Source: Gammaproteobacteria bacterium (lineage in GTDB: Bacteria; Pseudomonadota; Gammaproteobacteria; JAJPIJ01). Taken from it: DNA of 61,373 nt. Numbering within the stretch: position 1 is the first letter of the stretch; each line of letters starts with the position of its first letter. This document shows positions 1-61,373 of this stretch, piece by piece. The stretch covers positions 1-61,373 of the forward strand of contig JAJVHZ010000009.1 in the NCBI GenBank assembly GCA_022072255.1. Reading direction: 5' to 3'. A program made the translations under genes and the position numbers. Under the pieces are notes generated by a model. It had not been told where the DNA came from, did no database searches, and saw nothing but the letters and a program-made list of their open reading frames with translations.

Positions 1-1
1 A

Positions 2-94
2 TTCAAGCGGGACCAGCTTGACGCCCTCAGGGTCACAGATGCTTATTGGAAAGAGCGTTTGCCTGGCGCAGATGTAACTTTACCGTACGGATAA
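2..94 (+). CDS. C-terminal end of an unidentified protein, cut by the window edge
   Basis: An open frame enters from the left edge and ends at TAA 92-94, giving about 30 residues that end in ...DVTLPYG. I cannot assign a family. It lies head-on against the broken ParB-like gene at 33-365, and that gene loses its homology at about position 122. This fits the right end of an inserted element that disrupted the ParB gene, but no terminal repeat can be recognised here. Confidence 0.35.
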   Translation, partial: FKRDQLDALRVTDAYWKERLPGADVTLPYG

Positions 95-365
95 AACAAA
101 ACTTGTCATTTGTGATTAGACCATTGAGACCCGCCAAGATTGATGCGGCGCGCCGGCGATGACCGGCGACAACGAGATAGCCTTCAGACTTCTCCGGGTG
201 CGGCACGACGATCAGCGGTTCGAGCACGCCTTTCTCCCGGATGGAATCGGCCAGTTCCTGAACCGTCGCCGGGTCAACTTCGCCGCGCGGGTTGTGGGGA
301 TGCGGGAAGAGCAGGTCAACCGGGCAGAGTCGCACGGCCTGAATTTCAGATGTTTGAGCAACCAT
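33..365 (-). pseudogene. truncated ParB/RepB-like N-terminal domain
   Basis: From ATG 363-365 the protein reads as a ParB N-terminal nuclease-like domain. It has the box I region (FPHPHNPRG, then the helix ELADSIREKGVLEPLIV) and box II-like AGHRRRAAS. It matches the start of the long ParB at 771-2546 up to the AGL motif (AGLKEIPAQVR there). After that the sequence becomes unrelated (NGLITNDK...) and stops after 110 residues. The HTH half of a ParB is missing. I read it as a ParB paralogue cut by an insertion near 95-122. A short ParB-like regulator is less likely. Confidence 0.6.
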
Positions 366-400
366 AAATTTCACCAGGAATTGATTGAACCGTTTGCTTA

Positions 401-679
401 TTAACCGCGGCCAAAAGGAATCCACCGGAGCGGATCGGGCGCAGACCGGCCACGCCTCAAATTGAAGATCCACCAGCCTCGCGCGGCAGTCGCCTGCCCG
501 CCTTTGCGTCCCCACTCGCGGTATTGATTGAGTTGAGAATGGTGCTCGACGTGGCACTGCTCGTGGACTTCCACTGTTTTATCTCCGCCTTCTGATCTGA
601 GTTGCGGATGGTGACGGTTGACCTTTTGGCCTTTGCGAATCAGGCGATTGCAGAGAGCGCAAATGCGTTCGTTCGGCAT
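401..679 (-). CDS. small HNH-like / zinc-binding protein (92 aa)
   Basis: The start is ATG 677-679, because a strong GGGAGGGAGAA ribosome-binding site lies just upstream on the minus strand. The first half contains CALC, then RHHPQLRSEGGD, then EQCHVEHH. This CxxC...HH...CHxxxH spacing is like small HNH endonucleases or zinc ribbons. The tail is basic and rich in Gly and Trp. The gene sits between the broken ParB fragment and the long ParB gene, on the same strand. A nuclease role is inferred from the Cys/His pattern only; the protein could be a structural zinc protein. Confidence 0.6.
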   Translation of the reverse strand: MPNERICALCNRLIRKGQKVNRHHPQLRSEGGDKTVEVHEQCHVEHHSQLNQYREWGRKGGQATAARGWWIFNLRRGRSAPDPLRWIPFGRG

Positions 680-770
680 AAACACTTCTCCCTCCCCGTG
701 ATGACGCGCGGGCCACACGAGAAACAGGATTCAGTTTGCGAAGAAGATTGTGAGGGGATTGGCGAGAGCT

Positions 771-2546
771 TCAGTTCGTCGGAGCTTTCGCGCGGGCTTT
801 GCCGGCAGCCTGCTCTTTCTCGTCACCGGCCTTGGTTGCGGATGCCGCCGGCAGAGTCTGTTCGTAAACGACGGGCTTCTTGGCCGCTTTGCCGTTCTCG
901 ACCGCTTCGAGATAGGCATCGTGCGCGGCTTTGTATTTCTTCGGAGACAATTCGGCGCGCACCTGGGCGTCAATGAGCGTGTGGTTGACGCCACGATCCT
1001 GGCTCAGCCGCACGACCGGCTTCTGATCCACCCGACTGTTCCCGTACTGGTTGGCTCCGTAATGCGCAAACGAACAGAGCATCAGGAATCGAGCGAGATC
1101 GTCATCGGTAAGCGCAGCCAGCTTGCGAAGCACCGCCGCATCATCGAAGCGCAGCCTGGCCGCGGCTTCTTTCTCCCATCCGAACACTTCATAGATCGTC
1201 CGCTGGTGTTCCGATGGAATGCGGTGAAAAAATTCCTTGATGGCTTCGTCGAGGTGCGTACGATCCAGCGGCCACGACCAGGTCTTGATCGCTTCCGCCA
1301 TCACGCGTTTGCGAACGACCTCGTCCACCTTGATGTCGAACAACTCCTGCTTCCTGCGGTTGCGGTCCTTCGGCGACGCGTTGCGTGAAACAGGGCCGCC
1401 AGAAGAATAGGAGCGAGGCTCGGGCGCCCTGCCGAGGTGATCCTTGCAGATCCTCTCACGGCAGATCCACCGCACCTGGCCGATCTCCGGCCCGTCCACA
1501 ACAACAGCCCGCTCCGCGTGTTCGCAGCGATTGGCTTTCTTCTCGATCACCTGATACTGATCCAAGCCAATCGCCCCTTTCGCTTCAACGCCTGAACCAT
1601 AGAAAGCGGAGATGAGGGCACCGGGCTTGCCACTCTTCTCGTCAAGCTCAGCCTTCCTGATCTGCACGAACGTTTGCAGCTTGGCCTGGAAACAGGGAGG
1701 GTTGAGGCATGTGTCGCCGTTCTTGATGTCGGCGAAGAGCGTCTTGTCGCGCCCGCTCCGTTGCGGGCAGTCCGCGCAGGTCAGGCCGTCTTCGCGCAAT
1801 CTCGCGTCATCGAGCTTGAAGGGCGCCGTGTGCAGGTTCAGGTGAACGTTCTGCGCCAGCCAGCCCAGCAGGTGGCGGACGTGGCGGGCCGGGCGTGTCT
1901 TGTCGGGCGCGTATTCGTATCTGTTCGCGCTTCTGTTTAAGACGCTCTTCGTTTCGTAGCAGGCGGCCAGAGCCTCGGTTTGAATCTCCGGAGCGAGGCG
2001 GCAGATTTCCAGGGCGTGGGCGAGCGTGATGCGCTCTTCGCGGAGATCGTCGCGCGCCTCTTCAATGAGGTTCGTCAACGCGAGCCTGCGGGCGACGTAG
2101 CGCGCATCCTTCGCCATGCGCTCGGCGATGTCACGGACGCCGAGTTTCATCTCTTCCTTCAGCCGCAGGAACCCGTCTGCTTCGTCGAGCGGATGCACGT
2201 CCTCGCGCTGCAGGTTCTCGACGAGCTGGTCGCCAAGCGCCTCCTCGTCAGTCATAGCTCTGACCTGCGCAGGAATCTCCTTCAGCCCTGCCAGCTTCGC
2301 TGCCCGGAACCGGCGCTCGCCGGCGACGATCTGATACTTCGCCTTCCCGGCTTTCGGCGCCACGATTTCGCGCACCAGGATCGCTTGCAACACGCCGCGC
2401 TTCCGGATGCTCGCGGCAAGGCCGGTCAGACTGTTTTCCGTAATCTCCCCACGTGTGTTGTTCGGCGACGGGATAAGCTCGGCCAGCGGGATCATTCGAA
2501 GCTCCGTCGAGACGGCGCTCCCGTTGTTTGCGATCTTCTTGCGCAT
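771..2546 (-). CDS. long ParB/RepB/Spo0J-family protein with zinc-like cysteine cluster (591 aa)
   Basis: This is an N-terminal ParB-type domain (residues about 15-110: LIPSPNNTRGE, then GERRFRAAKLAG) followed by the ParB HTH region (NLQREDVHPLDEADGF, then VRDIAERMAKDARYVARRL). ParB-family proteins bind centromere-like sites and load as CTP-dependent clamps. This one is about twice the usual length. After the HTH it has a cysteine cluster (CADCPQRSG, then CLNPPCF, about residues 255-285), further cysteines near 335-365, and a Lys/Ala-rich C-terminus. Such long ParB-like proteins often occur without an adjacent ParA, as here; the cognate parA-parB pair is at 54.7-56.6 kb. A second DNA-organising or regulatory role is likely. 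Confidence 0.85.
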   Translation of the reverse strand: MRKKIANNGSAVSTELRMIPLAELIPSPNNTRGEITENSLTGLAASIRKRGVLQAILVREIVAPKAGKAKYQIVAGERRFRAAKLAGLKEIPAQVRAMTDEEALGDQLVENLQREDVHPLDEADGFLRLKEEMKLGVRDIAERMAKDARYVARRLALTNLIEEARDDLREERITLAHALEICRLAPEIQTEALAACYETKSVLNRSANRYEYAPDKTRPARHVRHLLGWLAQNVHLNLHTAPFKLDDARLREDGLTCADCPQRSGRDKTLFADIKNGDTCLNPPCFQAKLQTFVQIRKAELDEKSGKPGALISAFYGSGVEAKGAIGLDQYQVIEKKANRCEHAERAVVVDGPEIGQVRWICRERICKDHLGRAPEPRSYSSGGPVSRNASPKDRNRRKQELFDIKVDEVVRKRVMAEAIKTWSWPLDRTHLDEAIKEFFHRIPSEHQRTIYEVFGWEKEAAARLRFDDAAVLRKLAALTDDDLARFLMLCSFAHYGANQYGNSRVDQKPVVRLSQDRGVNHTLIDAQVRAELSPKKYKAAHDAYLEAVENGKAAKKPVVYEQTLPAASATKAGDEKEQAAGKARAKAPTN

Positions 2547-2834
2547 GATTTTCTCCCGGTGATGAAAAGTGGTTGTGGTGAGTCTCCCTCTACCACGTGA
2601 GATCGCTCACTGCCTGCCGCTTTGTTTTTCGGTGGAGTGCTGAGGCTTATTGAAGATTGTTTGGCGGGTGGGAATAGGATTTCATTCAGCGGAATGACTC
2701 AGCTTCACGAGATTGTCTTTACATATTTCTTGGTCGTTGTGTTCTTCGTCGCGTAATATTCGCCTTCAAAATTGCTCTTGGTAGGGTGAAGCACCGTTTG
2801 AGGACCTAATTTCAGAATTGTTCTAGAGGACGCA

Positions 2835-4262
2835 ATGAGCAGCAATGAATCAGAACTCTCCGTTGAAAGACTCGCACTGATAGCTCAGGAACTTCCACCT
2901 GAGGAAGTGGCGGACTTGATCGTAGCCAACCTAGACTACCTGCCTCCAACCAATGCCATTCTCAAAATCATTAACAGCCTTCCTCAAGAGCAAGGTATGA
3001 GAATTTTCGAGAGGATTGTGGCTCACTTTCCACTTGACGTTTTAAAGGATTTTGTTGCCAACCTTGCAGACCGTTTAGAGACGGGGGGACCTAGCGAACT
3101 GTGCTTGGACCGCCTGGAGAAATTCGTTGCCAACCTTGCAGACCGATTAGAGAGGGAGAGACAAGAAGGTATAGCATTGGGTGTCGAATTAGTTAACCAA
3201 GTTCTGCGAAAGGAGCTATCTCGCGAAGAGTTTGTGGAGAGACTGGTCTCGCTTCCCCCAACACAATTTACTGGAGCCCAAAATGCAATCTCATTGATTT
3301 CGGGAGTAAACAACGCTCTTAACCGAATCACTACGGGTGAAGCTCGGCTTGAACTCGTTTTGCCGCCTGATGAAGACGGGTACTACGATCGAATGTGTCC
3401 TTCAAACGATTGCCGGGGCAAATTCAAGATTTACTACAAAGATTGGGTGGACAAAGATTTCGCATCTGTAAAATGTCCATTCTGTGGTCACCATTCTCGT
3501 CACGACGATTTTGACACACCTACACAGCGCGAACACGTTCGATACAGGGGTATGCGACTTCTAGAAGGAGAGGTTGGCAAAGATCTACCTAGCGTCGCAT
3601 TTAGCATACATCCTATGGATTATGAGAAGCCCCGTGATGTAGTAGTTGCAATAGAAAGGACAATGCGGCAACGGTTTCTATGTGAGCGGTGTGCTTGTCG
3701 TTACTCATCCGTTGGTGCCGCCTTCTTCTGCCCAGCGTGTGGCCATAACAGCGCTATATCAACATTCGATGCTGCCGTGGAAACCGTGCGTAAGACTATG
3801 GATTCCATATCCACCATCCGTCAAGCAGTCGCCGCGGCCGTTGATGAGGATGCCGCGGAAGACTCAATCCGCCAAATTTGCGAGAACGATCTTATTAAGC
3901 TTGTTTCCTCATTTCAACGATTTGCGGAGGCCTGGTTTGATTTACTTCCGAATAGGTCGCTCTTTAATCCGCGACGAAACCTTTTCCAGAATCTAGCCGA
4001 CTCTGCTGATCTCTGGCGATCCGCAATCGGCGAGGATTATGGAGATATGCTCACACCGTCTGAGTTGTCTGATCTCGAACGTTTTTTTCAGCAACGGCAT
4101 TTGCTTGCACACAAAGAGGGGATGGTCGATCAAATGTACATAGATAAATCAGGGGATCACCGCTACTCCGTTGGCCAGCGGTTGGTTATACGCAAAGATA
4201 CTGTTTTAACATTAGCCGAGATAGTCTCGAAGCTGGCAAATGAATTGAGAAATCGAACTTAG
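2835..4262 (+). CDS. zinc-ribbon protein with HEPN-like C-terminal domain (475 aa)
   Basis: Unrecognised overall. The first 160 residues are helical and contain a repeated block, FVANLADRLE, encoded by two near-identical DNA stretches exactly 72 bp apart (3054 and 3126). Two zinc-ribbon-like modules follow: CPSNDC...CPFCGHH (about residues 190-220) and CERCACRY...CPACGHN (about 280-305). The C-terminus has a helical segment ending RHLLAHKEGMVD, an Rx4H motif in the context typical of HEPN domains, many of which are RNases in defence or toxin systems. Base composition is clearly more AT-rich than the flanking backbone, and the gene runs against both neighbours, so it is probably acquired. The RNase role is inferred. 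Confidence 0.7.
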   Translation: MSSNESELSVERLALIAQELPPEEVADLIVANLDYLPPTNAILKIINSLPQEQGMRIFERIVAHFPLDVLKDFVANLADRLETGGPSELCLDRLEKFVANLADRLERERQEGIALGVELVNQVLRKELSREEFVERLVSLPPTQFTGAQNAISLISGVNNALNRITTGEARLELVLPPDEDGYYDRMCPSNDCRGKFKIYYKDWVDKDFASVKCPFCGHHSRHDDFDTPTQREHVRYRGMRLLEGEVGKDLPSVAFSIHPMDYEKPRDVVVAIERTMRQRFLCERCACRYSSVGAAFFCPACGHNSAISTFDAAVETVRKTMDSISTIRQAVAAAVDEDAAEDSIRQICENDLIKLVSSFQRFAEAWFDLLPNRSLFNPRRNLFQNLADSADLWRSAIGEDYGDMLTPSELSDLERFFQQRHLLAHKEGMVDQMYIDKSGDHRYSVGQRLVIRKDTVLTLAEIVSKLANELRNRT

Positions 4263-4263
4263 C

Positions 4264-4608
4264 CTACCATGTGAGTTCCCTCATTCCCTGCCATTCTGTT
4301 TTTTCGAGGAAGACATCGTCCAGATAACGCGCAACCGCTTCAGCAATAGCATCGTTGGCGACTGTGCCCGCATGTTCGTATTCGCCGGCGTCCAGCAAAG
4401 ATTGGATGGCCTCGCGCTGTTCGGCTTCCGAAAGCCAGCCCCACCGCTCTTCGACCGCGAACTTCTGCCGGATGTCGTCTTCGGTGAAGCAGAGCGCCGG
4501 GACTGCTCGGCGGGCTTCTTCTTTTGCTTCTCGTTGCAGAGCTTCTGGCGCATACGCGAGCAGGCGAAAGAAGAGGCCTCGGCTGATTGTCATCACGTAG
4601 TAGCTCAT
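4264..4608 (-). CDS. hypothetical protein (114 aa)
   Basis: A small acidic, helical protein with no family I can name. I chose the inner start MSYYVMTISR because GGGAGATG lies at ribosome-binding distance and dnaN ends 22 bases upstream (4631). The N-terminal beta-like stretch MSYYVMTISRGLFF is followed by helices rich in Glu and Ala. It lies downstream of dnaN on the same strand and is probably co-transcribed with it. It converges with the zinc-ribbon gene, whose stop is one base away. Confidence 0.6.
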   Translation of the reverse strand: MSYYVMTISRGLFFRLLAYAPEALQREAKEEARRAVPALCFTEDDIRQKFAVEERWGWLSEAEQREAIQSLLDAGEYEHAGTVANDAIAEAVARYLDDVFLEKTEWQGMRELTW

Positions 4609-4630
4609 CTCATCTCCCTCATAACCCACA

Positions 4631-5728
4631 CTAAAACCGCATCGGCATTACGACCGCCACACAGCGATCCAAAAAAGCCGTCGTCGTGCTGAGCTGCGTC
4701 TGCGTCTCGCCGGATTTGAACTCGAACAGGATTTCGTCTTCCTCGACCGCGCTGAAGAAATCGTTCAGATACCCGGCGTTGAAGCCCGCCGTGATTTTTT
4801 CTCCGGAGTAATCGACGGGCACGGTCTCGCCCGCCTCGCCGATCTCCGATGTCTGCGAAGAGATGTGCAATTCGCCTTCACCGATCTCCAGCTTGATGGC
4901 GTGCTGTTTGTCGTCGGCCATCAGCGCGACGCGTTTGACCGCCGGAAAGATCAGATCGCGGTCAATCGTGAAGCGATTGTGGTTTTCCGTGGGCAGCACG
5001 GCGGAGTAATCGGGATATACGCCGGCGAGCAGTCGTGAAACGATCTCGCGCTTCCCCAGCTTGAAGTGGATGTGATTGTCGGTTTTGCCGATCTGCATCG
5101 TCTCTTCGCCGTCAGCGCAGAGCTTTGCAAGTTCGGAAAGCGTCTTTTTGGGCACGATGACGTCAAGGCTTTCGTTGAACCGCCCTTCGTGCTCGACGAG
5201 CGCCAGCCGGTGGCCGTCGGTCGCAACCATACGGATGCGCTCGCCGGAGATTTCGAGCTTTGCGCCATTGAGTGTGTAGCGCGAACCTTCCTGGCCGACG
5301 GCGTGCATGACGCGCGGGATGAAGCGCGAGAAGATGTCGGCGGGGACTTCGGCGAATTCGCCCGAATACTGCTGCAACTCCGGAAAGTTGTCGGCGCCCA
5401 GGCCATTCAGCCTGAACCGCGAAGGCGCGCAGGTGATCGTTGCCTGAAAGAGATCGTTGGCTTTGATTTCGATCCCGGCTTGCGGCAGCGATTTGACGAT
5501 CTCCATCAGCTTGCGCGCTGGCAGGCAGATCGAACCCGCCTCGCGCACGTCGGCTTCGCATTCGGTCGTGATCGTCAGGTCGAGGTCGGTCGCGCGCATC
5601 GTGATCCTGCCGGGACCGGTTTCAATCAGAAGATGCGAGAGGATCGGAATCACCTGCTTCGTGGCCGCTACGCCCTGCAGGTAGTAGAGTTCGCTCAAGA
5701 ACAGATTGCGATCAACCTTGATGTTCAT
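4631..5728 (-). CDS. dnaN: DNA polymerase III beta subunit (sliding clamp)
   Basis: At 365 residues this is a full-length beta clamp. It begins MNIKVDRNLFLSEL, carries the family hallmark TDLDLTI near residue 45 and ATDGHRLALVE near residue 170, and ends VVMPMRF, the usual C-terminal hydrophobic hook. The start is ATG 5726-5728, preceded by GAGGAG. The clamp encircles DNA and tethers polymerases. A plasmid copy implies that the element brings its own processivity factor, possibly for the DinB (42.1 kb) or the family B polymerase (30.1 kb) carried here. The upstream spacer holds a 98-base hairpin. Confidence 0.95.
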   Translation of the reverse strand: MNIKVDRNLFLSELYYLQGVAATKQVIPILSHLLIETGPGRITMRATDLDLTITTECEADVREAGSICLPARKLMEIVKSLPQAGIEIKANDLFQATITCAPSRFRLNGLGADNFPELQQYSGEFAEVPADIFSRFIPRVMHAVGQEGSRYTLNGAKLEISGERIRMVATDGHRLALVEHEGRFNESLDVIVPKKTLSELAKLCADGEETMQIGKTDNHIHFKLGKREIVSRLLAGVYPDYSAVLPTENHNRFTIDRDLIFPAVKRVALMADDKQHAIKLEIGEGELHISSQTSEIGEAGETVPVDYSGEKITAGFNAGYLNDFFSAVEEDEILFEFKSGETQTQLSTTTAFLDRCVAVVMPMRF

Positions 5729-5742
5729 CGTTGCTCCTCGGT

Positions 5743-5840
5743 GATTCGTCCACCAAGCCACACGGAGGAGACGCACGAAGGGGGGCACGAGGGGGAGAAA
5801 GACTCTTCGTGTTTCCTTCGTGTGGCCAGGTGGACGAATC
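5743..5840. repeat. 98-bp imperfect palindrome between dnaN and the upstream gene
   Basis: The arms GATTCGTCCACC (5743-5754) and GGTGGACGAATC (5829-5840) are perfect reverse complements. An inner pair, GCCACACG (5757-5764) and CGTGTGGC (5819-5826), continues the stem after a 2-2 mismatch. Smaller CACGAAG/CTTCGTG arms lie inside. The stem has about 20 paired positions. It could be a miniature palindromic repeat, a terminator for the 5854-6930 gene or an mRNA processing site before dnaN. It has no poly-T tail, so I favour a REP/MITE-like element. Confidence 0.7.
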
Positions 5841-5853
5841 TTGTCGTTTGAAG

Positions 5854-6930
5854 TTAAACCGTCGCGAACTCAGATTCGGCGAAGAGCGGCGCGGGCGGAT
5901 GGGAGATCGGGGAGATGAGCGGAGTGGAGTCTGCCGCGAGCAGGTTGCGCGCTTCCTGTTCCAGCTCGGCGATGCCGGCGCGCACCTGGTCTTGCTGCAT
6001 TCCGAGCAGGTCCTGGTACATCTCGGCCTTCGCCTTGAGCCGCTTGTAGGTGACCAGGCGCTGCGCGATCGTCTTATCCCGCAAGCGGTCGCCGGATTCG
6101 CCGAGGCGCCCGAGGTCGGTTTGCAGAGAATTGATCTCATCGATCAGGCCGGCATGCACGGCTCTGGCCAGGCCGCGTTTGGTCTCGACCGCATCGGGCA
6201 CGCCGAGCGCGCAGACGAACGGATCGAGTTCCGCAACCTGCGGGATGTCCGCGATCAGGTTGCGCAGTCGAACTAATGCATCGCGCTCAGTGGCCGGCAC
6301 GAAATAGACGCCGCCCGCGCGACGCAGCGAAACCGCATTCATCCCGTCAATGATTCCCCGCATCATCTGCGATAGGTCGCGCGCGATGAACAGATCGCGG
6401 TATTGCTGCCAGTACGGCGTCAGCTCGTCGGTGACCTGCTGGCTTTCACGCTGCGCGTCAATCACGCCCTCGGCGTCGGTCGTGCAGATCATCTCGCCGG
6501 TCTTCTTGTGCAGCAGGATGCGCAGCGCCGTGCCATATGAGAGGCCGAGCACGCTGAAGTCAACGTCTTCGGCGACGAGCGCATAGACCAGATGCTCACT
6601 GCCCGCGCGGTTGATGACGCGGATCAACGTTCGCTGGCGGCCGCCTTCATTCTCGTCCTGCTCTTCGTCGTCCTGTTGGAGCTGCAAATTCCGGGCGATC
6701 CGCTGCTTCGCCTTGATCCATTCGGCCAGGGCGCGGCGCAGCGCCACGCGCGGCGTCGGCGGATCGGGAAGGTACTTGTCGAAGCCCGCCGTTTGCAGCG
6801 ACTGCCCCAGATCGGGATGGCTGACGCGAATCCCGGCCAATCGCCAGAAGACCGTGTAACCGACCAGCGGAAACTGCGAGGTCGAGGCCTCGACTCCGTT
6901 CAGATCACAAATTTTCATGCTGTTGCGCAT
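5854..6930 (-). CDS. conserved hypothetical protein, partner of the MoxR-vWA cluster (358 aa)
   Basis: The start ATG 6928-6930 has a good GAGGGGG site. The N-terminus (VFWRLAGIRVSHPDLGQSLQTAGF...LPDPPTPRVALRRAL) resembles the DUF6744-type proteins of phages and plasmids as I remember them; this is unverified. The centre is mixed alpha/beta, and the C-terminal third (about residues 260-330) is a long helical, coiled-coil-like region. No catalytic motif is visible. It overlaps the 65-aa gene upstream by 16 bases and follows the vWA and MoxR genes, so it probably works as their substrate, adaptor or regulated partner. Confidence 0.7.
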   Translation of the reverse strand: MRNSMKICDLNGVEASTSQFPLVGYTVFWRLAGIRVSHPDLGQSLQTAGFDKYLPDPPTPRVALRRALAEWIKAKQRIARNLQLQQDDEEQDENEGGRQRTLIRVINRAGSEHLVYALVAEDVDFSVLGLSYGTALRILLHKKTGEMICTTDAEGVIDAQRESQQVTDELTPYWQQYRDLFIARDLSQMMRGIIDGMNAVSLRRAGGVYFVPATERDALVRLRNLIADIPQVAELDPFVCALGVPDAVETKRGLARAVHAGLIDEINSLQTDLGRLGESGDRLRDKTIAQRLVTYKRLKAKAEMYQDLLGMQQDQVRAGIAELEQEARNLLAADSTPLISPISHPPAPLFAESEFATV

Positions 6931-7112
6931 ATTGGTTCCCCCTCTCTTTCACGATCTGCCGCCCGCTCGATCTCTTTCTTCAGGGCGCCGATGGCCTCGG
7001 TGCATTGCCGGTGCAGAGCAATCGCATCTTCGTCGCCGGAGGTTTCGGCCATGAAGTCGGCAAAACGCGCGGCCGAACGCAGCGCGGCCATCGCCTGTTC
7101 AATCGCAGTCAT
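6915..7112 (-). CDS. small helical protein of the MoxR-vWA cluster (65 aa)
   Basis: The start is MTAIEQAMAALRSAARF at ATG 7110-7112, preceded by AAGAGG. The whole protein is predicted helical, with heptad-like spacing of Ala and Leu and an Arg/Glu-rich tail. No family is recognised. It is wedged between the vWA gene (ends 7151) and the 358-aa gene, which it overlaps by 16 bases. That makes translational coupling and a role in the same complex likely. Confidence 0.6.
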   Translation of the reverse strand: MTAIEQAMAALRSAARFADFMAETSGDEDAIALHRQCTEAIGALKKEIERAADREREGEPICATA

Positions 7113-7150
7113 ACTCGCCTCTTGGTTGCTTGTTGGTCTGGGAAATCGGG

Positions 7151-8770
7151 TCACACAGAAAAGATCGCTTCGAGCGCCTGGATGTCTTCGGCCAGGTCGT
7201 CGAGACAGAAGACCGCATCGCTGATCTGCCAGAGCAACTGCTCGCCTTCACTCGTTCCGACCAGGATGCTGTAAGAGCGCATCCCGCGATCCGCCCTCAT
7301 CTTCTGCCAGATCGCCAGCGTCTCGGGTTTGAGCCGCCCGACGCCGTCGCTGACGCAGATGGAATCGGCCTTGTCGAATGCGGACTGGCCAACGAGGCCC
7401 AGTGCCTCATCCATCCATTCGTCGAAGACCGTTCCGCCATTGAAGAAGTGGCTGGCGCAGGCGATTGTCTCTTGCGCTGTGGCCTGCCCTTTCGGAAAGA
7501 CCTCCACCTTGATATTGGATTCGCCGGAGAAGTGAATGATGGCGAAATCCCGCTTCTGCAATCGGGCGATGGAGAGCAGCGCGAGCATTACCGCCTTGCT
7601 CCACACCTCTTTTGTCATGGGGCCGCACATCCAGCTCATGGACTCCGATTCGTCAACCGCCAGAATGATCGGCCCCTGTCCTTCCGGCTCGTGCCCGATC
7701 AAGTCGTACTGCATCAGGCCGCGCTCGACGAATTTGAGGTAGAAGAGGTCTTCGAGGCCAGGGTCGGCCAGCAGCGCGATCTCGCTAGGCAGTAGGCGCT
7801 CGATCTCGCAGCCCGTAGTGATCGAGGTGATCTCGTCGGGCGGGTGTTTGACGCGGGTTTTCTGTTGCTGGAGCGCAATGCGCGTGAATCGTCCGCAAAC
7901 GGCGGCGATCTGTTGCAGCTTCGGCGACCGGCCTACTTTTTGCGCGATGGCAATCTTCTCTTTCGTCGAGAGCGAATTTCGCCTGCCCGCGCCGGCCTCG
8001 ATTCCAAATCCGGCGTCGTAACCGCCCCCGAAGGCCTTGATCGCATCGTTCGCCTGCTCGACCTCAGCCATCGCTTCGGCCAGGCCCTGCCGCACGGCCC
8101 TGCGCACCTTCTGCTCGCGCGCTTCGCTCGACTCGTCCAGCTTGCGGTTCAGGCGCTCTACTTTTTTCTCCTTCTTCTCGGCGTCGGCTTTCGCCTGCGC
8201 GGCCTCTTTCTTCAACTGTTCGGACCGTTCGGCGTCCTGCGACAACGCGGCCAGTTCATTGAGCGTTTCGGCGCGGGCGAACAACTGCTCGACCTCCGCG
8301 GAAAGCTCGTGCAATTGGTTGATCTGCCGGATCGTCTCCTGCCCGAGCGCCTCGATGGCCGACCCCGCGCATCCGATCGTCGCCATCGCGCTCGAAAGCA
8401 GGTCGCCGACGGTGCCGCTCTCGCGCATCTCGCGCCATTCGGTCGTGGAAAGGATTTGCTCGATGATCTGCTGATTGATTTCGTAGGCCGGTGAGAGCGG
8501 CGCAATTGGCGCGATGCGCGGCGCGCGTTTGTGGAAGCTCCAAAACAGGTCACGCATCAGCGCCGCGCCGGTGCGGATCGCGCCCGCCGTCTCTTCCACC
8601 GTCCGGCTCAGCCGCGCGTAATCACCAGCCGCCCGCTCGAAGGTTTCCACATCGAAGCCGTCGTGCGCGATCGCCTGGCTGCCGTCCGCAATCGCGCCGG
8701 CGACGATCTCCGGCTCTTCCATTTCGGCGATGAGTTCCGGCTCCTGGATTTGTTCGCTGATTGCGTTCAT
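7151..8770 (-). CDS. vWA-domain protein, ViaA/CoxE-like (539 aa)
   Basis: The C-terminal 190 residues form a von Willebrand A domain with a metal-ion-dependent adhesion site: DESES at 373-377, GGT with Thr447, and SDG with Asp475. The middle (about residues 155-245) is a charged coiled coil, then a linker (RRNSLSTKEKIAIAQKVGRSPKL). This matches ViaA-type proteins, which stimulate or recruit targets for MoxR-family ATPases such as RavA. The MoxR gene lies directly upstream, 20 bases away on the same strand. The pair probably remodels or loads metal or partner proteins. The target here is unknown, perhaps one of the two small genes downstream or DnaN. Confidence 0.85.
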   Translation of the reverse strand: MNAISEQIQEPELIAEMEEPEIVAGAIADGSQAIAHDGFDVETFERAAGDYARLSRTVEETAGAIRTGAALMRDLFWSFHKRAPRIAPIAPLSPAYEINQQIIEQILSTTEWREMRESGTVGDLLSSAMATIGCAGSAIEALGQETIRQINQLHELSAEVEQLFARAETLNELAALSQDAERSEQLKKEAAQAKADAEKKEKKVERLNRKLDESSEAREQKVRRAVRQGLAEAMAEVEQANDAIKAFGGGYDAGFGIEAGAGRRNSLSTKEKIAIAQKVGRSPKLQQIAAVCGRFTRIALQQQKTRVKHPPDEITSITTGCEIERLLPSEIALLADPGLEDLFYLKFVERGLMQYDLIGHEPEGQGPIILAVDESESMSWMCGPMTKEVWSKAVMLALLSIARLQKRDFAIIHFSGESNIKVEVFPKGQATAQETIACASHFFNGGTVFDEWMDEALGLVGQSAFDKADSICVSDGVGRLKPETLAIWQKMRADRGMRSYSILVGTSEGEQLLWQISDAVFCLDDLAEDIQALEAIFSV

Positions 8771-8790
8771 TGGCTCACCTGATCGAATGG

Positions 8791-10002
8791 TTAGAGAACG
8801 AGCGCGGCGATCTCCTGCTTCATCTTCACAACCGCCTCGATCACCTTGTCAATGCGGTTCGCGTTGCGCCCCTGCTCGACGGCCTGCTCGCGCAGCTCCT
8901 GCAGCCGGACGCCGATCTGTTTGAGCTTGGTGTTGGCCTCGATCGCCGCCTGCATCTTCTGCTCATCGCCCTGCGCCGTCCTTTGCGCGTCCATGCATTC
9001 GCGATGCACCGACGCCGCCTGGTCTTCGTAATCCACGGCTTTGGAGTTGAGCGGGTTGCCGATGCGGGCGACCGCCCTGCCGATCTCGGTCTGCTGTTCG
9101 GGCGATTGCCACAGGACGTGTTTGAGGAAGACCAAGTCATCTTCCGTCACTGCGTCGCGCCCTTCCGTGAGCGCGTGCGCCTGCAACACGCCCAGCGTCT
9201 GCCCCCAGCGGCGGTCGCTGATGATGATCCCTTTGCTGGCGAGGTCTTTGCGCAACTGCTCGATCAGATCAATCGCCGCATTCGGCATGGAGATCTGTTC
9301 CGCGCTTTGCTGCAACGCGACAAGCTCTGACTGCAAGAGCGTAGCCGGCTGGTTTCCATTTGGCTTGTGACCGTTCTGTTTCGCCCCGAGTTTTGCCGAA
9401 GCCGCGCGAATGAATTTAGCGAACCCGGTATCGGTGACGTAGCCGACCCGGAAGCGCAGCAGGAACCGATCCCAGAGCGCTTCGAGTTCATTGCCCTGCG
9501 GCATCTCGTTGCTGGCGCCGAAGAGCGAGATCAGCGGGACCTGCAATTCCTGGCCGCCGTTGTGGAAGACGCGCTCGTTGGCGATCTTAAGCAGGGCGTT
9601 CAGGATCGCGCTGCTCGCCTTGAAGATTTCGTCGAGGAAGACGAGTTCGGCCTCGACCAGCTTGCCCGCCGTGATGCGCCGGTACTCATCGCGTTTTAGG
9701 CCGCTGACCGAGACCGGCCCGAACAATTCTTCCGGCGTCGTGAAGCGCGTCATCAAATATGCAAAGCTCCGCAGGCCTCCGCCGCTCTGTGGGCTGATAC
9801 GTTCGGCAAGATTCGTGACCAAGGCCGATTTCGCCGTGCCCGGTGGGCCGAGGACGACCAGGTGCTGCCGGGCGAGCAATGCGACGAGAGAGGCGCGAAT
9901 CACCTCATCGCGTTCGATGAGCGTTGCGGTCAGGTCGCGTTCAATGACTTGCAGTTTGTCGAGAGATGGTTTGATGGATGCGAGATTGAGTGCTGTAGAC
10001 AT
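8791..10002 (-). CDS. MoxR/RavA-family AAA+ ATPase (403 aa)
   Basis: I use the start MSTALNLASIKPSL (ATG 10000-10002), because AAAGGA sits eight bases upstream; an ATG nine bases earlier touches the site. Walker A is GPPGTAKS (residues 52-59), the MoxR signature RFTTPEELFGPVS is near 86-98, and Walker B LVFLDE is at 120-125. A sensor region ASNEMPQGNELEALWDRF and a helical C-terminus follow. MoxR ATPases act as hexameric chaperones with vWA partners, which here is the next gene. It is the first gene of a five-gene minus-strand run ending in dnaN and a 114-aa protein. Confidence 0.9.
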   Translation of the reverse strand: MSTALNLASIKPSLDKLQVIERDLTATLIERDEVIRASLVALLARQHLVVLGPPGTAKSALVTNLAERISPQSGGGLRSFAYLMTRFTTPEELFGPVSVSGLKRDEYRRITAGKLVEAELVFLDEIFKASSAILNALLKIANERVFHNGGQELQVPLISLFGASNEMPQGNELEALWDRFLLRFRVGYVTDTGFAKFIRAASAKLGAKQNGHKPNGNQPATLLQSELVALQQSAEQISMPNAAIDLIEQLRKDLASKGIIISDRRWGQTLGVLQAHALTEGRDAVTEDDLVFLKHVLWQSPEQQTEIGRAVARIGNPLNSKAVDYEDQAASVHRECMDAQRTAQGDEQKMQAAIEANTKLKQIGVRLQELREQAVEQGRNANRIDKVIEAVVKMKQEIAALVL

Positions 10003-10108
10003 AGCAATCATCCTTTCGCCGGTTGCCTACAGCATTGATCTTTCCCCGAGTATCAGCAGAATCGGTGTCTAAAAGGGGCGTTATCAGAGAGCCACAATGA
10101 CCACGTAT

Positions 10109-10138
10109 AATGACAACAATTAGTGTACTGTTGTCATT
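10109..10138. promoter_or_regulatory. inverted repeat, putative operator upstream of the MoxR operon
   Basis: AATGACAACA (10109-10118) and TGTTGTCATT (10129-10138) are exact reverse complements separated by 10 bases. That gives about two helical turns between half-site centres, as expected for a dimeric repressor. A related but looser pair (TGACGACA...TGTTGTCA) occurs at 16802-16830, and a lone TGACAACA at 14885. The position about 110 bases upstream of the MoxR start suggests transcriptional control, but the regulator is unknown. Confidence 0.6.
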
Positions 10139-10279
10139 GTCCATAGAAATCAATTTATTGGACTCTATGACGTTTTCTGTCCAATTTGCTGAGGAATCAA
10201 CGATAAAACTTTTGCGGTTGCTTTTTATGTGGGTATACGCTTACTATATTTGGTGACTCTTTAAGAGCCGCTTTTCTTA

Positions 10280-10327
10280 AATCGAACCAGTTTTGGAATT
10301 AAGATTGAATCGAACCAGTTCTGGAAT
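10280..10327. repeat. two 20-bp direct repeats, 28-bp period
   Basis: AATCGAACCAGTTTTGGAAT (10280-10299) is followed by AATCGAACCAGTTCTGGAAT (10308-10327), with one mismatch and an 8-base spacer. They lie about 220 bases upstream of the membrane protein/cas6 pair. The spacer is far too short for a CRISPR array, so an operator or a decayed repeat is more likely. Confidence 0.6.
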
Positions 10328-10542
10328 CGAAACACGGTCTATGGGATGTGATGCCCACAGGCCTGTTAAGGGCTACGCCCTCAAATCGCGCACCCACCAT
10401 ATGGCGCACGGCCAAGCGCGCGATCACGTAGCTGAGACGATTCCCAAGCGGGAGTCGGTGTGATTTTTGAAGTTGCTTCGACTCTATTATTATGCCTGCG
10501 GGAGTCGGAGCCCTAAGCCCTTTGCAGGCAGGGGGTGTTTCG

Positions 10543-10908
10543 ATGCGAACCAACGATTCTAATCAGGATTCTAGTTCCTCTTATCAGATAGAACTTCCAA
10601 GCAACTCAACAGCGTTTTTTCAGCTCGTTTTGTTCGCGCTTGCTGTACTTGAGTCCCACCGGCAAACAGCTTTACCAAGTCACTCCGAGGCACAGCAACG
10701 ACCACAACGAAAAAAGCCTATTCCGCAAAAGACTATTATCTTTAGCGCCGATGCTATCATCAAAGTAATTACGGCAGTGATAGTGACTGGCTTTATCGTT
10801 TCCCTTGCAGCATTGCTGTGCGTTGGGGCAACGCTAGCTACATGCCTAGCATTTATCGTACTCACCATCGGTATCATTACTGTGCTTGTGCTACTTGCAC
10901 GGAGATGA
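10543..10908 (+). CDS. small membrane protein paired with cas6 (121 aa)
   Basis: The start is ATG 10543 (MRTNDSNQDSSSSYQ), with AGGGGGTG upstream. A hydrophilic N-terminus contains one hydrophobic stretch (AFFQLVLFALAVLE). A basic linker (RPQRKKPIPQK) follows, then two adjacent strong transmembrane helices (IIKVITAVIVTGFIVSLAAL and LATCLAFIVLTIGIITVLVL), ending in LARR. No family is recognised. The stop codon is 11 bases before the cas6 start, so the two genes are almost certainly co-transcribed. AT-rich composition matches cas6, which suggests they were acquired together. Confidence 0.7.
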   Translation: MRTNDSNQDSSSSYQIELPSNSTAFFQLVLFALAVLESHRQTALPSHSEAQQRPQRKKPIPQKTIIFSADAIIKVITAVIVTGFIVSLAALLCVGATLATCLAFIVLTIGIITVLVLLARR

Positions 10909-10919
10909 AGGAGGAACTA

Positions 10920-11717
10920 GTGCGCATCCGACTTCATCTAACTCACGTAAGCGGGGTAAATTCACTGCCTCTGGATAATTACCCATTGGCTTCGCTCATA
11001 TACCGCACTGTAGAGCTAGCGTCACCCGGCCAATCTGCTTTCTTACACGAGCATGGATATACTGATGAGCAAACACGCAAAAAATATAAATTCTTCGTCT
11101 TCTCTCGCCCTTACGTTCCTGGCGCATATATTCGTGCGGGTCGGCTTTGGTTTGCTCCTGGACGAATAGAATGGCAAATCTCATCACCAATAGATAGTTT
11201 TATTCAAGCGTTCATAATAGGCCTCCAGGCGCAAGAAAGAATTGCAATTGGAGACTCACAGGGGATTGCTAACTTTGTGCCTGAGCGGATCGAAGAAGTT
11301 CCCTTACCCCGCCTAACAAGTCCTATGCGATTTACAGCGCTTTCACCGATAACAGTTGCTGTTGATGAGCTTGGCACCGATGGCCAATATCATAAGCATT
11401 ATGTTCGTGCAGATGATTCACGATTTGGCCTGGTAGTAGCATCCAATCTCTTAAACAAGTATCGTGTGTTGACGGGCAATAAAACGAACGATTTACATTT
11501 AAGATTCGATTTTGATCGAGACTATATAAAGCTACGAGGTGGAGTAGAGCGAGTTTCAAAGTTAATTCAGTACAAAGGAGTGTTGGTCAAAAGCTATATG
11601 GCACCATTCATCGTTGAGGGCAGCGAAGACCTTATTAGGCTCGGATGGGAATGCGGGTTTGGAGCATCAAATTCACAAGGGTTTGGCATGGCTCAAGAGG
11701 CAAGGATCGTAGGCTGA
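10920..11717 (+). CDS. cas6: Cas6-type CRISPR RNA endoribonuclease, orphan (265 aa)
   Basis: The protein reads as a Cas6 along its full length. It begins RIRLHLTH, then PLDNYPLASLIYRTVELASPGQ, then a beta-rich middle (YKFFVFSRPYVPG, FAPGRIEWQISSP, MRFTALSPITVAV). It ends with the Gly-rich loop ECGFGASNSQGFGMA that contacts crRNA in this family. I chose GTG 10920 because AAGGAGG lies just upstream; ATG 10905 is in frame but poorly placed. Cas6 cuts CRISPR precursor transcripts within the repeat. No other cas gene and no CRISPR array is present in the window, and the only partner is a membrane protein. The role is therefore open: in-trans processing, or a different RNA substrate. Confidence 0.85.
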   Translation: MRIRLHLTHVSGVNSLPLDNYPLASLIYRTVELASPGQSAFLHEHGYTDEQTRKKYKFFVFSRPYVPGAYIRAGRLWFAPGRIEWQISSPIDSFIQAFIIGLQAQERIAIGDSQGIANFVPERIEEVPLPRLTSPMRFTALSPITVAVDELGTDGQYHKHYVRADDSRFGLVVASNLLNKYRVLTGNKTNDLHLRFDFDRDYIKLRGGVERVSKLIQYKGVLVKSYMAPFIVEGSEDLIRLGWECGFGASNSQGFGMAQEARIVG

Positions 11718-11787
11718 GCTGAGGGGGAAGTGAAATCAAATCAACCGGATTGCTATTCCGCCTAACTCTTACGACTCTATACAATCG

Positions 11788-11830
11788 AAAAGCCATACTT
11801 TATCTTCCGATGAAGTAAGGCATGGCTTTT
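11788..11830 (+). terminator. hairpin after cas6
   Basis: AAAAGCCAT (11788-11796) pairs with ATGGCTTTT (11822-11830), enclosing a partly paired loop. The right arm ends in four Ts. It lies 70 bases past the cas6 stop and fits a factor-independent terminator of the cas6 operon. The AAAA/TTTT ends make it potentially bidirectional. Confidence 0.55.
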
Positions 11831-12090
11831 CCGAAACTGAACTCCTATGAACCCTTCGCTCATTGTAACGCAGGGTATCTTGGCCGCTGTTGCATCAGGG
11901 CTTCCCATACTGGCAATACCTCTCATCGGCCACGAATTACCAGCACGCTAGCCTTTTTCTCAGCCCTAAAAACGCTCGTCTCAATGCCCAGGCTAGCAGT
12001 TTGCCTCCTTTGCGAATTACGGCGATTGTGAACACCAATTACGGCTGATCGTGAACGCCTCAAGCGCTCGGCAGCGCTGGCGATCAATTT

Positions 12091-12846
12091 TTACTTCGAG
12101 TGTTCACGATCCGTCAACTTCTGCCGCGTCTTGCGGAGCGATTCGCCTTTGAGTTCGAGGCGATGCGCGTTGGTCAGGAGGCGGTCGAGCAGCGCGTCGG
12201 CGACGGTCGGTTCGTTGAGATATGAATGCCAGGAACCGATCGGCAATTGGCTGGTGATGATGGTTGAGTGGGCATCGTGACGGTCCTCGATGATCTCGAG
12301 CAGATCGTGGCGTTCTGTCTGTGACAGCGGTTTGAGGCCGAAGTCGTCCAGAATCAGAAGGTCGAGCCGGGCCAGTTGCCGCAGGAGTTTGCTGTAAGAA
12401 CCGTCCCCGCGAGCGATCCGAAGTTCATCCAACAATCGGCCGGTACGCTGATAGCGCACGCTCAGGCCCTGTCTACAGGCCGCCTGGCCGAATGCGCAAG
12501 CCAGCCAGCTTTTCCCCGTGCCGGCCGGCCCGGTGATGTGCAGATTTTGGCGTGCGCGAATCCAGTCGCAGTTGATGAGCGAAACGACTTGCGAACGAAC
12601 CAGGCCGCGCTTGGCCTGATAATCGATTTCTTCCACACAGGCCGGTTGTTTGAAGTGCGCCGAACGCAGTAAGCGTTGCAGGCGGCGATTGTCGCGATGC
12701 GTCCGCTCGCGGTCCACCAGCAGCGCGAATCGTTCTTCAAAAGAGAGCTGTTGTGTCGTGGGCTGTTCAAGTTGCTGGGCGAAGGCGTCGGCCATCCCGA
12801 GCAGCTTGAGCGACCGCAGATGTTGCAAGGTTTGTTGAGTGAGCAT
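12091..12846 (-). CDS. istB: IS21-family transposition helper ATPase IstB (251 aa)
   Basis: AAA+ helper with the IstB N-terminal domain ([22 protein letters not shown]), Walker A GPAGTGKS near residues 110-117, and Walker B LLILDDFG near 168-175. It ends in the family's typical C-terminal helix ([14 protein letters not shown]). IstB assembles on target DNA and activates the IstA transposase. Its length is normal. The start lies 105 bases downstream of the istA stop, a larger gap than the overlap seen in many IS21 members. Confidence 0.95.
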
Positions 12847-12951
12847 TGTGCATTCTCCTTGATGAGGTCCACGGGGAGGGGGCGTCTGCCTGACACCGGG
12901 GTGGTTGAAGCCACTCTGGTTTTCTCGCTGCCCCCGTCCTCGTCTGACCAG

Positions 12952-14508
12952 TCATTGATAGTAAGCCGCGCCGCGGACGTTCTCGTGAACGGGCAGTGTG
13001 ACGGCCGCTTCCGTGTCGGGATCCGGCAAAGGCTGTGAATCGAGCCCGCGTTCGAGGATCGTGCGGACACTCGATTGCCGCAGGGCGCCAATGGCCAAGG
13101 CGCGATGACACGCGGCTTCGAGCCGTTCCGGCGTGTAGCGCTTGGCCAGATTGAGCAGGCCGAGGCAGGCGCGATAAGAGAGTTCGGGATGCTTGCGTGA
13201 TTCGAGCAGTTCGCGGACGAAATCGCGCGTGTTCGGGCCGATCTCGATGGCCCAATTGAGAAAGCGTCCGGGGTTCCATTCGCTGTGGGCGCGGTGATGC
13301 GAAGGCATGTGTTCGGGGACGGTGGTGTGGCCGCCGCGGCCTTCGGCGGCGCGCGCGTGCGAGGCGACACGCTGGTTTTGATGGAAGAGTTCGACCGTCG
13401 TGGCGGTGACGCGGGCCTCCACCTGGCGGGTGGCGAGCGCGTGCGGGACGCTGTAGTAGTGGCCGTCAATCTCCACGTGATAATCGACGTGGACGCGAGA
13501 GAGCTTCCACTCGGCGAATTGATAAGGCTGGGCCGGCAATGGCCGCAGCGCCGGTAGATCGAGCGCCTCGTATTGCGAACGGCGTGTGCCGGGCAGTTTT
13601 TTGAAAGGCCGGTGATTGAGGTCCACGAGCAGGCCGCCGAGCGCGCGATTGAGATCGGCGAGCGAGAAGAAGGTCTGATGACGTAAGCGCGCCAGAATCC
13701 AACGCTCGACGACCTGCACCGCGACTTCGACTTTAGGTTTGTCTTTCGGCTTGCGCGGGCGGGCCGGCAAAGCCGCCGTGGAGTAGTGCGCGAGCATCTC
13801 CTGGTAGCTGCGGTTGAGAACCGGCTCGTAGCGATCGGCGCGAGTGACGCCGCTCTTGAGATTGTCTGGAATGACGAGTTGCACGACGCCACCAAAAAAC
13901 TCCAAAGCTCGGACGTGCGAGCCGATCCAATCGTGGAGCTTTTGCGAGAAGGTGGCTTCAGCGAAGGTGTAGTTCGACGCGCCGAGCACGGCGACGAAGA
14001 TTTGCGCCTGATGGACTTCGCCCGTCGTGAGGTCAGTGATAGGGACGGTCTGCCCGGCGTAATCGACGAACATCTTCTCGCCAGCGCGATGGGTCTGGCG
14101 CATGGAGAGCTTGAGCCGGTCGCGCCACTGTCGGTAGTAGAGGCAGAATTGGGTGTACTGGTAGTGATTCTCAGGATTGGCCTCGACGTACTCTTCCCAG
14201 AGCAGTTGGCGAGTGACGCCCTGGCCGCGCTGGAGCTCCCGATGAATGGCGGCGAAATCAGGCTGCGCGTAGGCGGCCTGCGGCGAGGGGCTTTCCGGCG
14301 GAAAGAGCTCGCGGCGGAGTTGGGCTTCGCTGAGAGTTTCCGGCAGCGGCCAGGTGATCCCGGCGGCTTGCGCGGCATTGAGGTACTTGTTGACCACGCC
14401 GAGCGAAAGACGGAGCGCACGGGCGATCTGACGTTGCGACAGTCCGGCTTCATATTTGAGCCGGAGGACATCTTTGAGTTTGCGCATAGAGATTGGTAGC
14501 GCTGACAT
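12952..14508 (-). CDS. istA: IS21-family transposase IstA (518 aa)
   Basis: The N-terminal HTH domain ([21 protein letters not shown], residues about 23-43) is followed by an RNase H-fold DDE integrase core. The core includes [11 protein letters not shown] (first Asp), PDNLKSGV (second Asp) and [14 protein letters not shown] (Glu). A beta-barrel and basic C-terminus follow ([32 protein letters not shown] is a family hallmark region). The enzyme cuts and joins the element ends. The frame is full length without stops, so the copy is probably active. The start may be MSALPIS or the inner MRKLKDVL eight residues later. Confidence 0.95.
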
Positions 14509-14623
14509 TGAGTCTCCTCCTGAATGGGATCAAAAAGGAGATGGTCAGCTTTTGGAGTTCCAAATCTCCAGCGCTGCCGAAACTGAAAAGAGCAAAACCC
14601 GATTACGGCGAGGGTCAAAAAGC

Positions 14624-14700
14624 GTTCACGTTGCGCCGTAATAGCTGTTCACGTTGGCGCGTAATCGGTGTTCACGTTGCGCCGTAATGGGCGTTCACGT
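14624..14700. repeat. four 23-bp repeats at the right end of the IS21 element
   Basis: Units beginning GTTCACGTTG start at 14624, 14647, 14670 and 14693, exactly 23 bp apart. They alternate between GCGCCGTAAT and GGCGCGTAAT/GGCC endings. They mirror the two GTGAAC...ATTACGG units at the left end. They are best read as the terminal transposase-binding sites of the element; the regular two-turn phasing supports this. Confidence 0.8.
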
Positions 14701-14942
14701 TGGCCCGAAAAATGCATCCTTTGTGGAATGAGCAATTGAGACATCCAGGCACCGATTTTAGTGCCCATCGCCCTCACCCCCTTTCAAAAAGCATATTCGG
14801 CCTCATTATACGGCAATCGGCGTATAAAAGTTCATCTGAATGGCCACAGGGTCAATTGGTTGACAACCGTTTCATCCAACGCTGATGACAACAGTACAGA
14901 TAAAAGCAGTACTGAGAAATTGAGCGGGCAATAAATGAATCA

Positions 14943-16016
14943 CTATTGAAGGCGAAAAATAGCATCTTCAGCGTATAGATTTCTGTTTATTATGCATTGT
15001 AAGGCTTGGCTGGCCGCACTGCGAACTTCTTGTTCTTGTTCTCCTAAGATTTTGGTGAGGGCAGGTATGGCGCTTTTCGCCCTTCGCCCAAGCTTACCTA
15101 AAGACTTGGCTGCCTGAATACGAAGTCTTATATTTCTGTCTTCTAAGGCTTCAATGAGAAGCGGCACGGTAACCGGCGCTTGATGTATAAGCCCCCCAAA
15201 TATCCAAGCTATTCGTGTACGACATCTTTCGCCACTCAAACGGAAAGCAACTATGAGAGCTGGGAGCATTACATCCTCGCGCGACTTCATTTTACTCAAG
15301 GCGATTTTCGCATTGTTAGCACTGCCCGGAAAGTAAGTATTCGGCAGGTCTAACGCAAAAATCAATTCGGCAATTGCGGCGACCGATTCTTGGCCCACGT
15401 TCATAAGTGCCTTGGCCGCACTTTCACCAATAATTTTTTCTTTGGTTTCAAGACATTCAGATATTGTAGGAATCGCTACCTCAGCTTCTCTCCCCATCTT
15501 TCCCAATGCCTCTAAAACACAACAACGAATATGAATATCTTCCGATTGTTGTAAGACTATGGTGAGGTCAGGCACACATGTCTTTGCCTCTCTACCAATT
15601 CTTCCCAGCGCTTCAACAGCGTTAATACGAACTGCATCGCATTTGTCATGCTTCAAAACTTCGACAAGAGCAGTAATAGGGCATTTTTCTTTTCCCTTCA
15701 TTCCGCCAAGCGCCTTTACTTTCCCCTTCATTCTACCAAGTGCCTTAGCCGCTCGAATACGGATGGGATCGCTTCGGTCGTATAATGCTTCGACAAGAGC
15801 AGGAATGGCGATGCTAGCTTCTCCCCCCATATTTCCCAGCGCTTCAGCAGCATTAATACGAACAGTCTCACATTCGTCGTGTTTTAAAACTTCGACGAGA
15901 GCAGGAATGGCGCGTTTTGCTTTTCCCTTCATTCCGCCAAGCGTCTTGGTTGCCTCTACGCGGACGGCGACGATTGGGTCTTGCAACGCTTCAACGAGAG
16001 CAAGAGTTGAGTCCAT
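14943..16016 (-). CDS. HEAT-repeat (PBS-lyase type) protein (357 aa)
   Basis: The protein is built of about ten HEAT units of roughly 36 residues, with the pattern AIPALVE.L...D..VRI.AA.ALG.MG..A (for example residues 15-45, 50-82, 115-150, 310-340). No catalytic domain is present. Such proteins are protein-protein scaffolds. One unit, near residues 93-108 (GRMKGKVKALGGMKGKEK), is shortened, as if recombination between adjacent repeats had deleted a unit. The gene is AT-rich and follows the 53-aa membrane peptide gene on the same strand after a strong hairpin. Its partner is unknown. Confidence 0.8.
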   Translation of the reverse strand: MDSTLALVEALQDPIVAVRVEATKTLGGMKGKAKRAIPALVEVLKHDECETVRINAAEALGNMGGEASIAIPALVEALYDRSDPIRIRAAKALGRMKGKVKALGGMKGKEKCPITALVEVLKHDKCDAVRINAVEALGRIGREAKTCVPDLTIVLQQSEDIHIRCCVLEALGKMGREAEVAIPTISECLETKEKIIGESAAKALMNVGQESVAAIAELIFALDLPNTYFPGSANNAKIALSKMKSREDVMLPALIVAFRLSGERCRTRIAWIFGGLIHQAPVTVPLLIEALEDRNIRLRIQAAKSLGKLGRRAKSAIPALTKILGEQEQEVRSAASQALQCIINRNLYAEDAIFRLQ

Positions 16017-16243
16017 ATTCCTATTTCCTGGGCCGCGAAGAATAGAAGTATATGCTGAGCAGATTAAGTATTACCCTGTATGGCGAGATTTCAATGAGTT
16101 GATAAATCGCAACAGCTTGTGGTTTTCTTGCTCTTCGTTGCGACTACCTACTAATAAATGGTGGCCGGGGTGTGCTCATGTAGTGAGATCTGCCATTTCA
16201 GAAGCAATCTTTTGCCCATTGCGAGAGGTAAAACTTGAATTAA

Positions 16244-16273
16244 ACAATAGGGGGACATTAGTCCCCCTATTGT
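16244..16273 (-). terminator. perfect 13-bp stem, 4-base loop
   Basis: ACAATAGGGGGAC (16244-16256) and GTCCCCCTATTGT (16261-16273) pair perfectly around ATTA. It lies directly after the stop codon of the 53-aa gene (16282). On that strand it is followed by TTTAATTCAAGTTTT, so it reads as that gene's terminator. The five-G run makes it unusually stable. Confidence 0.8.
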
Positions 16274-16281
16274 GAACCTAG

Positions 16282-16443
16282 CTAACTACTCATCATAGTC
16301 CATATTGAGAATGCCAGAATCAAAACATTCACAACGATTCCCGCAATGTCAACTATAATGCCGAGAATCTCTAGGTTCCGCTCGTCCTTCAGGTACTCGG
16401 ATACCTTCTTAGGCATTTTTTCTATCTTCTCTTTGATACTCAT
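16282..16443 (-). CDS. 53-aa single-span membrane peptide
   Basis: ATG 16441-16443 has a good GGAGGG site five bases upstream, and the frame ends at TAG 16282-16284. The N-terminal half is charged and helical (MSIKEKIEKMPKKVSEYLKD). The C-terminal half is one hydrophobic helix (ILGIIVDIAGIVVNVLILAF) followed by SIWTMMSS. It resembles small membrane toxins or regulatory peptides in size, but there is no sequence hallmark. A strong terminator follows at once, so it is probably a self-contained transcription unit. Confidence 0.7.
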   Translation of the reverse strand: MSIKEKIEKMPKKVSEYLKDERNLEILGIIVDIAGIVVNVLILAFSIWTMMSS

Positions 16444-16964
16444 TGTACCCTCCGCACAGTTGTTTGTGTGGAGAACTTCTTGCCCAAAAACGGGCGCAAC
16501 AATGAGTACTCTTTCGATTTCATCAGTAGCGTACGAGGTTGCGTCAAGCCCCTGCTAGTCACTACCCCCTCATTCCCACCACCTAATCAAAAGAGCAAGA
16601 AGAAGCTCTGTCTGCTCAAAACTTACGAGCAGCCAATCGGGCGCGCACATTTTATCTAAAATGATAATGAATTCAAATCACTCCTGCGGATCGCCCAATA
16701 CAGAACAGCGTACTCCATACCAAATGCCCGTATTTCTAAAGATTGCCGCCGCGTTTGGCGCTCAGCCTTCCATTGCAATGTTGAATTCATAGAAATTCTG
16801 CTGACGACAGTAATAGGCGTAATGTTGTCATTATCCCCTCAAACCAGCCAAAATTCTCAATACTTCATCTCGAAGCTGAGAGGCGTTTTCCGTAAAAGTG
16901 TTGTTATCACATCAGAAGTAGGGCTGTAGTGGCTTGCTTTGTTTTTGCTCCCACCCAGGTGGAA
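16444..16964. other. 521-base AT-rich gap
   Basis: The stretch between the 53-aa peptide gene and the end of the helicase C-terminal gene holds no convincing coding frame on either strand. The only structure I see is the imperfect inverted repeat TGACGACA (16802-16809) / TGTTGTCA (16823-16830). It shares its half-site with the operator-like repeat at 10109-10138. Composition is like the AT-rich patch to its left, so the edge of the acquired DNA probably lies near 16.9 kb. Confidence 0.5.
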
Positions 16965-18596
16965 TTAGGACCAATTGAAGCACATCTGTTGAATCTCCCC
17001 TCTTGCTGCGTCGCTTTTCGAGGCTGCCCCGCATTTGGCCACAGTCGCTCTTCGAGCGTGATTCCCTTCAGGCATAATCAGGAAACCATTCTTCAGTTCG
17101 CCCTCAGATCCCACTCTCGTACAAGCCTGCTCAGTCTCGTCATCGCCGTTATCCAATCGAGCATCAGCCGTAACCGCAATCACACGTTCGGACTCAATAA
17201 CATTGGCTTCCGAGGCAATTTGCGCCTGGTCATTGACAGTGGCCTTCTCCTCGCCCGTTTCCACAGACTGCTCCATGAGGCTGAGGATTTGATGAACGCT
17301 GACGCCAGGCTCGACGGGGCGGAACGCCTCTTCATCGAGGTTCGACAAATCGGGCGAGGCTTCGATCTCCACGCCGGCTTTTGTCAGTTCCCGATTGAGC
17401 GCATTGAGCCTAGCCTTCAGTTCCTCGTACCTGGCCGCAGGCTCAAAGCCCTTGTTCAACTCGGCGGTGATTTGCTGCCGCCGGTGCTCAAGCTCTGCTT
17501 GCGCGGCGAGCGACTTCTCCAGCTTTCCTTCCAGCCCGCGCAGTTGCGCATCCATTGATTGAATGATGCCGGCGTCGCTTTCGCCGAGATTGACGCCGTA
17601 GCCCGGTTCATTCTCGCCAGCGCGAAGAAACAGATCGGTCTCGGAAAAGAGCGAGCTGAGCGCATCGAATTGTCTGCCCGAAGCGCGGGCGATGACCTCG
17701 AAGCCGCGATAACAGCCGACGAGCCTGGTAATCCGGCCTTTGGATCGGGATTCACGAGCGACGACAAAGCAGAGTTGCCGCAGGTGCGCGCCGGCGCGCC
17801 CGCGATCGGTGAATGTGACGGCCTCTTCCGATGAAACGTCTCTTCTCAACTCAATTGTGAAATCGTCGCGTTCGTTCTGGTCTCGCGTCACGATGGCCTT
17901 CCGGTGGCTGGCGATTTCGCGCGCGACTGATTCCATCTGCGATGGCAACAATTCCATCTGCCGGCGCAGGCGCTGCCGGCTTGCGCTCCACGCGCTGTAG
18001 AGCCGTTCGAGCTTCGTCAGTTCGACTTCCACCGCGACCTTTTCGAGAATTTGCGGGTTGCCGCTGGCGATGGCCTTGATCTGCGCGGCGGTCATCACCA
18101 GTTGATCCACGTCTTCGGCGGTGCGCGCGGTTACTTCGCCGGCCATGATCTGGCTGATGAAGCGCGCCTTGCTCTCGACAAGCCCCCACATGAACGCATC
18201 GAAGGAATTTTCGGTAACGTAGGTGCAGATGTGAACTTCGGGGAAGATATTCCCCTGGCGCAGTATTCTGCCTTCGCGTTGCTGAATATCCGCGGGCCGG
18301 AAACAAGGGCTGAGGTGGTGCAATCCTACCAATCGCTCCTGAAAATTGGACCCGATCCCCATCTTCTCCGTCGAGCCGATCAACACGCGAATCCTTCCGG
18401 CATTCACCTCAGCAAACACCTGCGACTTTTTGGCCGGCGTCGGGTAATCGTGAATGAAAGCGATCTCTTCCGCCGGAATGCCGCGAGCGATGAGAGCGCG
18501 CTTGATCTCGCCGTAGACGCTATCGCGGGCCAAAATTTCGGCGGCGGTTTCATACGACTCTTCTGTCAACTCAGTGGGATCGAAGTCGTCAGCCAT
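16965..18596 (-). CDS. C-terminal half of a split SNF2-type helicase/methylase (543 aa)
   Basis: Residues about 25-170 form the second RecA lobe of an SF2 helicase: IKRALIARGIPAEEIAFIHDYPT, then VLIGSTEKMGIGSNFQERL (motif V-like), then QQREGRILRQGN (motif VI). A long helical tail follows to residue 460 with GAHLRQLCFVVARESRSKGRITRLVGCYRGFEV. In related plasmid proteins these sequences continue directly from the part at 19033-22647. Here this gene has its own ATG (18594-18596) and an AAAGGAAG site, so it is translated as a separate subunit. The extreme C-terminus (about the last 50 residues, Cys-rich) looks unlike the family. Confidence 0.85.
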   Translation of the reverse strand: MADDFDPTELTEESYETAAEILARDSVYGEIKRALIARGIPAEEIAFIHDYPTPAKKSQVFAEVNAGRIRVLIGSTEKMGIGSNFQERLVGLHHLSPCFRPADIQQREGRILRQGNIFPEVHICTYVTENSFDAFMWGLVESKARFISQIMAGEVTARTAEDVDQLVMTAAQIKAIASGNPQILEKVAVEVELTKLERLYSAWSASRQRLRRQMELLPSQMESVAREIASHRKAIVTRDQNERDDFTIELRRDVSSEEAVTFTDRGRAGAHLRQLCFVVARESRSKGRITRLVGCYRGFEVIARASGRQFDALSSLFSETDLFLRAGENEPGYGVNLGESDAGIIQSMDAQLRGLEGKLEKSLAAQAELEHRRQQITAELNKGFEPAARYEELKARLNALNRELTKAGVEIEASPDLSNLDEEAFRPVEPGVSVHQILSLMEQSVETGEEKATVNDQAQIASEANVIESERVIAVTADARLDNGDDETEQACTRVGSEGELKNGFLIMPEGNHARRATVAKCGAASKSDAARGEIQQMCFNWS

Positions 18597-18627
18597 TGAA
18601 TCTTCCTTTGATTACTGATGCCGGGTC

Positions 18628-19029
18628 TCAGGCGGCGACCGTATCCCAGCCCGCGCTGTAAATTGGATCGCCGTTCTTGTATCCGATGATGTGTTGCTTT
18701 GATTGCCGGACGAACCGCTCTGCCAGGGTGAAAGTGGCGTAAACGAAATGATCCGCTTCGCCGAATCGAACGAACGACGGCAGGCCACAGGCGCCGAGCG
18801 TCCTGCCAGTGGCGGCGGCTTCCAGATAGACATCAAGCTCCGCCTCGAACACGCCGGTCTTGTCCGAGCTTTCATAAATTCGCACGCCGGGAGCTGCGCC
18901 GCATTCGTTCTCGTACCTGACGATCATCCCATCCTTTTCTACAAAGAGCGTGCGCCAGCCCTCCGCCGGCGCGTCAAAGATGCGAACGCTCACGCCGTCA
19001 CAATCGGGAACCATTTCATATCGAACCAT
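18628..19029 (-). CDS. small protein inserted between the two halves of the split helicase (133 aa)
   Basis: No family is recognised. The protein is beta-rich (MVRYEMVPDCDGVSVRIFD, YENECGAAPGVRIYESSD, EADHFVYATFTLAERFV) and has no signal peptide or membrane span. The start ATG 19027-19029 lies three bases after the stop of the large upstream gene. Its ribosome-binding site AGAAGGAGA overlaps that gene's last codons, so it is translationally tied to the helicase halves. It ends 31 bases before the second half starts. It may bridge the two halves, or be cargo that caused the split. Confidence 0.65.
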   Translation of the reverse strand: MVRYEMVPDCDGVSVRIFDAPAEGWRTLFVEKDGMIVRYENECGAAPGVRIYESSDKTGVFEAELDVYLEAAATGRTLGACGLPSFVRFGEADHFVYATFTLAERFVRQSKQHIIGYKNGDPIYSAGWDTVAA

Positions 19030-19032
19030 CTG

Positions 19033-22000
19033 CTATCTCCTTCTGACCGGGACGCCGAGGTCGCTAAAGACGGCCTGAGCGCCGCGCAGATGCTGCGATT
19101 GCTTGTAGAACTCGGCGATCTTGTCGGCGACGGCTTCGATCTTGGAATAAGCAGGGCGCGGCGCATCCGGCATCACCAGGCGAATGTCGAGCGCGGCCTT
19201 CCGGCCTTCGGTCGTGATCTTGAGCATGTTGTCCGCCTCCGGCGAAACGCGCCGGCTCTTGATCGCCTCGACGCGAGCCGCCAGATTTTTGACGAACCGT
19301 TTGAGTTCGGGACTGGCCGGGATCGTGATGACCTGCGGTGCGCCGCCAGCAATCCGCGGCCGCGGAAGGTTGAGCTGATCGGCGTTCTTCACATCCAGCA
19401 CCTGCCGCCAGAGCGCGGCCAGTTCGGGCAGGTTCGTGAATTTACAAAAGCGCGTGTTGACCCGAAACCCGGAGCAATCCGGCTTCATCTCCAATCCCTG
19501 GCTGGTCTCGGCGAAAAGCTGCGTCCAAGCGTCGAAGTGCGCGATGCCCATTTCTTCGAGCGTGTCGAGCTGCAGGAACTTCATCATCACGTAAACCTCG
19601 GCCAGCGTGTTGCTCACCGGCGTCGCCGTCGCGAAGACCACACGCCCGCCGCCGTCGAGCAGCGACCGCACTTTGATGAACGCGTCGAAGGCTCGCTGCG
19701 AATCGGCGGTGGGGAGTCCGGCGACGTTCCGCATCTTGGTCGGGCAGTAGAGGTTCTTATAAAGATGCGCTTCGTCCACGAATAACGAGTCAACGCCCAA
19801 CTCTTCCCAGGTGATCGTGTGTTTGGAGTCGCGCAGGATGGCGCTTTCGCAATCCTTCAACTTCACTTCGAGCTTCTTGATAGCTCGCTCGATCTCTTTG
19901 ATCGTCTTGCGGTGATCGCCCCGCTCGTCTTTCGGAATGCTTTCGAGGTATTCCCGTAGCACGTCAATCTCGCGCTGGATATATCGCGTGATGGTATCGG
20001 GCGCGACAGGGAGCAATTTGAAGGCCGTGTGGGGGACGATGATCAGGTCCCAATCGCCGGTTGAAATGCGTGAGAGCAGTTCGCCGCGCTGCGACGCGCT
20101 CAGTTCCTCTTTCGACGGCGCAAGCACGTTGATGTCCGGGTAGAGCCGCCGCGCCTCGGCCTCCCACTGCGCGGGCAGGTGATTCGGGACGACGGCCATC
20201 GTCTTGTGGCAGAGGCTCAACCGCTTCAACTCCATCGCCGCCGCGACCATCAGAAATGTCTTGCCTGCTCCAACACAGTGACCGAGGAGCGTCGCCTTGC
20301 TTTGCAAAATTCGAGCGATTCCATCGAGTTGGTGGGGCCGGAGCGTGATGCTCGAATTCATTCCGGACAGTTGCAGGTGGCTGCCGTCGTAGCGCCGCTC
20401 GCGCAGGCAGTTGTACCGCTCGTTGTAGATCGCGCAAAGTTCGCGCGCCCTCGATTCGCTGCTCCAGAGCCATTCAACGAACTTCATTTTGATCTCGGCC
20501 AGTTTCGCCTGCGCCGCGACCGTCTCGGTGTCGTTGAGGACGCGCCGCGTTCCCGCCGGCTCGTCAATCTCGTCGTAGATCATCGGTGTCCGAAGGTTGA
20601 GCCCGTCATCCAGAAGATCAATCGCATTCATTCGCGCCGTGCCCCAGGTCTGCGTCGCTTCGATCGAGTAGCGCGCCCAGTAATTGGAACCTTCGATCTT
20701 CCAGACGCCCAAGGATTCGACGTATTTCACCTGGCCGTCGAACTGCGGGACGATCTCGCGAATGAATTGCCGAACGACGTCTGGCGGAATCCAGCCCGAT
20801 CCGAGCCGAGCGGCGATCTCTTCGGTTCCGAGCGGCGAGGGCTGTACAGCGGTGAGCGCCTCGACGTTCTCTTGAAAGCGGGGATTGAGCGCCGCCGCGG
20901 CCTGCGCCTCTTTGAGCTTCTCGACCACGTTGCCCGACAAATACTCGTCGGCGGTCGCCCAACCGCCAGAAGTCGTTTCAAAGATCAGCCCGCGCAATGC
21001 GCCGGCGGCTTCTTCCCTCGTTTGCCTGGTCACCGCGGCGATGCGGTCGAGGTCAACGCGCCCCGTTTCATTCAGACAGAAGAACAGCGCGTCTTTGGGC
21101 GAGGAGATTTGAGCGAAGTCTTTGCGCGGGCGAATCGTCCGCGAATGAAAGATCGCCGCCCGCTTCCACGATCCTTTGCCCGACGGTTCTTCCAGCGCGC
21201 GCAAGAAAGGCACGAGGGGAGAGCGGCGGTCGAGGTCTTTCAGATTCTGTTTGGCGTTGACGGAGCCGTACCGCGCCGTGAAGCGAAGGTAGAGGCTGTT
21301 CAGCTCGCGCTGCGTACTGGCGAGTTTTTCATCCTCGGCGTCGAGAAGCTGAAGCTTGATGACTTGTTTGGCTGCCGAATAGATGTCGAGCAGGAGTGAG
21401 GCCCGCTGGCGCGAAATCCCGGAGAGGCGATCGAGATCAACGGCGCCGGCCTTCTCTTTCTCCTGTGCATCGTCTACCGGCGATGGCGCCGAAGTAGATT
21501 GATTCGCCGCCGTCGCCGCCATCGCCTGAGGGGGCAGTTGCGAGATCAGCGACTCCCTCAAAGCTGCGGCGAGGTCCCGCCCATCCGGTTTCAATGTGAA
21601 CTCGTGATCGCCGTACATCCCGCGCGAACAGCCCTGTACGCCCAGCATCAGCTCCGGGCGTTCGATGTAGAGCCGGTTGACCGGGACCCGGTATTCCTCG
21701 GCGTTCGGTAAGGCACCCGTCTCAATCCAGGCGAGCTTGTCGCGAGCGTCGCCCGGTGTTGTCTTCCGCCGCAAAATCAACACGTCGGTCACGACCTCGG
21801 TGCCCGCGTTCTTGCGGAAAGCGTTCTCGGGCAAACGTGCGGCGGCGAGCAATTCCGCGTGTTCGGCGATGTGCCGGCGCACGCGCGGATTCACTTTATC
21901 GAGCGTATAGCGCGACGTGATGAAGGCGATGATCCCGCCCGGCTTCACGAGCCGGAGGCTGCGCGCGAAGTAGTAGTCGTGGATGGCGGCTTTGAGATGG

Positions 22001-22647
22001 CGCTCTTTGATCCGCGGATCGTGAACGGCGTAGTTGCCGAAGGGCGCATTGCTCAGGGCCAGATCGAAGTAGTCGTTCGGCAGCACGGTCTCTTCAAAGC
22101 CCTGCTGGAAGACCTTCGCGTTCGGGTAGAGAAACGCGAGGATGCGCGCGGTGATCGAATCGAGTTCGACGGCCACGCGCTCGGCTTTGGCCGTGATCTC
22201 CGCCGGCATCGCGCCGAAGAAATGGCCGATGCCTGCCGCTGGTTCGAGCACGCCAAGATGGGGGAGAGCGCCGATGCCCAGATGATCCAACGCATCGTAG
22301 ATCGCGCGGATGATCGGGATCGCTGTGTAGTGAGCGTTGAGCGCGCTCGACGTTATCTGCTCCCGCTCTTCCTTGGTCAGAATTCCCGCCAGCGACGGGT
22401 GGATCGGCGCTTGCTGGTAAGCCCCATCGGGAAAGAGCCGGTCCAGCACTTCGCTGTCACCCCAGCCCGAATACCGTACGAGCGTCTGTTGCTCCGCCGG
22501 CGTCAAGCGCCCGGGTGCGCGAGATTCAGCTTCGAGGGATTTGAGCAGTATGATGGCGGCGACATTGAGATTGAAACGAGAAGCCGGGCCGCCGAGATCG
22601 GCAAGGTCTTCGCCCGGCGCGAACCGGAAGTCAGTAAAAGCGGTCAT
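19033..22647 (-). CDS. N6-adenine methylase / SNF2-type helicase, N-terminal part (1204 aa)
   Basis: I start at MTAFTDFRFAPGEDL (ATG 22645-22647). An N6-type methylase domain comes first: motif I LEPAAGIGHF near residue 132 and the catalytic motif as NAPF (SNAPFGNY) near 199, in place of NPPY/NPPF. After about 550 residues of helical linker comes the first helicase lobe: GHCVGAGKTF (Walker A, near 785), VVPNHLPAQWEAEA, and FVDEAHLYKN (DEAH, near 955). It ends at AVFSDLGVPVRRR, exactly where the second RecA lobe should begin. That lobe is encoded separately at 16965-18596. Such giant proteins are typical of plasmids and phages and are thought to protect or process incoming DNA. Confidence 0.9.
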   Translation of the reverse strand: MTAFTDFRFAPGEDLADLGGPASRFNLNVAAIILLKSLEAESRAPGRLTPAEQQTLVRYSGWGDSEVLDRLFPDGAYQQAPIHPSLAGILTKEEREQITSSALNAHYTAIPIIRAIYDALDHLGIGALPHLGVLEPAAGIGHFFGAMPAEITAKAERVAVELDSITARILAFLYPNAKVFQQGFEETVLPNDYFDLALSNAPFGNYAVHDPRIKERHLKAAIHDYYFARSLRLVKPGGIIAFITSRYTLDKVNPRVRRHIAEHAELLAAARLPENAFRKNAGTEVVTDVLILRRKTTPGDARDKLAWIETGALPNAEEYRVPVNRLYIERPELMLGVQGCSRGMYGDHEFTLKPDGRDLAAALRESLISQLPPQAMAATAANQSTSAPSPVDDAQEKEKAGAVDLDRLSGISRQRASLLLDIYSAAKQVIKLQLLDAEDEKLASTQRELNSLYLRFTARYGSVNAKQNLKDLDRRSPLVPFLRALEEPSGKGSWKRAAIFHSRTIRPRKDFAQISSPKDALFFCLNETGRVDLDRIAAVTRQTREEAAGALRGLIFETTSGGWATADEYLSGNVVEKLKEAQAAAALNPRFQENVEALTAVQPSPLGTEEIAARLGSGWIPPDVVRQFIREIVPQFDGQVKYVESLGVWKIEGSNYWARYSIEATQTWGTARMNAIDLLDDGLNLRTPMIYDEIDEPAGTRRVLNDTETVAAQAKLAEIKMKFVEWLWSSESRARELCAIYNERYNCLRERRYDGSHLQLSGMNSSITLRPHQLDGIARILQSKATLLGHCVGAGKTFLMVAAAMELKRLSLCHKTMAVVPNHLPAQWEAEARRLYPDINVLAPSKEELSASQRGELLSRISTGDWDLIIVPHTAFKLLPVAPDTITRYIQREIDVLREYLESIPKDERGDHRKTIKEIERAIKKLEVKLKDCESAILRDSKHTITWEELGVDSLFVDEAHLYKNLYCPTKMRNVAGLPTADSQRAFDAFIKVRSLLDGGGRVVFATATPVSNTLAEVYVMMKFLQLDTLEEMGIAHFDAWTQLFAETSQGLEMKPDCSGFRVNTRFCKFTNLPELAALWRQVLDVKNADQLNLPRPRIAGGAPQVITIPASPELKRFVKNLAARVEAIKSRRVSPEADNMLKITTEGRKAALDIRLVMPDAPRPAYSKIEAVADKIAEFYKQSQHLRGAQAVFSDLGVPVRRR

Positions 22648-22703
22648 CGGAAACTCTCCCCTGATGCAAGTTGGCAATCGGCAGCGGACGAAGCAGCCGC
22701 CGC

Positions 22704-23870
22704 TCACCTCACTTGCAAACCGCTTCTGTTTTTCGTCTTGATGGGAAACGCGCTGAGTTCGGCGAAGCGCGCTACTGCGATCTGCCGGAAGTGGGGGCTG
22801 AGGCGGTTGAGCCAGGATCGAACGCTAATGGATGTGATCGGAAAGTTGCGAACGGCAGCGTCGTCAATTCCTTTAACCCGGCCATCCCACAAAGCGATGC
22901 GCGTCGTGGCAAGCGTCTTTTCGCGCCGCATCCGTTTGGCGATCAACGCAGCCAGATGAAAGCAGACCGCTTCGTTTGAATAACTGTCCGCATCGAACGC
23001 AATCCATGTGCGCCGGCGGTGTGTGAGTTCGACGAGCGCGTCGTGATTGGCCGTCACGCAGGGCGTTGCGACGATGTGCAGGTCGGGACGAAGCGCGGAG
23101 AGGACATCGGCTTTGAGTACACCTTCGACAATTACAATCTGGGCATCGCGGGGGAGATCGGCGAAATGGAATTTGTAATGAAGAGGGCTGCCGGATCCAC
23201 ACCCGTGCGGCAGATCGGAAGAAGAGAGCCAGAGATAACGAACACCATTCTTTGCGGCCAGTGGCAGCCGCATCTGGCAGGCTTGAATGCGCCCCGCTTC
23301 GTCACGCACGGGAATGAGCAGTCTCGGCAGCAGATAATCTTTCGGCTTCCAGAGATGGATGCCCCCGTGGTCCTTCCAAAATCCTGGGACACCCAGCAGC
23401 GAATCGGCCCCTGGGAATTGGCCACTTGTCTCTTGCAGGAGCTGCCGCGCGAGGCGATCTCGTTCTCTCGAACCTGCCGGCAGCCCGCCGTAGTTGCCGA
23501 AATGACATTCGCTCAACCCGCGCGCACGAAGGCCTTTTTCGCCGCTGATGAGCAAGCCGCGGTAACGCTCAGCAGGGCTGAGTTCAATCAGCCTGCCGTA
23601 GACGAAGTCGCGGATTTCGATGGGGACGATCGGCGACTGCGGGAGATCAGCAACAGCAGAGATTTCGATCGCCCATTCTTCGCGCCGATCTTCGTGTATA
23701 AAGATCGCGCCGCCGTGTCGGTTGATCTTCCGCGCCCCCTCGCTGAGGCGCATACATATTGAAATGCGTTCGTCGTGTCTTACGAAGGAGCACCAATCGG
23801 GCTTTCCGCAAATCCGGCAAGGCCTACGCCGGTTTACGCGGCGGAAAATGTTTGAAGTTGCGGTCGGCAT
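22704..23870 (-). CDS. plasmid primase-like protein: zinc finger plus TOPRIM/DUF3854-type domain (388 aa)
   Basis: The N-terminal zinc motif uses C18, C21, C27 and C39 (CRICGKPDWC...SIC). A middle segment (PRLLIPVRDEAGRIQACQMRL) is typical of phage and plasmid primases. A TOPRIM-like core follows: VIVEGVLKADVLSAL (Glu motif) and WIAFDADSYSN (the DxD). The C-terminal part contains ALWDGRVKGIDDAAV, the GxDDA pattern of DUF3854/primase families. It probably makes RNA primers for the replicon. It sits 56 bases upstream of the methylase/helicase gene on the same strand and may form an operon with it. The start is ATG 23868-23870. Confidence 0.85.
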   Translation of the reverse strand: MPTATSNIFRRVNRRRPCRICGKPDWCSFVRHDERISICMRLSEGARKINRHGGAIFIHEDRREEWAIEISAVADLPQSPIVPIEIRDFVYGRLIELSPAERYRGLLISGEKGLRARGLSECHFGNYGGLPAGSRERDRLARQLLQETSGQFPGADSLLGVPGFWKDHGGIHLWKPKDYLLPRLLIPVRDEAGRIQACQMRLPLAAKNGVRYLWLSSSDLPHGCGSGSPLHYKFHFADLPRDAQIVIVEGVLKADVLSALRPDLHIVATPCVTANHDALVELTHRRRTWIAFDADSYSNEAVCFHLAALIAKRMRREKTLATTRIALWDGRVKGIDDAAVRNFPITSISVRSWLNRLSPHFRQIAVARFAELSAFPIKTKNRSGLQVR

Positions 23871-24050
23871 GGCCCAGATGCCAGCCGCACTATTTTGAGA
23901 TGCCGTCAGAATGAGGGAGATCGCTGGAACTGCGATAGGTGTTAATGCCGGCAGATTGTGATTTGGGAGTTCATTTTTTTATTGCCCCGCCTTTATAATC
24001 GGCCTGCCCATTTTTTCTTAAATACTCACTCGGCATAGCGAATCTAAAAT

Positions 24051-25247
24051 ATGACTCACGAGCGTTCAGCGTTTTCGGCTGCGGACTCTGCCTTGGGCTA
24101 TATCTACCAGTGTCGCTATGCGCTGCTTCTGGCTCTGCAACGCCTCCCGCTTGGTGAACCTTTTCAAGTTTCAATAGAGACACTGGATGATGTCGTGTTT
24201 GAGCGCCAGGGCGCAGCAACTGAACTCTTGCAAACGAAACACCATCTTGAGCGTCAGGCTAATTTGACCGATGCGAGCCCGGACCTGTGGAAAACGCTGC
24301 GGATCTGGATAGAGCAGTCGGCAAAGAGGGAGTTGCCGACTGAGACGCTGTTTTTTCTCATTACCACCGCCCCAATTCCTGAAGGTGCTGCGGCGGGTTA
24401 TCTAAAACTAGACTCTCGCAATGAGTTGACGGCGCTGCAGCGCCTTAAGCAGACAGCGCAAACATCTCAAAGTAAGGAGAATCGTGCCGGATACGACGCC
24501 TTCCTCGGTCATCCGGAGAATCAATTACTGGCTATCCTCAGGTCTATTGTCATTATCGGCTCAGTTTCTAATGTCACGGCAATCGAAAATGATCTGCGCA
24601 ACGCCGTCTTCTACGCGGTGAGATCACAATTCTTAGAACCCTTTCTATCGAGGCTAGAGGGCTGGTGGCTTCGCAGAGCGATACAACATCTGTCAGCTGA
24701 TTCCGTCAAACCGATCCTTAGTGAGGAACTGAACGCGCAGATCAACGACTTGCGAGAGCAGTTCAAGCTGGATGCTCTGCCTATAGACGAGGATATTCTC
24801 GACATCGAATGGGATGAAGCCGCGGCAGAAAGCGCCGTCTTCGTTCAGCAACTACATCTGATCAGCATAGGCCGCCCGCGCATCCGTAGCGCGATCCGCG
24901 ATTACTACCGCGCATATGAGCAGCGTTCTCGTTGGTTGCGGGACAAGTTGCTCTACATCGGGGACATCTCTCGCTACGAAAAGCGCCTCGTCGAAGAGTG
25001 GGAACTACAGTTCGAACGTTTCAGGGATCAACTGGGCGATGCGGCCGCTGAAGACGCAAAGAAAAGGGCGGCTCATGATGTTTACGCCTGGGTAGAAACC
25101 TACGTAAATCCCATTCGCCCCAACGTGACTCAGGAGTACATCTGTCGCGGCTCTTACCACATACTTGCGGATGACCTGAAAGTCGGGTGGCACTGTGATT
25201 TCAAAGAGCGGCTGGCGCACCTACTTGAGGGGAAGGAGGTGGCTTAA
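24051..25247 (+). CDS. ABC-3C system effector: DUF4297/Cap4-like nuclease with ABC-3C C-terminal domain (398 aa)
   Basis: The N-terminus SALGYIYQCRYALLLALQR, then ETLDDVVFE and ELLQTKHHL (residues about 13-70), carries the D...ExxQxK motif of the DUF4297 (Cap4-type) dsDNA nuclease fold. The C-terminal region (EYICRGSYHILADDLKVGWHCDFKERLAHL) matches the C-terminal domain of ABC three-component systems. The next gene starts one base after its stop, and the third overlaps the second by four bases, so this is a tight operon. The nuclease is probably kept silent until the SMC-like ATPase senses foreign DNA; this follows from the family and is not shown here. Confidence 0.85.
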   Translation: MTHERSAFSAADSALGYIYQCRYALLLALQRLPLGEPFQVSIETLDDVVFERQGAATELLQTKHHLERQANLTDASPDLWKTLRIWIEQSAKRELPTETLFFLITTAPIPEGAAAGYLKLDSRNELTALQRLKQTAQTSQSKENRAGYDAFLGHPENQLLAILRSIVIIGSVSNVTAIENDLRNAVFYAVRSQFLEPFLSRLEGWWLRRAIQHLSADSVKPILSEELNAQINDLREQFKLDALPIDEDILDIEWDEAAAESAVFVQQLHLISIGRPRIRSAIRDYYRAYEQRSRWLRDKLLYIGDISRYEKRLVEEWELQFERFRDQLGDAAAEDAKKRAAHDVYAWVETYVNPIRPNVTQEYICRGSYHILADDLKVGWHCDFKERLAHLLEGKEVA

Positions 25248-25739
25248 GTGAGTGTCTGGGTGAATCGCCCGCGCGAAGTGGCGAACTTATTCAACCCGAG
25301 CTTTTGCTCTCTACTCCTCTGGGCGGCGGCCAGCGAATATCAGCAGGTGAAGAACACAGGGATGCCAATCGTCTTGTCTTTCATAGTTCCTCCCCTCACC
25401 TTACACAAATCAACAAGAGAGGCGCTGCCGAATGCCATAACGACCTCGCTGACTGTTTGGATAAGCGAACACGCTGACCTCTTACCCGGCTTTGCAGATC
25501 GCACTCGTGATCTACTTCCCTTTGCCCGCGAAGCGCTGTTGTTCGGATCCATACAAGACATTTTCCAAGTCGAGGGAGAGCTTCTCACGCCTACGCGGTT
25601 ACGCGGATTCAACAACTACGCGGAAGAGACGACAGAAGAAGTACGAGAGTGTTTGCGTAAGGCCAGGTTTATTGGCCGCTGGTTCGCCAGGTCAGGCTCT
25701 CCCCCAACGATCTTGGCTTTATTTGGGTTACAACCATGA
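25248..25739 (+). CDS. ABC-3C system middle component (163 aa)
   Basis: The start is GTG 25248, immediately after the stop of the effector gene. The sequence NRPREVANLFNPSFCSLLLWAAASEYQ...MPIVLSFIVPPLTLHKSTREALP...GLLFGS-like segments fit the small middle component (MC3-like) of ABC three-component systems. These precede a DUF3732 ATPase. No catalytic motif is visible; the protein probably links nuclease and ATPase. Its stop overlaps the ATPase start by four bases (ATGA). Confidence 0.8.
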   Translation: MSVWVNRPREVANLFNPSFCSLLLWAAASEYQQVKNTGMPIVLSFIVPPLTLHKSTREALPNAITTSLTVWISEHADLLPGFADRTRDLLPFAREALLFGSIQDIFQVEGELLTPTRLRGFNNYAEETTEEVRECLRKARFIGRWFARSGSPPTILALFGLQP

Positions 25740-27673
25740 GCTTTCAAATTTTGGACATCGTGCTCTATGGCGATGGAGACAGAAGAAGGGTGCTTTCGCT
25801 TCGCCCAGGAGAGGTCAACGTAATCGTCGGCGATTCGAAGACCGGCAAATCAGCGTTGATTGACATCGTTGATTACTGTCTTGGCAGGGAGTCTTACAAC
25901 GTCCCTCAAGGAATAATCCGCCAGACCGTCAGATGGTACGGACTTCGGTTGCAACTAGCCGATGGAGAAGCATTCATCGCCCGGCGCGCGCCCAGCGCCC
26001 GGCAGTCTTACACTCAAGACATTTACTATGAGATCGGATCGCAGGTGAGTATCCCAGATGCAGCATCATTCCACTCCATGACCAATATAGAAGGGCTTGA
26101 GTGGATGCTATCGAAGGCGGCAGGCATACGAGACAACTTGCACGAACCTCCACCCGGACAGACCAGACAGCCTCTTGAAGCCACTATCAGGCACGCCCTG
26201 TTCTTTGTTTTCCAACAACAAGATGAGCTTCTAAGCAGAAAGCACTTATTCCATCGGCAAAGCGAGCAGTTCATTCCGCAGGCCATCAAAGATGTTCTTC
26301 CTTACTTTTTAGGGGCCGTCGAAGACGATTTCATCAGCAAAAAAGAGCAGCTTCGCCGCCTGCGGAACCAACTGAAGGAGCGAGAGCGAAAACTTGCGGA
26401 GATGAACGCCATCCGGGGCGACGGAGTCAGCAAGGCCTCTTCATTGCTGGCGGAAGCTAGAGACCTGGGTCTCGTTGAAGAAACACAAGGAACTTTAATT
26501 TGGGAGGAGATCGTCAATAAACTGCGCACTGTGGCTCAAAGGCCCATCCAGGACGTTCCAGAAGCAGAGATAGGCGGTGAGGCTATCGAGCAATTAAGCG
26601 CAACCCGGGAACGCCTTCTAGCTGCGCTACAAGAAGCGAAGAGCGAACTTGAGGCGGTCAGATCGCTTATTGCTGATGAACGTGGGTTCGCGCAGGAAGC
26701 CAGTGAACAGGCAGCTCGCCTAACCAGCATCGGCCTTTTCAGCGGGGCTCAGGACAACCCGCTCTGCCCTTTGTGTCAAAACCCGGTTCAGGATCAAGTT
26801 CCAACAATAGCGGAGATGCAATCATCGCTGAGCAGAGTGACGACCCAACTAGATCGAGTTACCAAATCTTCACCAAAGTTGGAGAGGGTGGCCAGCGACA
26901 TCGAGGCGCGCATCGCAGACATCAAGCTTCAGCTCGCAAAGAACAAGGAAGAGTCCGACGCAATTCGTCGATCAAGCGAGCGGCTAATGTCGCTTCGGGA
27001 TCAAAATACCCGCACGGCGCTTGTCATCGGGCGCATCAGTCTCTATCTCGAAAGCCTGCCCGAGCTTGAAGACACGAGTGCGCTGCAAACCGAAATCAGG
27101 CGGTTGCGTGAGCAAGTAGACGCTCTCGAGGTGGAGCTGAGTAATGAGCGCACCCAAGAACGGATTGACTCTATGCTCTCAAACATTGGCAGGCAGATGA
27201 GTGAATGGGCTCAGCGGCTGCAGCTTGAGCACGCAGAGTATCCTTTGAGAATTGATCTGCGAAGACTAAACATCGTTGCCGATACCGACAATGGGCCGCT
27301 CCCAATGGATACAATGGGAAGTGGAGAGAACTGGGTAGGCTATCATCTTGTTGCGCATCTCGCCCTTCATCAATGGTTCACCCGAAAGCAGCGGCCCGTC
27401 CCGCGCTTCCTCTTTCTCGACCAGCCGTCAGAAGCGTACTTCCCTTCCGATGACTATGGCGAGAATTTGATTGAGCTTCCCCCGAGCAAAGATAGAGATT
27501 CAGTGACGGCGATGTTCCGGCTGATCTTCGATGTAGTAGAAGCCCTCTCCCCGCATTTCCAAATCGTTTTAACCGAGCACGCCAACTTACGAGAGGCGTG
27601 GTTTCGCAACGCTGTCCGCGAGACTTGGCGTGGTGGAAACGCTCTTATTCCTATTGAATGGAAGATTGGCTAA
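25736..27673 (+). CDS. SMC/Rad50-like ATPase of an ABC-3C system (DUF3732 type, 645 aa)
   Basis: Walker A is GDSKTGKS (residues 32-39). Two coiled-coil arms (about 200-330 and 355-495) are joined by a zinc-hook CPLC (C344, C347). Then come the ABC signature-like SGENWVGYH (529-537), Walker B LFLDQPSE (559-566) and an H-loop LTEHA (612-616). The usual Glu after the Walker B Asp is replaced by Gln (DQPS), a feature I recall for DUF3732 proteins. Such ATPases sense or clamp DNA and control a partner nuclease, here the first gene of the operon. Codon use is like the two upstream genes and more AT-rich than the backbone. Confidence 0.9.
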   Translation: MSFQILDIVLYGDGDRRRVLSLRPGEVNVIVGDSKTGKSALIDIVDYCLGRESYNVPQGIIRQTVRWYGLRLQLADGEAFIARRAPSARQSYTQDIYYEIGSQVSIPDAASFHSMTNIEGLEWMLSKAAGIRDNLHEPPPGQTRQPLEATIRHALFFVFQQQDELLSRKHLFHRQSEQFIPQAIKDVLPYFLGAVEDDFISKKEQLRRLRNQLKERERKLAEMNAIRGDGVSKASSLLAEARDLGLVEETQGTLIWEEIVNKLRTVAQRPIQDVPEAEIGGEAIEQLSATRERLLAALQEAKSELEAVRSLIADERGFAQEASEQAARLTSIGLFSGAQDNPLCPLCQNPVQDQVPTIAEMQSSLSRVTTQLDRVTKSSPKLERVASDIEARIADIKLQLAKNKEESDAIRRSSERLMSLRDQNTRTALVIGRISLYLESLPELEDTSALQTEIRRLREQVDALEVELSNERTQERIDSMLSNIGRQMSEWAQRLQLEHAEYPLRIDLRRLNIVADTDNGPLPMDTMGSGENWVGYHLVAHLALHQWFTRKQRPVPRFLFLDQPSEAYFPSDDYGENLIELPPSKDRDSVTAMFRLIFDVVEALSPHFQIVLTEHANLREAWFRNAVRETWRGGNALIPIEWKIG

Positions 27674-27690
27674 ACACCTACGCGGGAGAG

Positions 27691-28566
27691 TTAGCTAAGT
27701 AATCCCGAACTCCGGCTTGCTTGTGATGCTGCAAGGTCACTTGCATTGAACGCCCGAGCGAATTGCTCAGGTAGGGCTACGAGTGGAAGAGCGTGTGGAT
27801 TAAGGAAGAGTTTCATTTCATACCAAACTTCAACCAAGTTATTTTTGACCCAAAAGAAGCCGACACCACCAAGATTTTCCTTTGAGGCGTTTGTGAAATA
27901 GCCGCCATTACGTTGCCCAAAGAGCGCCAGATCCGCCTGCATTTCGCTTCCGTGTTCCAAACTGACGAATAGATCATCAGCGATAATAAGTAAATTCGAT
28001 GTATCGCTCCGAAATTTCCCGTAAGCTTTGTTGACTGCAAACTGAACCCTTTCCCAGGGCGCAATTGATCTCGTTTCAGCATACAGATATTTGCCAATCT
28101 GCTTCCGGCCGGAAGCTCTCTCTTCATCAGACAGCTCTCCCTCCCACGAAGGAGATTTCACTTCCACAAATATATTTGCTCCTGCCGGTGTTCTAATCGT
28201 GAATTCACCTTCTCGGTTGTTGGCTCCAATCGGCTCCCACTCTACAACCGGGAATTGGTTCCTAAAAAGAAAGAACGCCACACGCAATTCAGCAAGAGCG
28301 GAATTACGCTGTCGCGCATTTCCGCGCAGCTTAGGTAGATACTTCTCGAACTGGCCTTTAGCCTGGGCGAAGTTTAGAACCCGTTCCACTTCATCGGCCC
28401 AGGTTTGATGTGAGGGAAATTGGTCTTCTGTCGTCCAGGCGGATCCATCTCTAATCACTGATGTGAGCGTGCCGAGCTGCACTCCCGCTGGCACACCATA
28501 CTGCTGCCGCTCCGCCTGAGATGCGCGCTTTTCCATTATCAGCTTAAGAAGCTCATCCTTTGTCAT
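27691..28566 (-). CDS. PD-(D/E)XK nuclease-like protein beside the ABC-3C operon (291 aa)
   Basis: Residues about 120-145 read REGEFTIRTPAGANIFVEVKSPSW. This is an acidic residue, a beta-hairpin and then ExK, the core pattern of PD-(D/E)XK nucleases. The helical N-terminus (SALAELRVAFFLFRN) precedes it, as in that fold. The C-terminus has further beta strands and a low-complexity Ser/Ala tail. No family name is certain. It converges on the ABC-3C ATPase gene, whose stop is 18 bases away, and shares its composition. It is probably part of the same island, but on its own promoter. Nuclease activity is inferred. Confidence 0.65.
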   Translation of the reverse strand: MTKDELLKLIMEKRASQAERQQYGVPAGVQLGTLTSVIRDGSAWTTEDQFPSHQTWADEVERVLNFAQAKGQFEKYLPKLRGNARQRNSALAELRVAFFLFRNQFPVVEWEPIGANNREGEFTIRTPAGANIFVEVKSPSWEGELSDEERASGRKQIGKYLYAETRSIAPWERVQFAVNKAYGKFRSDTSNLLIIADDLFVSLEHGSEMQADLALFGQRNGGYFTNASKENLGGVGFFWVKNNLVEVWYEMKLFLNPHALPLVALPEQFARAFNASDLAASQASRSSGLLS

Positions 28567-28628
28567 CCAATACCCTTTTCATCCCATTTCTTATTTTTCG
28601 CCTTCAGCCATTCGTAAAAGCTGTTTGA

Positions 28629-28850
28629 TCAATTCTTCTTTTTTGCTCTCTTGACGCCCTGCTTTTGGGCGGGTCGCTTGCCACCTTTCTTTCGCACATA
28701 CCCCTCAATCTCAGCGCGTGCGATGACGTAACCGCCGTCGTAATGAATTGGCGTTAAGTCGCCGTTGTTGATCATGGCGATGATCCGAGGAGGCTTCACG
28801 CCATGGATCTCCGCCGCCCGCTTCACAGAGACGAAATTCTTGAGGTTCAT
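28629..28850 (-). CDS. excisionase/MerR-like HTH protein (73 aa)
   Basis: The start is MNLKNFVSVKRAAEIHG, because AGAGGGG lies about ten bases upstream; an ATG nine bases earlier touches that site. The HTH_17-type fold is FVSVKRAAEIHGVKPPRIIAMINNGDLTPIHYDGGYVIARAEIEGYV, and the tail is strongly basic (KKGGKRPAQKQGVKRAKKK). Such proteins act as excisionases or small repressors. A perfect 27-bp palindrome lies about 70 bases upstream (28917-28943), which suggests autoregulation. Confidence 0.75.
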   Translation of the reverse strand: MNLKNFVSVKRAAEIHGVKPPRIIAMINNGDLTPIHYDGGYVIARAEIEGYVRKKGGKRPAQKQGVKRAKKKN

Positions 28851-29202
28851 TGCCCGCATTCCCCTCTTTATTCAGTTTTCCTGACCAAACCACTTGAACA
28901 ATTTGCACCGATGTGAAATGCTATTAACATAGTTAATAGCATTAAAGCAAGCGGCGGGCATTTTGTCGGCCGCTTTTCGTTTACTGGCTGATCATGCTGC
29001 GCCGAAAGTGCCCCGAGCGCTGTGAGCAGAAGGGCGGCTGCAATGGCCGTCTCTTAAATTCATTGACGCGAGAGTAGATCGCTCGCGGTCCGCGCCTCTC
29101 CCCCGAGATGGCGCGGTCGTTCATACAAACGTTGCCCGAAAATACGGCCCGATAAAGGCGATCAAACCCCGTCCGCTCGCCTTCGACGTCCAGAGGTGCA
29201 CC
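28851..29202. other. 352-base intergenic region
   Basis: It holds the palindrome at 28917-28943 and a hairpin AAGCGGC (28949-28955) / GCCGCTT (28969-28975) followed by TTTCGTTT. It also holds the divergent promoters for the HTH gene (minus) and the RecA-like/polymerase operon (plus). A 27-codon frame at 28994 with four cysteines lacks a ribosome-binding site, and I do not call it. AGAGG lies at the correct distance before the ATG at 29203. Confidence 0.55.
28917..28943. promoter_or_regulatory. 27-bp perfect palindromic operator
   Basis: The left arm AATGCTATTAAC and right arm GTTAATAGCATT are exact reverse complements around ATA. It lies upstream of the HTH gene at 28629-28850, so that protein is the likely ligand. 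It could equally be a binding site for a recombinase directionality factor. Confidence 0.75.
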
Positions 29203-29820
29203 ATGCGCACGTTCCCACTGAGCACCGCGCCGCGCGCGGTGAATGCCCTGCTATCCCCTGCCCGAAGAGTCACCCTCTACGGCGCACGCGCATTTTCCCT
29301 CTCTCTGCATTACGCCGCAGAGACAGCGTGTGAAAAGAAACCCGTCGTCTTTATCTGCGGAGATAATCGCTTTAACCCATATACGGTCGCGCGCCTGGCT
29401 AGGCAACTCCATCACCGCCAGGAGGACGCGCTCAACCGAATTCTCGTAGCCCGCGCTTTCACCGGCTTCCAGTTCAACGAACTGATCCAGCGGCTGAACC
29501 CGGACGAAGTGGCCGGGCCGGTCATCATTTCGGGCATCTGCTCGACGTTCATGGATGAAGACCTGTCGCACAACGACGCGGCCAGGCTCTTTTACCGGGC
29601 GTTGTGGCGGCTGGCCGAGCTCGCCGGCAGGGGCATGTCGTTCTTGCTCTGTGAGAGCCAGGAGATCGCGGGCATGCGGTGCGCCCATTTTCTGAAGGAC
29701 CTTTACAAAGCCTCGAATTTCATCTTTCGCCTCGACGGGGAGCATTCGTACACGCTGGAGATGGGGAATTACCGCCCGCTCTATCAGCTCGCCTCGATGG
29801 AAAGACAACTACTGGCGTAA
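29203..29820 (+). CDS. RecA/Rad51-like protein lacking a P-loop (205 aa)
   Basis: The fold signature is RecA/RadA-like: VVFICGDNRFNPYTVARLARQ, then NRILVARAFTGFQFNELIQRL, then a Walker B-like strand GPVIISGICSTFMDEDLSHNDA and SFLLCES. Where Walker A should be, the protein reads LYGARAFSLSLHYAA, with no GKT/GKS, so ATP binding in the usual way is unlikely. The protein is also short, with no DNA-binding loops. The family B polymerase lies in the same operon, 4 bases plus one small gene downstream. By analogy with ImuA, it may be a recombinase-like accessory of a specialised polymerase. That analogy is my inference. Confidence 0.7.
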   Translation: MRTFPLSTAPRAVNALLSPARRVTLYGARAFSLSLHYAAETACEKKPVVFICGDNRFNPYTVARLARQLHHRQEDALNRILVARAFTGFQFNELIQRLNPDEVAGPVIISGICSTFMDEDLSHNDAARLFYRALWRLAELAGRGMSFLLCESQEIAGMRCAHFLKDLYKASNFIFRLDGEHSYTLEMGNYRPLYQLASMERQLLA

Positions 29821-29824
29821 CCCT

Positions 29825-30124
29825 ATGGGCCGAACTGTAACACCATTCAGCATTGTGCTTTCACAGGAGGAAGGCCGGCTCAAAAAGTTCAGAAGGGCGC
29901 TGCGGGCCGAGGACCGCCGGCACTTCGATGAGCTTTTCGAGCACGCGCGGCGGAACATCCAGGCCGCCGTACAAGCCGCCGCGCCCGAACCGATGGAGTC
30001 TATTTTTCTCCTGATGCTGATCGAGATGCAGAAAGAGATTCAGGAACTGAAGGCTCGCCTCGGCGAGGCGGAACCCAAAGACCGATTCGCGTTGGTTGCC
30101 CCGAATGAAGAAACGCAAGATTGA
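29825..30124 (+). CDS. small helical protein of the polymerase operon (99 aa)
   Basis: It starts four bases after the RecA-like gene's stop and overlaps the polymerase start by about 20 bases, so it belongs to the same operon. It is mostly helical (KKFRRALRAEDRRHFDELFEHARRNIQAAVQAA, then FLLMLIEMQKEIQELKARLGEAE). The ribosome-binding site is weak. No family is recognised. A role as a bridging or processivity peptide for the polymerase is possible, but no motif shows it. Confidence 0.6.
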   Translation: MGRTVTPFSIVLSQEEGRLKKFRRALRAEDRRHFDELFEHARRNIQAAVQAAAPEPMESIFLLMLIEMQKEIQELKARLGEAEPKDRFALVAPNEETQD

Positions 30125-32291
30125 GGGATGGCTGTTCGACGTCGATGAGCTTGGTCCGGTGGTCGCGCTGTGGGTTTACGACACAGGCGGAAAGCTTCAC
30201 CGGCTCACGCACGAGTTCAGCCCCGTGGTTTACGCCGGCGGAGAGAGGGAGGAGCTTAAGCGGCTTTCTACCGATCTGTGGCGCCGGGGCTTCATCACAG
30301 GCGGCCGATGGGAAGCGCGTCGAGAGTTCTGGACCGGCGAAGAGGTTGAAGTCCTCCAACTCAACGTCTCCGATTCATCGAACCTTCCGCGGCTGCGCGA
30401 GGTTGCGGGCACTCTCGACCAGACGATCTCTTTCTACAACCTCGACATTCCGACCGCGCAGTATTACCTCTACCTGACCGGCCTCTTTCCCACATGCCGC
30501 CTTGAATGCGTAGCCGATGAATGGGGAAACGTCATCGAGATCGCCGCGACGAATTCAGCCTACGACCTGCACCACGAATTGCCGGCGCTCTCCGTCCTCA
30601 GGATGCGCGGCGAAAAAATGCAGCCCTTATCCGCGCGGAGCCGCATCCTTGTCGAGTGGAACAACGCGACGAGCGTTTTTCATCTTGCCGGCGGCGGCGG
30701 CGTCATCAATGCATTCAATGAACTGATCGAGCGCGCCGACCCGGACCTGATTTTGAGCGAGCGAGGCGATACGCTTCTCTTCCCTGCCCTGCTCTCTCTC
30801 GCTGGACGCGAGCGCGTGGATCTTCACCTTGACCGTGACCGCGTCAAGACACAACGGAAGATCGAGACTGAAGGGCGCAGCTACATGAGCTACGGCAAGG
30901 TGATTTACAAAGGGCCGAATTACCCACTCTTCGGCCGCTGGCACATTGACCGCAAAAATTCCTTCGCTTTCCACGAGACGCAGCTTGAAGGGTTGTTGGA
31001 GATGGCTCGGCTCGCCAAAACGCCCGTGCAACGGGCTGCACGCCGATCACCTGGAACTGCAATGACAAGTCTCGAAATCGAGCGGGCCGTGAAAGACGGC
31101 ATCCTCGTGCCGTGGCGCAAGTCAGAACCGGAAAGATACAAGACAGCGCTCCAGCTTCTGACCGTGGACAAGGGAGGCCTCACCTTTCAGCCGAAGGTCG
31201 GCGCGTTCGAGGGCGTGGCCGAGATCGATTATGCGAGCATGTACCCAAGCCTGATGGTCACACGCAACATCTCGCCGGAAACGGTGCTCTGCTCCTGTTG
31301 CGATAACCAGGTTGTCCCGGAAGCGGGATACAACATCTGCACGAAGCGGCGCGGCCTGATCCCGCTCACCCTCGCCCCGCTGGTCGAGCGCCGGCGGCAA
31401 CTGAAAGAGTTGATGCGGGGAGCCGGAGACGAACGGGCGCGCGCGGTTTACGACGCCAGGCGCACGGCGATCAAGTGGATGCTCGTAAGTTGTTTCGGGT
31501 ACATGGGCTTCCGAAACGCGAAATTCGGCCGCATCGAAGCGCACGAAGCGGTCACGGCTTTCGGTAGGGAAACGCTACTCTCCGCCAAAGACATCGCCGA
31601 GGAGCGCGGCTTTCGGATGCTCCACGCCTTGACCGACAGCCTGTGGATTTCAAAGGCAGGAACGACGGAGGAGGAACTTCGGGCGCTCTGCGGCGCGATC
31701 ACCGCGGAGACGCAGGTCGAGATGTCTCTTGAGGGCGTCTACAGGTGGATCGTCTTCCTGTCTTCGAAAGTGAAAGAAGGCCGTCCCGTGCCGAACCGAT
31801 ACTTCGGCGTCTTCAGCGACGGCGCGCTGAAGACGCGCGGCCTCGCGCACCGCCGGCGGGACACGCCGCTTTACGTCAAGGAGGTTCAGGAAGAGATGCT
31901 CGCGATTTTAGCTGAGGCCCGGACGCTCGACGATCTCCGCGAGAGGCAGAGAGCGGCGCTCGAACTTCTGGAGCTGCGGATCGCAGAGCTTGAACGCGGA
32001 GAGGTGGATATCAAGCGGCTCATCGTCGAGCAGGTCTTGAGCCGCGACATCGAAGACTACGCCGTCGAGACGCGTACGGCGCTCGCCGCCCGCAAGCTTC
32101 GTGACGCCGGCATCCCTGTTCATCCAGGCGAGAGCGTCGGCTACGTGATCGCCGACGCGAAGGCAAAGGACAAAGCCCGGCGCGTCACGATCGGCGGCGA
32201 TGGTGAAGAATTGCGATATGACGTGGAGGAATACGTGAAGCGGCTGCGGGACGCGGGCAAAGAGGTGTCTCCGTTTACAGGAAGGCAGTAA
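30105..32291 (+). CDS. family B DNA polymerase without recognisable proofreading motifs (728 aa)
   Basis: I use ATG 30105 (MKKRKIEGWLFDV); the longer frame begins with TTG. Motif A is EIDYASMYPS (Asp375), motif B is KWMLVSCFGYMG (Lys457) and motif C is HALTDSLW (Asp511). In motif C the usual YxDTDS has lost its first Asp but keeps the second, which binds metal in this family. A Cys cluster (CSCC...NIC) lies between motifs A and B. In the N-terminal half the exonuclease positions do not show the DxE or later Asp motifs (ILVEWNNA, PDLILSERGD), so proofreading is probably absent. This suggests a translesion or accessory polymerase. Confidence 0.85.
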   Translation: MKKRKIEGWLFDVDELGPVVALWVYDTGGKLHRLTHEFSPVVYAGGEREELKRLSTDLWRRGFITGGRWEARREFWTGEEVEVLQLNVSDSSNLPRLREVAGTLDQTISFYNLDIPTAQYYLYLTGLFPTCRLECVADEWGNVIEIAATNSAYDLHHELPALSVLRMRGEKMQPLSARSRILVEWNNATSVFHLAGGGGVINAFNELIERADPDLILSERGDTLLFPALLSLAGRERVDLHLDRDRVKTQRKIETEGRSYMSYGKVIYKGPNYPLFGRWHIDRKNSFAFHETQLEGLLEMARLAKTPVQRAARRSPGTAMTSLEIERAVKDGILVPWRKSEPERYKTALQLLTVDKGGLTFQPKVGAFEGVAEIDYASMYPSLMVTRNISPETVLCSCCDNQVVPEAGYNICTKRRGLIPLTLAPLVERRRQLKELMRGAGDERARAVYDARRTAIKWMLVSCFGYMGFRNAKFGRIEAHEAVTAFGRETLLSAKDIAEERGFRMLHALTDSLWISKAGTTEEELRALCGAITAETQVEMSLEGVYRWIVFLSSKVKEGRPVPNRYFGVFSDGALKTRGLAHRRRDTPLYVKEVQEEMLAILAEARTLDDLRERQRAALELLELRIAELERGEVDIKRLIVEQVLSRDIEDYAVETRTALAARKLRDAGIPVHPGESVGYVIADAKAKDKARRVTIGGDGEELRYDVEEYVKRLRDAGKEVSPFTGRQ

Positions 32292-32311
32292 GCACACAAG
32301 AATTGCCTGGC

Positions 32312-32629
32312 TCACTCAAGCGCCTTCGTCAAATTCTTGCCGATGTACTTAGAGATGGTGCGACCTCCTTCTTTGCGGTAACCGTACCAGTACGGACAGT
32401 GTCCTTGCCCATCTTTGCAATGACACCCTTCTTTTCCACAACGCACGGCTTCAAGCTGATAGGTCCAGCTTCCCTTCTTTACCACGTCTATCACCTCACG
32501 ACGTGACTTCTTCTCAACGCGCTCCTCTTGCTCAAGCCTATCCAGCCGGTCGTGCAGCCACTGATCGAGCTTCCGGAGATCGTCGGCCCCGAGCTGCGCC
32601 GCCATCAATTTCACATCTCTCAAGGTCAT
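32312..32629 (-). CDS. DUF6788-like zinc-binding protein (105 aa)
   Basis: The start is MTLRDVKLMAAQLG, with GGGAAGGG upstream. The C-terminal half reads YQLEAVRCGKEGCHCKDG, then HCPYWYGYRKEGGRTISKYIG. This is the RCGK.xCxC...HGPY.Y...GGK...YIG pattern of DUF6788-type proteins common in integrated and plasmid elements. The N-terminal half is helical and charged. Its function is unknown; the paired cysteines suggest a small zinc-binding, nucleic-acid-associated protein. It converges on the polymerase gene and has an inverted repeat in its promoter region. Confidence 0.75.
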   Translation of the reverse strand: MTLRDVKLMAAQLGADDLRKLDQWLHDRLDRLEQEERVEKKSRREVIDVVKKGSWTYQLEAVRCGKEGCHCKDGQGHCPYWYGYRKEGGRTISKYIGKNLTKALE

Positions 32630-32661
32630 TGCCCTTCCCTGCCCTGCTCCGTTGCTGTAAA

Positions 32662-32710
32662 TCTTATGTAACCACACACAGAGATATATAATACATATGG
32701 TTACATAAGA
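32662..32710. promoter_or_regulatory. 13-bp inverted repeat with 23-base spacer
   Basis: TCTTATGTAACCA (32662-32674) and TGGTTACATAAGA (32698-32710) are exact reverse complements around an AT-rich centre. It lies between two minus-strand genes, 33 bases upstream of the DUF6788-like start. It may be a regulator site for that gene. The length and spacing would also suit a tyrosine-recombinase core site, but no second copy is present to support that. Confidence 0.6.
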
Positions 32711-32725
32711 CAATCGCACGAGCCG

Positions 32726-33397
32726 TCAGTGCGTCATGCGCGATGAAGTGTTGATTTTCCGGCTGTACTCGATTCGCTGTTTCAATCGGTTGAGATAATG
32801 GAACGCCTCGAACCGGCCCGCTTCGGCCGCGGCGACATAGGGCCGGATCAGCTCCTCGGTGATGTACTGATCGAGCCAGGCTACCATTTCGGCGCACCGG
32901 TCTTGCATTTCAGGCTTCGGTCCAAACACGAACTCAAACATTCCCATCTCGCGGAGCTGGTCGAGGTTCAGCTTTTCAAGCTCATCCAGTCGATTGTTCG
33001 CTTCCTCGATCTCTTCCGGAGTCGGTGGCCGCCGCGGCGGATGCTGCCGGCGCAGGAAGCGAGCGACCGCGCCATACTCACCGACGTAGACAGCCGCATT
33101 CGCTCGATCAACCAACAGTGCGTGCGTCGGCGGCTCATCGTCGTGGCCGAGACTGACATCGAAGAGGTTGATCGCCACGGCCAGGTGATCGACAAAAGGC
33201 TCGTAGGCAGCGTAATACGAGAAGGTCGCGCCAGCGCGCCCGTCCGACCAGAAGGGCTTCGAGCCTTCATACGAAAGGCTGAAGAAACGCTTGTTGCTGC
33301 TGACGCCGACAACGTCCGGCAACATCGGCGGCATCGGCGCCGGCAGCAATCGAAAGTCATCCGGGACGGTCAGGTTGTCTTGAGTCGTATCGTCCAT
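32726..33397 (-). CDS. conserved hypothetical protein (223 aa)
   Basis: The start is MDDTTQDNLTVPDDF, inside a longer frame, with an AAGGAGCG site upstream. The protein is mixed alpha/beta, with a proline-rich segment (QHPPRRPPTPEEIEEA) leading into a helical C-terminus (NRLDELEKLNLDQLREMG, then WLDQYITEEL). No domain is recognised. It overlaps nothing but starts 24 bases downstream of the 186-aa gene's stop, so the two probably form an operon. Confidence 0.6.
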   Translation of the reverse strand: MDDTTQDNLTVPDDFRLLPAPMPPMLPDVVGVSSNKRFFSLSYEGSKPFWSDGRAGATFSYYAAYEPFVDHLAVAINLFDVSLGHDDEPPTHALLVDRANAAVYVGEYGAVARFLRRQHPPRRPPTPEEIEEANNRLDELEKLNLDQLREMGMFEFVFGPKPEMQDRCAEMVAWLDQYITEELIRPYVAAAEAGRFEAFHYLNRLKQRIEYSRKINTSSRMTH

Positions 33398-33420
33398 AAC
33401 GCTCCTTCGCGAAATTGAGA

Positions 33421-33981
33421 TCAGTCTTTCTGAAGCCAAGCCGACAGCAGCTCCTCAATCAGCTCGCTCGCATCCTGCTTGGAGCCCTGCTTAATCAGTT
33501 CGACCTTTACGTCGTTGATGGTTCGAGTCCGGACGTAGGCGGTGATTTGAGTGTAGCCTGGGTTGCTGCGTTTACCGGGCGGGCGGCCGCGTTTCTTCGA
33601 TTTGGGTGATAAGGGGGTGCTCTTCGCTCTTTGTTTGCCCGGCGACATCTTGCTGGCAATAGCAGGAGGCTTTGTCTCTCTGGCTGGTTCGGTCCTTTCC
33701 CGTGACCTATCTTCTGATTTGTCCGGCCACGGCTCTTTCACCCATACCTCGCGCGTAACGGTGCGAATCACCTCTCCCTTGGCGGCGCAAATATCTACCT
33801 GGGTCGTGCCAGGGTTACGATTGAGGATCTGCTCAGCCCTCATTTTGACTTTGCGCCAAAAGTCGGAGAAGGCATAGAGGTTCTCCCGCACGCGTGCTTC
33901 TTCCTCGCCGGTGACAACGATTATTGGGTTTGCCGGTACTTTGTGCCAGCCTGGCGGCCGTCGTCCGATGAAGCTCTTCAT
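33421..33981 (-). CDS. protein with AT-hook-like linker and ribbon-helix-helix-like C-terminus (186 aa)
   Basis: The N-terminal 75 residues are mixed (PIIVVTGEEEARVRENLYAFSDFWRKVK). A basic, Pro/Ser-rich linker contains KKRGRPPGK, which is like an AT-hook. The C-terminal segment TAYVRTRTINDVKVELIKQGSKQDASELIEELLSAWL fits the strand-helix-helix of a ribbon-helix-helix DNA-binding domain. It is probably a DNA-binding regulator or partition accessory. It is the first gene of a short minus-strand unit with the 223-aa protein; the spacer upstream holds the conserved 22-bp stem-loop element. Confidence 0.6.
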   Translation of the reverse strand: MKSFIGRRPPGWHKVPANPIIVVTGEEEARVRENLYAFSDFWRKVKMRAEQILNRNPGTTQVDICAAKGEVIRTVTREVWVKEPWPDKSEDRSRERTEPARETKPPAIASKMSPGKQRAKSTPLSPKSKKRGRPPGKRSNPGYTQITAYVRTRTINDVKVELIKQGSKQDASELIEELLSAWLQKD

Positions 33982-34301
33982 AACGACGGAAATTATAGAA
34001 TTTCAGGTACGCAAAAAGCCAGAAAAAAAATTCGCCGATCGGCGTTTGGAACGAGAGACTTCTACCCGGTGTGTAGAAAGAACTATTCCCACGCAACTAC
34101 CCGCATTCCGGGATAAACGGGAACGATGTCTTTAAGCTATTCTGATTGATTTGGAGTGATTCTCAAATAATTATGGGGGCGCTTTCGCTCCCCCGAATTC
34201 CGCAGCGTCCTCAGCCATTAGGGTATTTACCGCTGCGAGTTAACCAAATTATATCACTTCGCGATTCCAACGCCACAATCCGGCGCAATTATTGAGATTC
34301 T
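33982..34301. other. 320-base intergenic region with palindromes
   Basis: It lies between the end of the sigma-54 activator gene and the start of the 186-aa gene, both on the minus strand. It has a 12-bp perfect palindrome CGCCGATCGGCG (34033-34044) after an A-run, and the repeated stem-loop element at 34174-34237. I find no coding frame in it. Confidence 0.5.
34174..34237 (+). repeat. intergenic stem-loop element, copy 1
   Basis: A GC-rich hairpin (GGGGGCGC, then GCTCCCCC, 34175-34194) precedes a second stem CGCAGCG (34201-34207) / CGCTGCG (34231-34237). The loop of the second stem begins GTCCTCAGCCATTAGGGTAT. The 22-base core (34207-34228) recurs exactly at 36913-36934, while the flanking stems differ in sequence but keep the same arrangement. 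This suggests a structured RNA or a mobile palindromic element. The strand is not certain. Confidence 0.65.
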
Positions 34302-35684
34302 TTATTCCATGACTTTTTGCCGCGCCCGGTCCAGCCGGTGGTAGAGGGCTGTACGTTCAAGCCCCAGCCTGCGCGCTGCCCGCGAGTGGTTCCCGCCGAA
34401 GCTATCACGCACGATTTTGTAGAGCGCCAGCTCCTGCCGCTTGAAATGCTCATCAAGCGACTCTCCGGCGTGCAGCACGGCCACATATTCGATGTCACCC
34501 GATGCGTCTTTCTGATCAAGGAAGGTCTCGGGCTGCACCTGCGCGACCGTGATCACGCCGCCCTCGCCAGCACAGGCCGCCAGCCGCTCCAACATCGTCT
34601 CAAGCTCCCTCACGTTGCCGGGCCAGTGGTAACGACAAAGCATTCGTAGCGCGTCTTCTTCGATCTCAGGCCGTGTCGTGAAGCCCAGTCGCTGTGTGAT
34701 GTGGCCGAGGAAATGACGTGTGAGAAGCGGGATGTCCGCCTGGTGTTGTCTGAGCGGCGGCATCCGGAGCGGCAGCACATGCAAACGATAGTAGAGATCG
34801 TGGCGGAACCGTTTCTCGTCGACTTCCCGGCCGAGGTCGCGGTTGGTCGCGGCAATCACTCGCACATCGACGTCCAGCTCATCGTGCGCGCCGACGGGGC
34901 GGACTCTGCGTTCCTGTAATACTCGCAGCAACCGCACCTGGACAGCTTGGGTGGTTTCGCCGATCTCATCGAGAAAGATCGTCCCTCCGCTCGCGGCTTC
35001 AAACAGTCCCTGGCGATTTGCCGTCGCGCCAGTGAAGGCGCCCTTCACATAGCCGAAGAGTTCCGATTCGAGCAGCGATTCCGCGAATGCGCCGCAGTTG
35101 ACCGGAATGAAAGGCGCTTTCGCGCGATTGCTCAGATGATGAATTGCGCGCGCGGCGATCTCCTTGCCCGTTCCCGATTCGCCGCTGATGAGGACCGTCG
35201 AGTTGTTGCGGGCGGCGGTCAGGATCTCGTCCTTGATCCGCCGCATCGGTTCGGAATCGCCGATCAGACCCTCGACCACCGGTGACGATTCCCTTACCTT
35301 TCCTGCCCTCTCGGGACGCAATCTTCTTTCGGCCAGCAACTCGATGCGGTGCGCGGCGAGGTGAGCGGCGTCTTCGATCTCGCACTGAACGGCGTCACTC
35401 AGTGGCCCGCGGAATTTCACGACGAGCCGCGTCTGCCCGCCTTCGACGCCGACTTCGATTTCGCCCGCGTCGCGATCAGCCTCGGCCGCCGCTGGCGGTT
35501 TGAATTCCCGCTGCAGCCCGGCGCGCACGAATCTGATGCTGTATAAATCTATTCCCTTCTCTATGGCGATCTCCGCAAAATCATCCAGCACGCTTTCAAC
35601 GCTCGCACATCGCGCAAGCCTGGCCAGCGGGCGCACGGAGATCGAGCACATCTTCCCCTTTGACTGACGACCGATTGGCACCAT
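34302..35684 (-). CDS. sigma-54-dependent transcriptional activator (460 aa)
   Basis: The AAA+ domain has Walker A GESGTGKE, the sigma-54 contact loop GAFTGA, Walker B GGTIFLDEIGE and the RFRHDLYYRLHVLPL segment (about residues 155-375). A Fis-type HTH ends the protein (NHSRAARRLGLERTALYHRL). The N-terminal 140 residues are not a receiver or PAS domain; they look like a divergent sensor domain (VESVLDDFAEIAIEKGIDLYSIRFV, then a beta-rich part). It is preceded by AAAGGAG at the chosen ATG. The Crp-family gene lies 150 bases upstream. The signal and target promoters are unknown; I saw no clear -24/-12 promoter in the window. Confidence 0.9.
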   Translation of the reverse strand: MVPIGRQSKGKMCSISVRPLARLARCASVESVLDDFAEIAIEKGIDLYSIRFVRAGLQREFKPPAAAEADRDAGEIEVGVEGGQTRLVVKFRGPLSDAVQCEIEDAAHLAAHRIELLAERRLRPERAGKVRESSPVVEGLIGDSEPMRRIKDEILTAARNNSTVLISGESGTGKEIAARAIHHLSNRAKAPFIPVNCGAFAESLLESELFGYVKGAFTGATANRQGLFEAASGGTIFLDEIGETTQAVQVRLLRVLQERRVRPVGAHDELDVDVRVIAATNRDLGREVDEKRFRHDLYYRLHVLPLRMPPLRQHQADIPLLTRHFLGHITQRLGFTTRPEIEEDALRMLCRYHWPGNVRELETMLERLAACAGEGGVITVAQVQPETFLDQKDASGDIEYVAVLHAGESLDEHFKRQELALYKIVRDSFGGNHSRAARRLGLERTALYHRLDRARQKVME

Positions 35685-35835
35685 TGGACTGTCTACTCCT
35701 TTACCGCTATGAGTGAACAGAACGTCTGGGGGATGTGATGAGAGGTGAGGTGAAACCTCCGGCGCGTAGGGTGGAGACGGCGCCCAAAGATCAGATGTTT
35801 TACCTGTTAATTGATGCTTATCTGGCGAAGCAATC

Positions 35836-36624
35836 CTACTCCGGGTCCGACGATTTGTCTGTCAGGACCTGACTCTGTGAGCGGCTGACTCTGTCAGTGG
35901 CTGACACAACTTCGGGCGGGAGGAAACGGTTCATCTCTCGGCTAATGGCTTGATAACACTCGCAGGCGGCGTCTTCAAGCCCTTTGCGATCTCGAATGGT
36001 GATGCGGCCGCGCGCGTATCGAACCAGGTCTTTCTTCTGTAGCGCGCCCGCCGCCGAGCTGACGCCGCTGCGCGAGACGCCGAAGGTCTGCGCGAGACTT
36101 TCGTGCGTGAGGACGAACGTGTCGGAGGAGATGCGGTCGTGCGACATCAGCAGCCAGCGCGCCAGTCTTCGCTCAAGGCGGTGGAACAGGTGGCAGGTCA
36201 TCGTCTGCGCGACCTGGGACGTCATCGCTTGTGAGTAATCGAACAGCAGTTCCCGTAATTCCCCGCCCTGCCGGCACGCGGCGCGCAAAGCTTCGGTGCT
36301 TACGCGCAACGCCCCTCCTTTGATCTGCACGTAAGCGCGAAACAGACTTCCGTCAGTCCTCGCCAAGCCCGACAGGCCGACCACGCCTTCACGCCCGACC
36401 ATCGCGACTTCTATTGTGTCGCCGTCTTCCGTGGCGGAAAGGAGCGAGACGACTCCGCCGGTGATGAACCAGGCATGGCCAACCCTGTCATCAATGTCGA
36501 GCAAAGTCCGCCCTTCATCCAGGCGCACCTCCTCAAGGCCTGACGCCAAGCGTTTCATGACGGCCGGGGGGAGGGCGGCCAGCAGCCTGTTTTCGCCCGC
36601 ATCGGGCCTCGGTCTCGCGAACAT
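35836..36624 (-). CDS. Crp/Fnr-family transcriptional regulator (262 aa)
   Basis: An N-terminal cyclic-nucleotide-binding-type barrel (LLAALPPAVMKRLASGLEEVRLDEGRTLLDIDDRVGHAWFITGGVVSLL, then AMVGREGVVGLSGL) is followed by a winged helix (ESLAQTFGVSRSGVSSAAGALQKKDLVRYARGRITI). There is no FNR-type cysteine cluster. The DEGDTIEVAMVGREG surroundings match the acidobacterial and proteobacterial Crp-like group that often controls gene expression without cAMP. The C-terminal tail (about 40 residues) is longer than usual. Confidence 0.9.
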   Translation of the reverse strand: MFARPRPDAGENRLLAALPPAVMKRLASGLEEVRLDEGRTLLDIDDRVGHAWFITGGVVSLLSATEDGDTIEVAMVGREGVVGLSGLARTDGSLFRAYVQIKGGALRVSTEALRAACRQGGELRELLFDYSQAMTSQVAQTMTCHLFHRLERRLARWLLMSHDRISSDTFVLTHESLAQTFGVSRSGVSSAAGALQKKDLVRYARGRITIRDRKGLEDAACECYQAISREMNRFLPPEVVSATDRVSRSQSQVLTDKSSDPE

Positions 36625-37061
36625 ACTTCTCCCCTAAGTCTACGTAAGACAAGGTTCTATTGGATCAATCTTCCCGAATACGCGGTCGTGATAACTAATG
36701 TCACATCTGCAACTTCGTTCACCTCTCCGGACAAGACCGAAGTTCGTCAGCGATCGTGACAGCAGTTAAACTCTCCGGTGATCAATGATCGTGAGGAAAA
36801 GAGGCAGGGAGCCTGTTGAATTTGCGATTCTCAGTTCATCGTGGTTGCGATCGTTATGAGGCGGCGGGGTTTGTTTCCGCCCCCCTGACGGCGCGCCTCA
36901 GCGCCGCTGCGAGTCCTCAGCCATTAGGGTATTTTCCCCGCAATGCGTATAAGTATAGGCACTGGGTCGTCATCTTTGCTAGCCGACGACCTGCAATTTA
37001 ATGTAAAGAAGATCCTTTCACCGGTATCAAAAGCTGGAGTCAGAAAACGCGCTTCGCGCGC
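36625..37061. other. 437-base intergenic region upstream of the Crp-like gene
   Basis: It contains the promoter of the Crp-like gene (minus) and the second copy of the intergenic stem-loop element (about 36862-36949). I see no convincing gene. A 61-codon frame on the plus strand at 36816 lacks a ribosome-binding site and coincides with the repeat element. Confidence 0.5.
36862..36949 (+). repeat. intergenic stem-loop element, copy 2
   Basis: The core, beginning GTCCTCAGCCATTAGGGTAT (36913-36934), is identical to copy 1 at 34207-34228. It is again preceded by a G/C hairpin (GGCGGCGGGG, then CCGCCCCCC) and by the CGCTGCGA string, and followed by CGCAATGCG. The conserved loop with changed but still GC-paired flanks argues for a real element, not chance identity. 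The borders are approximate. Confidence 0.6.
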
Positions 37062-37355
37062 TCACGCCATCACTTCCTCCCCCAGCGATTGAGCGGCCGC
37101 GTTTTGTTCTCCGGCGCCGTCTTTTAGTACTAAACCGACGTCCTCCCTTCCCATCGCCAGGATGCATTTGGAGAGCAAATCGATAATGCCCTGGCCGATC
37201 AGTTGCGCCTCTTCGTCAGGAAGCCTCAACAGCCTGTAGGCCATCTCCCTGGCGTCGAGATTCGCACCCGGCACATCGTAGATCGAGAAGTCTTCGATCG
37301 ATCCCGCCGGCTTTTTTGCGGAGGATGTTTTTGATGATTCCGACTTTGATTTCAT
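37062..37355 (-). CDS. hypothetical protein (97 aa)
   Basis: The start is taken as MKSKSESSKTSSAKK (ATG 37353-37355). The N-terminus is Ser/Lys-rich, then DFSIYDVPGANLDAREMAYRLLRLPDEEAQLIGQGIIDLLSKCILAMG forms likely helices. No family is recognised. It overlaps the end of the upstream gene by 140 bases in another frame. That is unusually long, so either the upstream protein ends by frameshifting into this frame or one of the starts is wrong. The TTTAGTACTAAA motif at 37123 lies inside it. Confidence 0.5.
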   Translation of the reverse strand: MKSKSESSKTSSAKKPAGSIEDFSIYDVPGANLDAREMAYRLLRLPDEEAQLIGQGIIDLLSKCILAMGREDVGLVLKDGAGEQNAAAQSLGEEVMA

Positions 37356-37692
37356 AACCTTCACGCTCCAATCCCAAGATTTGCGTTGCGCTGATGTAGC
37401 CCGCAACCAACCTGGACTCTTTCCCGCAATCGCAGCAAGGCGCCCGCCGCAGGATCTCGTATCCGGTCCGGATCCGCCGCCCGATCTGCCGCTTACCCGA
37501 CGGGTTCAGGACGTGTTTTTCAGGGATCGGCGGCTTCCCTTTCAGGCGTTTCCAGCTTTTCGGATCACTATTGATAAGCTCTTGCTGCGCTGGCACTTGC
37601 GGGGATTTTTTAGTACTAAACGAGTCATTCTTGATGATCCTAAATTGCGGCCCATCTTCAGTACTAAAAGTTTCACTGGCTTTTAGTACTGA
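37123..37692. repeat. dispersed TTTAGTACTAAA palindromes (four sites)
   Basis: TTTAGTACTAAA occurs exactly at 37123-37134 and 37609-37620. Single-mismatch-arm versions lie at 37657-37668 (TCAGTACTAAAA) and 37681-37692 (TTTTAGTACTGA). They fall inside two overlapping genes and in different reading frames: one encodes LVLK and another FSTK. Conservation is therefore at the DNA level. They may be binding sites of an unknown regulator or recombination enzyme. Confidence 0.6.
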
Positions 37693-37893
37693 CGGACGAT
37701 CTTTTGCCAAAACAGGGCCGTCGCTTGATTCTTCGGAATCGACGCCGGGCTGATCTGCCATCGTATGACCGCCGAAACTGCCGGCATCGTCTTTCGTCGC
37801 TTCGGTCTGAGACGGTCGCAATCGCGCCGGTGAACCATTCACCGTCACCGGCAGTGGCCTGGCGAATGACGGCAGAGGGGCAACCGGACTCAC
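37216..37893 (-). CDS. hypothetical protein with paired CxxC motifs (up to 225 aa)
   Basis: The longest frame begins with GTG 37893; the first ATG (MADQPGVDSEESSDG) is at 37761, and neither has a strong ribosome-binding site. The N-terminal half is low-complexity and Ser/Pro/Lys-rich. The C-terminal half carries a basic stretch (NPSGKRQIGRRIRTGYEILRRA) and cysteines CCDC near residue 150 and CAGC near 209. Together these could bind one zinc ion, which supports reading this frame to its end despite the overlap with the next gene. It follows the membrane protein gene at 37902 by eight bases. Confidence 0.5.
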   Translation of the reverse strand: MSPVAPLPSFARPLPVTVNGSPARLRPSQTEATKDDAGSFGGHTMADQPGVDSEESSDGPVLAKDRPSVLKASETFSTEDGPQFRIIKNDSFSTKKSPQVPAQQELINSDPKSWKRLKGKPPIPEKHVLNPSGKRQIGRRIRTGYEILRRAPCCDCGKESRLVAGYISATQILGLEREGYEIKVGIIKNILRKKAGGIDRRLLDLRCAGCESRRQGDGLQAVEAS

Positions 37894-37901
37894 CGGCGCG
37901 A

Positions 37902-38696
37902 TCAGTTTGGGAGTCTGTCTCCATCGCGGCCGTCAACTACCTGACTGCTGCGCCAGGCCGCACGCTGCGCTTCCCGGCGATTTTCCGGCCTTGCGCTCTC
38001 CGTGTGAGCTTCCGCGCCTTCGATGAAGCCGACGATCTCCCTGGCGTGTTCGATGCTCGCTTGCTCGAAGAGGGCGCGCCGCGCCGCCGAGACGCGCGGC
38101 GTGTCCATGCTCTCGCGATAAGCGCCAACCATCAGCGAGTTTTGCTCGCGCTGCACCTCGACCAACTGCGAGCGCAGATCCGCCTCAGCCTCGAGCACGG
38201 CCACACGCATCGCGCTCTCCGGCGCCGCGTCGTAAAGCTTTTTCCAGAGCATCGGCACGCCGACGATGGCCAGCGGCAACAGGTAAGACGCGTAAACGCT
38301 CATTAGCCACTGCACCGTTCCGTTCGAGGTCGAGCCGAAGGCGAAGTGCGTGACCGAGGTGGCGGCGAGCAAAATCCAGATCACCCAGGATGCGATGTTG
38401 GCAATCCCGCGCTGCTCGCTCGAACGAAACCAGTGATGGCGCCCGTAGACCAGCGCCAGCGCCGAGCCTTCCAGCAGCGTGACGGGGAGCACGGCCGCAA
38501 AATCGACCCACTCTTTCCAGAGCGCGCTCGATTGCATTCCTTTATGGGTAAGGGAATAGGTCATCGTGCCGGTGACGACGACGCCCACGATCATCATCGC
38601 CCATGCCATCGTGCCGCCGCCGATGAACCCTTTTTTCGTATTCGCTTCGTGAATGACCGCCTTCATTTCACGGGTATAATTTTCAAGAGGTCTCAT
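37902..38696 (-). CDS. four-helix membrane protein with cytoplasmic helical tail (264 aa)
   Basis: The start is MRPLENYTREMKAVIHEAN (ATG 38694-38696), with CAGGAGAAA upstream. Four hydrophobic spans are visible: AWAMMIVGVVVTGTMTYSL, FAAVLPVTLLEGSALALVYG, ASWVIWILLAATSVTHFAF, and SVYASYLLPLAIVGVPMLW. A helical soluble tail follows with AVLEAEADLRSQLVEVQREQN and ARRALFEQASIEHAREIV. No enzyme motif is present. It may be a plasmid-specific membrane component; the gene is followed at once by the CxxC protein, so they are probably co-expressed. Confidence 0.7.
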   Translation of the reverse strand: MRPLENYTREMKAVIHEANTKKGFIGGGTMAWAMMIVGVVVTGTMTYSLTHKGMQSSALWKEWVDFAAVLPVTLLEGSALALVYGRHHWFRSSEQRGIANIASWVIWILLAATSVTHFAFGSTSNGTVQWLMSVYASYLLPLAIVGVPMLWKKLYDAAPESAMRVAVLEAEADLRSQLVEVQREQNSLMVGAYRESMDTPRVSAARRALFEQASIEHAREIVGFIEGAEAHTESARPENRREAQRAAWRSSQVVDGRDGDRLPN

Positions 38697-38847
38697 GGTT
38701 GATTTCTCCTGGTTATGTTTTGGCGCCGACATTGTGGACAACAACGAACTTTCAACAGCCACGCTCTACTAACCGCGTTGCGGTTGTTGATAGCCGTCAG
38801 GTCTAAAGAGCGGCTTCAGTGATTCACATGCCTCTCTCAGACTTAGA

Positions 38848-38911
38848 GGCTTACTATTATACCAGTAAACCAGTAAAGAACTAAACCAACAGAACTCCTT
38901 AGCAGTAAGCC
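38848..38911. promoter_or_regulatory. inverted and tandem repeats upstream of a ribbon-helix-helix gene
   Basis: GGCTTACT (38848-38855) and AGTAAGCC (38904-38911) are exact reverse complements. Between them lies the perfect tandem repeat ACCAGTAAACCAGTAA (38861-38876). A GCCTCT/AGAGGC hairpin precedes them. Ribbon-helix-helix repressors bind such short tandem sites, and one is encoded at 39004-39213, so autoregulation is likely. The rest of the 307-base spacer 38697-39003 shows nothing else. Confidence 0.55.
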
Positions 38912-39003
38912 TGCAAAACGCTACAATCCCCTCAAGCAAGTGATCTTGGTTTGATCGGTCCCCGACAACATAGAAAGGGAATCAAGAATGGAGGTTCAAC
39001 AAG

Positions 39004-39213
39004 TTGCCCAGCAAAAAAAGAACTCGTTCCTCGGAGGACAATAGTTCCTCGGAGAAACTCATCAAGGTTTCGTATTACATCCGCGAGGATCAGGACACGA
39101 TTCTTGAGGAGATCAAGCTTGAGGTGCGACGATCTACCGGGGAGCGTACGGACAAGTCTGCGCTTATTCGGGAAGCGATTGATCTTCTTGCGAGCAAATA
39201 TAAAGTGAAGTAA
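39004..39213 (+). CDS. ribbon-helix-helix DNA-binding protein (69 aa)
   Basis: A TTG start at 39004 follows ATGGAGGTTCAACAAG, a good ribosome-binding site at nine bases. The Ser/Lys/Arg-rich N-terminus (SKKRTRSSEDNSSSEK) leads into IKVSYYIREDQDTILEEIKLEVRRSTGERTDKSALIREAIDLL. That is the strand-helix-helix of a ribbon-helix-helix dimer, as in CopG/ParG-type proteins. It may regulate plasmid copy or partition, or act as an antitoxin without a neighbour. The upstream repeats are its likely target. Confidence 0.75.
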   Translation: MPSKKRTRSSEDNSSSEKLIKVSYYIREDQDTILEEIKLEVRRSTGERTDKSALIREAIDLLASKYKVK

Positions 39214-39409
39214 GAATGGGAAGTCAGACCCTTACCCTACTCCGGCGATATCTTGAAGCCCACTCACGAGCGCCTTTGCCTGAGATGGCCATTCGGTAGA
39301 ATTTTGAGACTTGCTAATTTCGCGCCTGAGGTTGGCCATTTTTCAACGCGCTTGTCTATTTCCAAAATTGCGACTCTACTGCCCTCGGTCTGAAACTTCT
39401 GCCCAGCTT

Positions 39410-40942
39410 TCATTCCTCAAGCGCAGTACGACCTAAAACCGTTGTGCGATATTTCTGCGTCGGGGCCTTGGGGTGCTCAGGATCAGTCATCTCTAATAGG
39501 CCAAGAGAGAGAAGCGGTTTCAGGTATCGCTCGCGCAGATGCTTGGCGTTTTTAATCCTCAAATGGGACTGAATACTGCCGCGATCCTGCGGCGTGAGAC
39601 AAAACTCTAACAACGCCTTTTCAACTTCGCTCAGATCCCTGATTACATGGGGGGCCACATGGGGGGTTACATGGGGGGTGATTTGATTTTTCACCTCTGA
39701 ATGAGCAAGAAGTACTACTGTGAAGAAAGTTCGATCGTCATCTGTTTTGAACTCCGCCGGCGGGGATCCGTTTGATTGCATTGCGCGCCGGATCTTCGGG
39801 ATGCCGGTTCCCCTCCCTTCCGTCAGCTCAAGCTCTTTCAGGAAATCGCCGATGCGCCGGTTGCGATAACGCCTCGAAACCACTTTCCCGGCGGCCAGGT
39901 CCTCGAGCGAGATCGAACGGTCGGCTCCCGGATAGCTCGTAATCGTGATGTGGTCGGGCAGGATGCGCACCTCAATCGGCTCGCGCTCTTCATAGCTGCG
40001 GTGATAGACGGCGTTGACGAGAGCCTCTTCGAGCGCGGCGAACGGGTAATTGAAGAAGCGGTCCGCCTCGGCGCGATCGCCGTGCTTGACGACGTGCTCC
40101 CGGATCACCGTGCTCCTCAAGTGGCGCAGCGCGTCCTCAATCATACGGTTGAGCGGGCCGCGAAAACTCTGCTCTGTAAAAGCGCTCGCGCCAGGGCCTT
40201 CGGGAAAATGCACGACGTCGATCTGCGTGTAGGGGAAGAACCGCTCTGGGTGCTCGTTGAAAAACATCAGCCCGACATTTCGCGGGAAGAGGAACTCGGC
40301 CGGGCCGTCCACAATGTTCATCTGCCGGCATAGCTGCGCGAAATCCATGCCCGTCGCTTCGTCGGCCAGCCGGCTCTTGATGTCACGCAAGTATGCGTAG
40401 ATGAGCGAGGCCTGCAGGTCCTTGATCGAGGCCGATTGGTTGATCCGGTCGTCGAAGGGAATCCGCGCCGCCAGCGACATCAGCTCCCGCTCGTCTTCCC
40501 CTTTCGCGCGGACGGTCGAGGACTGCTTGCGGATATAGTAATGGTACGTGCGATTGTCTTTCGCCAGTGATTCGGCGGCCTTGTAGGGGCGGTGCTGGCC
40601 GCCGGGACACCAGATGACGAGGATGTGTCGCTCGTCGATCTCGTAAGGCGCACTAATCGGATGGTAAGCAGGTTGAATCCGGTGATAGCCGAGGTTGAGC
40701 AATTCCTGTTGGATCGCGTCCAGCCTGTTCGGGTCGATTCCCACGGGCGGAAGCGCGGGCCTTCCCTGATCCGCCGCAATGCCAATCAAGATGTAGCCGC
40801 CGCCAAGGTTATGGAAGTCGTTGGCGAAGGCGCAGACCGTATGCAGGACAGCTTCCGGGTTCCAGCCCTCCTTGAATTCAAGCCGCTCCCATTCGACGAG
40901 GCGGCCTTTCAGGATTTCATCCAGATTGATTGGTAAGCTCAT
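39410..40942 (-). CDS. AlbA_2 (Schlafen-like) plus GHKL-ATPase-like regulator (510 aa)
   Basis: I start at MSLPINLDEILKGRL (ATG 40940-40942). Residues about 15-140 are the AlbA_2/Schlafen-like domain (EWERLEFKEGWN, then NDFHNLGGGYILIGI). The middle part has the HATPase_c_4-type segment ALEEALVNAVYHRSYE...VRILPDHITITSYPG. A proline-histidine repeat TPHVTPHVAPHV separates this from a winged-helix-like C-terminus. Such proteins are widespread, annotated as RecG-like or ATP-binding regulators. Their role is uncertain, with links to stress and phage response. It stands alone between spacers. Confidence 0.85.
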   Translation of the reverse strand: MSLPINLDEILKGRLVEWERLEFKEGWNPEAVLHTVCAFANDFHNLGGGYILIGIAADQGRPALPPVGIDPNRLDAIQQELLNLGYHRIQPAYHPISAPYEIDERHILVIWCPGGQHRPYKAAESLAKDNRTYHYYIRKQSSTVRAKGEDERELMSLAARIPFDDRINQSASIKDLQASLIYAYLRDIKSRLADEATGMDFAQLCRQMNIVDGPAEFLFPRNVGLMFFNEHPERFFPYTQIDVVHFPEGPGASAFTEQSFRGPLNRMIEDALRHLRSTVIREHVVKHGDRAEADRFFNYPFAALEEALVNAVYHRSYEEREPIEVRILPDHITITSYPGADRSISLEDLAAGKVVSRRYRNRRIGDFLKELELTEGRGTGIPKIRRAMQSNGSPPAEFKTDDDRTFFTVVLLAHSEVKNQITPHVTPHVAPHVIRDLSEVEKALLEFCLTPQDRGSIQSHLRIKNAKHLRERYLKPLLSLGLLEMTDPEHPKAPTQKYRTTVLGRTALEE

Positions 40943-41213
40943 TAGATATGCAAGCGGGCTCGCAGGAAGAACGGTATTCCTGCTTTTGAAAGAGGGGCTT
41001 CGATGGCATCGCACCCCTGATCGCAGCATCCAATAATATGGGGAAGCTGAATTTTCGCTTCACTGTTTTCGATCCGTTGCATTGCGAACTCCGTGTTGCG
41101 CGCGTATGTAGAAAAGAGATAGCGACGCCCCGATTATATATCCGTGGACGAGTTACGAGGAATGGCTGGCGGTTCGAGCAAGCCGGCAGTTATCAGCGGC
41201 TGGAGAGGCTTTA

Positions 41214-42101
41214 ATGGGCAAGCACTGGGACGACTGTGACGATGAAACCCGCGCCTTCGTCATGAAGGCCGTCGATATCCTGCGCTCGCGCCTCGGAACG
41301 GATCTAAGAAGCGTTTTGCTGCATGGGTCTCTTGCGCACGGATGCTATTTCATTCCCAAAAGCGACGTTGATATCCTTGCTGTCACCGCGGCGCCCCTTG
41401 CCGAATCAACAGCAAAGGATCTCCTGCAGGCGATCAATCATCTCAACGACCAGCGTCCGTATACCGGTTCGCTCGAACTGAGCCTGGTATTGGAAGAGAG
41501 CGCCCGGACGCCGGATCACCCGATTCCCTATGAACTCCATTTCGGGGAGGAGTATGCCGACCGCATCCGAAGCGGCCTGTACGATTACACGGCGAGGCGC
41601 GGGCGCGATCCGGACCTGGCCGCCCATTTCACCGTAGCGCGAAAGCTCGGAATCTGTCTCTACGGAACTGCCGCGCCCCAAATTCTCGGCCCGGCGCCAT
41701 GGCTACACTTCCTGGATGCGATTGATGCCGGCGATCTCGACTGGATATTGACGAACGAGAACATCCTGACCTCGCCCTTCTATGGCGTGCTCAATGCGTG
41801 CCGCGTCGTAATGACGCGAACCTGGGGGGAAGGAACGGTGGTGAGCAAAGAAGACGGCGCGCTCTGGGCCCTGGAAAACTTCCCCGCGGAACATCGAGGG
41901 ATCATCCAGCAGGCGCTCGACGTCTATCGTGCGCCGACGCCTGTGACACCCGAAAATCGCCGCACCGGCGGGATCGAATGGGACAGGGAAAAACTGCTCG
42001 CCTTTCGGGATTTTATCGCGGCGACGGGCGATCCCGACCGCTGCGGCTTCGCCTTCGCCCGTCGCTCGCTTACAATCGGAATGCCCCGTTGCAACCGCTG
42101 A
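41214..42101 (+). CDS. AadA-like nucleotidyltransferase (295 aa)
   Basis: The nucleotidyltransferase core LLHGSLAHGCYFIPKSDVDILAV (residues about 37-60) has the GS-x(n)-DxD metal site. The rest (ELSLVLEE, PYELHFG, then a helical C-terminus with VLNACRVVMTRTWGEGTVVSKEDGALWALE) matches the aminoglycoside adenylyltransferase AadA/DUF4111 group. It might confer streptomycin or spectinomycin resistance, but distant members exist without that activity. GGAGAGGC precedes the ATG. The dinB gene follows 27 bases downstream on the same strand. Confidence 0.8.
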   Translation: MGKHWDDCDDETRAFVMKAVDILRSRLGTDLRSVLLHGSLAHGCYFIPKSDVDILAVTAAPLAESTAKDLLQAINHLNDQRPYTGSLELSLVLEESARTPDHPIPYELHFGEEYADRIRSGLYDYTARRGRDPDLAAHFTVARKLGICLYGTAAPQILGPAPWLHFLDAIDAGDLDWILTNENILTSPFYGVLNACRVVMTRTWGEGTVVSKEDGALWALENFPAEHRGIIQQALDVYRAPTPVTPENRRTGGIEWDREKLLAFRDFIAATGDPDRCGFAFARRSLTIGMPRCNR

Positions 42102-42128
42102 TTCGCAGTCATGCCGGGAGCCTTCTTC

Positions 42129-43244
42129 ATGATGGAAACAGAGATTGAACCCGAACATCACTCCGAGACGCCGCTTCGCAAGATCGTGCATGTGGATATG
42201 GATGCCTTCTACGCCTCCGTCGAGCAGCGCGACGACGCGAGCTTGCGCGGCAAGCCGGTCGTGGTCGCCTGGCGTGGAAATCGGTCCGTCGTATGCGCCG
42301 CCTCCTATGAAGCGCGACGCTTCGGTGTTCGCTCCGCCATGCCCGCGATGCGAGCCGAGCGCCTCTGCCCCGATGCCATCTTTATCCCTCCCGACTTCAC
42401 GCGGTACAAAGCCGTTTCGCGCGCCGTGCGAGAGATATTTTCGCGGCACACAGGCCTGGTCGAGCCGCTTTCACTCGATGAAGCCTATCTCGATGTAACC
42501 GAGAACAAATTGGGTCTGCCCACCGCCACGCGCGTCGCGCAAATGATACGGCGACAGATTCGAGAAGAGTTGAACCTGACGGCCTCCGCCGGCGTCGCGC
42601 CGAACAAGTTCCTCGCAAAGATCGCTTCGGACTGGCGCAAACCGGACGGACTGTTTGTGATTCAGCCGGGCGAGGTGAGCGCCTTCCTCCTGCCGCTCCC
42701 CGTAGGCCGCATTCCCGGCGTAGGGAAAGCGACGGAAGCCCGATTGAAAGGATTAGGCATTGCGACAGTCGGAGACCTGCGCGATCTCGGTATCGAGGCG
42801 CTTGAAACCAAGTTCGGCCGCTATGGCCGTCGTCTCTATGAACTGGCGAACGGGATTGACCACAGTCCCGTCGTATCCGACCGGCCGAGGAAGTCGCTCT
42901 CCGCCGAAGACACCCTCGAACGCGACCTGCCGCTTTCCGAGACCGAAGGGTTGATTCGACGTTTGGCAGAGAAGGTTTGGGCGGCGTCGAGGAAAGACGC
43001 ACGCGTAGCGCGAACCGTCGTGCTGAAATTGAAGACGAGCGATTTCCAGATCTTGACGCGCAGCCTTACGCCCTCGATCCCTCCCGGCGACTGCGAGGAG
43101 CTCACGGCGATCGCGCTGTTCTTGCGAAGCCGCGTCGCAGCCGCCCCTGATCAGCGATTCCGCCTGGTGGGTGTGGGCTTGAGGAACTTCGCCGGCGCCG
43201 AGTCTCTACAGCCATCGCTTTTTGAAGAGTTTTCGAACGGATGA
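42129..43244 (+). CDS. dinB: Y-family DNA polymerase IV (371 aa)
   Basis: The start MMETEIEPEHH at 42129 is favoured by GGGAG eight bases upstream; a longer frame begins at 42111. The catalytic sites are VHVDMDAFYASVEQRD (first Asp) and SLDEAYLDVT (Asp-Glu). The little-finger domain has the usual sequence LSAEDTLERDLPL. The C-terminus QPSLFEEF is a beta-clamp-binding motif, so it can use the clamp encoded at 4631-5728. It performs error-prone translesion synthesis. Its position next to the AadA-like gene may be chance or a shared operon. Confidence 0.95.
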   Translation: MMETEIEPEHHSETPLRKIVHVDMDAFYASVEQRDDASLRGKPVVVAWRGNRSVVCAASYEARRFGVRSAMPAMRAERLCPDAIFIPPDFTRYKAVSRAVREIFSRHTGLVEPLSLDEAYLDVTENKLGLPTATRVAQMIRRQIREELNLTASAGVAPNKFLAKIASDWRKPDGLFVIQPGEVSAFLLPLPVGRIPGVGKATEARLKGLGIATVGDLRDLGIEALETKFGRYGRRLYELANGIDHSPVVSDRPRKSLSAEDTLERDLPLSETEGLIRRLAEKVWAASRKDARVARTVVLKLKTSDFQILTRSLTPSIPPGDCEELTAIALFLRSRVAAAPDQRFRLVGVGLRNFAGAESLQPSLFEEFSNG

Positions 43245-43288
43245 ATTAGCAGCTTGACTAATTTTTTAGTAACCCATAAATTCGGAAT

Positions 43289-43933
43289 ATGACTGAGCAT
43301 CCGTCCCATCTGCTGGATCATATTCTCGGCGCGAAGAGCAAGGTAGCGGCGCTGCGGGTTCTCTTTAATTCCAAGGTGGGTTTCTCGGGGAGCACAGTGG
43401 CCAAACGCGCGGGGATGGGACTGCTCGCCATTCAGAACGCGCTTGCCGATCTGGAGCGGCTCGGAGTCGTCGAGGTGGAGCGCGGATCGGTCGAGCACCG
43501 GTATCGTTTGAATTTCAAGCATCATCTCATTCAGCACGGGCTGCGCGCGCTGTTTGAAGCGGAGCGCGATATGGTGAAGGCGATTGCCCGCGAACTGCGC
43601 CCGCTGCTCGATGGAGTAGTTGTGACCGCCGGACTGTTCGGCTCATTCGCCCGCGGGGATGCGAGCGCCGGATCGGACATCGACCTGCTTGTAATAGTCG
43701 AGACGGCGAAGCAGCGCGAGCGCGTCAGCGCATTGCTCTCCGACAAACTACCCCAATTCGCCGAGCGGTATGGGTTGCCTCTCCAGCCCGTGATTTTTGA
43801 GCGCCGTCGCTTAACGAGGGCCAATGGTGGAATGCAGGACCTGATCGAGAACGCCGAACAAGATTGGACTCCCGTCGCCGGCGAGGATTTCAAACAGATT
43901 CGCAAAATGCTCACCCAACCCAAGTCAACTTGA
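43289..43933 (+). CDS. winged-helix plus MNT-type nucleotidyltransferase (214 aa)
   Basis: The N-terminal half is a winged HTH (ALRVLFNSKVGFSGSTVAKRAGMGLLAIQNALADLERLGVVEVERG). The C-terminal half is a minimal nucleotidyltransferase (GLFGSFARGDASAGSDIDLLVIVE). MNT proteins usually pair with a HEPN protein, the MNT being the antitoxin that AMPylates the HEPN RNase. The expected HEPN gene directly follows, but only as a frameshifted remnant at 43952-44110, so the pair seems inactive. Confidence 0.8.
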   Translation: MTEHPSHLLDHILGAKSKVAALRVLFNSKVGFSGSTVAKRAGMGLLAIQNALADLERLGVVEVERGSVEHRYRLNFKHHLIQHGLRALFEAERDMVKAIARELRPLLDGVVVTAGLFGSFARGDASAGSDIDLLVIVETAKQRERVSALLSDKLPQFAERYGLPLQPVIFERRRLTRANGGMQDLIENAEQDWTPVAGEDFKQIRKMLTQPKST

Positions 43934-43951
43934 GCGCATGAGCGCAGCGTC

Positions 43952-44110
43952 GTGCGCGCTGGCCCCGTCGCCCGTCACAGGGTCAAGGACTATTGGCAGG
44001 TGGCCACTCATTTGATGGAGAACGCGCGCACCGCTCGTCGCGCTCGGCGACGAGGAGTATGGAAACGCCATCGGCATCTGCTGCGATCCACGCCGTCATC
44101 TTTGAGCGTT
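43952..44110 (+). pseudogene. decayed HEPN-type partner of the MNT gene
   Basis: Reading the plus strand in three frames recovers HRVKDYWQVATHLMENARTA, then ALGDEEYGNAIGIC, then AIHAVIFERCRH. That is the alpha-helical start of a HEPN protein of the kind that follows MNT genes. Two frameshifts (near 44040 and 44087) break it, and the rest is lost before the AbiEii gene that lies tail to tail with it. It is a remnant of a HEPN-MNT toxin-antitoxin pair. The call rests on a short match, so moderate confidence. Confidence 0.5.
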
Positions 44111-44134
44111 GTCGGCATCCATTTTCTGCAAGCG

Positions 44135-45025
44135 CTATCTGCGATCAATCAAGCTGGGCAAGTCAGGGAAAAAAGCTTGCAGGAGTCGCTTCAACTCGGC
44201 CAGCACATCGTCACAGGCCGGCAGTTCGGGCACGAATGGTCTCAGGTTGCCCTCCCAGTTCCGGCGCGCTTCCGCCTCCAGCTCGGCGGTGAAGAAATCG
44301 TCGAGAGAGCCGTAAGACACGCCGCGATGAGCGCTCTTGCGTTTGAGCAGATCGCCCAATTCGACGCCCTCAATCAACGGTCCGAAGTCGCGCAGGATTC
44401 GCCAGAGGTCATAGTAGTCGCGCGCCCGCGGGCGGTTCCATCCGCGCGCCAGCAGCTTCTGTTGTGTCTGAAGCAGCGCGCGCATTTTCTCGGCGACGAT
44501 CTCGGTGAGCGGGTAGCAGCGCAAACTCACCGCCATCGCTTCTTCATAACCGTGAATGAGATTGCGCCGCGCCGCTTCGAGCAGGACCGGCTCGTCGTGC
44601 GTGATCTCAACCTTGATCCGGCATAGCGGACTTGGATGCCATGGGAACTTCACCCTCGCGATGAAGGCGTCCTGGCCGCCAGGATGTGGGGCGCGCTCCG
44701 TATAGCGTTCCGTTTCAATCCGAAAGGGACCGTGAGTGGAGAGTAGCCGCGTTGCCTCCTGTACGGCCGCGCGGATCGCCGCTTCCATCGCTTGCTCGCG
44801 CGGAGCATTCACCGCCGAGAAATCCAGGTCTTCGGAGAAACGGTAGTCGCCGAAGTAGAGTTTTTTGAGCGCCGTTCCGCCTTTGAAGACCAAGGTCTCG
44901 CTCAACTCGGGGTTTGCGGCGATCCCGGCGAGCAGGTAACTGAGCGCGTAGTCCTTCTCGACGACCATCTGTGAAACCTGCATCTGGAGGGCCGCCTTGC
45001 GCAGTCTCGATCGCAGCGGCTTCAT
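44135..45025 (-). CDS. AbiEii/AbiGii-family nucleotidyltransferase toxin (296 aa)
   Basis: The core ETLVFKGGTALKKLYFGDYRFSEDLDFS (residues about 43-70) is the AbiEii nucleotidyltransferase motif (GGT...DLDF). The helical part EIVAEKMRALLQTQQKLLARGWNRPRARDYYDLW follows, typical of the family. AbiEii transfers nucleotides to cellular targets such as tRNA acceptor stems and stops growth in infected cells. It overlaps the antitoxin gene upstream by four bases, so the two are translationally coupled. All expected core residues are present. Confidence 0.9.
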   Translation of the reverse strand: MKPLRSRLRKAALQMQVSQMVVEKDYALSYLLAGIAANPELSETLVFKGGTALKKLYFGDYRFSEDLDFSAVNAPREQAMEAAIRAAVQEATRLLSTHGPFRIETERYTERAPHPGGQDAFIARVKFPWHPSPLCRIKVEITHDEPVLLEAARRNLIHGYEEAMAVSLRCYPLTEIVAEKMRALLQTQQKLLARGWNRPRARDYYDLWRILRDFGPLIEGVELGDLLKRKSAHRGVSYGSLDDFFTAELEAEARRNWEGNLRPFVPELPACDDVLAELKRLLQAFFPDLPSLIDRR

Positions 45026-45915
45026 CGCCTGCCTCCCGCGCCGAGGTTCTCCTGCACCATCCAGCGCTCATCGTACTTCCCCTCACGCGGGCGCGTCGGA
45101 TCGAGCACTCTCACCCCGTCCATCGGAAGCTCGGCGAGCGGCGCCGTCACACGGCGAGGCGCGCCTGTCCGGTCGAGCGCCCACCCCAAACGCTTGGCGA
45201 CCGACGCCTTGCCGTAACGCAGCGCGTATCGCACGAACTTCTCGAGGTCGAGATCGCCGGCATGCTCTTCGAGAATGCCCAGCGCCTCAGCGAGGCCCCC
45301 GAAAAGGCGCGGCGCGGCGAAGCCGTCGAGCAAGCTACGCTCCTTGTCATAGATCGGGACACGGAAATGCTCATCCACCCAAACCTCTTCAATCCCGAAG
45401 AAGCGATCCGAGGCCACCGTGTAATACTCATACTCCACTCCGTTGGTCTCCCAGATATGCCTTCCGGCTTCTCTCCCGGCCGGGCGCTGCTCCGTTTGTC
45501 GAGCCTGGGAATGGGCGCGCATGCTCGGAGTGACGACCTTCTTCGGCGTGCTCGCCGTCACCCGGCGCGGAACCTGCTCGGTCAACCCGTGATGATGGAG
45601 CGCCGACCAGTGGCTGATGGCCGAAGGAGAGACCAGATTCGTGGCGACCGCGAAGGGATGGACCTCGACCTCGCCGGGTAGCCTCCCCATCCCGGCGTAG
45701 AGTCCCCGGCGCAACCGCAGCAGCCAACCGCCCGTCGCCAGCTTCGAGAGCAACTGCGGGAGATAGGTCTCGGGGATAGCGAGATCGGCGGCGGCGGCCT
45801 TCGCGTCCTCGGTCGAGAAGATGAAAGATCCCCGTTCAGCCAGCTCGCGTAGGAGCTTGACGCCGAGAGTCTCGCCATATCCTTCTGCCTGGGCTATTTG
45901 AGAGTGGTTCGTCAT
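45022..45915 (-). CDS. AbiEi-family antitoxin with wHTH (297 aa)
   Basis: The N-terminal winged HTH (STEDAKAAAADLAIPETYLPQLLSKLATGGWLLRLRRGLYAG) is followed by the AbiEi antitoxin region (HPFAVATNLVSPSAISHWSALHHHGLTEQVPRRVTAST). The C-terminal part (YDKERSLLDGFAAPRLFGGLAEALGIL) is also typical. The protein represses its operon through inverted repeats. The AT-rich spacer upstream (45916-46002) has a TATTATG-like -10 on the minus strand. Together with the AbiEii toxin this forms a complete type IV-style abortive-infection pair. Confidence 0.9.
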   Translation of the reverse strand: MTNHSQIAQAEGYGETLGVKLLRELAERGSFIFSTEDAKAAAADLAIPETYLPQLLSKLATGGWLLRLRRGLYAGMGRLPGEVEVHPFAVATNLVSPSAISHWSALHHHGLTEQVPRRVTASTPKKVVTPSMRAHSQARQTEQRPAGREAGRHIWETNGVEYEYYTVASDRFFGIEEVWVDEHFRVPIYDKERSLLDGFAAPRLFGGLAEALGILEEHAGDLDLEKFVRYALRYGKASVAKRLGWALDRTGAPRRVTAPLAELPMDGVRVLDPTRPREGKYDERWMVQENLGAGGRR

Positions 45916-46002
45916 CGCTTCAATAGCCTACTACAAAAATACATAATAAACAAATTATCGCAGTAAGTTTTTCTTTTCAGTCAAGGTACAGATCGGCAAC
46001 TC

Positions 46003-46894
46003 TCAAAGCTGATTTCGGCCCGCAACGGCGACCAGTGTTTGATAAATCAGTTCGGTCCCCTGCCGGAGCGATTCGACGCTTAAGGGGTGACCTCCGCGCC
46101 GGCGAACTGCAACCGCGCCTGCTTCTCAAGCGCCCGATACAGGTCTGTGTCCTCCGTGGACGGCGGCGCGGCCGATGGCCTGGCTGAAGGGTTGGCCAGC
46201 CGGACCTCCACTAGCGGATCGTTGATCGCGCGCTGCAACTCGCGAACGATCTCCGTCGGATCGGTCCCTGGGATGAGCCGGACGTTGATCGTCGCTTCGG
46301 CTGAGCCTAGAATGACATTGCCGCGGAACCCGGCGTTCATCAGGACCGGCGCGATCGTATTCCGCATGATCGCGTGCAGCAGCGGGTCCTTGCTGATCTC
46401 CCGATCCGCCTGGCGGACGAGCGCCGGATCATCGCCGGTCAGGTTGCGGAAGTATGTGGACATGGGCGGGTCGCTCGTCTTCGCCAGCGTGAGGAAAAAT
46501 CGGCGGGTGCTCGGAATGAGCTTGACCTCGGTTTCGTAGTCCGCCAGCTTCGCCAATGCGCGCGACAGGGTGAAGATCGCGTTGTCGGGTCTCGGCATTG
46601 AGGAGTGAGTGGACGTGCCCCGCGCCGTCACGAGGACGGCCACCGACGATTTGTCGGCCGTCGAAATGCTGACCGTTTGGACACGGCCATCCTGCCCCTT
46701 GATGATCCATCCGCCCTCGTTCAGCGCGAACTCGCAGTCGATCTTCGGCCAGTGATTCTGGGCGAGCCACGAAGTGTTGTAGCGAAGGCCGCCCTCTTCG
46801 TCGGCCTCGGCGAGGAAGATCACGTCGCGGGAGAGCGGAACCTTCTTCTCCGCCAGCGTCATGACGGCTTGCGCAAAGACCGCCATTCCGCCAT
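46003..46894 (-). pseudogene. broken M20-family metallopeptidase, both ends missing or deleted
   Basis: The minus strand encodes GGMAVFAQAVMTLAEKKVPLSRDVIFLAEADEEGG...FALNEGGW..., a clear M20 peptidase core without the N-terminal signal and first metal ligands. It runs to GAEVTP and a stop at 46080. Directly beyond the stop, 46003-46079 encodes SVESLRQGTELIYQTLVAVAG, the normal end of such enzymes, in another frame. An internal stretch of about 40 codons is thus deleted at 46080. The fragment is probably chromosomal DNA captured by the replicon. Its right border abuts the pRiA4b-type gene. Confidence 0.8.
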
Positions 46895-46903
46895 CAAAAA
46901 TGG

Positions 46904-48295
46904 TCAATCGCGTGGCCGCGAATATTGACCGAGATATGCTAACCGGCTCAACTGCCAGTTGACGCCGTTGAGATCGCAGCGCTCCGGGTCGAAGGAGCCT
47001 CCTGCCCACTCGAGCAACTCTTCGCGCTCTGGATGAGACGGGTCGCTGATCGCGGCGAGAAAATTCGCGTAGCCCCATACGCCGCCGCAATCTTCCGGCG
47101 GGCAGGCCCGCTCACCGGCGACGCATCGCGGATAGGTCTCGTCCTGGCGGAGCGGATGAATCCCCTCCACGCTGATCTCGTGCCGCCAGCTATCGCCGAA
47201 GTCATAGTCGTAGATGAATCGAGCGTTCTCTGCGGCTACACCCTGGCCGAGCGTCGCGCGATGCTCATCCCGAACCTCATCGAGGTATTCATCCAGCTCG
47301 AACTCCGGATCGCTGTAGTAGACCCCGTCAATGATGAATTGATGCAGGTGGGAGTTGGTCCAACCCATGCTCAACTGGATGACCCAGTGCAGATCGCCGA
47401 GCGTCGCGCTGTCGACGACTAGCGCCCGCCGCCAGATGGGAGGATCGGTTTCAGCGAGGGTGATCTTCAGCTCGTAAACTTTGCGCGCTTTCCTCCCTTT
47501 CGTCCGCCGCCGGTCGGCGGCCGCTTCTACCGCTTCAAACTGAGAAAGGACGCGGTTCCAGATGGGCGTGATCGGCTCCGGCGGCACGGGGCGCCGGTAG
47601 TAGCCGGCGGCGAGCAGATACTTGGCCATCTCCCAAACGGCCGAGCCATGCGCGCGGCGTCGCCACAAATGCTCCCGCGCCGCCTGCTCGACCTCCTCGG
47701 TGCGGCGCCGCAGAACGGCCACATCCCGCTTCGCCTTTGCATCGAGGCTGACCCGGTAGCGCCTCGTCTCGGCGTTGATGGCCTCGATGATCAACGCATC
47801 GCCGTCCGCGGCGCGGCTGGCGCGAAGCCACTTCCAGAAATCCCCTGAGCCGGTCGTTCCCCAAACGCCTTTGCCGAAAAAGTCCAGGGGCAACGAAGTG
47901 CGCGCGCCGTCGGGCAGTTTGAGATCCACCGGTTCGCAGTCGCCGAGTTTTTGGCCGGCAAAGAAACTGGGCCAGAGCAGTTCGCGCGCTTCATCATCAA
48001 AGACGATCCGCTTCTGCTTGAGGCCGGACGCGACGAGCGGGACGCGCACGCGGGAGCCTTTGAGCAGGCGTGGATACCACCAGTATCTTCCGTCGCTGGT
48101 GTTGGCGATCAGATAGCATTGCCCGATGGCGCTGCGGATCGTGCCTTCTGGAGACCGCGTCTCGATGCGGCGCAGATGATAGACCCGCCGCATGATTTCT
48201 GCGAACGGGATCGGCTCCGCAGCCTCGCGCACAACCTGGAGGGTGAGCGCCGCGTAACTCGTTTTCTGTTCTTTTCCTGACATTTTCGGCGCCAT
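46904..48295 (-). CDS. plasmid pRiA4b ORF-3-family protein with N-terminal HTH-like domain (463 aa)
   Basis: Residues about 1-75 (SYAALTLQVVREAAEPIPFAEIMRRV, then TIRSAIGQCY) look like a HARE-HTH-type winged helix. The C-terminal 190 residues match pRiA4b ORF-3: YELKITLAETDPPIWRRALVVDSATLGDLHWVIQLSMGWTNSHLHQF, then FIYDYDFGDSWRHEISVEGI, then CPPEDCGGVWGY. The function of this widespread domain is unknown; fusions with HTH domains suggest DNA binding. The start may be MAPKM or MSGKEQK four residues later. It ends beside the M20 pseudogene. Confidence 0.8.
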   Translation of the reverse strand: MAPKMSGKEQKTSYAALTLQVVREAAEPIPFAEIMRRVYHLRRIETRSPEGTIRSAIGQCYLIANTSDGRYWWYPRLLKGSRVRVPLVASGLKQKRIVFDDEARELLWPSFFAGQKLGDCEPVDLKLPDGARTSLPLDFFGKGVWGTTGSGDFWKWLRASRAADGDALIIEAINAETRRYRVSLDAKAKRDVAVLRRRTEEVEQAAREHLWRRRAHGSAVWEMAKYLLAAGYYRRPVPPEPITPIWNRVLSQFEAVEAAADRRRTKGRKARKVYELKITLAETDPPIWRRALVVDSATLGDLHWVIQLSMGWTNSHLHQFIIDGVYYSDPEFELDEYLDEVRDEHRATLGQGVAAENARFIYDYDFGDSWRHEISVEGIHPLRQDETYPRCVAGERACPPEDCGGVWGYANFLAAISDPSHPEREELLEWAGGSFDPERCDLNGVNWQLSRLAYLGQYSRPRD

Positions 48296-48643
48296 TTTGA
48301 CATTGATACGCCGCGTCGGCTACGCTTGGAAGCTCAAGTTTGGAATCACGGAACCCAAAGACTTCAAGAAGAACGATGTTCGGAACAATTTCACAAATCA
48401 CGAAACCGTGGCGTCTGGCAGGCAAGCCGGCGCATCGGTGGTCGTGTGTTGACTCCGAACTCGGCGCCTGCCTGATTGGCCGACGAGAATTTTCAACTCG
48501 GCGTCGTTAATCGAGCGGGGGGCGGTCTCTCGCTCCCTGAATCTCCAGTCCAAAACACGATCAGAGATAAGGTGAGCGTTGGCCGCGTTCAATCACTTGC
48601 GGCGATTCGCATGTTCACGCCGCTTTTCGAAGGGAGGACAAAC

Positions 48644-49411
48644 ATGTCTACGAAAGCGACTATCGCTTATGGCGATAACTTCCACTTCTATCACGAGGCG
48701 TGGGACGACGATCGCGTTTACCTGGAACTGGAAGGGACGGAATTCGAAGCCGGCCACGGGCGCGTGATGGTCTCCATCCCGATTCATGTCTGGGAGACGA
48801 TCCGTCCCCTGGGCGGCGCGCGACTCGAACTGGTCAACCACACGGACGAAGACCTGCTCGCAATGGTCGAGGCGGACGTGGACGAGCGTATCGCCCGGCA
48901 TGAAGAATTGCTGCGCGAGAATCCGGACCGCGCGGGCCTCGCCAGCCTCTGCGGCCTGTTCGTGTATGGCGGGGCGGACGATCCGCGCGAAGAACAGATC
49001 AAGAGCGGAATGGAGCATTGCCGCCGCGAGCGAGAGCGCCAGCGAACCGTCCAGACGGCGATCAAGGAGTTGCGCGAAGCTCAACACCACACAGCCAGGG
49101 TCCTGCTCACCCTCGACGAACGAAAGGTTGCGGCTGAATTATTGATCATGCTGATCGAGCGTCTGTCCGAAGAATGTTGCGCCGCGGGCTGGTCCCGCGA
49201 GATGGAGACGCGACTGTGGGAGGCGGCGACGGGAAGCGACGACAAGTTCAAGCGAGAAGGCGAACAGGCTCGTTACCTATCTGAGAAATGTCAGGGCTGG
49301 GCTGTCTGGGACGAGGCCGCCGGCAAACCCAAGCTCATCACTTTGAGTGAGTGGGAAGGCATCTACTACAAACGGCTTGCGAAACGGGTCGAGGAGGAAT
49401 CTGGCAAATGA
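48644..49411 (+). CDS. conserved hypothetical protein (255 aa)
   Basis: The start is MSTKATIAYGDNFHFYHEAW at 48644, because GGGAGGAC lies seven bases upstream. The N-terminal part is beta-rich (VYLELEGTEFEAGHGRVMVSIPIHVWETI), followed by long helices (AMVEADVDERIARHEELLREN, then RRERERQRTVQTAIKELREAQ). No enzyme motif is visible. It overlaps the next gene by four bases and forms an operon of three small genes of unknown function. Confidence 0.65.
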   Translation: MSTKATIAYGDNFHFYHEAWDDDRVYLELEGTEFEAGHGRVMVSIPIHVWETIRPLGGARLELVNHTDEDLLAMVEADVDERIARHEELLRENPDRAGLASLCGLFVYGGADDPREEQIKSGMEHCRRERERQRTVQTAIKELREAQHHTARVLLTLDERKVAAELLIMLIERLSEECCAAGWSREMETRLWEAATGSDDKFKREGEQARYLSEKCQGWAVWDEAAGKPKLITLSEWEGIYYKRLAKRVEEESGK

Positions 49412-50001
49412 AACTCAACGTACACGACCTGGTCGCCCTGCTCGAAGAACTGCCGGAGCAGAAATTGCGGCGCGGCGATGTCGGCTCCGTTTTCAAGGCG
49501 AGAGAGCAAGACGGCCGCTACGATATCCGCTTCGGCGCAAGTCACGAGCGCGGGATGGTCAGCGCGACACTCGAAGCGTCCGTGTTGCTGCGGCTAAACC
49601 AGGCCTATGACGAAAGTCTCTCCCCCTTCGCCCCGCTCGCCTCTCATAGCGACTACGAAGCGCATCGCCTGGAAGAAATTCAAGCGGCGCAAACCGAGAG
49701 CGACATTCACATTCCGCCGGAACTCTCGCTGCACGACCGGCTTCACCTGGTCTGCATACAACGGCCGACGGATTTTGCGCCGTACGGGATCAGGCTGCGC
49801 AATACGGCTGATTGTTCCTGTGGGTGCCGGCACTATGTGCTGCTCGAAGGCAAGGAGGGCGCGGATTGGGGCGTGTGCGCCAACCCGCGCAGCCCGCGCG
49901 CCGGGCTGCTGACGTTCGAGCATCAAGGATGTGAATTCTTTGAAAGCGAAGCGGGATGGGAAGAACCGGCTCGCGACGCGGAAGGAGGTTTACAGCCCTG
50001 A
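49408..50001 (+). CDS. DUF4926-like plus zinc-motif protein (197 aa)
   Basis: The N-terminus KLNVHDLVALLEELPEQKLRRGDVGSVFKAREQDGRYDIRF resembles DUF4926. The C-terminal half has CSCGCRHYVLLEGKEGADWGVCANPRSPRAGLLTFEHQGCEFFE, a cysteine pattern like DUF3027-type zinc proteins. The start at 49408 overlaps the stop of the previous gene (ATGA). Function unknown. Confidence 0.7.
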   Translation: MKLNVHDLVALLEELPEQKLRRGDVGSVFKAREQDGRYDIRFGASHERGMVSATLEASVLLRLNQAYDESLSPFAPLASHSDYEAHRLEEIQAAQTESDIHIPPELSLHDRLHLVCIQRPTDFAPYGIRLRNTADCSCGCRHYVLLEGKEGADWGVCANPRSPRAGLLTFEHQGCEFFESEAGWEEPARDAEGGLQP

Positions 50002-50075
50002 CCGACCAGCTCGGAAGCCTACTCGGAAGTGGCCGGCTTGCTGCTTCCGAGTGAAAGAAACGACGGAGAAGAACC

Positions 50076-50639
50076 ATGGAGTGGATACACATCAACAGAA
50101 AGCTCCCTGATAGCTCGGCGCCTGTACTGATCGCTACTCGTCGATACATCGCCCTGGCCTCGTGGAATGCGGAAGAGAGCCGGTTTGAAATGGAGAGCCG
50201 GGAAGATGCGGCGATGATCTCGTCCCGCGACATCACGCACTGGATGCCCGTGCCGGAACTGCCGCAGGAGCGGCATAACGATTGGGAAAGAGAACTCCTG
50301 CTCTGCGACGGCGTGAGCGTCGAGAGCCGGCTTCCCGGCGTGCCCGTCGAATACGCCGGCAAGGCCTTCGACAAAGAATATTATTTCCGGTCTCGCGGCA
50401 AACGTTGGAGCCTGGCGGTTGCTGAAACGGTGGATCAGGCTGTGGAAGCTGGCGGCGCGGATGACCCGCTTCGGGCAGCGGAGTTCTTCTGTACGGGACG
50501 TTACAGCGATGACGAATTTGCGGCCGGCTACATGCCGCTCGAACAGGCCGAAGAACTGATCCGCCGGTGCGTGCGACTTTGGAAAGCGGGCCAGGAAGAA
50601 CCTGCTCGCGCTGCGGAGAAGGAAGGTTCACATTCCTGA
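50076..50639 (+). CDS. DUF551-containing protein (187 aa)
   Basis: The N-terminus MEWIHINRKLPDSSAPVLIATRRYIALASWNAEESRFEMESREDAAMISSRDITHWMPVPELPQ is a clear DUF551 pattern (W...LP...V...HWMPLP). The C-terminal part is acidic and helical. DUF551 proteins are small accessory proteins of phages and plasmids of unknown function. It follows the DUF4926-like gene by 74 bases, with GAGAAG before the ATG. A shared promoter is likely. Confidence 0.75.
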   Translation: MEWIHINRKLPDSSAPVLIATRRYIALASWNAEESRFEMESREDAAMISSRDITHWMPVPELPQERHNDWERELLLCDGVSVESRLPGVPVEYAGKAFDKEYYFRSRGKRWSLAVAETVDQAVEAGGADDPLRAAEFFCTGRYSDDEFAAGYMPLEQAEELIRRCVRLWKAGQEEPARAAEKEGSHS

Positions 50640-50701
50640 CCAGCCCCGTAAACGGCGCGGGAATTTACCGCACAGCGCTTTGACGATCTCCCCTTTGACG
50701 A

Positions 50702-51727
50702 TCAGCCTGCATCCTCCTCCACCTTCACGGTCTCGCGCCGGCGGATGCGCCGCGCGATCCGGTCGCTATGCTTGTCGCGTTTGACCGCCACGGTCTGAAC
50801 ATAGACACGCGTCGTCGCCTGGCTCTCGTGATCGAGCGCCGACTGCGTTTCGAGCAGGTCGCCCGAGTCCTCAAAGATGATCCGCGCGTAGGTGTGGCGC
50901 GTCTGGTGGATATTGACCGCACGGATCCCGGCCCTCGCCGCGTACTTCTTCAGATTGTTCGCGAAGGAGCGTGACGTGAGCGGGGCGCCCGGTGAGCCGG
51001 CGCGATCGTGACGGGTCCAGAGCGGATCGCCAGTGTGCAGGACGGAGAGCCTCTTCGATTTTTTGAGGTAAGCGACGAGCGCCTCATGCACGTCGGAATG
51101 GCCCACTTCTCTTCTCTGAAACTTCCCGCCCTTTCTTCTGTATCGGACAATCAACCCGTCTTCCTTCAGTTCGACATCATTGCCGCGCAAGCCGAAGAGT
51201 TCGTTCCTGCGCAACCCCGAATAGAGATAGAAGAGCGTCACGGCGTAATCGCGCAGCGCATGGATCGAGCCTCTTTCGGCTTCGGCCGCGACCTGATCAA
51301 GAATGGCGTTCATCTCATCGTCGGTCCAGGCCTTGGTCTTCTCGGTCTGATACGGCCGCGGCGCCGTCGGGCGCATGATCGAGACGGGATTGCTCGGAAT
51401 GTGGTCTTTGATCTCCGGATACTTTCTCAACCATTCGTAGAATGAGGAGACGCGCGAGAGATAGGAGTAGACGGTGTTTTCGGACTTCTCCGACTCCAGA
51501 TGTTTGCGCCAGGCGCGCACATCCATCGGATCCACATCGCCCGGATGCTTGCCGACAAACTGCAGAAATGACCTGATGATCTGCCGCTTGTCGCGGAGCC
51601 GCTCTTCACGGTCTCTGGTCTCCGAGCGCGTGCTGGCCTCGGCCCAGAGAGTGATCGCGGTCTCGATCGGGTCGGAAATAACGACAACCGACCGGCCGGC
51701 GATAATCGGCGCAAGTGAATCATTCAT
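50702..51727 (-). CDS. tyrosine recombinase (phage-integrase family, 341 aa)
   Basis: A SAM-like N-terminal core-binding domain (residues about 25-115) is followed by a catalytic domain with all key residues: Arg173 (SGLRRNEL), His274 and Arg277 (HQTRH), His300 (ALDHES) and Tyr309 (TTRVYV). Basic C-terminal residues follow. It is a site-specific recombinase of the XerC/phage type. The ATG overlaps the retropepsin gene's stop by four bases, so it is co-translated with that protein and the HTH-DUF5678 protein. It may resolve multimers of the replicon or integrate an element. The core site is not identified. Confidence 0.9.
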   Translation of the reverse strand: MNDSLAPIIAGRSVVVISDPIETAITLWAEASTRSETRDREERLRDKRQIIRSFLQFVGKHPGDVDPMDVRAWRKHLESEKSENTVYSYLSRVSSFYEWLRKYPEIKDHIPSNPVSIMRPTAPRPYQTEKTKAWTDDEMNAILDQVAAEAERGSIHALRDYAVTLFYLYSGLRRNELFGLRGNDVELKEDGLIVRYRRKGGKFQRREVGHSDVHEALVAYLKKSKRLSVLHTGDPLWTRHDRAGSPGAPLTSRSFANNLKKYAARAGIRAVNIHQTRHTYARIIFEDSGDLLETQSALDHESQATTRVYVQTVAVKRDKHSDRIARRIRRRETVKVEEDAG

Positions 51728-52134
51728 TGGTCGTTGTGATACCCAAAATATACAACCCCTTCATAATCGTCGAGGCCGAAGAGCATCCGCTGCAGAAAAC
51801 CCTGCCGGCCAAGCAGATTTCGCGGGATATTCTGGAAGGCGGGAAAGTAGACTAATAAATCCATCGTCATCTCCCCGATCACCAATCTCACTTCGTGCCC
51901 ATAGACCCTGATGACTGTTCCCATCGCGTTGACGTGATCTTCAATGCCCTTTTCCACCGCGATGTCCAACCATTCGGCGATCTCCCGTTTGAACACACAC
52001 AAGGTCGATCCGGTATCGATCGCGGCCTCCGTCGTCTCGACGCGATCATTCGCGAACAACGCGACGGGCAATGTAACGCCGGGCTGTTTCGGGTCGACAG
52101 TGTAACGATGGCGATAAATGATTTGCCAGGACAC
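51724..52134 (-). CDS. retropepsin-like aspartic protease (136 aa)
   Basis: The catalytic motif AAIDTGST (Asp-Thr-Gly, near residue 40) lies in a typical single-lobe retropepsin fold (ALFANDRVETTEAAIDTGSTLCVFKREIAEWL, then NLLGRQGFLQRM with the second hydrophobic-hydrophobic-Gly element). Such bacterial retropepsins act as homodimers. The gene is between the HTH-DUF5678 protein and the recombinase in one operon. A proteolytic switch on the DUF5678 protein or the recombinase is one possible use of this arrangement. Confidence 0.8.
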   Translation of the reverse strand: MSWQIIYRHRYTVDPKQPGVTLPVALFANDRVETTEAAIDTGSTLCVFKREIAEWLDIAVEKGIEDHVNAMGTVIRVYGHEVRLVIGEMTMDLLVYFPAFQNIPRNLLGRQGFLQRMLFGLDDYEGVVYFGYHNDQ

Positions 52135-52141
52135 GCGCTCC

Positions 52142-52723
52142 TCAGGCCCTCCTCGCCGGCAGCGGTTCTTCGATGAAGGTGATCAGCGGGTGCGGCAGGC
52201 CTGCGCTCTTGGCTTCGGCATGCACCTCATGGGCGTTCTCGCCGCTGGCCAGAAGGCGGTCTTCATAAACCGCCACCCATTTCCCGGCATATTCCTCTCG
52301 ATGTTCGCTCAGCCACTTCATGTCTTTGCTCATATCACGCATCTTGATCGGTGGAGTTACGATCTTTCCCATCTTCTTTTCATAGAGCTGAACATCGCTG
52401 ACCTTCAGTCGCCGCTGGTTCCCGACCATCCGTGAAGGGAGATCGCCTCGATCGATCATCCGCACCAGATAGCCCCGCGAGACTTTCAGGTAATCGGCGG
52501 CCTCCTGCGTCGTCATCTCGGCGTCGGCCGCCAGAACCGTCACGTCGCGCCCGCGAGAGAGTTCTGAGAGAATCTGTTTAAGTAAAGATTTGAAGCGTTC
52601 CGGCAAAGTGACCCTCGCCCCCGAAGCGTCATCCGTAGTCAATGTAAGCGGCCTGTCGGATGAGAGCATCTGTTTGAGATTTTGCTGCTCGTCCGGCGCC
52701 ATTTCGAGATCTGTGGTGGCCAT
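52142..52723 (-). CDS. HTH (excisionase-type) plus DUF5678 protein (193 aa)
   Basis: The start is MATTDLEMAPDEQQNLKQM (ATG 52721-52723). The middle is an excisionase-type HTH (MTTQEAADYLKVSRGYLVRMIDRGDLPSRMVGNQRRLKVSDVQLYEKK). The C-terminal third is a DUF5678-like segment (MKWLSEHREEYAGKWVAVYEDRLLASGENAHEVHAEAKSAG). This pairs with the aspartic protease directly downstream, a combination I recall from other bacteria. It probably regulates the operon. Two tandem 14-bp repeats in the promoter region (52794-52821) are candidate sites. Confidence 0.75.
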   Translation of the reverse strand: MATTDLEMAPDEQQNLKQMLSSDRPLTLTTDDASGARVTLPERFKSLLKQILSELSRGRDVTVLAADAEMTTQEAADYLKVSRGYLVRMIDRGDLPSRMVGNQRRLKVSDVQLYEKKMGKIVTPPIKMRDMSKDMKWLSEHREEYAGKWVAVYEDRLLASGENAHEVHAEAKSAGLPHPLITFIEEPLPARRA

Positions 52724-52793
52724 AATCCCACTCCTTGATTGTTCTTCGATAGAATCCGCGCCGCCGGCGATCTGCGGCCCTGCGGCCATCTAT

Positions 52794-52821
52794 ATTATAC
52801 AGTCATTATTATACAGTCATT
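52794..52821. promoter_or_regulatory. perfect tandem 14-bp repeats containing -10-like hexamers
   Basis: ATTATACAGTCATT occurs at 52794-52807 and again at 52808-52821 without a gap. On the minus strand each unit contains TATAAT, so the duplication doubles a -10 element upstream of the HTH-DUF5678 operon. It also doubles any operator overlapping it. The remainder of 52724-53082 contains one hairpin and no gene. Confidence 0.6.
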
Positions 52822-52934
52822 GAGCCAGAAAAGCGCAATACTCGTCATACTCGACCCCGACGACTTACACGACTTAAATTCGTTATGGTTCCATTACTGA
52901 TCAGGTAGGGGAATCATATATTCTCATTATTGCA

Positions 52935-52959
52935 ATTTTATGCCTGCGAAGCATAAAAT
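52935..52959. terminator. 9-bp perfect hairpin in the 52.8-53.1 kb spacer
   Basis: ATTTTATGC (52935-52943) and GCATAAAAT (52951-52959) are exact reverse complements with a 7-base loop. It lies between divergently oriented genes (HTH-DUF5678 on minus, 259-aa protein on plus). It could be an operator as easily as a terminator. No poly-T follows on the plus strand. Confidence 0.5.
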
Positions 52960-53082
52960 ATGTTTCACGCGGACGCAAGCTCCCGAAATTCGGCTCAACC
53001 GTCCGGCGCAAAATTATTTGCCGGCGGAAAAATAGAGGTCGTGGAACGCTAAAACCTGGGCGTTCACCGGAAGGTTTTCAAA

Positions 53083-53862
53083 GTGCGACGACGAGTGCGA
53101 CAAGCAGATTCTTTGGCCAACCCGGCGGCTGTGCGCGCGGTTTTGAGCGAACTGAAACGACGCTGCCCTGCCCTGTCGGCCCTCCCCGATCGAAAACTTC
53201 GGAAGCTGCTGCTCGCCGTTCGCCATCTAGAGACCTACCCGGCGACGGACACGAAACGCGGCAGGCCGGCGAAGTTCGAGCGCGACATGCTCGATGACGC
53301 CAGGCGCCAACTCAAAGCGATCCTGGAGCGCGAGACCGGCGATCGGATTTCTCTACAGACTTTTGTCGGCCACTACCTGCCGATCCTCGATTGGCCGGAG
53401 GATGTGATCGCGGCGCTCGACCACCACGACTTGAGCCGGCTGGAGGCGGCGCAGGTCGCTCGGATCACCGCTGACCGCTTGGGCGTCAAACCACGCGAGG
53501 CGCGGGCGATAAGAAATGAGATCATCAGCAACCACATCCGCTCCGGAGGATCCCAGACCGCGCTGCGCGAGAAAGTGCGAGAGGCCCTGGGTGAATTGAC
53601 CCTGGTGACGAGCGAGAAGATGACCGAAGCGGTCGAGAGAGTGGACGATCTGCTGAGAGTCGATCCGAGCGACCGGCGTCACCTCTTCTACGAGCAAATG
53701 AAGGATTTCTTTTTCGCCCTGCGCGACATTCAGCCCGACGAGATCGACGATGCGACGCTGGATACGCTGGTCGAGCGGGCCGACGGATTGATGGAAGTGA
53801 TTTATGCAATCCAGTGGAGGCGCAAGCAGAAGGAGAACGCGATCCGGAAATTTTCCATCTGA
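53083..53862 (+). CDS. conserved hypothetical, possibly DNA-binding (259 aa)
   Basis: No family is recognised. The N-terminus is basic (MRRRVRQADSLANPAAVRAVLSELKRRCPALSALPDRKLRKLL). The middle shows helical repeats with an HTH-like stretch ARITADRLGVKPREARAIRNEIISNHI, reminiscent of ParB/KorB-type HTH regions. The C-terminus is acidic and helical. It sits near the partition and initiation genes, so a plasmid-regulatory role is plausible but unproven. Confidence 0.55.
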   Translation: MRRRVRQADSLANPAAVRAVLSELKRRCPALSALPDRKLRKLLLAVRHLETYPATDTKRGRPAKFERDMLDDARRQLKAILERETGDRISLQTFVGHYLPILDWPEDVIAALDHHDLSRLEAAQVARITADRLGVKPREARAIRNEIISNHIRSGGSQTALREKVREALGELTLVTSEKMTEAVERVDDLLRVDPSDRRHLFYEQMKDFFFALRDIQPDEIDDATLDTLVERADGLMEVIYAIQWRRKQKENAIRKFSI

Positions 53863-54048
53863 TTCATTTCCCGTCGAGGCGATATCCAAAGCAACCTGTG
53901 CCTGCGGCTGTTCCCTTCCCTGTCCGGGCGAAGGAAAAAGCGTTCTCCGATATTGCGGCGCCGGATCGATTGAGGCATTGGAAGTCGCGATACGGACCGG
54001 AAACCAGATTCAAGGTGCGTTGAGAATGCCGCCTCTCACATCACCGGA

Positions 54049-54414
54049 TTACTCCCCACCGGCGGGTTCACCGAAGGTAATCCAGAACCCGTTGAGGTCA
54101 CGAATGATGAATTCCCTCATCCCGTAGAAGGTGTTGTGAAGTCCTTCCCGGGTTTCAACTCGATCCTTCAGGCGCTGGAAGAGTTCATCGACGTTCTCCG
54201 TGTGAACGTACAGATCGACCTCGCGGCGATCCTGGGCGCTCGGCCGCCCACCCGCGCTGAACATGATCCTGCCATTACCGTAGGACAGTTCCGCCCAAAC
54301 CATCTCACCGTCGTCATCGCCGGTGTTGATTACGAGAAACCCGATCGATTCGTACCAGTCGATGGCCGCTCGGACGTCCGGCACGTGGATCATTGGCGTG
54401 ACTCTTTGCTCCAT
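54049..54414 (-). CDS. VOC-fold (glyoxalase/bleomycin-resistance-like) protein (121 aa)
   Basis: The beta-alpha-beta-beta-beta pattern of VOC proteins is clear: VTPMIHVPDVRAAIDWYESIGFLVI, then MVWAELSYGNGRIMFSAGG, then FIIRDLNGFWITFGEP. The second half has the usual final Glu region (...GFWITFGEP). Such proteins bind metal or antibiotics. Bleomycin-type drug sequestration or an enzyme role are both possible. The gene lies alone next to the partition locus. Confidence 0.75.
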   Translation of the reverse strand: MEQRVTPMIHVPDVRAAIDWYESIGFLVINTGDDDGEMVWAELSYGNGRIMFSAGGRPSAQDRREVDLYVHTENVDELFQRLKDRVETREGLHNTFYGMREFIIRDLNGFWITFGEPAGGE

Positions 54415-54510
54415 GCTTTCCTCTTCCTTTCCGCTCCGGCCAGGCTCGTTCGAAGTCTACCCAACTCGGACTTCACGCGTCGTTCAAATCTCGAACTCCT
54501 GCCGTGGATC

Positions 54511-54556
54511 GGTATAACACGTTATACCTGACTGGACCGGTATAACGTGTTATACC
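54511..54556. promoter_or_regulatory. two 18-bp palindromes upstream of parA (candidate parS or operator)
   Basis: GGTATAACACGTTATACC (54511-54528) and GGTATAACGTGTTATACC (54539-54556) are palindromic (consensus GGTATAACNNGTTATACC), centred 28 bp apart. A third copy spans the parA stop codon (55602-55619). Three identical-class sites flanking parAB are typical of a centromere or an autoregulatory operator bound by ParB or ParA. Confidence 0.8.
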
Positions 54557-54708
54557 AGTTTACGGATTCCGACTTTTCACTTATCTGCCTATTTCTTCTT
54601 GACTTTAGCTAATGTCATGGTAGCTTCTTCCGATAAGTCATGACTTTTGAAATGTGCCATAAATCAGAAAATACGATATTTGAAGGGAAACTTCCCGGGG
54701 AGTGATGA

Positions 54709-55608
54709 ATGCCTAGTATCATTACAATCGCGAACGAAAAAGGGGGCGTCGGGAAGACTACGACCGTGGTAAACCTCGCGGCGGTCTTCGCCAGTATGGG
54801 ACGTTCGGTGCTGGTTGTAGATAACGACCCGCAGGGAAACGCCACCACACTGCTGGGGGTCGAGCGGGGCGATCTCGGCTCGAAGATGCTCGGCCAGGCG
54901 ATGCTCGATAAAGCCCCCTGTGACGATTACATCGTCCCCACGAACATCGAAGGGGTGAGCCTGCTGGCCGGGACGCCGAAGCTTCGCCAGGTGATCAGCG
55001 AACTGGGGAGCGGCCACTGGCAGGACAAGTTGCTTAAGAAGGTCTTCGAGACGGATAAACTCGATGAGTTCGAATTCGTGCTGATTGATACTCATGGGTC
55101 GGTGGATTGCCTGCTCAAGTCCTCGCTCGCGGTCTCGCACTACTACCTGATCCCGCTCTTCGCCGAGCCGGACTCGGCGCGGGGTCTCTTTGACCTGATC
55201 GAAACGATCAGCGACGTGCGCGAGGCCTCCAACCAGCGGTTGTCTCTGCTCGGCATCCTGATCACCAAGTATGACACCAACAGCTCTACGCACCGGGAGT
55301 TTGCGGAAGAGATCAGGAGAGTGGGAAAGAAGGCACGCGTCCGGGTATTTGCCAACATGATTCCGGCGTCCAGATCCGTGCCGGCGGCTTCTCGCGACCA
55401 GAAGTCGCTGCTCGAATTCCGCGGTAGCCTGCCAATCAGCCAAGCTTATATAGCTCTCGGCGGGGAACTGATGACGATCATCAAGGGCAAGCGGACGGGA
55501 CGCCCAGCGATCCCGGACACAGAGATTCTGGGCCCCGAACTGGAAGAGATGGAGGAGATCGTCTTCGCCAAGACGGGTGAAGAAGTTGCGGCCGGCAATC
55601 CGGTATAA
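54709..55608 (+). CDS. parA: ParA partition ATPase (299 aa)
   Basis: The deviant Walker A KGGVGKTT (residues 11-18), VVDNDPQGNATT (Walker A' region) and VLIDTHGS (Walker B) are all present, with ...IPASRSVPAASRDQKSLLEF typical of the family. It lacks an N-terminal HTH, so it is a type Ib-like or chromosomal-like ParA. It hydrolyses ATP on nucleoid DNA and moves ParB-bound plasmids. The stop codon lies inside the third palindrome. parB follows 48 bases downstream. Confidence 0.95.
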   Translation: MPSIITIANEKGGVGKTTTVVNLAAVFASMGRSVLVVDNDPQGNATTLLGVERGDLGSKMLGQAMLDKAPCDDYIVPTNIEGVSLLAGTPKLRQVISELGSGHWQDKLLKKVFETDKLDEFEFVLIDTHGSVDCLLKSSLAVSHYYLIPLFAEPDSARGLFDLIETISDVREASNQRLSLLGILITKYDTNSSTHREFAEEIRRVGKKARVRVFANMIPASRSVPAASRDQKSLLEFRGSLPISQAYIALGGELMTIIKGKRTGRPAIPDTEILGPELEEMEEIVFAKTGEEVAAGNPV

Positions 55609-55621
55609 CGCGTTATACCGG
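55600..55621. promoter_or_regulatory. third parS-like palindrome, overlapping the parA stop
   Basis: GGTATAACGCGTTATACC at 55602-55619 is a perfect palindrome, extended by C-G pairs on both sides to 22 bp. The parA TAA (55606-55608) is part of it. It matches the two sites upstream of parA and lies about 35 bases before the parB start, so it may be the ParB target and also control parB expression. Confidence 0.8.
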
Positions 55622-55656
55622 GACTGAAGCCCGGCGGCGCCGTAGCAGGAAAGAGA

Positions 55657-56559
55657 ATGTCAAAGAGACAGAAGGCAGCAGATGTATTGAGCAAGATCGC
55701 GTCTGAGGGAAAAGACCTCAGCGTGGCGGTGAAGCCGCCGACGGCGAGAGCGCCGGCGGAAGACGCTACGCTCCAGGCGCTCAGAAGGAATCTGGGCAAG
55801 GTCGTCCTGGTACCCGTCAAGCTGCTCGTCATCGAGAAGAACGTCCGAACAATTCTCGACACCGGTTCGGAAGAGTTTGAAGTTTTAGTCGAAGACATCC
55901 GCCTTAACGGAGTCAGGCAGAATATCGCCGTCGAACTTCATGAGGATGAAAAGGGCGGCTACCGGCTGGTTGTGGTCTTCGGCCAGCGCCGGGTACTCGC
56001 GGCTCAGAAGGCCGGGATCGAGACGATCCCTTCGCTGATTGTCCGGGCCGGCGACCCCGCCGATCGCATCTTCCTGGGGTTGGCGGAAAACCTCTTCCGG
56101 ACCGAAATGCACCCGCTCGACAAGGCCGAGGCTTACCAGGAATTGATTGACGCAGGCTGGTCGACGCAGATGCTTTCGGAGAAGTTCGAGAGGAAGAAAC
56201 GAACAGTGCAGGGCTTTCTGCGGCTGGCTCGATTCCCGGAGAAGGCGAAAGCCGTGATCCGCGGGAGCCCGGATCATTTCACAACTCATTTGCTCTTCAA
56301 TCGCTTTCTCGGCAGGGCATGGGAGAGCGAAGCGGAACTGGCGCAGGCCCTCAAGCAGGTGATCGAGGGCCGGAGCAACAACGGCGCGCCCTCACGCAAG
56401 ATCGTTTCGGAAGAGGCGAGCAAACTGGAGCAATCCGCCGTCCAATATTTCGGCGTGGCGTGCAAAGCCAGCGGGACCGCCGATTCCGGCAAGTTGGTCT
56501 TCACCTGGCAGAGCAGGGAAGAACTCGACAAATTGAACAAGCTGTTTCAACAAGAGTGA
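55657..56559 (+). CDS. parB: ParB centromere-binding protein (300 aa)
   Basis: The ParB N-domain has box I (LLVIEKNVRT, then LVEDIRLNGVRQNIAV) and box II-like VFGQRRVLAAQKAG. The HTH region follows (NLFRTEMHPLDKAEAYQELIDAG, then TQMLSEKFERKKRTVQGFLRLA). The C-terminus is acidic. Box II reads GQRRVLA where most ParB proteins have GERRxRA, so the arginine patch that binds CTP is only partly conserved. It is the partner of the adjacent ParA; the palindromes around parA are its likely sites. Confidence 0.9.
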   Translation: MSKRQKAADVLSKIASEGKDLSVAVKPPTARAPAEDATLQALRRNLGKVVLVPVKLLVIEKNVRTILDTGSEEFEVLVEDIRLNGVRQNIAVELHEDEKGGYRLVVVFGQRRVLAAQKAGIETIPSLIVRAGDPADRIFLGLAENLFRTEMHPLDKAEAYQELIDAGWSTQMLSEKFERKKRTVQGFLRLARFPEKAKAVIRGSPDHFTTHLLFNRFLGRAWESEAELAQALKQVIEGRSNNGAPSRKIVSEEASKLEQSAVQYFGVACKASGTADSGKLVFTWQSREELDKLNKLFQQE

Positions 56560-56637
56560 ACGAGCAACAGCGTGTTGCGCGTGAAAGGAGCCGAAACGTA
56601 AGAGAAAAAGGGAAGGGAAGTGCCCTAAAAAATTGAT

Positions 56638-56680
56638 GGCCTGAGACGATGTAGCCGCGAAACTCACGTCGTCTCAGGCC
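56638..56680 (+). terminator. 12-bp perfect stem after parB
   Basis: GGCCTGAGACGA (56638-56649) pairs exactly with TCGTCTCAGGCC (56669-56680) around a 19-base loop. It lies 78 bases after the parB stop. It fits a terminator, though no poly-T run follows. It is also a candidate for a second structural element of the origin. Confidence 0.6.
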
Positions 56681-56970
56681 GAAACCAATTAACCTGACTT
56701 GTTCCCGCGAAGCATTGGCGTGCTGCGCATGGGCTTACTATTGCAGGTTGCAGGCGTATTCTACCCCGCCGCACCCTGCTGTCAAGGAGTATCTGTCGAA
56801 AGCGGGTGTGCAATGAATATTTCTCCGTCGGTTTTCATCCACACAGATTTCATCCAGACGATCCGCGCAGAGATTTCAAACACGTATTGGCGGCTGCCCG
56901 AGTTCCAGCCTTGCAACGCTCGCACCGCGTCCAGGCTTTCCCACATATCAGTTTTCTCCGTTTCTTGGGC

Positions 56971-57082
56971 GTGTAGTAACAGGGAGCAGAAGGCGTGTAG
57001 TAACAGGGAACAAAGGTGTGTAGTAACAGGGAGCAAAAGCGTGTAGCAACAGGGAGCAAACCGTGTAGTAACAGGGAGCATG
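56971..57082. other. iteron array, candidate replication origin (oriV)
   Basis: Five copies of GTGTAGTAACAGGGAGCAAA (one or two mismatches each) start at 56971, 56995, 57018, 57041 and 57063, with periods of 24, 23, 23 and 22 bp. Two-helical-turn spacing upstream of the repA gene is the classic layout for initiator-binding iterons. The regulator of copy number and the initiation site should lie here. The rest of the 56560-56970 spacer shows only the hairpin at 56638-56680. Confidence 0.85.
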
Positions 57083-57170
57083 ACACAGGCTAAACCATTG
57101 ATTTTCAAATCAGTTTCGGGCGTCTATAAATTAATAAACATGTTGTATAAAAAAGCAAATAACAACAACA
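57083..57170. other. AT-rich stretch beside the iterons
   Basis: The 90 bases after the last iteron are strongly AT-rich, with runs such as TATAAATTAATAAACATG and TATAAAAAAGCAAATAAC. This is the expected place for DNA unwinding next to an iteron array. It also lies before the repA promoter and start. I see no obvious DnaA box. Confidence 0.6.
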
Positions 57171-57199
57171 GTCGGCGCGCATCCGCAAGCAGGATTGTT

Positions 57200-57228
57200 G
57201 TTGCTCTTTCCTGAGGGGGGAGAGCAAC
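57200..57228 (+). promoter_or_regulatory. hairpin that could hide the repA ribosome-binding site
   Basis: GTTGCTCT (57200-57207) and AGAGCAAC (57221-57228) are reverse complements. The loop contains CTGAGGGGGG, the only ribosome-binding site for the repA ATG at 57231. Translation of the initiator could therefore be limited by RNA folding, a common way to control copy number. Confidence 0.55.
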
Positions 57229-57230
57229 CA

Positions 57231-58901
57231 ATGTCGCTGCCGCTGTTCCAAACGCTCACCGAGACGCAGGTGACATTATCTCCAGCAGGGGTGAACGAGT
57301 ACCCGTTCTTCTGCCTCAGCCGGAGGCCTGCCCACCTCAAGCGGGACATCGAGTGGAGCGGCGCCGACGACGATGGGAGGCGATTTACGTGGAAGGTCAA
57401 ACCGAACAGCGACGGCCTGCCGGGCGAGGCCGCCTGGGAAATCTGGCTAACGATCATCCAGCCGCTCCTGCACGCCAGCCAACCGCTCAAGCACGGCTTG
57501 CTCATTCCGCTCGGTGGAGTCCGCCATTGCCTGAGGGTGCTCGGCTGGACGATCAGCGGCGCGAACGCGAGAGTTCTCACCAGGGCGCTCAGCCAGATCG
57601 CCGGCGCGACTGTCGAGTTCGACCTCTGGTTGCCACTCCCGCGCCCAAAGCCGGAGGGAGAGAATTTCCGACGCGTAAGAGGCCGGGGTCCGCGCATACT
57701 GTTTTACAGCATCGGCGAGTACCAGGTGAGTGAAGCCGAATTGCAAAGCGGGGAACTGGCCTATGACTACGATCTCAACGACGTGATCTCTATCCGCGTC
57801 GCGCTCGAGGCCGATCTTCAGCAGAATGTCCAGTACCGCCCGCTGGACCAAGTCTACGCGCGATCGGTCTCTCCTTCATCGCGCCGCTGGTACGAGCTGA
57901 CGGCCAGCTCGGTCTTCGGAGCAGTTTCACACCCGAATAGCCGCGGATATTTCGATGTCCGTTACTCCTGGTACGTCTCGCGCCACCACACGCTCGAATC
58001 GCAGACCGGATTGCGACGAATCAAAATGCAGATGGAGAAAATCACGAAAGACCACCTAGAGAGCGGCTACCTGCGGAAGATCGAATACTTCGAGACGGGC
58101 GAAGGCGACGACGTCATCATTCGATATTTTCCTGGCGCCGGCGCCAAGCGTTCCATCAACCGCGTCAAATCACTGCTTTCGGGCAGAAGGGGATTGATCT
58201 CCGTCACAGATGAGCCAGTGGATCCCACCAATGCGCCGCCTCCCGATAGCCAGGCAGAGGCGCTGATCCTGAAGATGATCAGTGAATATGGCCTGATTGA
58301 GAAGATCGCCCGCCGGCTTGTCGAGGAAAATGCCGAGGAAGCGCGTAAACAGGTGGAAGCGTACCCGTATCGCAAGGCGAAGCCCGACAACCCGGCCGCG
58401 TTCCTCGTCCAGTCAATCAGGGAGAAATGGCCGTTGCCTGAAAAATATCTGGCTATCCTGGCCCGAAAGGAGAATGACGCGACAGCGCAGACGCAGACGG
58501 AGGCTGAAAGAATTGCCGATATGCTTGTAGAGGCCATTGAATGTTTGCAGCGAGCAGCGGCGAACATCATTGCTTCGGAAAGGCCTGCGCTCTATGACGC
58601 TTGCAGCACCGCTGAGAGGGAACTCGGCGATCTTCGCGACCGCATTACCGCAGGTGGTGAATGTTTGCTGGAAGATCTCGAAAACAAATTGACAGCCGCC
58701 GAGGACAGGCTAACGGAGGCGTTATGGCATTCATCCGATCAGGAGCAACTAGAGGCAATGCTGAAATCCGCAACTGCTGAGTTGCAGAGGTACAAGGCGG
58801 GAATGGAGCCGGAAGTATTCAACGAAACCTTGCGACGGTCTGTCACTGCTAGATTGCGTGAACAAAACCGGATACCTCGCCTGAGCCTGTTTTATCTTTG
58901 A
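57231..58901 (+). CDS. RepA-like replication initiator protein (556 aa)
   Basis: The start is MSLPLFQTLTETQVTLSP, after the iterons and GGGGGGAG. The N-terminal half (about residues 30-300) matches plasmid initiators of the RepA/TrfA-like winged-helix type: VKPNSDGLPGEAAWEIWLTIIQPLLH, then HGLLIPLGGVRHCLRVLGW, then RGPRILFYSIGEYQV. The segment LILKMISEYGLIEKIARRLVEE...AAFLVQSIREKWPLP is a common C-terminal element of this family. The last 120 residues are a coiled-coil-like extension. It should bind the iterons and open the origin. Confidence 0.85.
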   Translation: MSLPLFQTLTETQVTLSPAGVNEYPFFCLSRRPAHLKRDIEWSGADDDGRRFTWKVKPNSDGLPGEAAWEIWLTIIQPLLHASQPLKHGLLIPLGGVRHCLRVLGWTISGANARVLTRALSQIAGATVEFDLWLPLPRPKPEGENFRRVRGRGPRILFYSIGEYQVSEAELQSGELAYDYDLNDVISIRVALEADLQQNVQYRPLDQVYARSVSPSSRRWYELTASSVFGAVSHPNSRGYFDVRYSWYVSRHHTLESQTGLRRIKMQMEKITKDHLESGYLRKIEYFETGEGDDVIIRYFPGAGAKRSINRVKSLLSGRRGLISVTDEPVDPTNAPPPDSQAEALILKMISEYGLIEKIARRLVEENAEEARKQVEAYPYRKAKPDNPAAFLVQSIREKWPLPEKYLAILARKENDATAQTQTEAERIADMLVEAIECLQRAAANIIASERPALYDACSTAERELGDLRDRITAGGECLLEDLENKLTAAEDRLTEALWHSSDQEQLEAMLKSATAELQRYKAGMEPEVFNETLRRSVTARLREQNRIPRLSLFYL

Positions 58902-59211
58902 AGAGCGTTCGAGGAACCAGCAGCAAAGAGAACCGGTCTGGACAACCATCAGGTAGATCATTCACGCGGCAGGGAAGGGAAGGGAAGTCACACGGGTCGA
59001 TATGAAGCTGCAGCAGCATTCAGCAGAAATGGCATATGCGAATTGGGCCGAAGGGAAATTTGCGGCCCCATGATGGACAGACATTAGAAATTAGATGGAT
59101 GATGGGAAATTTACTTAATCGAAGAAATCTGTTTCCGGTTTGGCAGGCGTCCGGGTACTGACATAACCGAGGAGGGTTTGCGTTTATCTGAAAACCGAAT
59201 CACTGACAACT
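58902..59211. other. 310-base spacer after repA
   Basis: No gene is seen. A purine-rich GGGAAGGGAAGGGAAG run lies near 58971-58986. GAGGAGGG occurs at 59169-59176, 35 bases before the next ATG with no start codon at its own spacing, so a short leader or an upstream start cannot be excluded. The promoter of the sigma-factor operon should be here. Confidence 0.45.
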
Positions 59212-60000
59212 ATGCAGATACAAATTGAGCCCTTGACCCACCGGAGCCCCGACAGAAAGACATACCGGCGCAGCGAGGAAGTCGAAGCGCAGATTGCCGA
59301 AGCAATGCATCTTGAGAGATCCGCTCTAATTGAGCGGATCTCTATCATGGATTTCAAAGAGCCAGGGTTCTTTCGGGAGGAGTGCCTGGTCTATTTGGTT
59401 CGCAGATTCTTGCGGGAGGGTGATGATGATCTCGTCAGCGCATTGTTGAATCGCCTGGGGATGAGGATAAGTAAGAAAGTGAATAATTTGATCTCAAAGC
59501 ACCTTCGTCGTCATTACGTCGATGAATGTTTTGACGCTGTTATCCATGAGGTCACATGCCGGCTCATTGATCCGGAAACTGATAGAGATGATTTTGCGCA
59601 AGTATGTTTTTGGCTTTGGCTTGATGGTCGGACGTTCAATGTTCTCAGAAGGCATCTCAAGCTACAGAAGGAGGGAAACATTACTGATACTCTGAACGAT
59701 GTTGACGAGGCTGACGATGAAGAAACAGAGAGGGGGAGAAAGATAGAACCACTGAAAGACAAATCCCCATTACCTGATTTACAGGCAATGGGCGCGGAGG
59801 CTTATAAACTGCTTGAAAGACTTACCCAGAGGGAACGAACAGCATTTCTGCTACGGCACTACGATGGATGGGAGATTGAGAACAAAGATCCTTCGGTAAT
59901 GACCATCAGCAGGTTTTTCGAACGCACTCCAAAAACCATTCGCAACTGGCTTAACAGGGCCGAGGAAAAGTTGCAAAAGTGGCAAGGAGGCCAACAATGA
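59212..60000 (+). CDS. sigma-70-like (ECF-like) RNA polymerase sigma factor (262 aa)
   Basis: The C-terminal part is a sigma4-like helix-turn-helix: LLERLTQRERTAFLLRHYDGWEIENKDPSVMTISRFFERTPKTIRNWLNRAEEKLQKW (residues about 200-258). The middle (FFREECLVYLVRRFLREGDDDLVSALLNRLGMRISKKVNNL, then VCFWLWLDGRTFNVLRRHL) resembles a divergent sigma2 region. Length is more than a usual ECF factor, and an insert rich in Asp and Glu separates the regions. The gene begins an operon with a regulator and an ImmA/IrrE-type protease. The start ATG lacks a strong ribosome-binding site. Confidence 0.7.
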   Translation: MQIQIEPLTHRSPDRKTYRRSEEVEAQIAEAMHLERSALIERISIMDFKEPGFFREECLVYLVRRFLREGDDDLVSALLNRLGMRISKKVNNLISKHLRRHYVDECFDAVIHEVTCRLIDPETDRDDFAQVCFWLWLDGRTFNVLRRHLKLQKEGNITDTLNDVDEADDEETERGRKIEPLKDKSPLPDLQAMGAEAYKLLERLTQRERTAFLLRHYDGWEIENKDPSVMTISRFFERTPKTIRNWLNRAEEKLQKWQGGQQ

Positions 60001-60665
60001 ACAACAAAGGAGATGCAATCACACTAGATGATGTGCTGAATTTTTATCTGACATCAACAGAAAAGGCCGGCACAGATACCCTAACCGAAATGATCGAACG
60101 CTACCCGCAGTATGAAGATGAACTGCGCGAGTTTGCCGCTCTTAGGAGAATCAGCGCTAAGCTTCCCGATCGCGAATACACGGAGGAGGAAGAAGATTTA
60201 CTCAAGGCGCGCGCCGTCAGCATTGTTCAGAACCTACTCTATCAAAAGCGACAGGAGGGTGCTTCAGCAGACAAATCTGAAGCACTCTCTTCACTACGAG
60301 ATGAGATTGATAGTCAATATGCTTCCCCCGAAGAGTTTTATCAAAAAACAGGTTTGAGTGAGGGGATTATCTGGACGCTTGACCTTCGCCAAGTAACCTT
60401 TGAAACCATCAGTCGCAAAGCTATAGAAAATATTGCCGATGCGCTTGGAAAGTCGTTTTGCGCTGTCGTCAGGTACCTGCGAGGCAAGATGAGAATCACT
60501 CCGTCGCACTACAAGGCTGGGCGGGCTCCGGAGGCCGCGTCCCAATGTGATTTTTCCATGCTTGTCGGAATAGATGAGGATTTGACCAAAGAGCAGAAAG
60601 ACTATTGGCTCGCGCAACCTTCAATCGGGGCTGATGAAGAATGTAAGGAAGGGAGAATGGAGTGA
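59997..60665 (+). CDS. regulator linked to the sigma factor, unknown family (222 aa)
   Basis: The start ATG (59997) overlaps the sigma gene's stop by four bases (ATGA). The N-terminus is acidic and helical (ITLDDVLNFYLTSTEKAGTDTLTEMIERYPQYEDELREFAALRR). The middle contains SEGIIWTLDLRQVTFETISRKAIENIADALGKSFCAVVRYLRGK, a possible HTH. No anti-sigma zinc motif is seen. It may be an anti-sigma or repressor that the metalloprotease removes, as in ImmR/ImmA pairs. The stop overlaps the next start (GTGA). Confidence 0.65.
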   Translation: MNNKGDAITLDDVLNFYLTSTEKAGTDTLTEMIERYPQYEDELREFAALRRISAKLPDREYTEEEEDLLKARAVSIVQNLLYQKRQEGASADKSEALSSLRDEIDSQYASPEEFYQKTGLSEGIIWTLDLRQVTFETISRKAIENIADALGKSFCAVVRYLRGKMRITPSHYKAGRAPEAASQCDFSMLVGIDEDLTKEQKDYWLAQPSIGADEECKEGRME

Positions 60666-61288
60666 GCAATTGGGATCGTATTCGCAGGCTGGCGCGAGAG
60701 TTTCACCATGAAGTATGCGCCTATGGGGATGACAAACATCAGGCTGGAGCCTCGGCCGATGTGTTATTAGCAAAAGCGGAGCGGGTGACCGGAATCAAAA
60801 GAAAGGGCTACCCCAAAGGGCATCCATTGCTTCAGGGCGCGTTGGCCAGACTTGAACGCAACAAGATCATCTTTGACAACAGTGTAGAGCAATGGCTGGC
60901 GCTCTACCATCAGGCTCACGAATATGGGCATGATCGACTTGGTCATGGGGAGAGGTGCTGTACGGAAGAGTATATCGACGGTGAAGCCGCCGAAGATAAA
61001 CTGCCACTCGGCGTGCATCGCGTCGAAGGATACGGCCCACAAGAACGGACGGAGTGCGAGGCGAACGTCTTCGCGCGCGAGTTTTTGCTGCCCTGTGACG
61101 TGCTGAGGAAGTGGTTCATCGAAGGCGGTTTGAATGCAGAAGATATCGCCGCAAAAGTCGGGGTCTCAATCGAGATGGTATGCCACCAGCTCGCGCGTGC
61201 GCTGCTCACCCCCGACACAGAAACTGCCAAAGAAGGCGAAAAGATATGGCTCTTTAGGAATTGCCGGAAACTCCACAACATCTTGTGA
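60662..61288 (+). CDS. ImmA/IrrE-family metallopeptidase (208 aa)
   Basis: The zinc-binding motif is HEYGH (H86, E87, H90), and the third ligand region is ECEANVFAREFLLP (E133). This is the ImmA/IrrE fold, in which a protease cleaves a repressor or regulator after a DNA-damage or foreign-DNA signal. The C-terminal helices (EDIAAKVGVSIEMVCHQLARALL) look like an HTH-like substrate-contact region. GTG 60662 overlaps the previous stop by four bases, and the next gene overlaps this one, so four genes are coupled. The likely substrate is the 222-aa protein next door. Confidence 0.85.
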   Translation: MSNWDRIRRLAREFHHEVCAYGDDKHQAGASADVLLAKAERVTGIKRKGYPKGHPLLQGALARLERNKIIFDNSVEQWLALYHQAHEYGHDRLGHGERCCTEEYIDGEAAEDKLPLGVHRVEGYGPQERTECEANVFAREFLLPCDVLRKWFIEGGLNAEDIAAKVGVSIEMVCHQLARALLTPDTETAKEGEKIWLFRNCRKLHNIL

Positions 61289-61373
61289 CCTCAAATCCCG
61301 AAGAGCTTGAAACCTTCGAGATCGAGCCAGATGCGTTGAAACAGATGCGAAACGTTCGTGATCCCATAACAGC
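61285..61373 (+). CDS. start of a fourth gene in the sigma/protease operon, cut by the window edge
   Basis: The frame from GTG 61285 continues to the window edge (TSNPEELETFEIEPDALKQMRNVRDPIT). Its start overlaps the protease stop as GTGA, the same coupling used twice upstream. A TTG at 61261 is an alternative. The product is unknown, but the arrangement implies a protein that belongs to the same regulatory pathway. Confidence 0.5.
   Translation, partial: MTSNPEELETFEIEPDALKQMRNVRDPIT

Follow-up and report, generated by a model that had tools for sequence, protein, structure and literature searches.

Organization and identity of the polymerase operon

A family B DNA polymerase with an altered active site, encoded in one operon with a RecA-like protein and a small protein, raises the question of whether such a locus is a plasmid-borne mutagenesis or lesion-bypass cassette and whether it is new. 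The window analysed here comprises positions 1-61,373 of contig JAJVHZ010000009.1, from the bin of a Gammaproteobacteria bacterium, and its features are listed in Table 1. The three genes are co-directional and stand in the order iRadA–PPB2–PolB2, which is the layout of bacterial mutasome operons. A gap of 4 nt separates the iRadA stop from the PPB2 start. Translation of PolB2 could begin at TTG 30096 or ATG 30105, the ATG being likelier, and the overlap with PPB2 is 20 nt counted from the ATG and 29 nt from the TTG. The three genes thus overlap or nearly touch, as originally predicted. We consider them, with a probability of about 0.87, to be a bacterial iRadA-PPB2-PolB2 operon, a PolB2 mutasome for which extension from lesions and mismatches is predicted.

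Table 1. Position and annotation of the features found in the window
Feature	Position	Strand	Remarks
Complete beta sliding clamp gene (dnaN)	4631-5788	-	sole full-length dnaN found in the bin
MoxR-type AAA ATPase and adjoining protein with weak VWA match	7151-10011	-	
DarB-like antirestriction/helicase-methylase protein	19033-22707	-	1224 aa; PHROG 10089
Lamassu-type operon LmuA-LmuC-LmuB	24051-27673	+	PADLOC; Pfam ABC-3C CTD7 and DUF3732
HTH_17/excisionase-like protein, divergent	28629-28859	-	76 aa; Pfam HTH_17 1.4e-5, slightly under cut-off; PHROG 66 (excisionase and regulator) 1.1e-6
Conserved upstream block, putative regulatory region	28860-29202		337/343 bases identical to second copy (98.3%)
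Perfect 27-bp inverted repeat, candidate operator	28917-28943		AATGCTATTAAC-ATA-GTTAATAGCATT; 12-bp arms, 3-bp centre
iRadA	29203-29820	+	205 aa; RadA/Rad51 fold; P-loop, Walker B and N-terminal helical domain absent
PPB2 (formerly arCOG07300)	29825-30124	+	99-aa helical protein; invariant N-terminal MGRT arm
PolB2	30096-32291 (ORF)	+	B-family DNA polymerase; likely start ATG 30105; exonuclease residues lost
AadA-like nucleotidyltransferase	41214-42101	+	well under NCBIfam cut-offs for resistance enzymes
DinB/Pol IV-type Y-family polymerase	42111-43244	+	10 kb from PolB2 operon
AbiEi/AbiEii-type toxin-antitoxin pair	44135-45915	-	downstream of cassette

PolB2 was assigned to family B by Pfam (DNA_pol_B, 1.2e-38) and matched an NCBIfam type-B polymerase model at 2e-122, a score under the curated cut-off of that model. 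The predicted structure (pLDDT 89) matched whole archaeal PolB structures in Foldseek at 3.7e-45. The active sites were aligned to those of solved archaeal polymerases, including P. abyssi Pol. Motif A, DYASMYPS, is present with its Asp (D374) intact, in line with the original prediction. Motif C reads HALTD versus YxDTD, so the first catalytic Asp is gone, as had been noticed, and the second is retained; among the 84 aligned PolB2 relatives, the His was found in 83 and the final Asp in all 84. The textbook motif B of family B is KxxxNSxYG. In the window it reads KWMLVSCFG, and the claim that motif B is kept held for the Lys and failed for the Asn, which is replaced by Val here and in 82/84 relatives. 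The changes in motifs B and C are therefore family traits, being common to nearly all aligned relatives, while the motif A Asp, the second motif C Asp and the motif B Lys are strictly conserved among the same 84 sequences. Alignments differed as to Exo I, pairing its acidic residues (DxE) with either ExA or IxA, and Leu takes the place of the Exo II Asp, which bears out the claim of unrecognisable exonuclease motifs. Judging from these replaced residues, with Exo III not alignable, the 3'-5' exonuclease of PolB2 is inactivated.

The polymerase tree proposed with the original prediction was run as a quick maximum-likelihood analysis. Both copies from the bin (see below) grouped with bacterial PolB2 of Spirochaetota and WOR-3 with support of 95-100, on long branches, and the closest relatives recovered from outside the bin were 32-43% identical. 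E. coli Pol II (PolB, DinA type) was considered and rejected. This type has an active exonuclease and YxDTD and is encoded by a single gene; its motif C and exonuclease residues differ from those of the window protein, and the NCBIfam Pol II models scored far under cut-off.

Searches of Pfam and NCBIfam with the single iRadA sequence gave only weak RadA/Rad51 matches. A family profile of 16 iRadA sequences found RadA at 1.5e-13, and the AlphaFold model (pLDDT 87) matched DMC1/RadA/Rad51 in Foldseek at about 1.5e-9, so that the relation to RadA is established by profile and predicted structure despite the weak single-sequence matches. Walker A (GKT) was absent from iRadA in the family alignment, confirming that this RecA-like protein has no P-loop. 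Since the protein begins at the ATPase core, the N-terminal helical domain is absent too. For PPB2, Pfam and NCBIfam returned nothing useful; it matched PHROG 26583 at 1.7e-15 and begins with MGRT, which is invariant among 14 aligned members. It fits the PPB2 type, a helical protein of about 90 aa with MGRT at the N-terminus. Matches of the PPB2 HMM adjoin PolB2 in 76/84 loci.

Conservation of the cassette and its second copy

A scan of named genomes with a single protein as query found nothing, and an alignment query was needed; it gave 80 PolB2 loci, with two more from viral contigs. Partners beside PolB2 were detected with iterated HMMs. Both partners were present in 69/84 loci. Upstream DNA exceeded 1.2 kb in 74 loci, of which 66 had both partners and 64 were scored as having the order iRadA-PPB2-PolB2, long read-through ORFs obscuring the order in two further ones. 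The neighbourhood search suggested originally thus recovered a conserved three-gene order, and neither of the observations named as contrary to the prediction (no co-occurrence of the genes; a clear P-loop and exonuclease motifs) was made. Hosts include Spirochaetota, Acidobacteriota, Chloroflexota, Ignavibacteriota, WOR-3, Nitrososphaerota, Thermoplasmatota and haloarchaea. PolB2 is present on many haloarchaeal plasmids and a Leptospira phage, and the whole triplet occurs on Leptospira phage and haloarchaeal plasmid DNA as well; most PolB2 relatives from the alignment scan sit on contigs without signs of an element. A scan of 200 genomes of the same phylum, in which up to five candidates were scored per genome and distant copies may be missed, returned only the genome of origin, so the cassette is rare in the phylum of the host. 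A search of plasmid DNA with 25 kb found no close relative.

A second copy of the cassette was found in the bin on contig C8, with a DNA identity of about 94% over the cassette region. The window contig and C8 share several collinear, interrupted blocks. Between the two copies, dN/dS was 0.09 for PolB2, 0.13 for PPB2 and 0.25 for iRadA, with dS of 0.12-0.24, and all three proteins are therefore under purifying selection and not decaying. Because the gene order is kept in distant genomes and dN/dS is this low, the three-gene cassette is more than a chance arrangement.

Context of the element

At 57%, the GC content of the window departs from the figure of about 68% for most contigs sampled in the bin. 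By tetranucleotide profile, the window is similar to contigs C8 and C20. Genes for ParA and ParB are present. The clamp gene lies 25 kb from the cassette and was found on the window contig only, not beside the second copy; the chromosomal dnaN appears to be missing from the assembly. From ParA, ParB, the clamp of its own and the deviating composition, the cassette is likely to be plasmid-borne, as had been proposed, or carried by a phage-plasmid, the DarB-like protein suggesting phage-plasmid character. No contig-end overlap indicating circularity was found in the window, which also had no Rfam match, and a search of the bin for a 16S gene returned none. Given the difference in GC content, the contig may be wrongly binned, and the host assignment is uncertain.

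The Lamassu operon stands directly upstream of the cassette region and is absent from the matching part of C8. The DinB gene is located where the match to C8 is interrupted. The AadA-like gene is probably not a true resistance gene.

Function of the operon and alternative readings

The published model is a heteropentamer in which a PPB2 trimer joins PolB2 and a single iRadA; the contact between PolB2 and iRadA is like that in a Rad51 filament, and one of the MGRT arms extends to the cleft (PMC11791011). By homology with archaeal PolB2 and with such models, the operon of the window probably serves lesion bypass or translesion synthesis, and we infer by analogy that its products form the complex and that its polymerase is active. 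PolB2 would bind iRadA as RadA subunits bind each other in the filament, the PPB2 trimer would put one MGRT arm into the PolB2/iRadA cleft near DNA, and the proofreading-dead PolB2 would extend mismatched or lesion-terminated primers, which would raise survival of damage at the cost of mutations. The PolB2 of Sulfolobus, which carries the HxxxD change too, polymerises robustly and extends mismatches and lesions efficiently (PMC8764526), and in S. islandicus targeted mutagenesis in vivo stems from PolB2 alone (PMC7390963). By these data the role in mutagenesis or lesion bypass that had been proposed for the cassette is probably correct. No report of an assay of any bacterial PolB2 was found in the literature.

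The Sulfolobus data also bear on another reading, in which the polymerase complex is catalytically dead and, making no DNA, acts as a regulator of replication or of fork handling, of the element for instance. This view was held in 2014, with linkage to orc in archaea (PMC4104785), and it would fit the absence of two residues, the first Asp of motif C and the Asn of motif B. We consider it improbable, because a polymerase with the same HxxxD is robust and mutagenic in vivo and because the remaining catalytic residues of motifs A, B and C are strictly retained. Replication of the plasmid or phage-plasmid by PolB2, as by the PolB of other mobile elements, is less probable still. The sliding clamp and the ParA/ParB genes of the element and the occurrence of the cassette on plasmids and a phage are in its favour, but PolB2 has lost proofreading, polB2 of pNRC200 is dispensable (PMC1906834), most relatives sit on contigs without evidence of an element, and the clamp gene is remote from one copy of the cassette and missing beside the other.

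The neighbouring Lamassu-type and AbiE genes could place the cassette in an anti-phage defence island. However, PADLOC assigned no defence family to iRadA and matched PolB2 to nothing but a homing-endonuclease model, in its polymerase part, no Lamassu genes accompany the second copy of the cassette, and relatives occur without a Lamassu/AbiE context. Membership in such an island is hardly credible, and a defence function of the cassette was rejected on the PADLOC results and the second copy. The translesion reading could be widened to the whole element, which would then be a complete transferable kit with the PolB2 mutasome as extender, DinB as inserter and a clamp of its own, placing mutation of element and host under the control of the element and not of the host SOS response; we regard this wider proposal as speculative and rather unlikely.

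Comparison with known systems

Makarova (2014, PMC4104785) described the association of iRadA, PPB2 and PolB2, including its occurrence in bacteria and the missing ATPase residues of the RadA relative. Bacterial operons were surveyed and modelled as the 'PolB2 mutasome' in 2025 (Timinskas, PMC11791011), bacterial PolB2 is listed in a 2026 survey (PMC12926913), and PolB2 on the haloarchaeal replicons pNRC200 (Halobacterium) and pNG600 was noted in 2007 (PMC1906834). The cassette is thus not new, contrary to the original prediction, and the operon itself is not a discovery. Novelty is confined to details: a related contig carries a second copy, 94% identical and under purifying selection, and the element has its own clamp, DinB, ParAB and Lamassu genes.

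With the bacterial PolB2 mutasome (PMC11791011) the window shares the gene order, the MGRT arm of PPB2, the lost first Asp of motif C, the dead exonuclease and an iRadA without ATPase site or N-terminal domain. It differs in that no adjoining lexA, SRAP or DUF72 gene and no evident beta-clamp motif were seen, and in having two copies in one bin, plasmid-like contigs and divergent sequence. Sulfolobus Dpo2/PolB2 (PMC7390963, PMC8764526) has in common the HxxxD motif C and the lost proofreading, and the same partner genes according to PMC11791011, but is archaeal, chromosomal, damage-inducible and experimentally characterised. The polB cassette of the Leptospira phage LE1 type (KF114878) also lies on a mobile element, with iRadA, PPB2 (MGRTVTPYS) and a 38% identical PolB2 in the same order; unlike the window, it has a clamp-like motif, QLLLPF, at the PolB2 C-terminus, followed by a SRAP-like gene.

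The proposed pairing of a RecA-like accessory with a specialised family B polymerase for mutagenesis or lesion bypass agrees with the published view (PMC4104785, PMC11791011). The likeness in logic to ImuA-ImuB-DnaE2 that had been pointed out holds. Both this system and the Pol V (UmuC-UmuD'-RecA) mutasome combine a specialised polymerase with RecA-family and small accessory proteins, but their polymerases are of the C and Y families, and the window has no ImuB-like or UmuD-like subunits. Membership in ImuA-ImuB-DnaE2 was rejected, the polymerase being of family B and the flanking neighbours not of family Y.

Bacterial PolB2 mutasomes are so far predicted, and the question they pose is the mobile spread of mutagenic repair, as with MucAB and RumAB, which are spread by mobile elements. 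A plasmid-like copy without host SOS signals, together with a near-identical second copy, would be reasonably suited to asking whether an archaeal-type complex functions in bacteria.

Control of the cassette

The block upstream of iRadA is more conserved between the two copies than the synonymous sites of the three genes, suggesting either constraint on regulation or a local conversion tract. The inverted repeat within it has the divergent HTH gene on one side and the operon on the other. It occurs twice in the 4.27-Mb bin, once per cassette copy, and allowing three mismatches brought up no further site there; a genome-wide regulatory box was ruled out, as the repeat was found only with the cassette. 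The divergent HTH gene is retained in both copies, and its product is a possible local regulator and putative cassette member. A tiny Cys-containing ORF, MLRRKCPERCEQKGGCNGRLLNSLTRE, was also observed in the conserved block (28994-29077, + strand); it is possibly a leader peptide or due to chance.

No lexA match was found on the window contig or the contig of the second copy, and host-type LexA boxes in the window were at chance level. Damage induction of the cassette is therefore unsupported. Pattern search of the iRadA and PolB2 C-termini gave no beta-clamp motif, although weak motifs could escape it. In the iRadA-PPB2-PolB2 family, linkage to lexA is frequent and a fraction of members have the clamp motif, but both are optional traits and neither is universal. 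Elsewhere in the bin, on contig C11 (80495-81489), a host-type lexA was observed. A CTGTATGCATGTACAG box precedes it, and a RecA-like frame, possibly ImuA, follows it directly. Given these two genes, a conventional mutagenesis cassette may be present in the bin as well.
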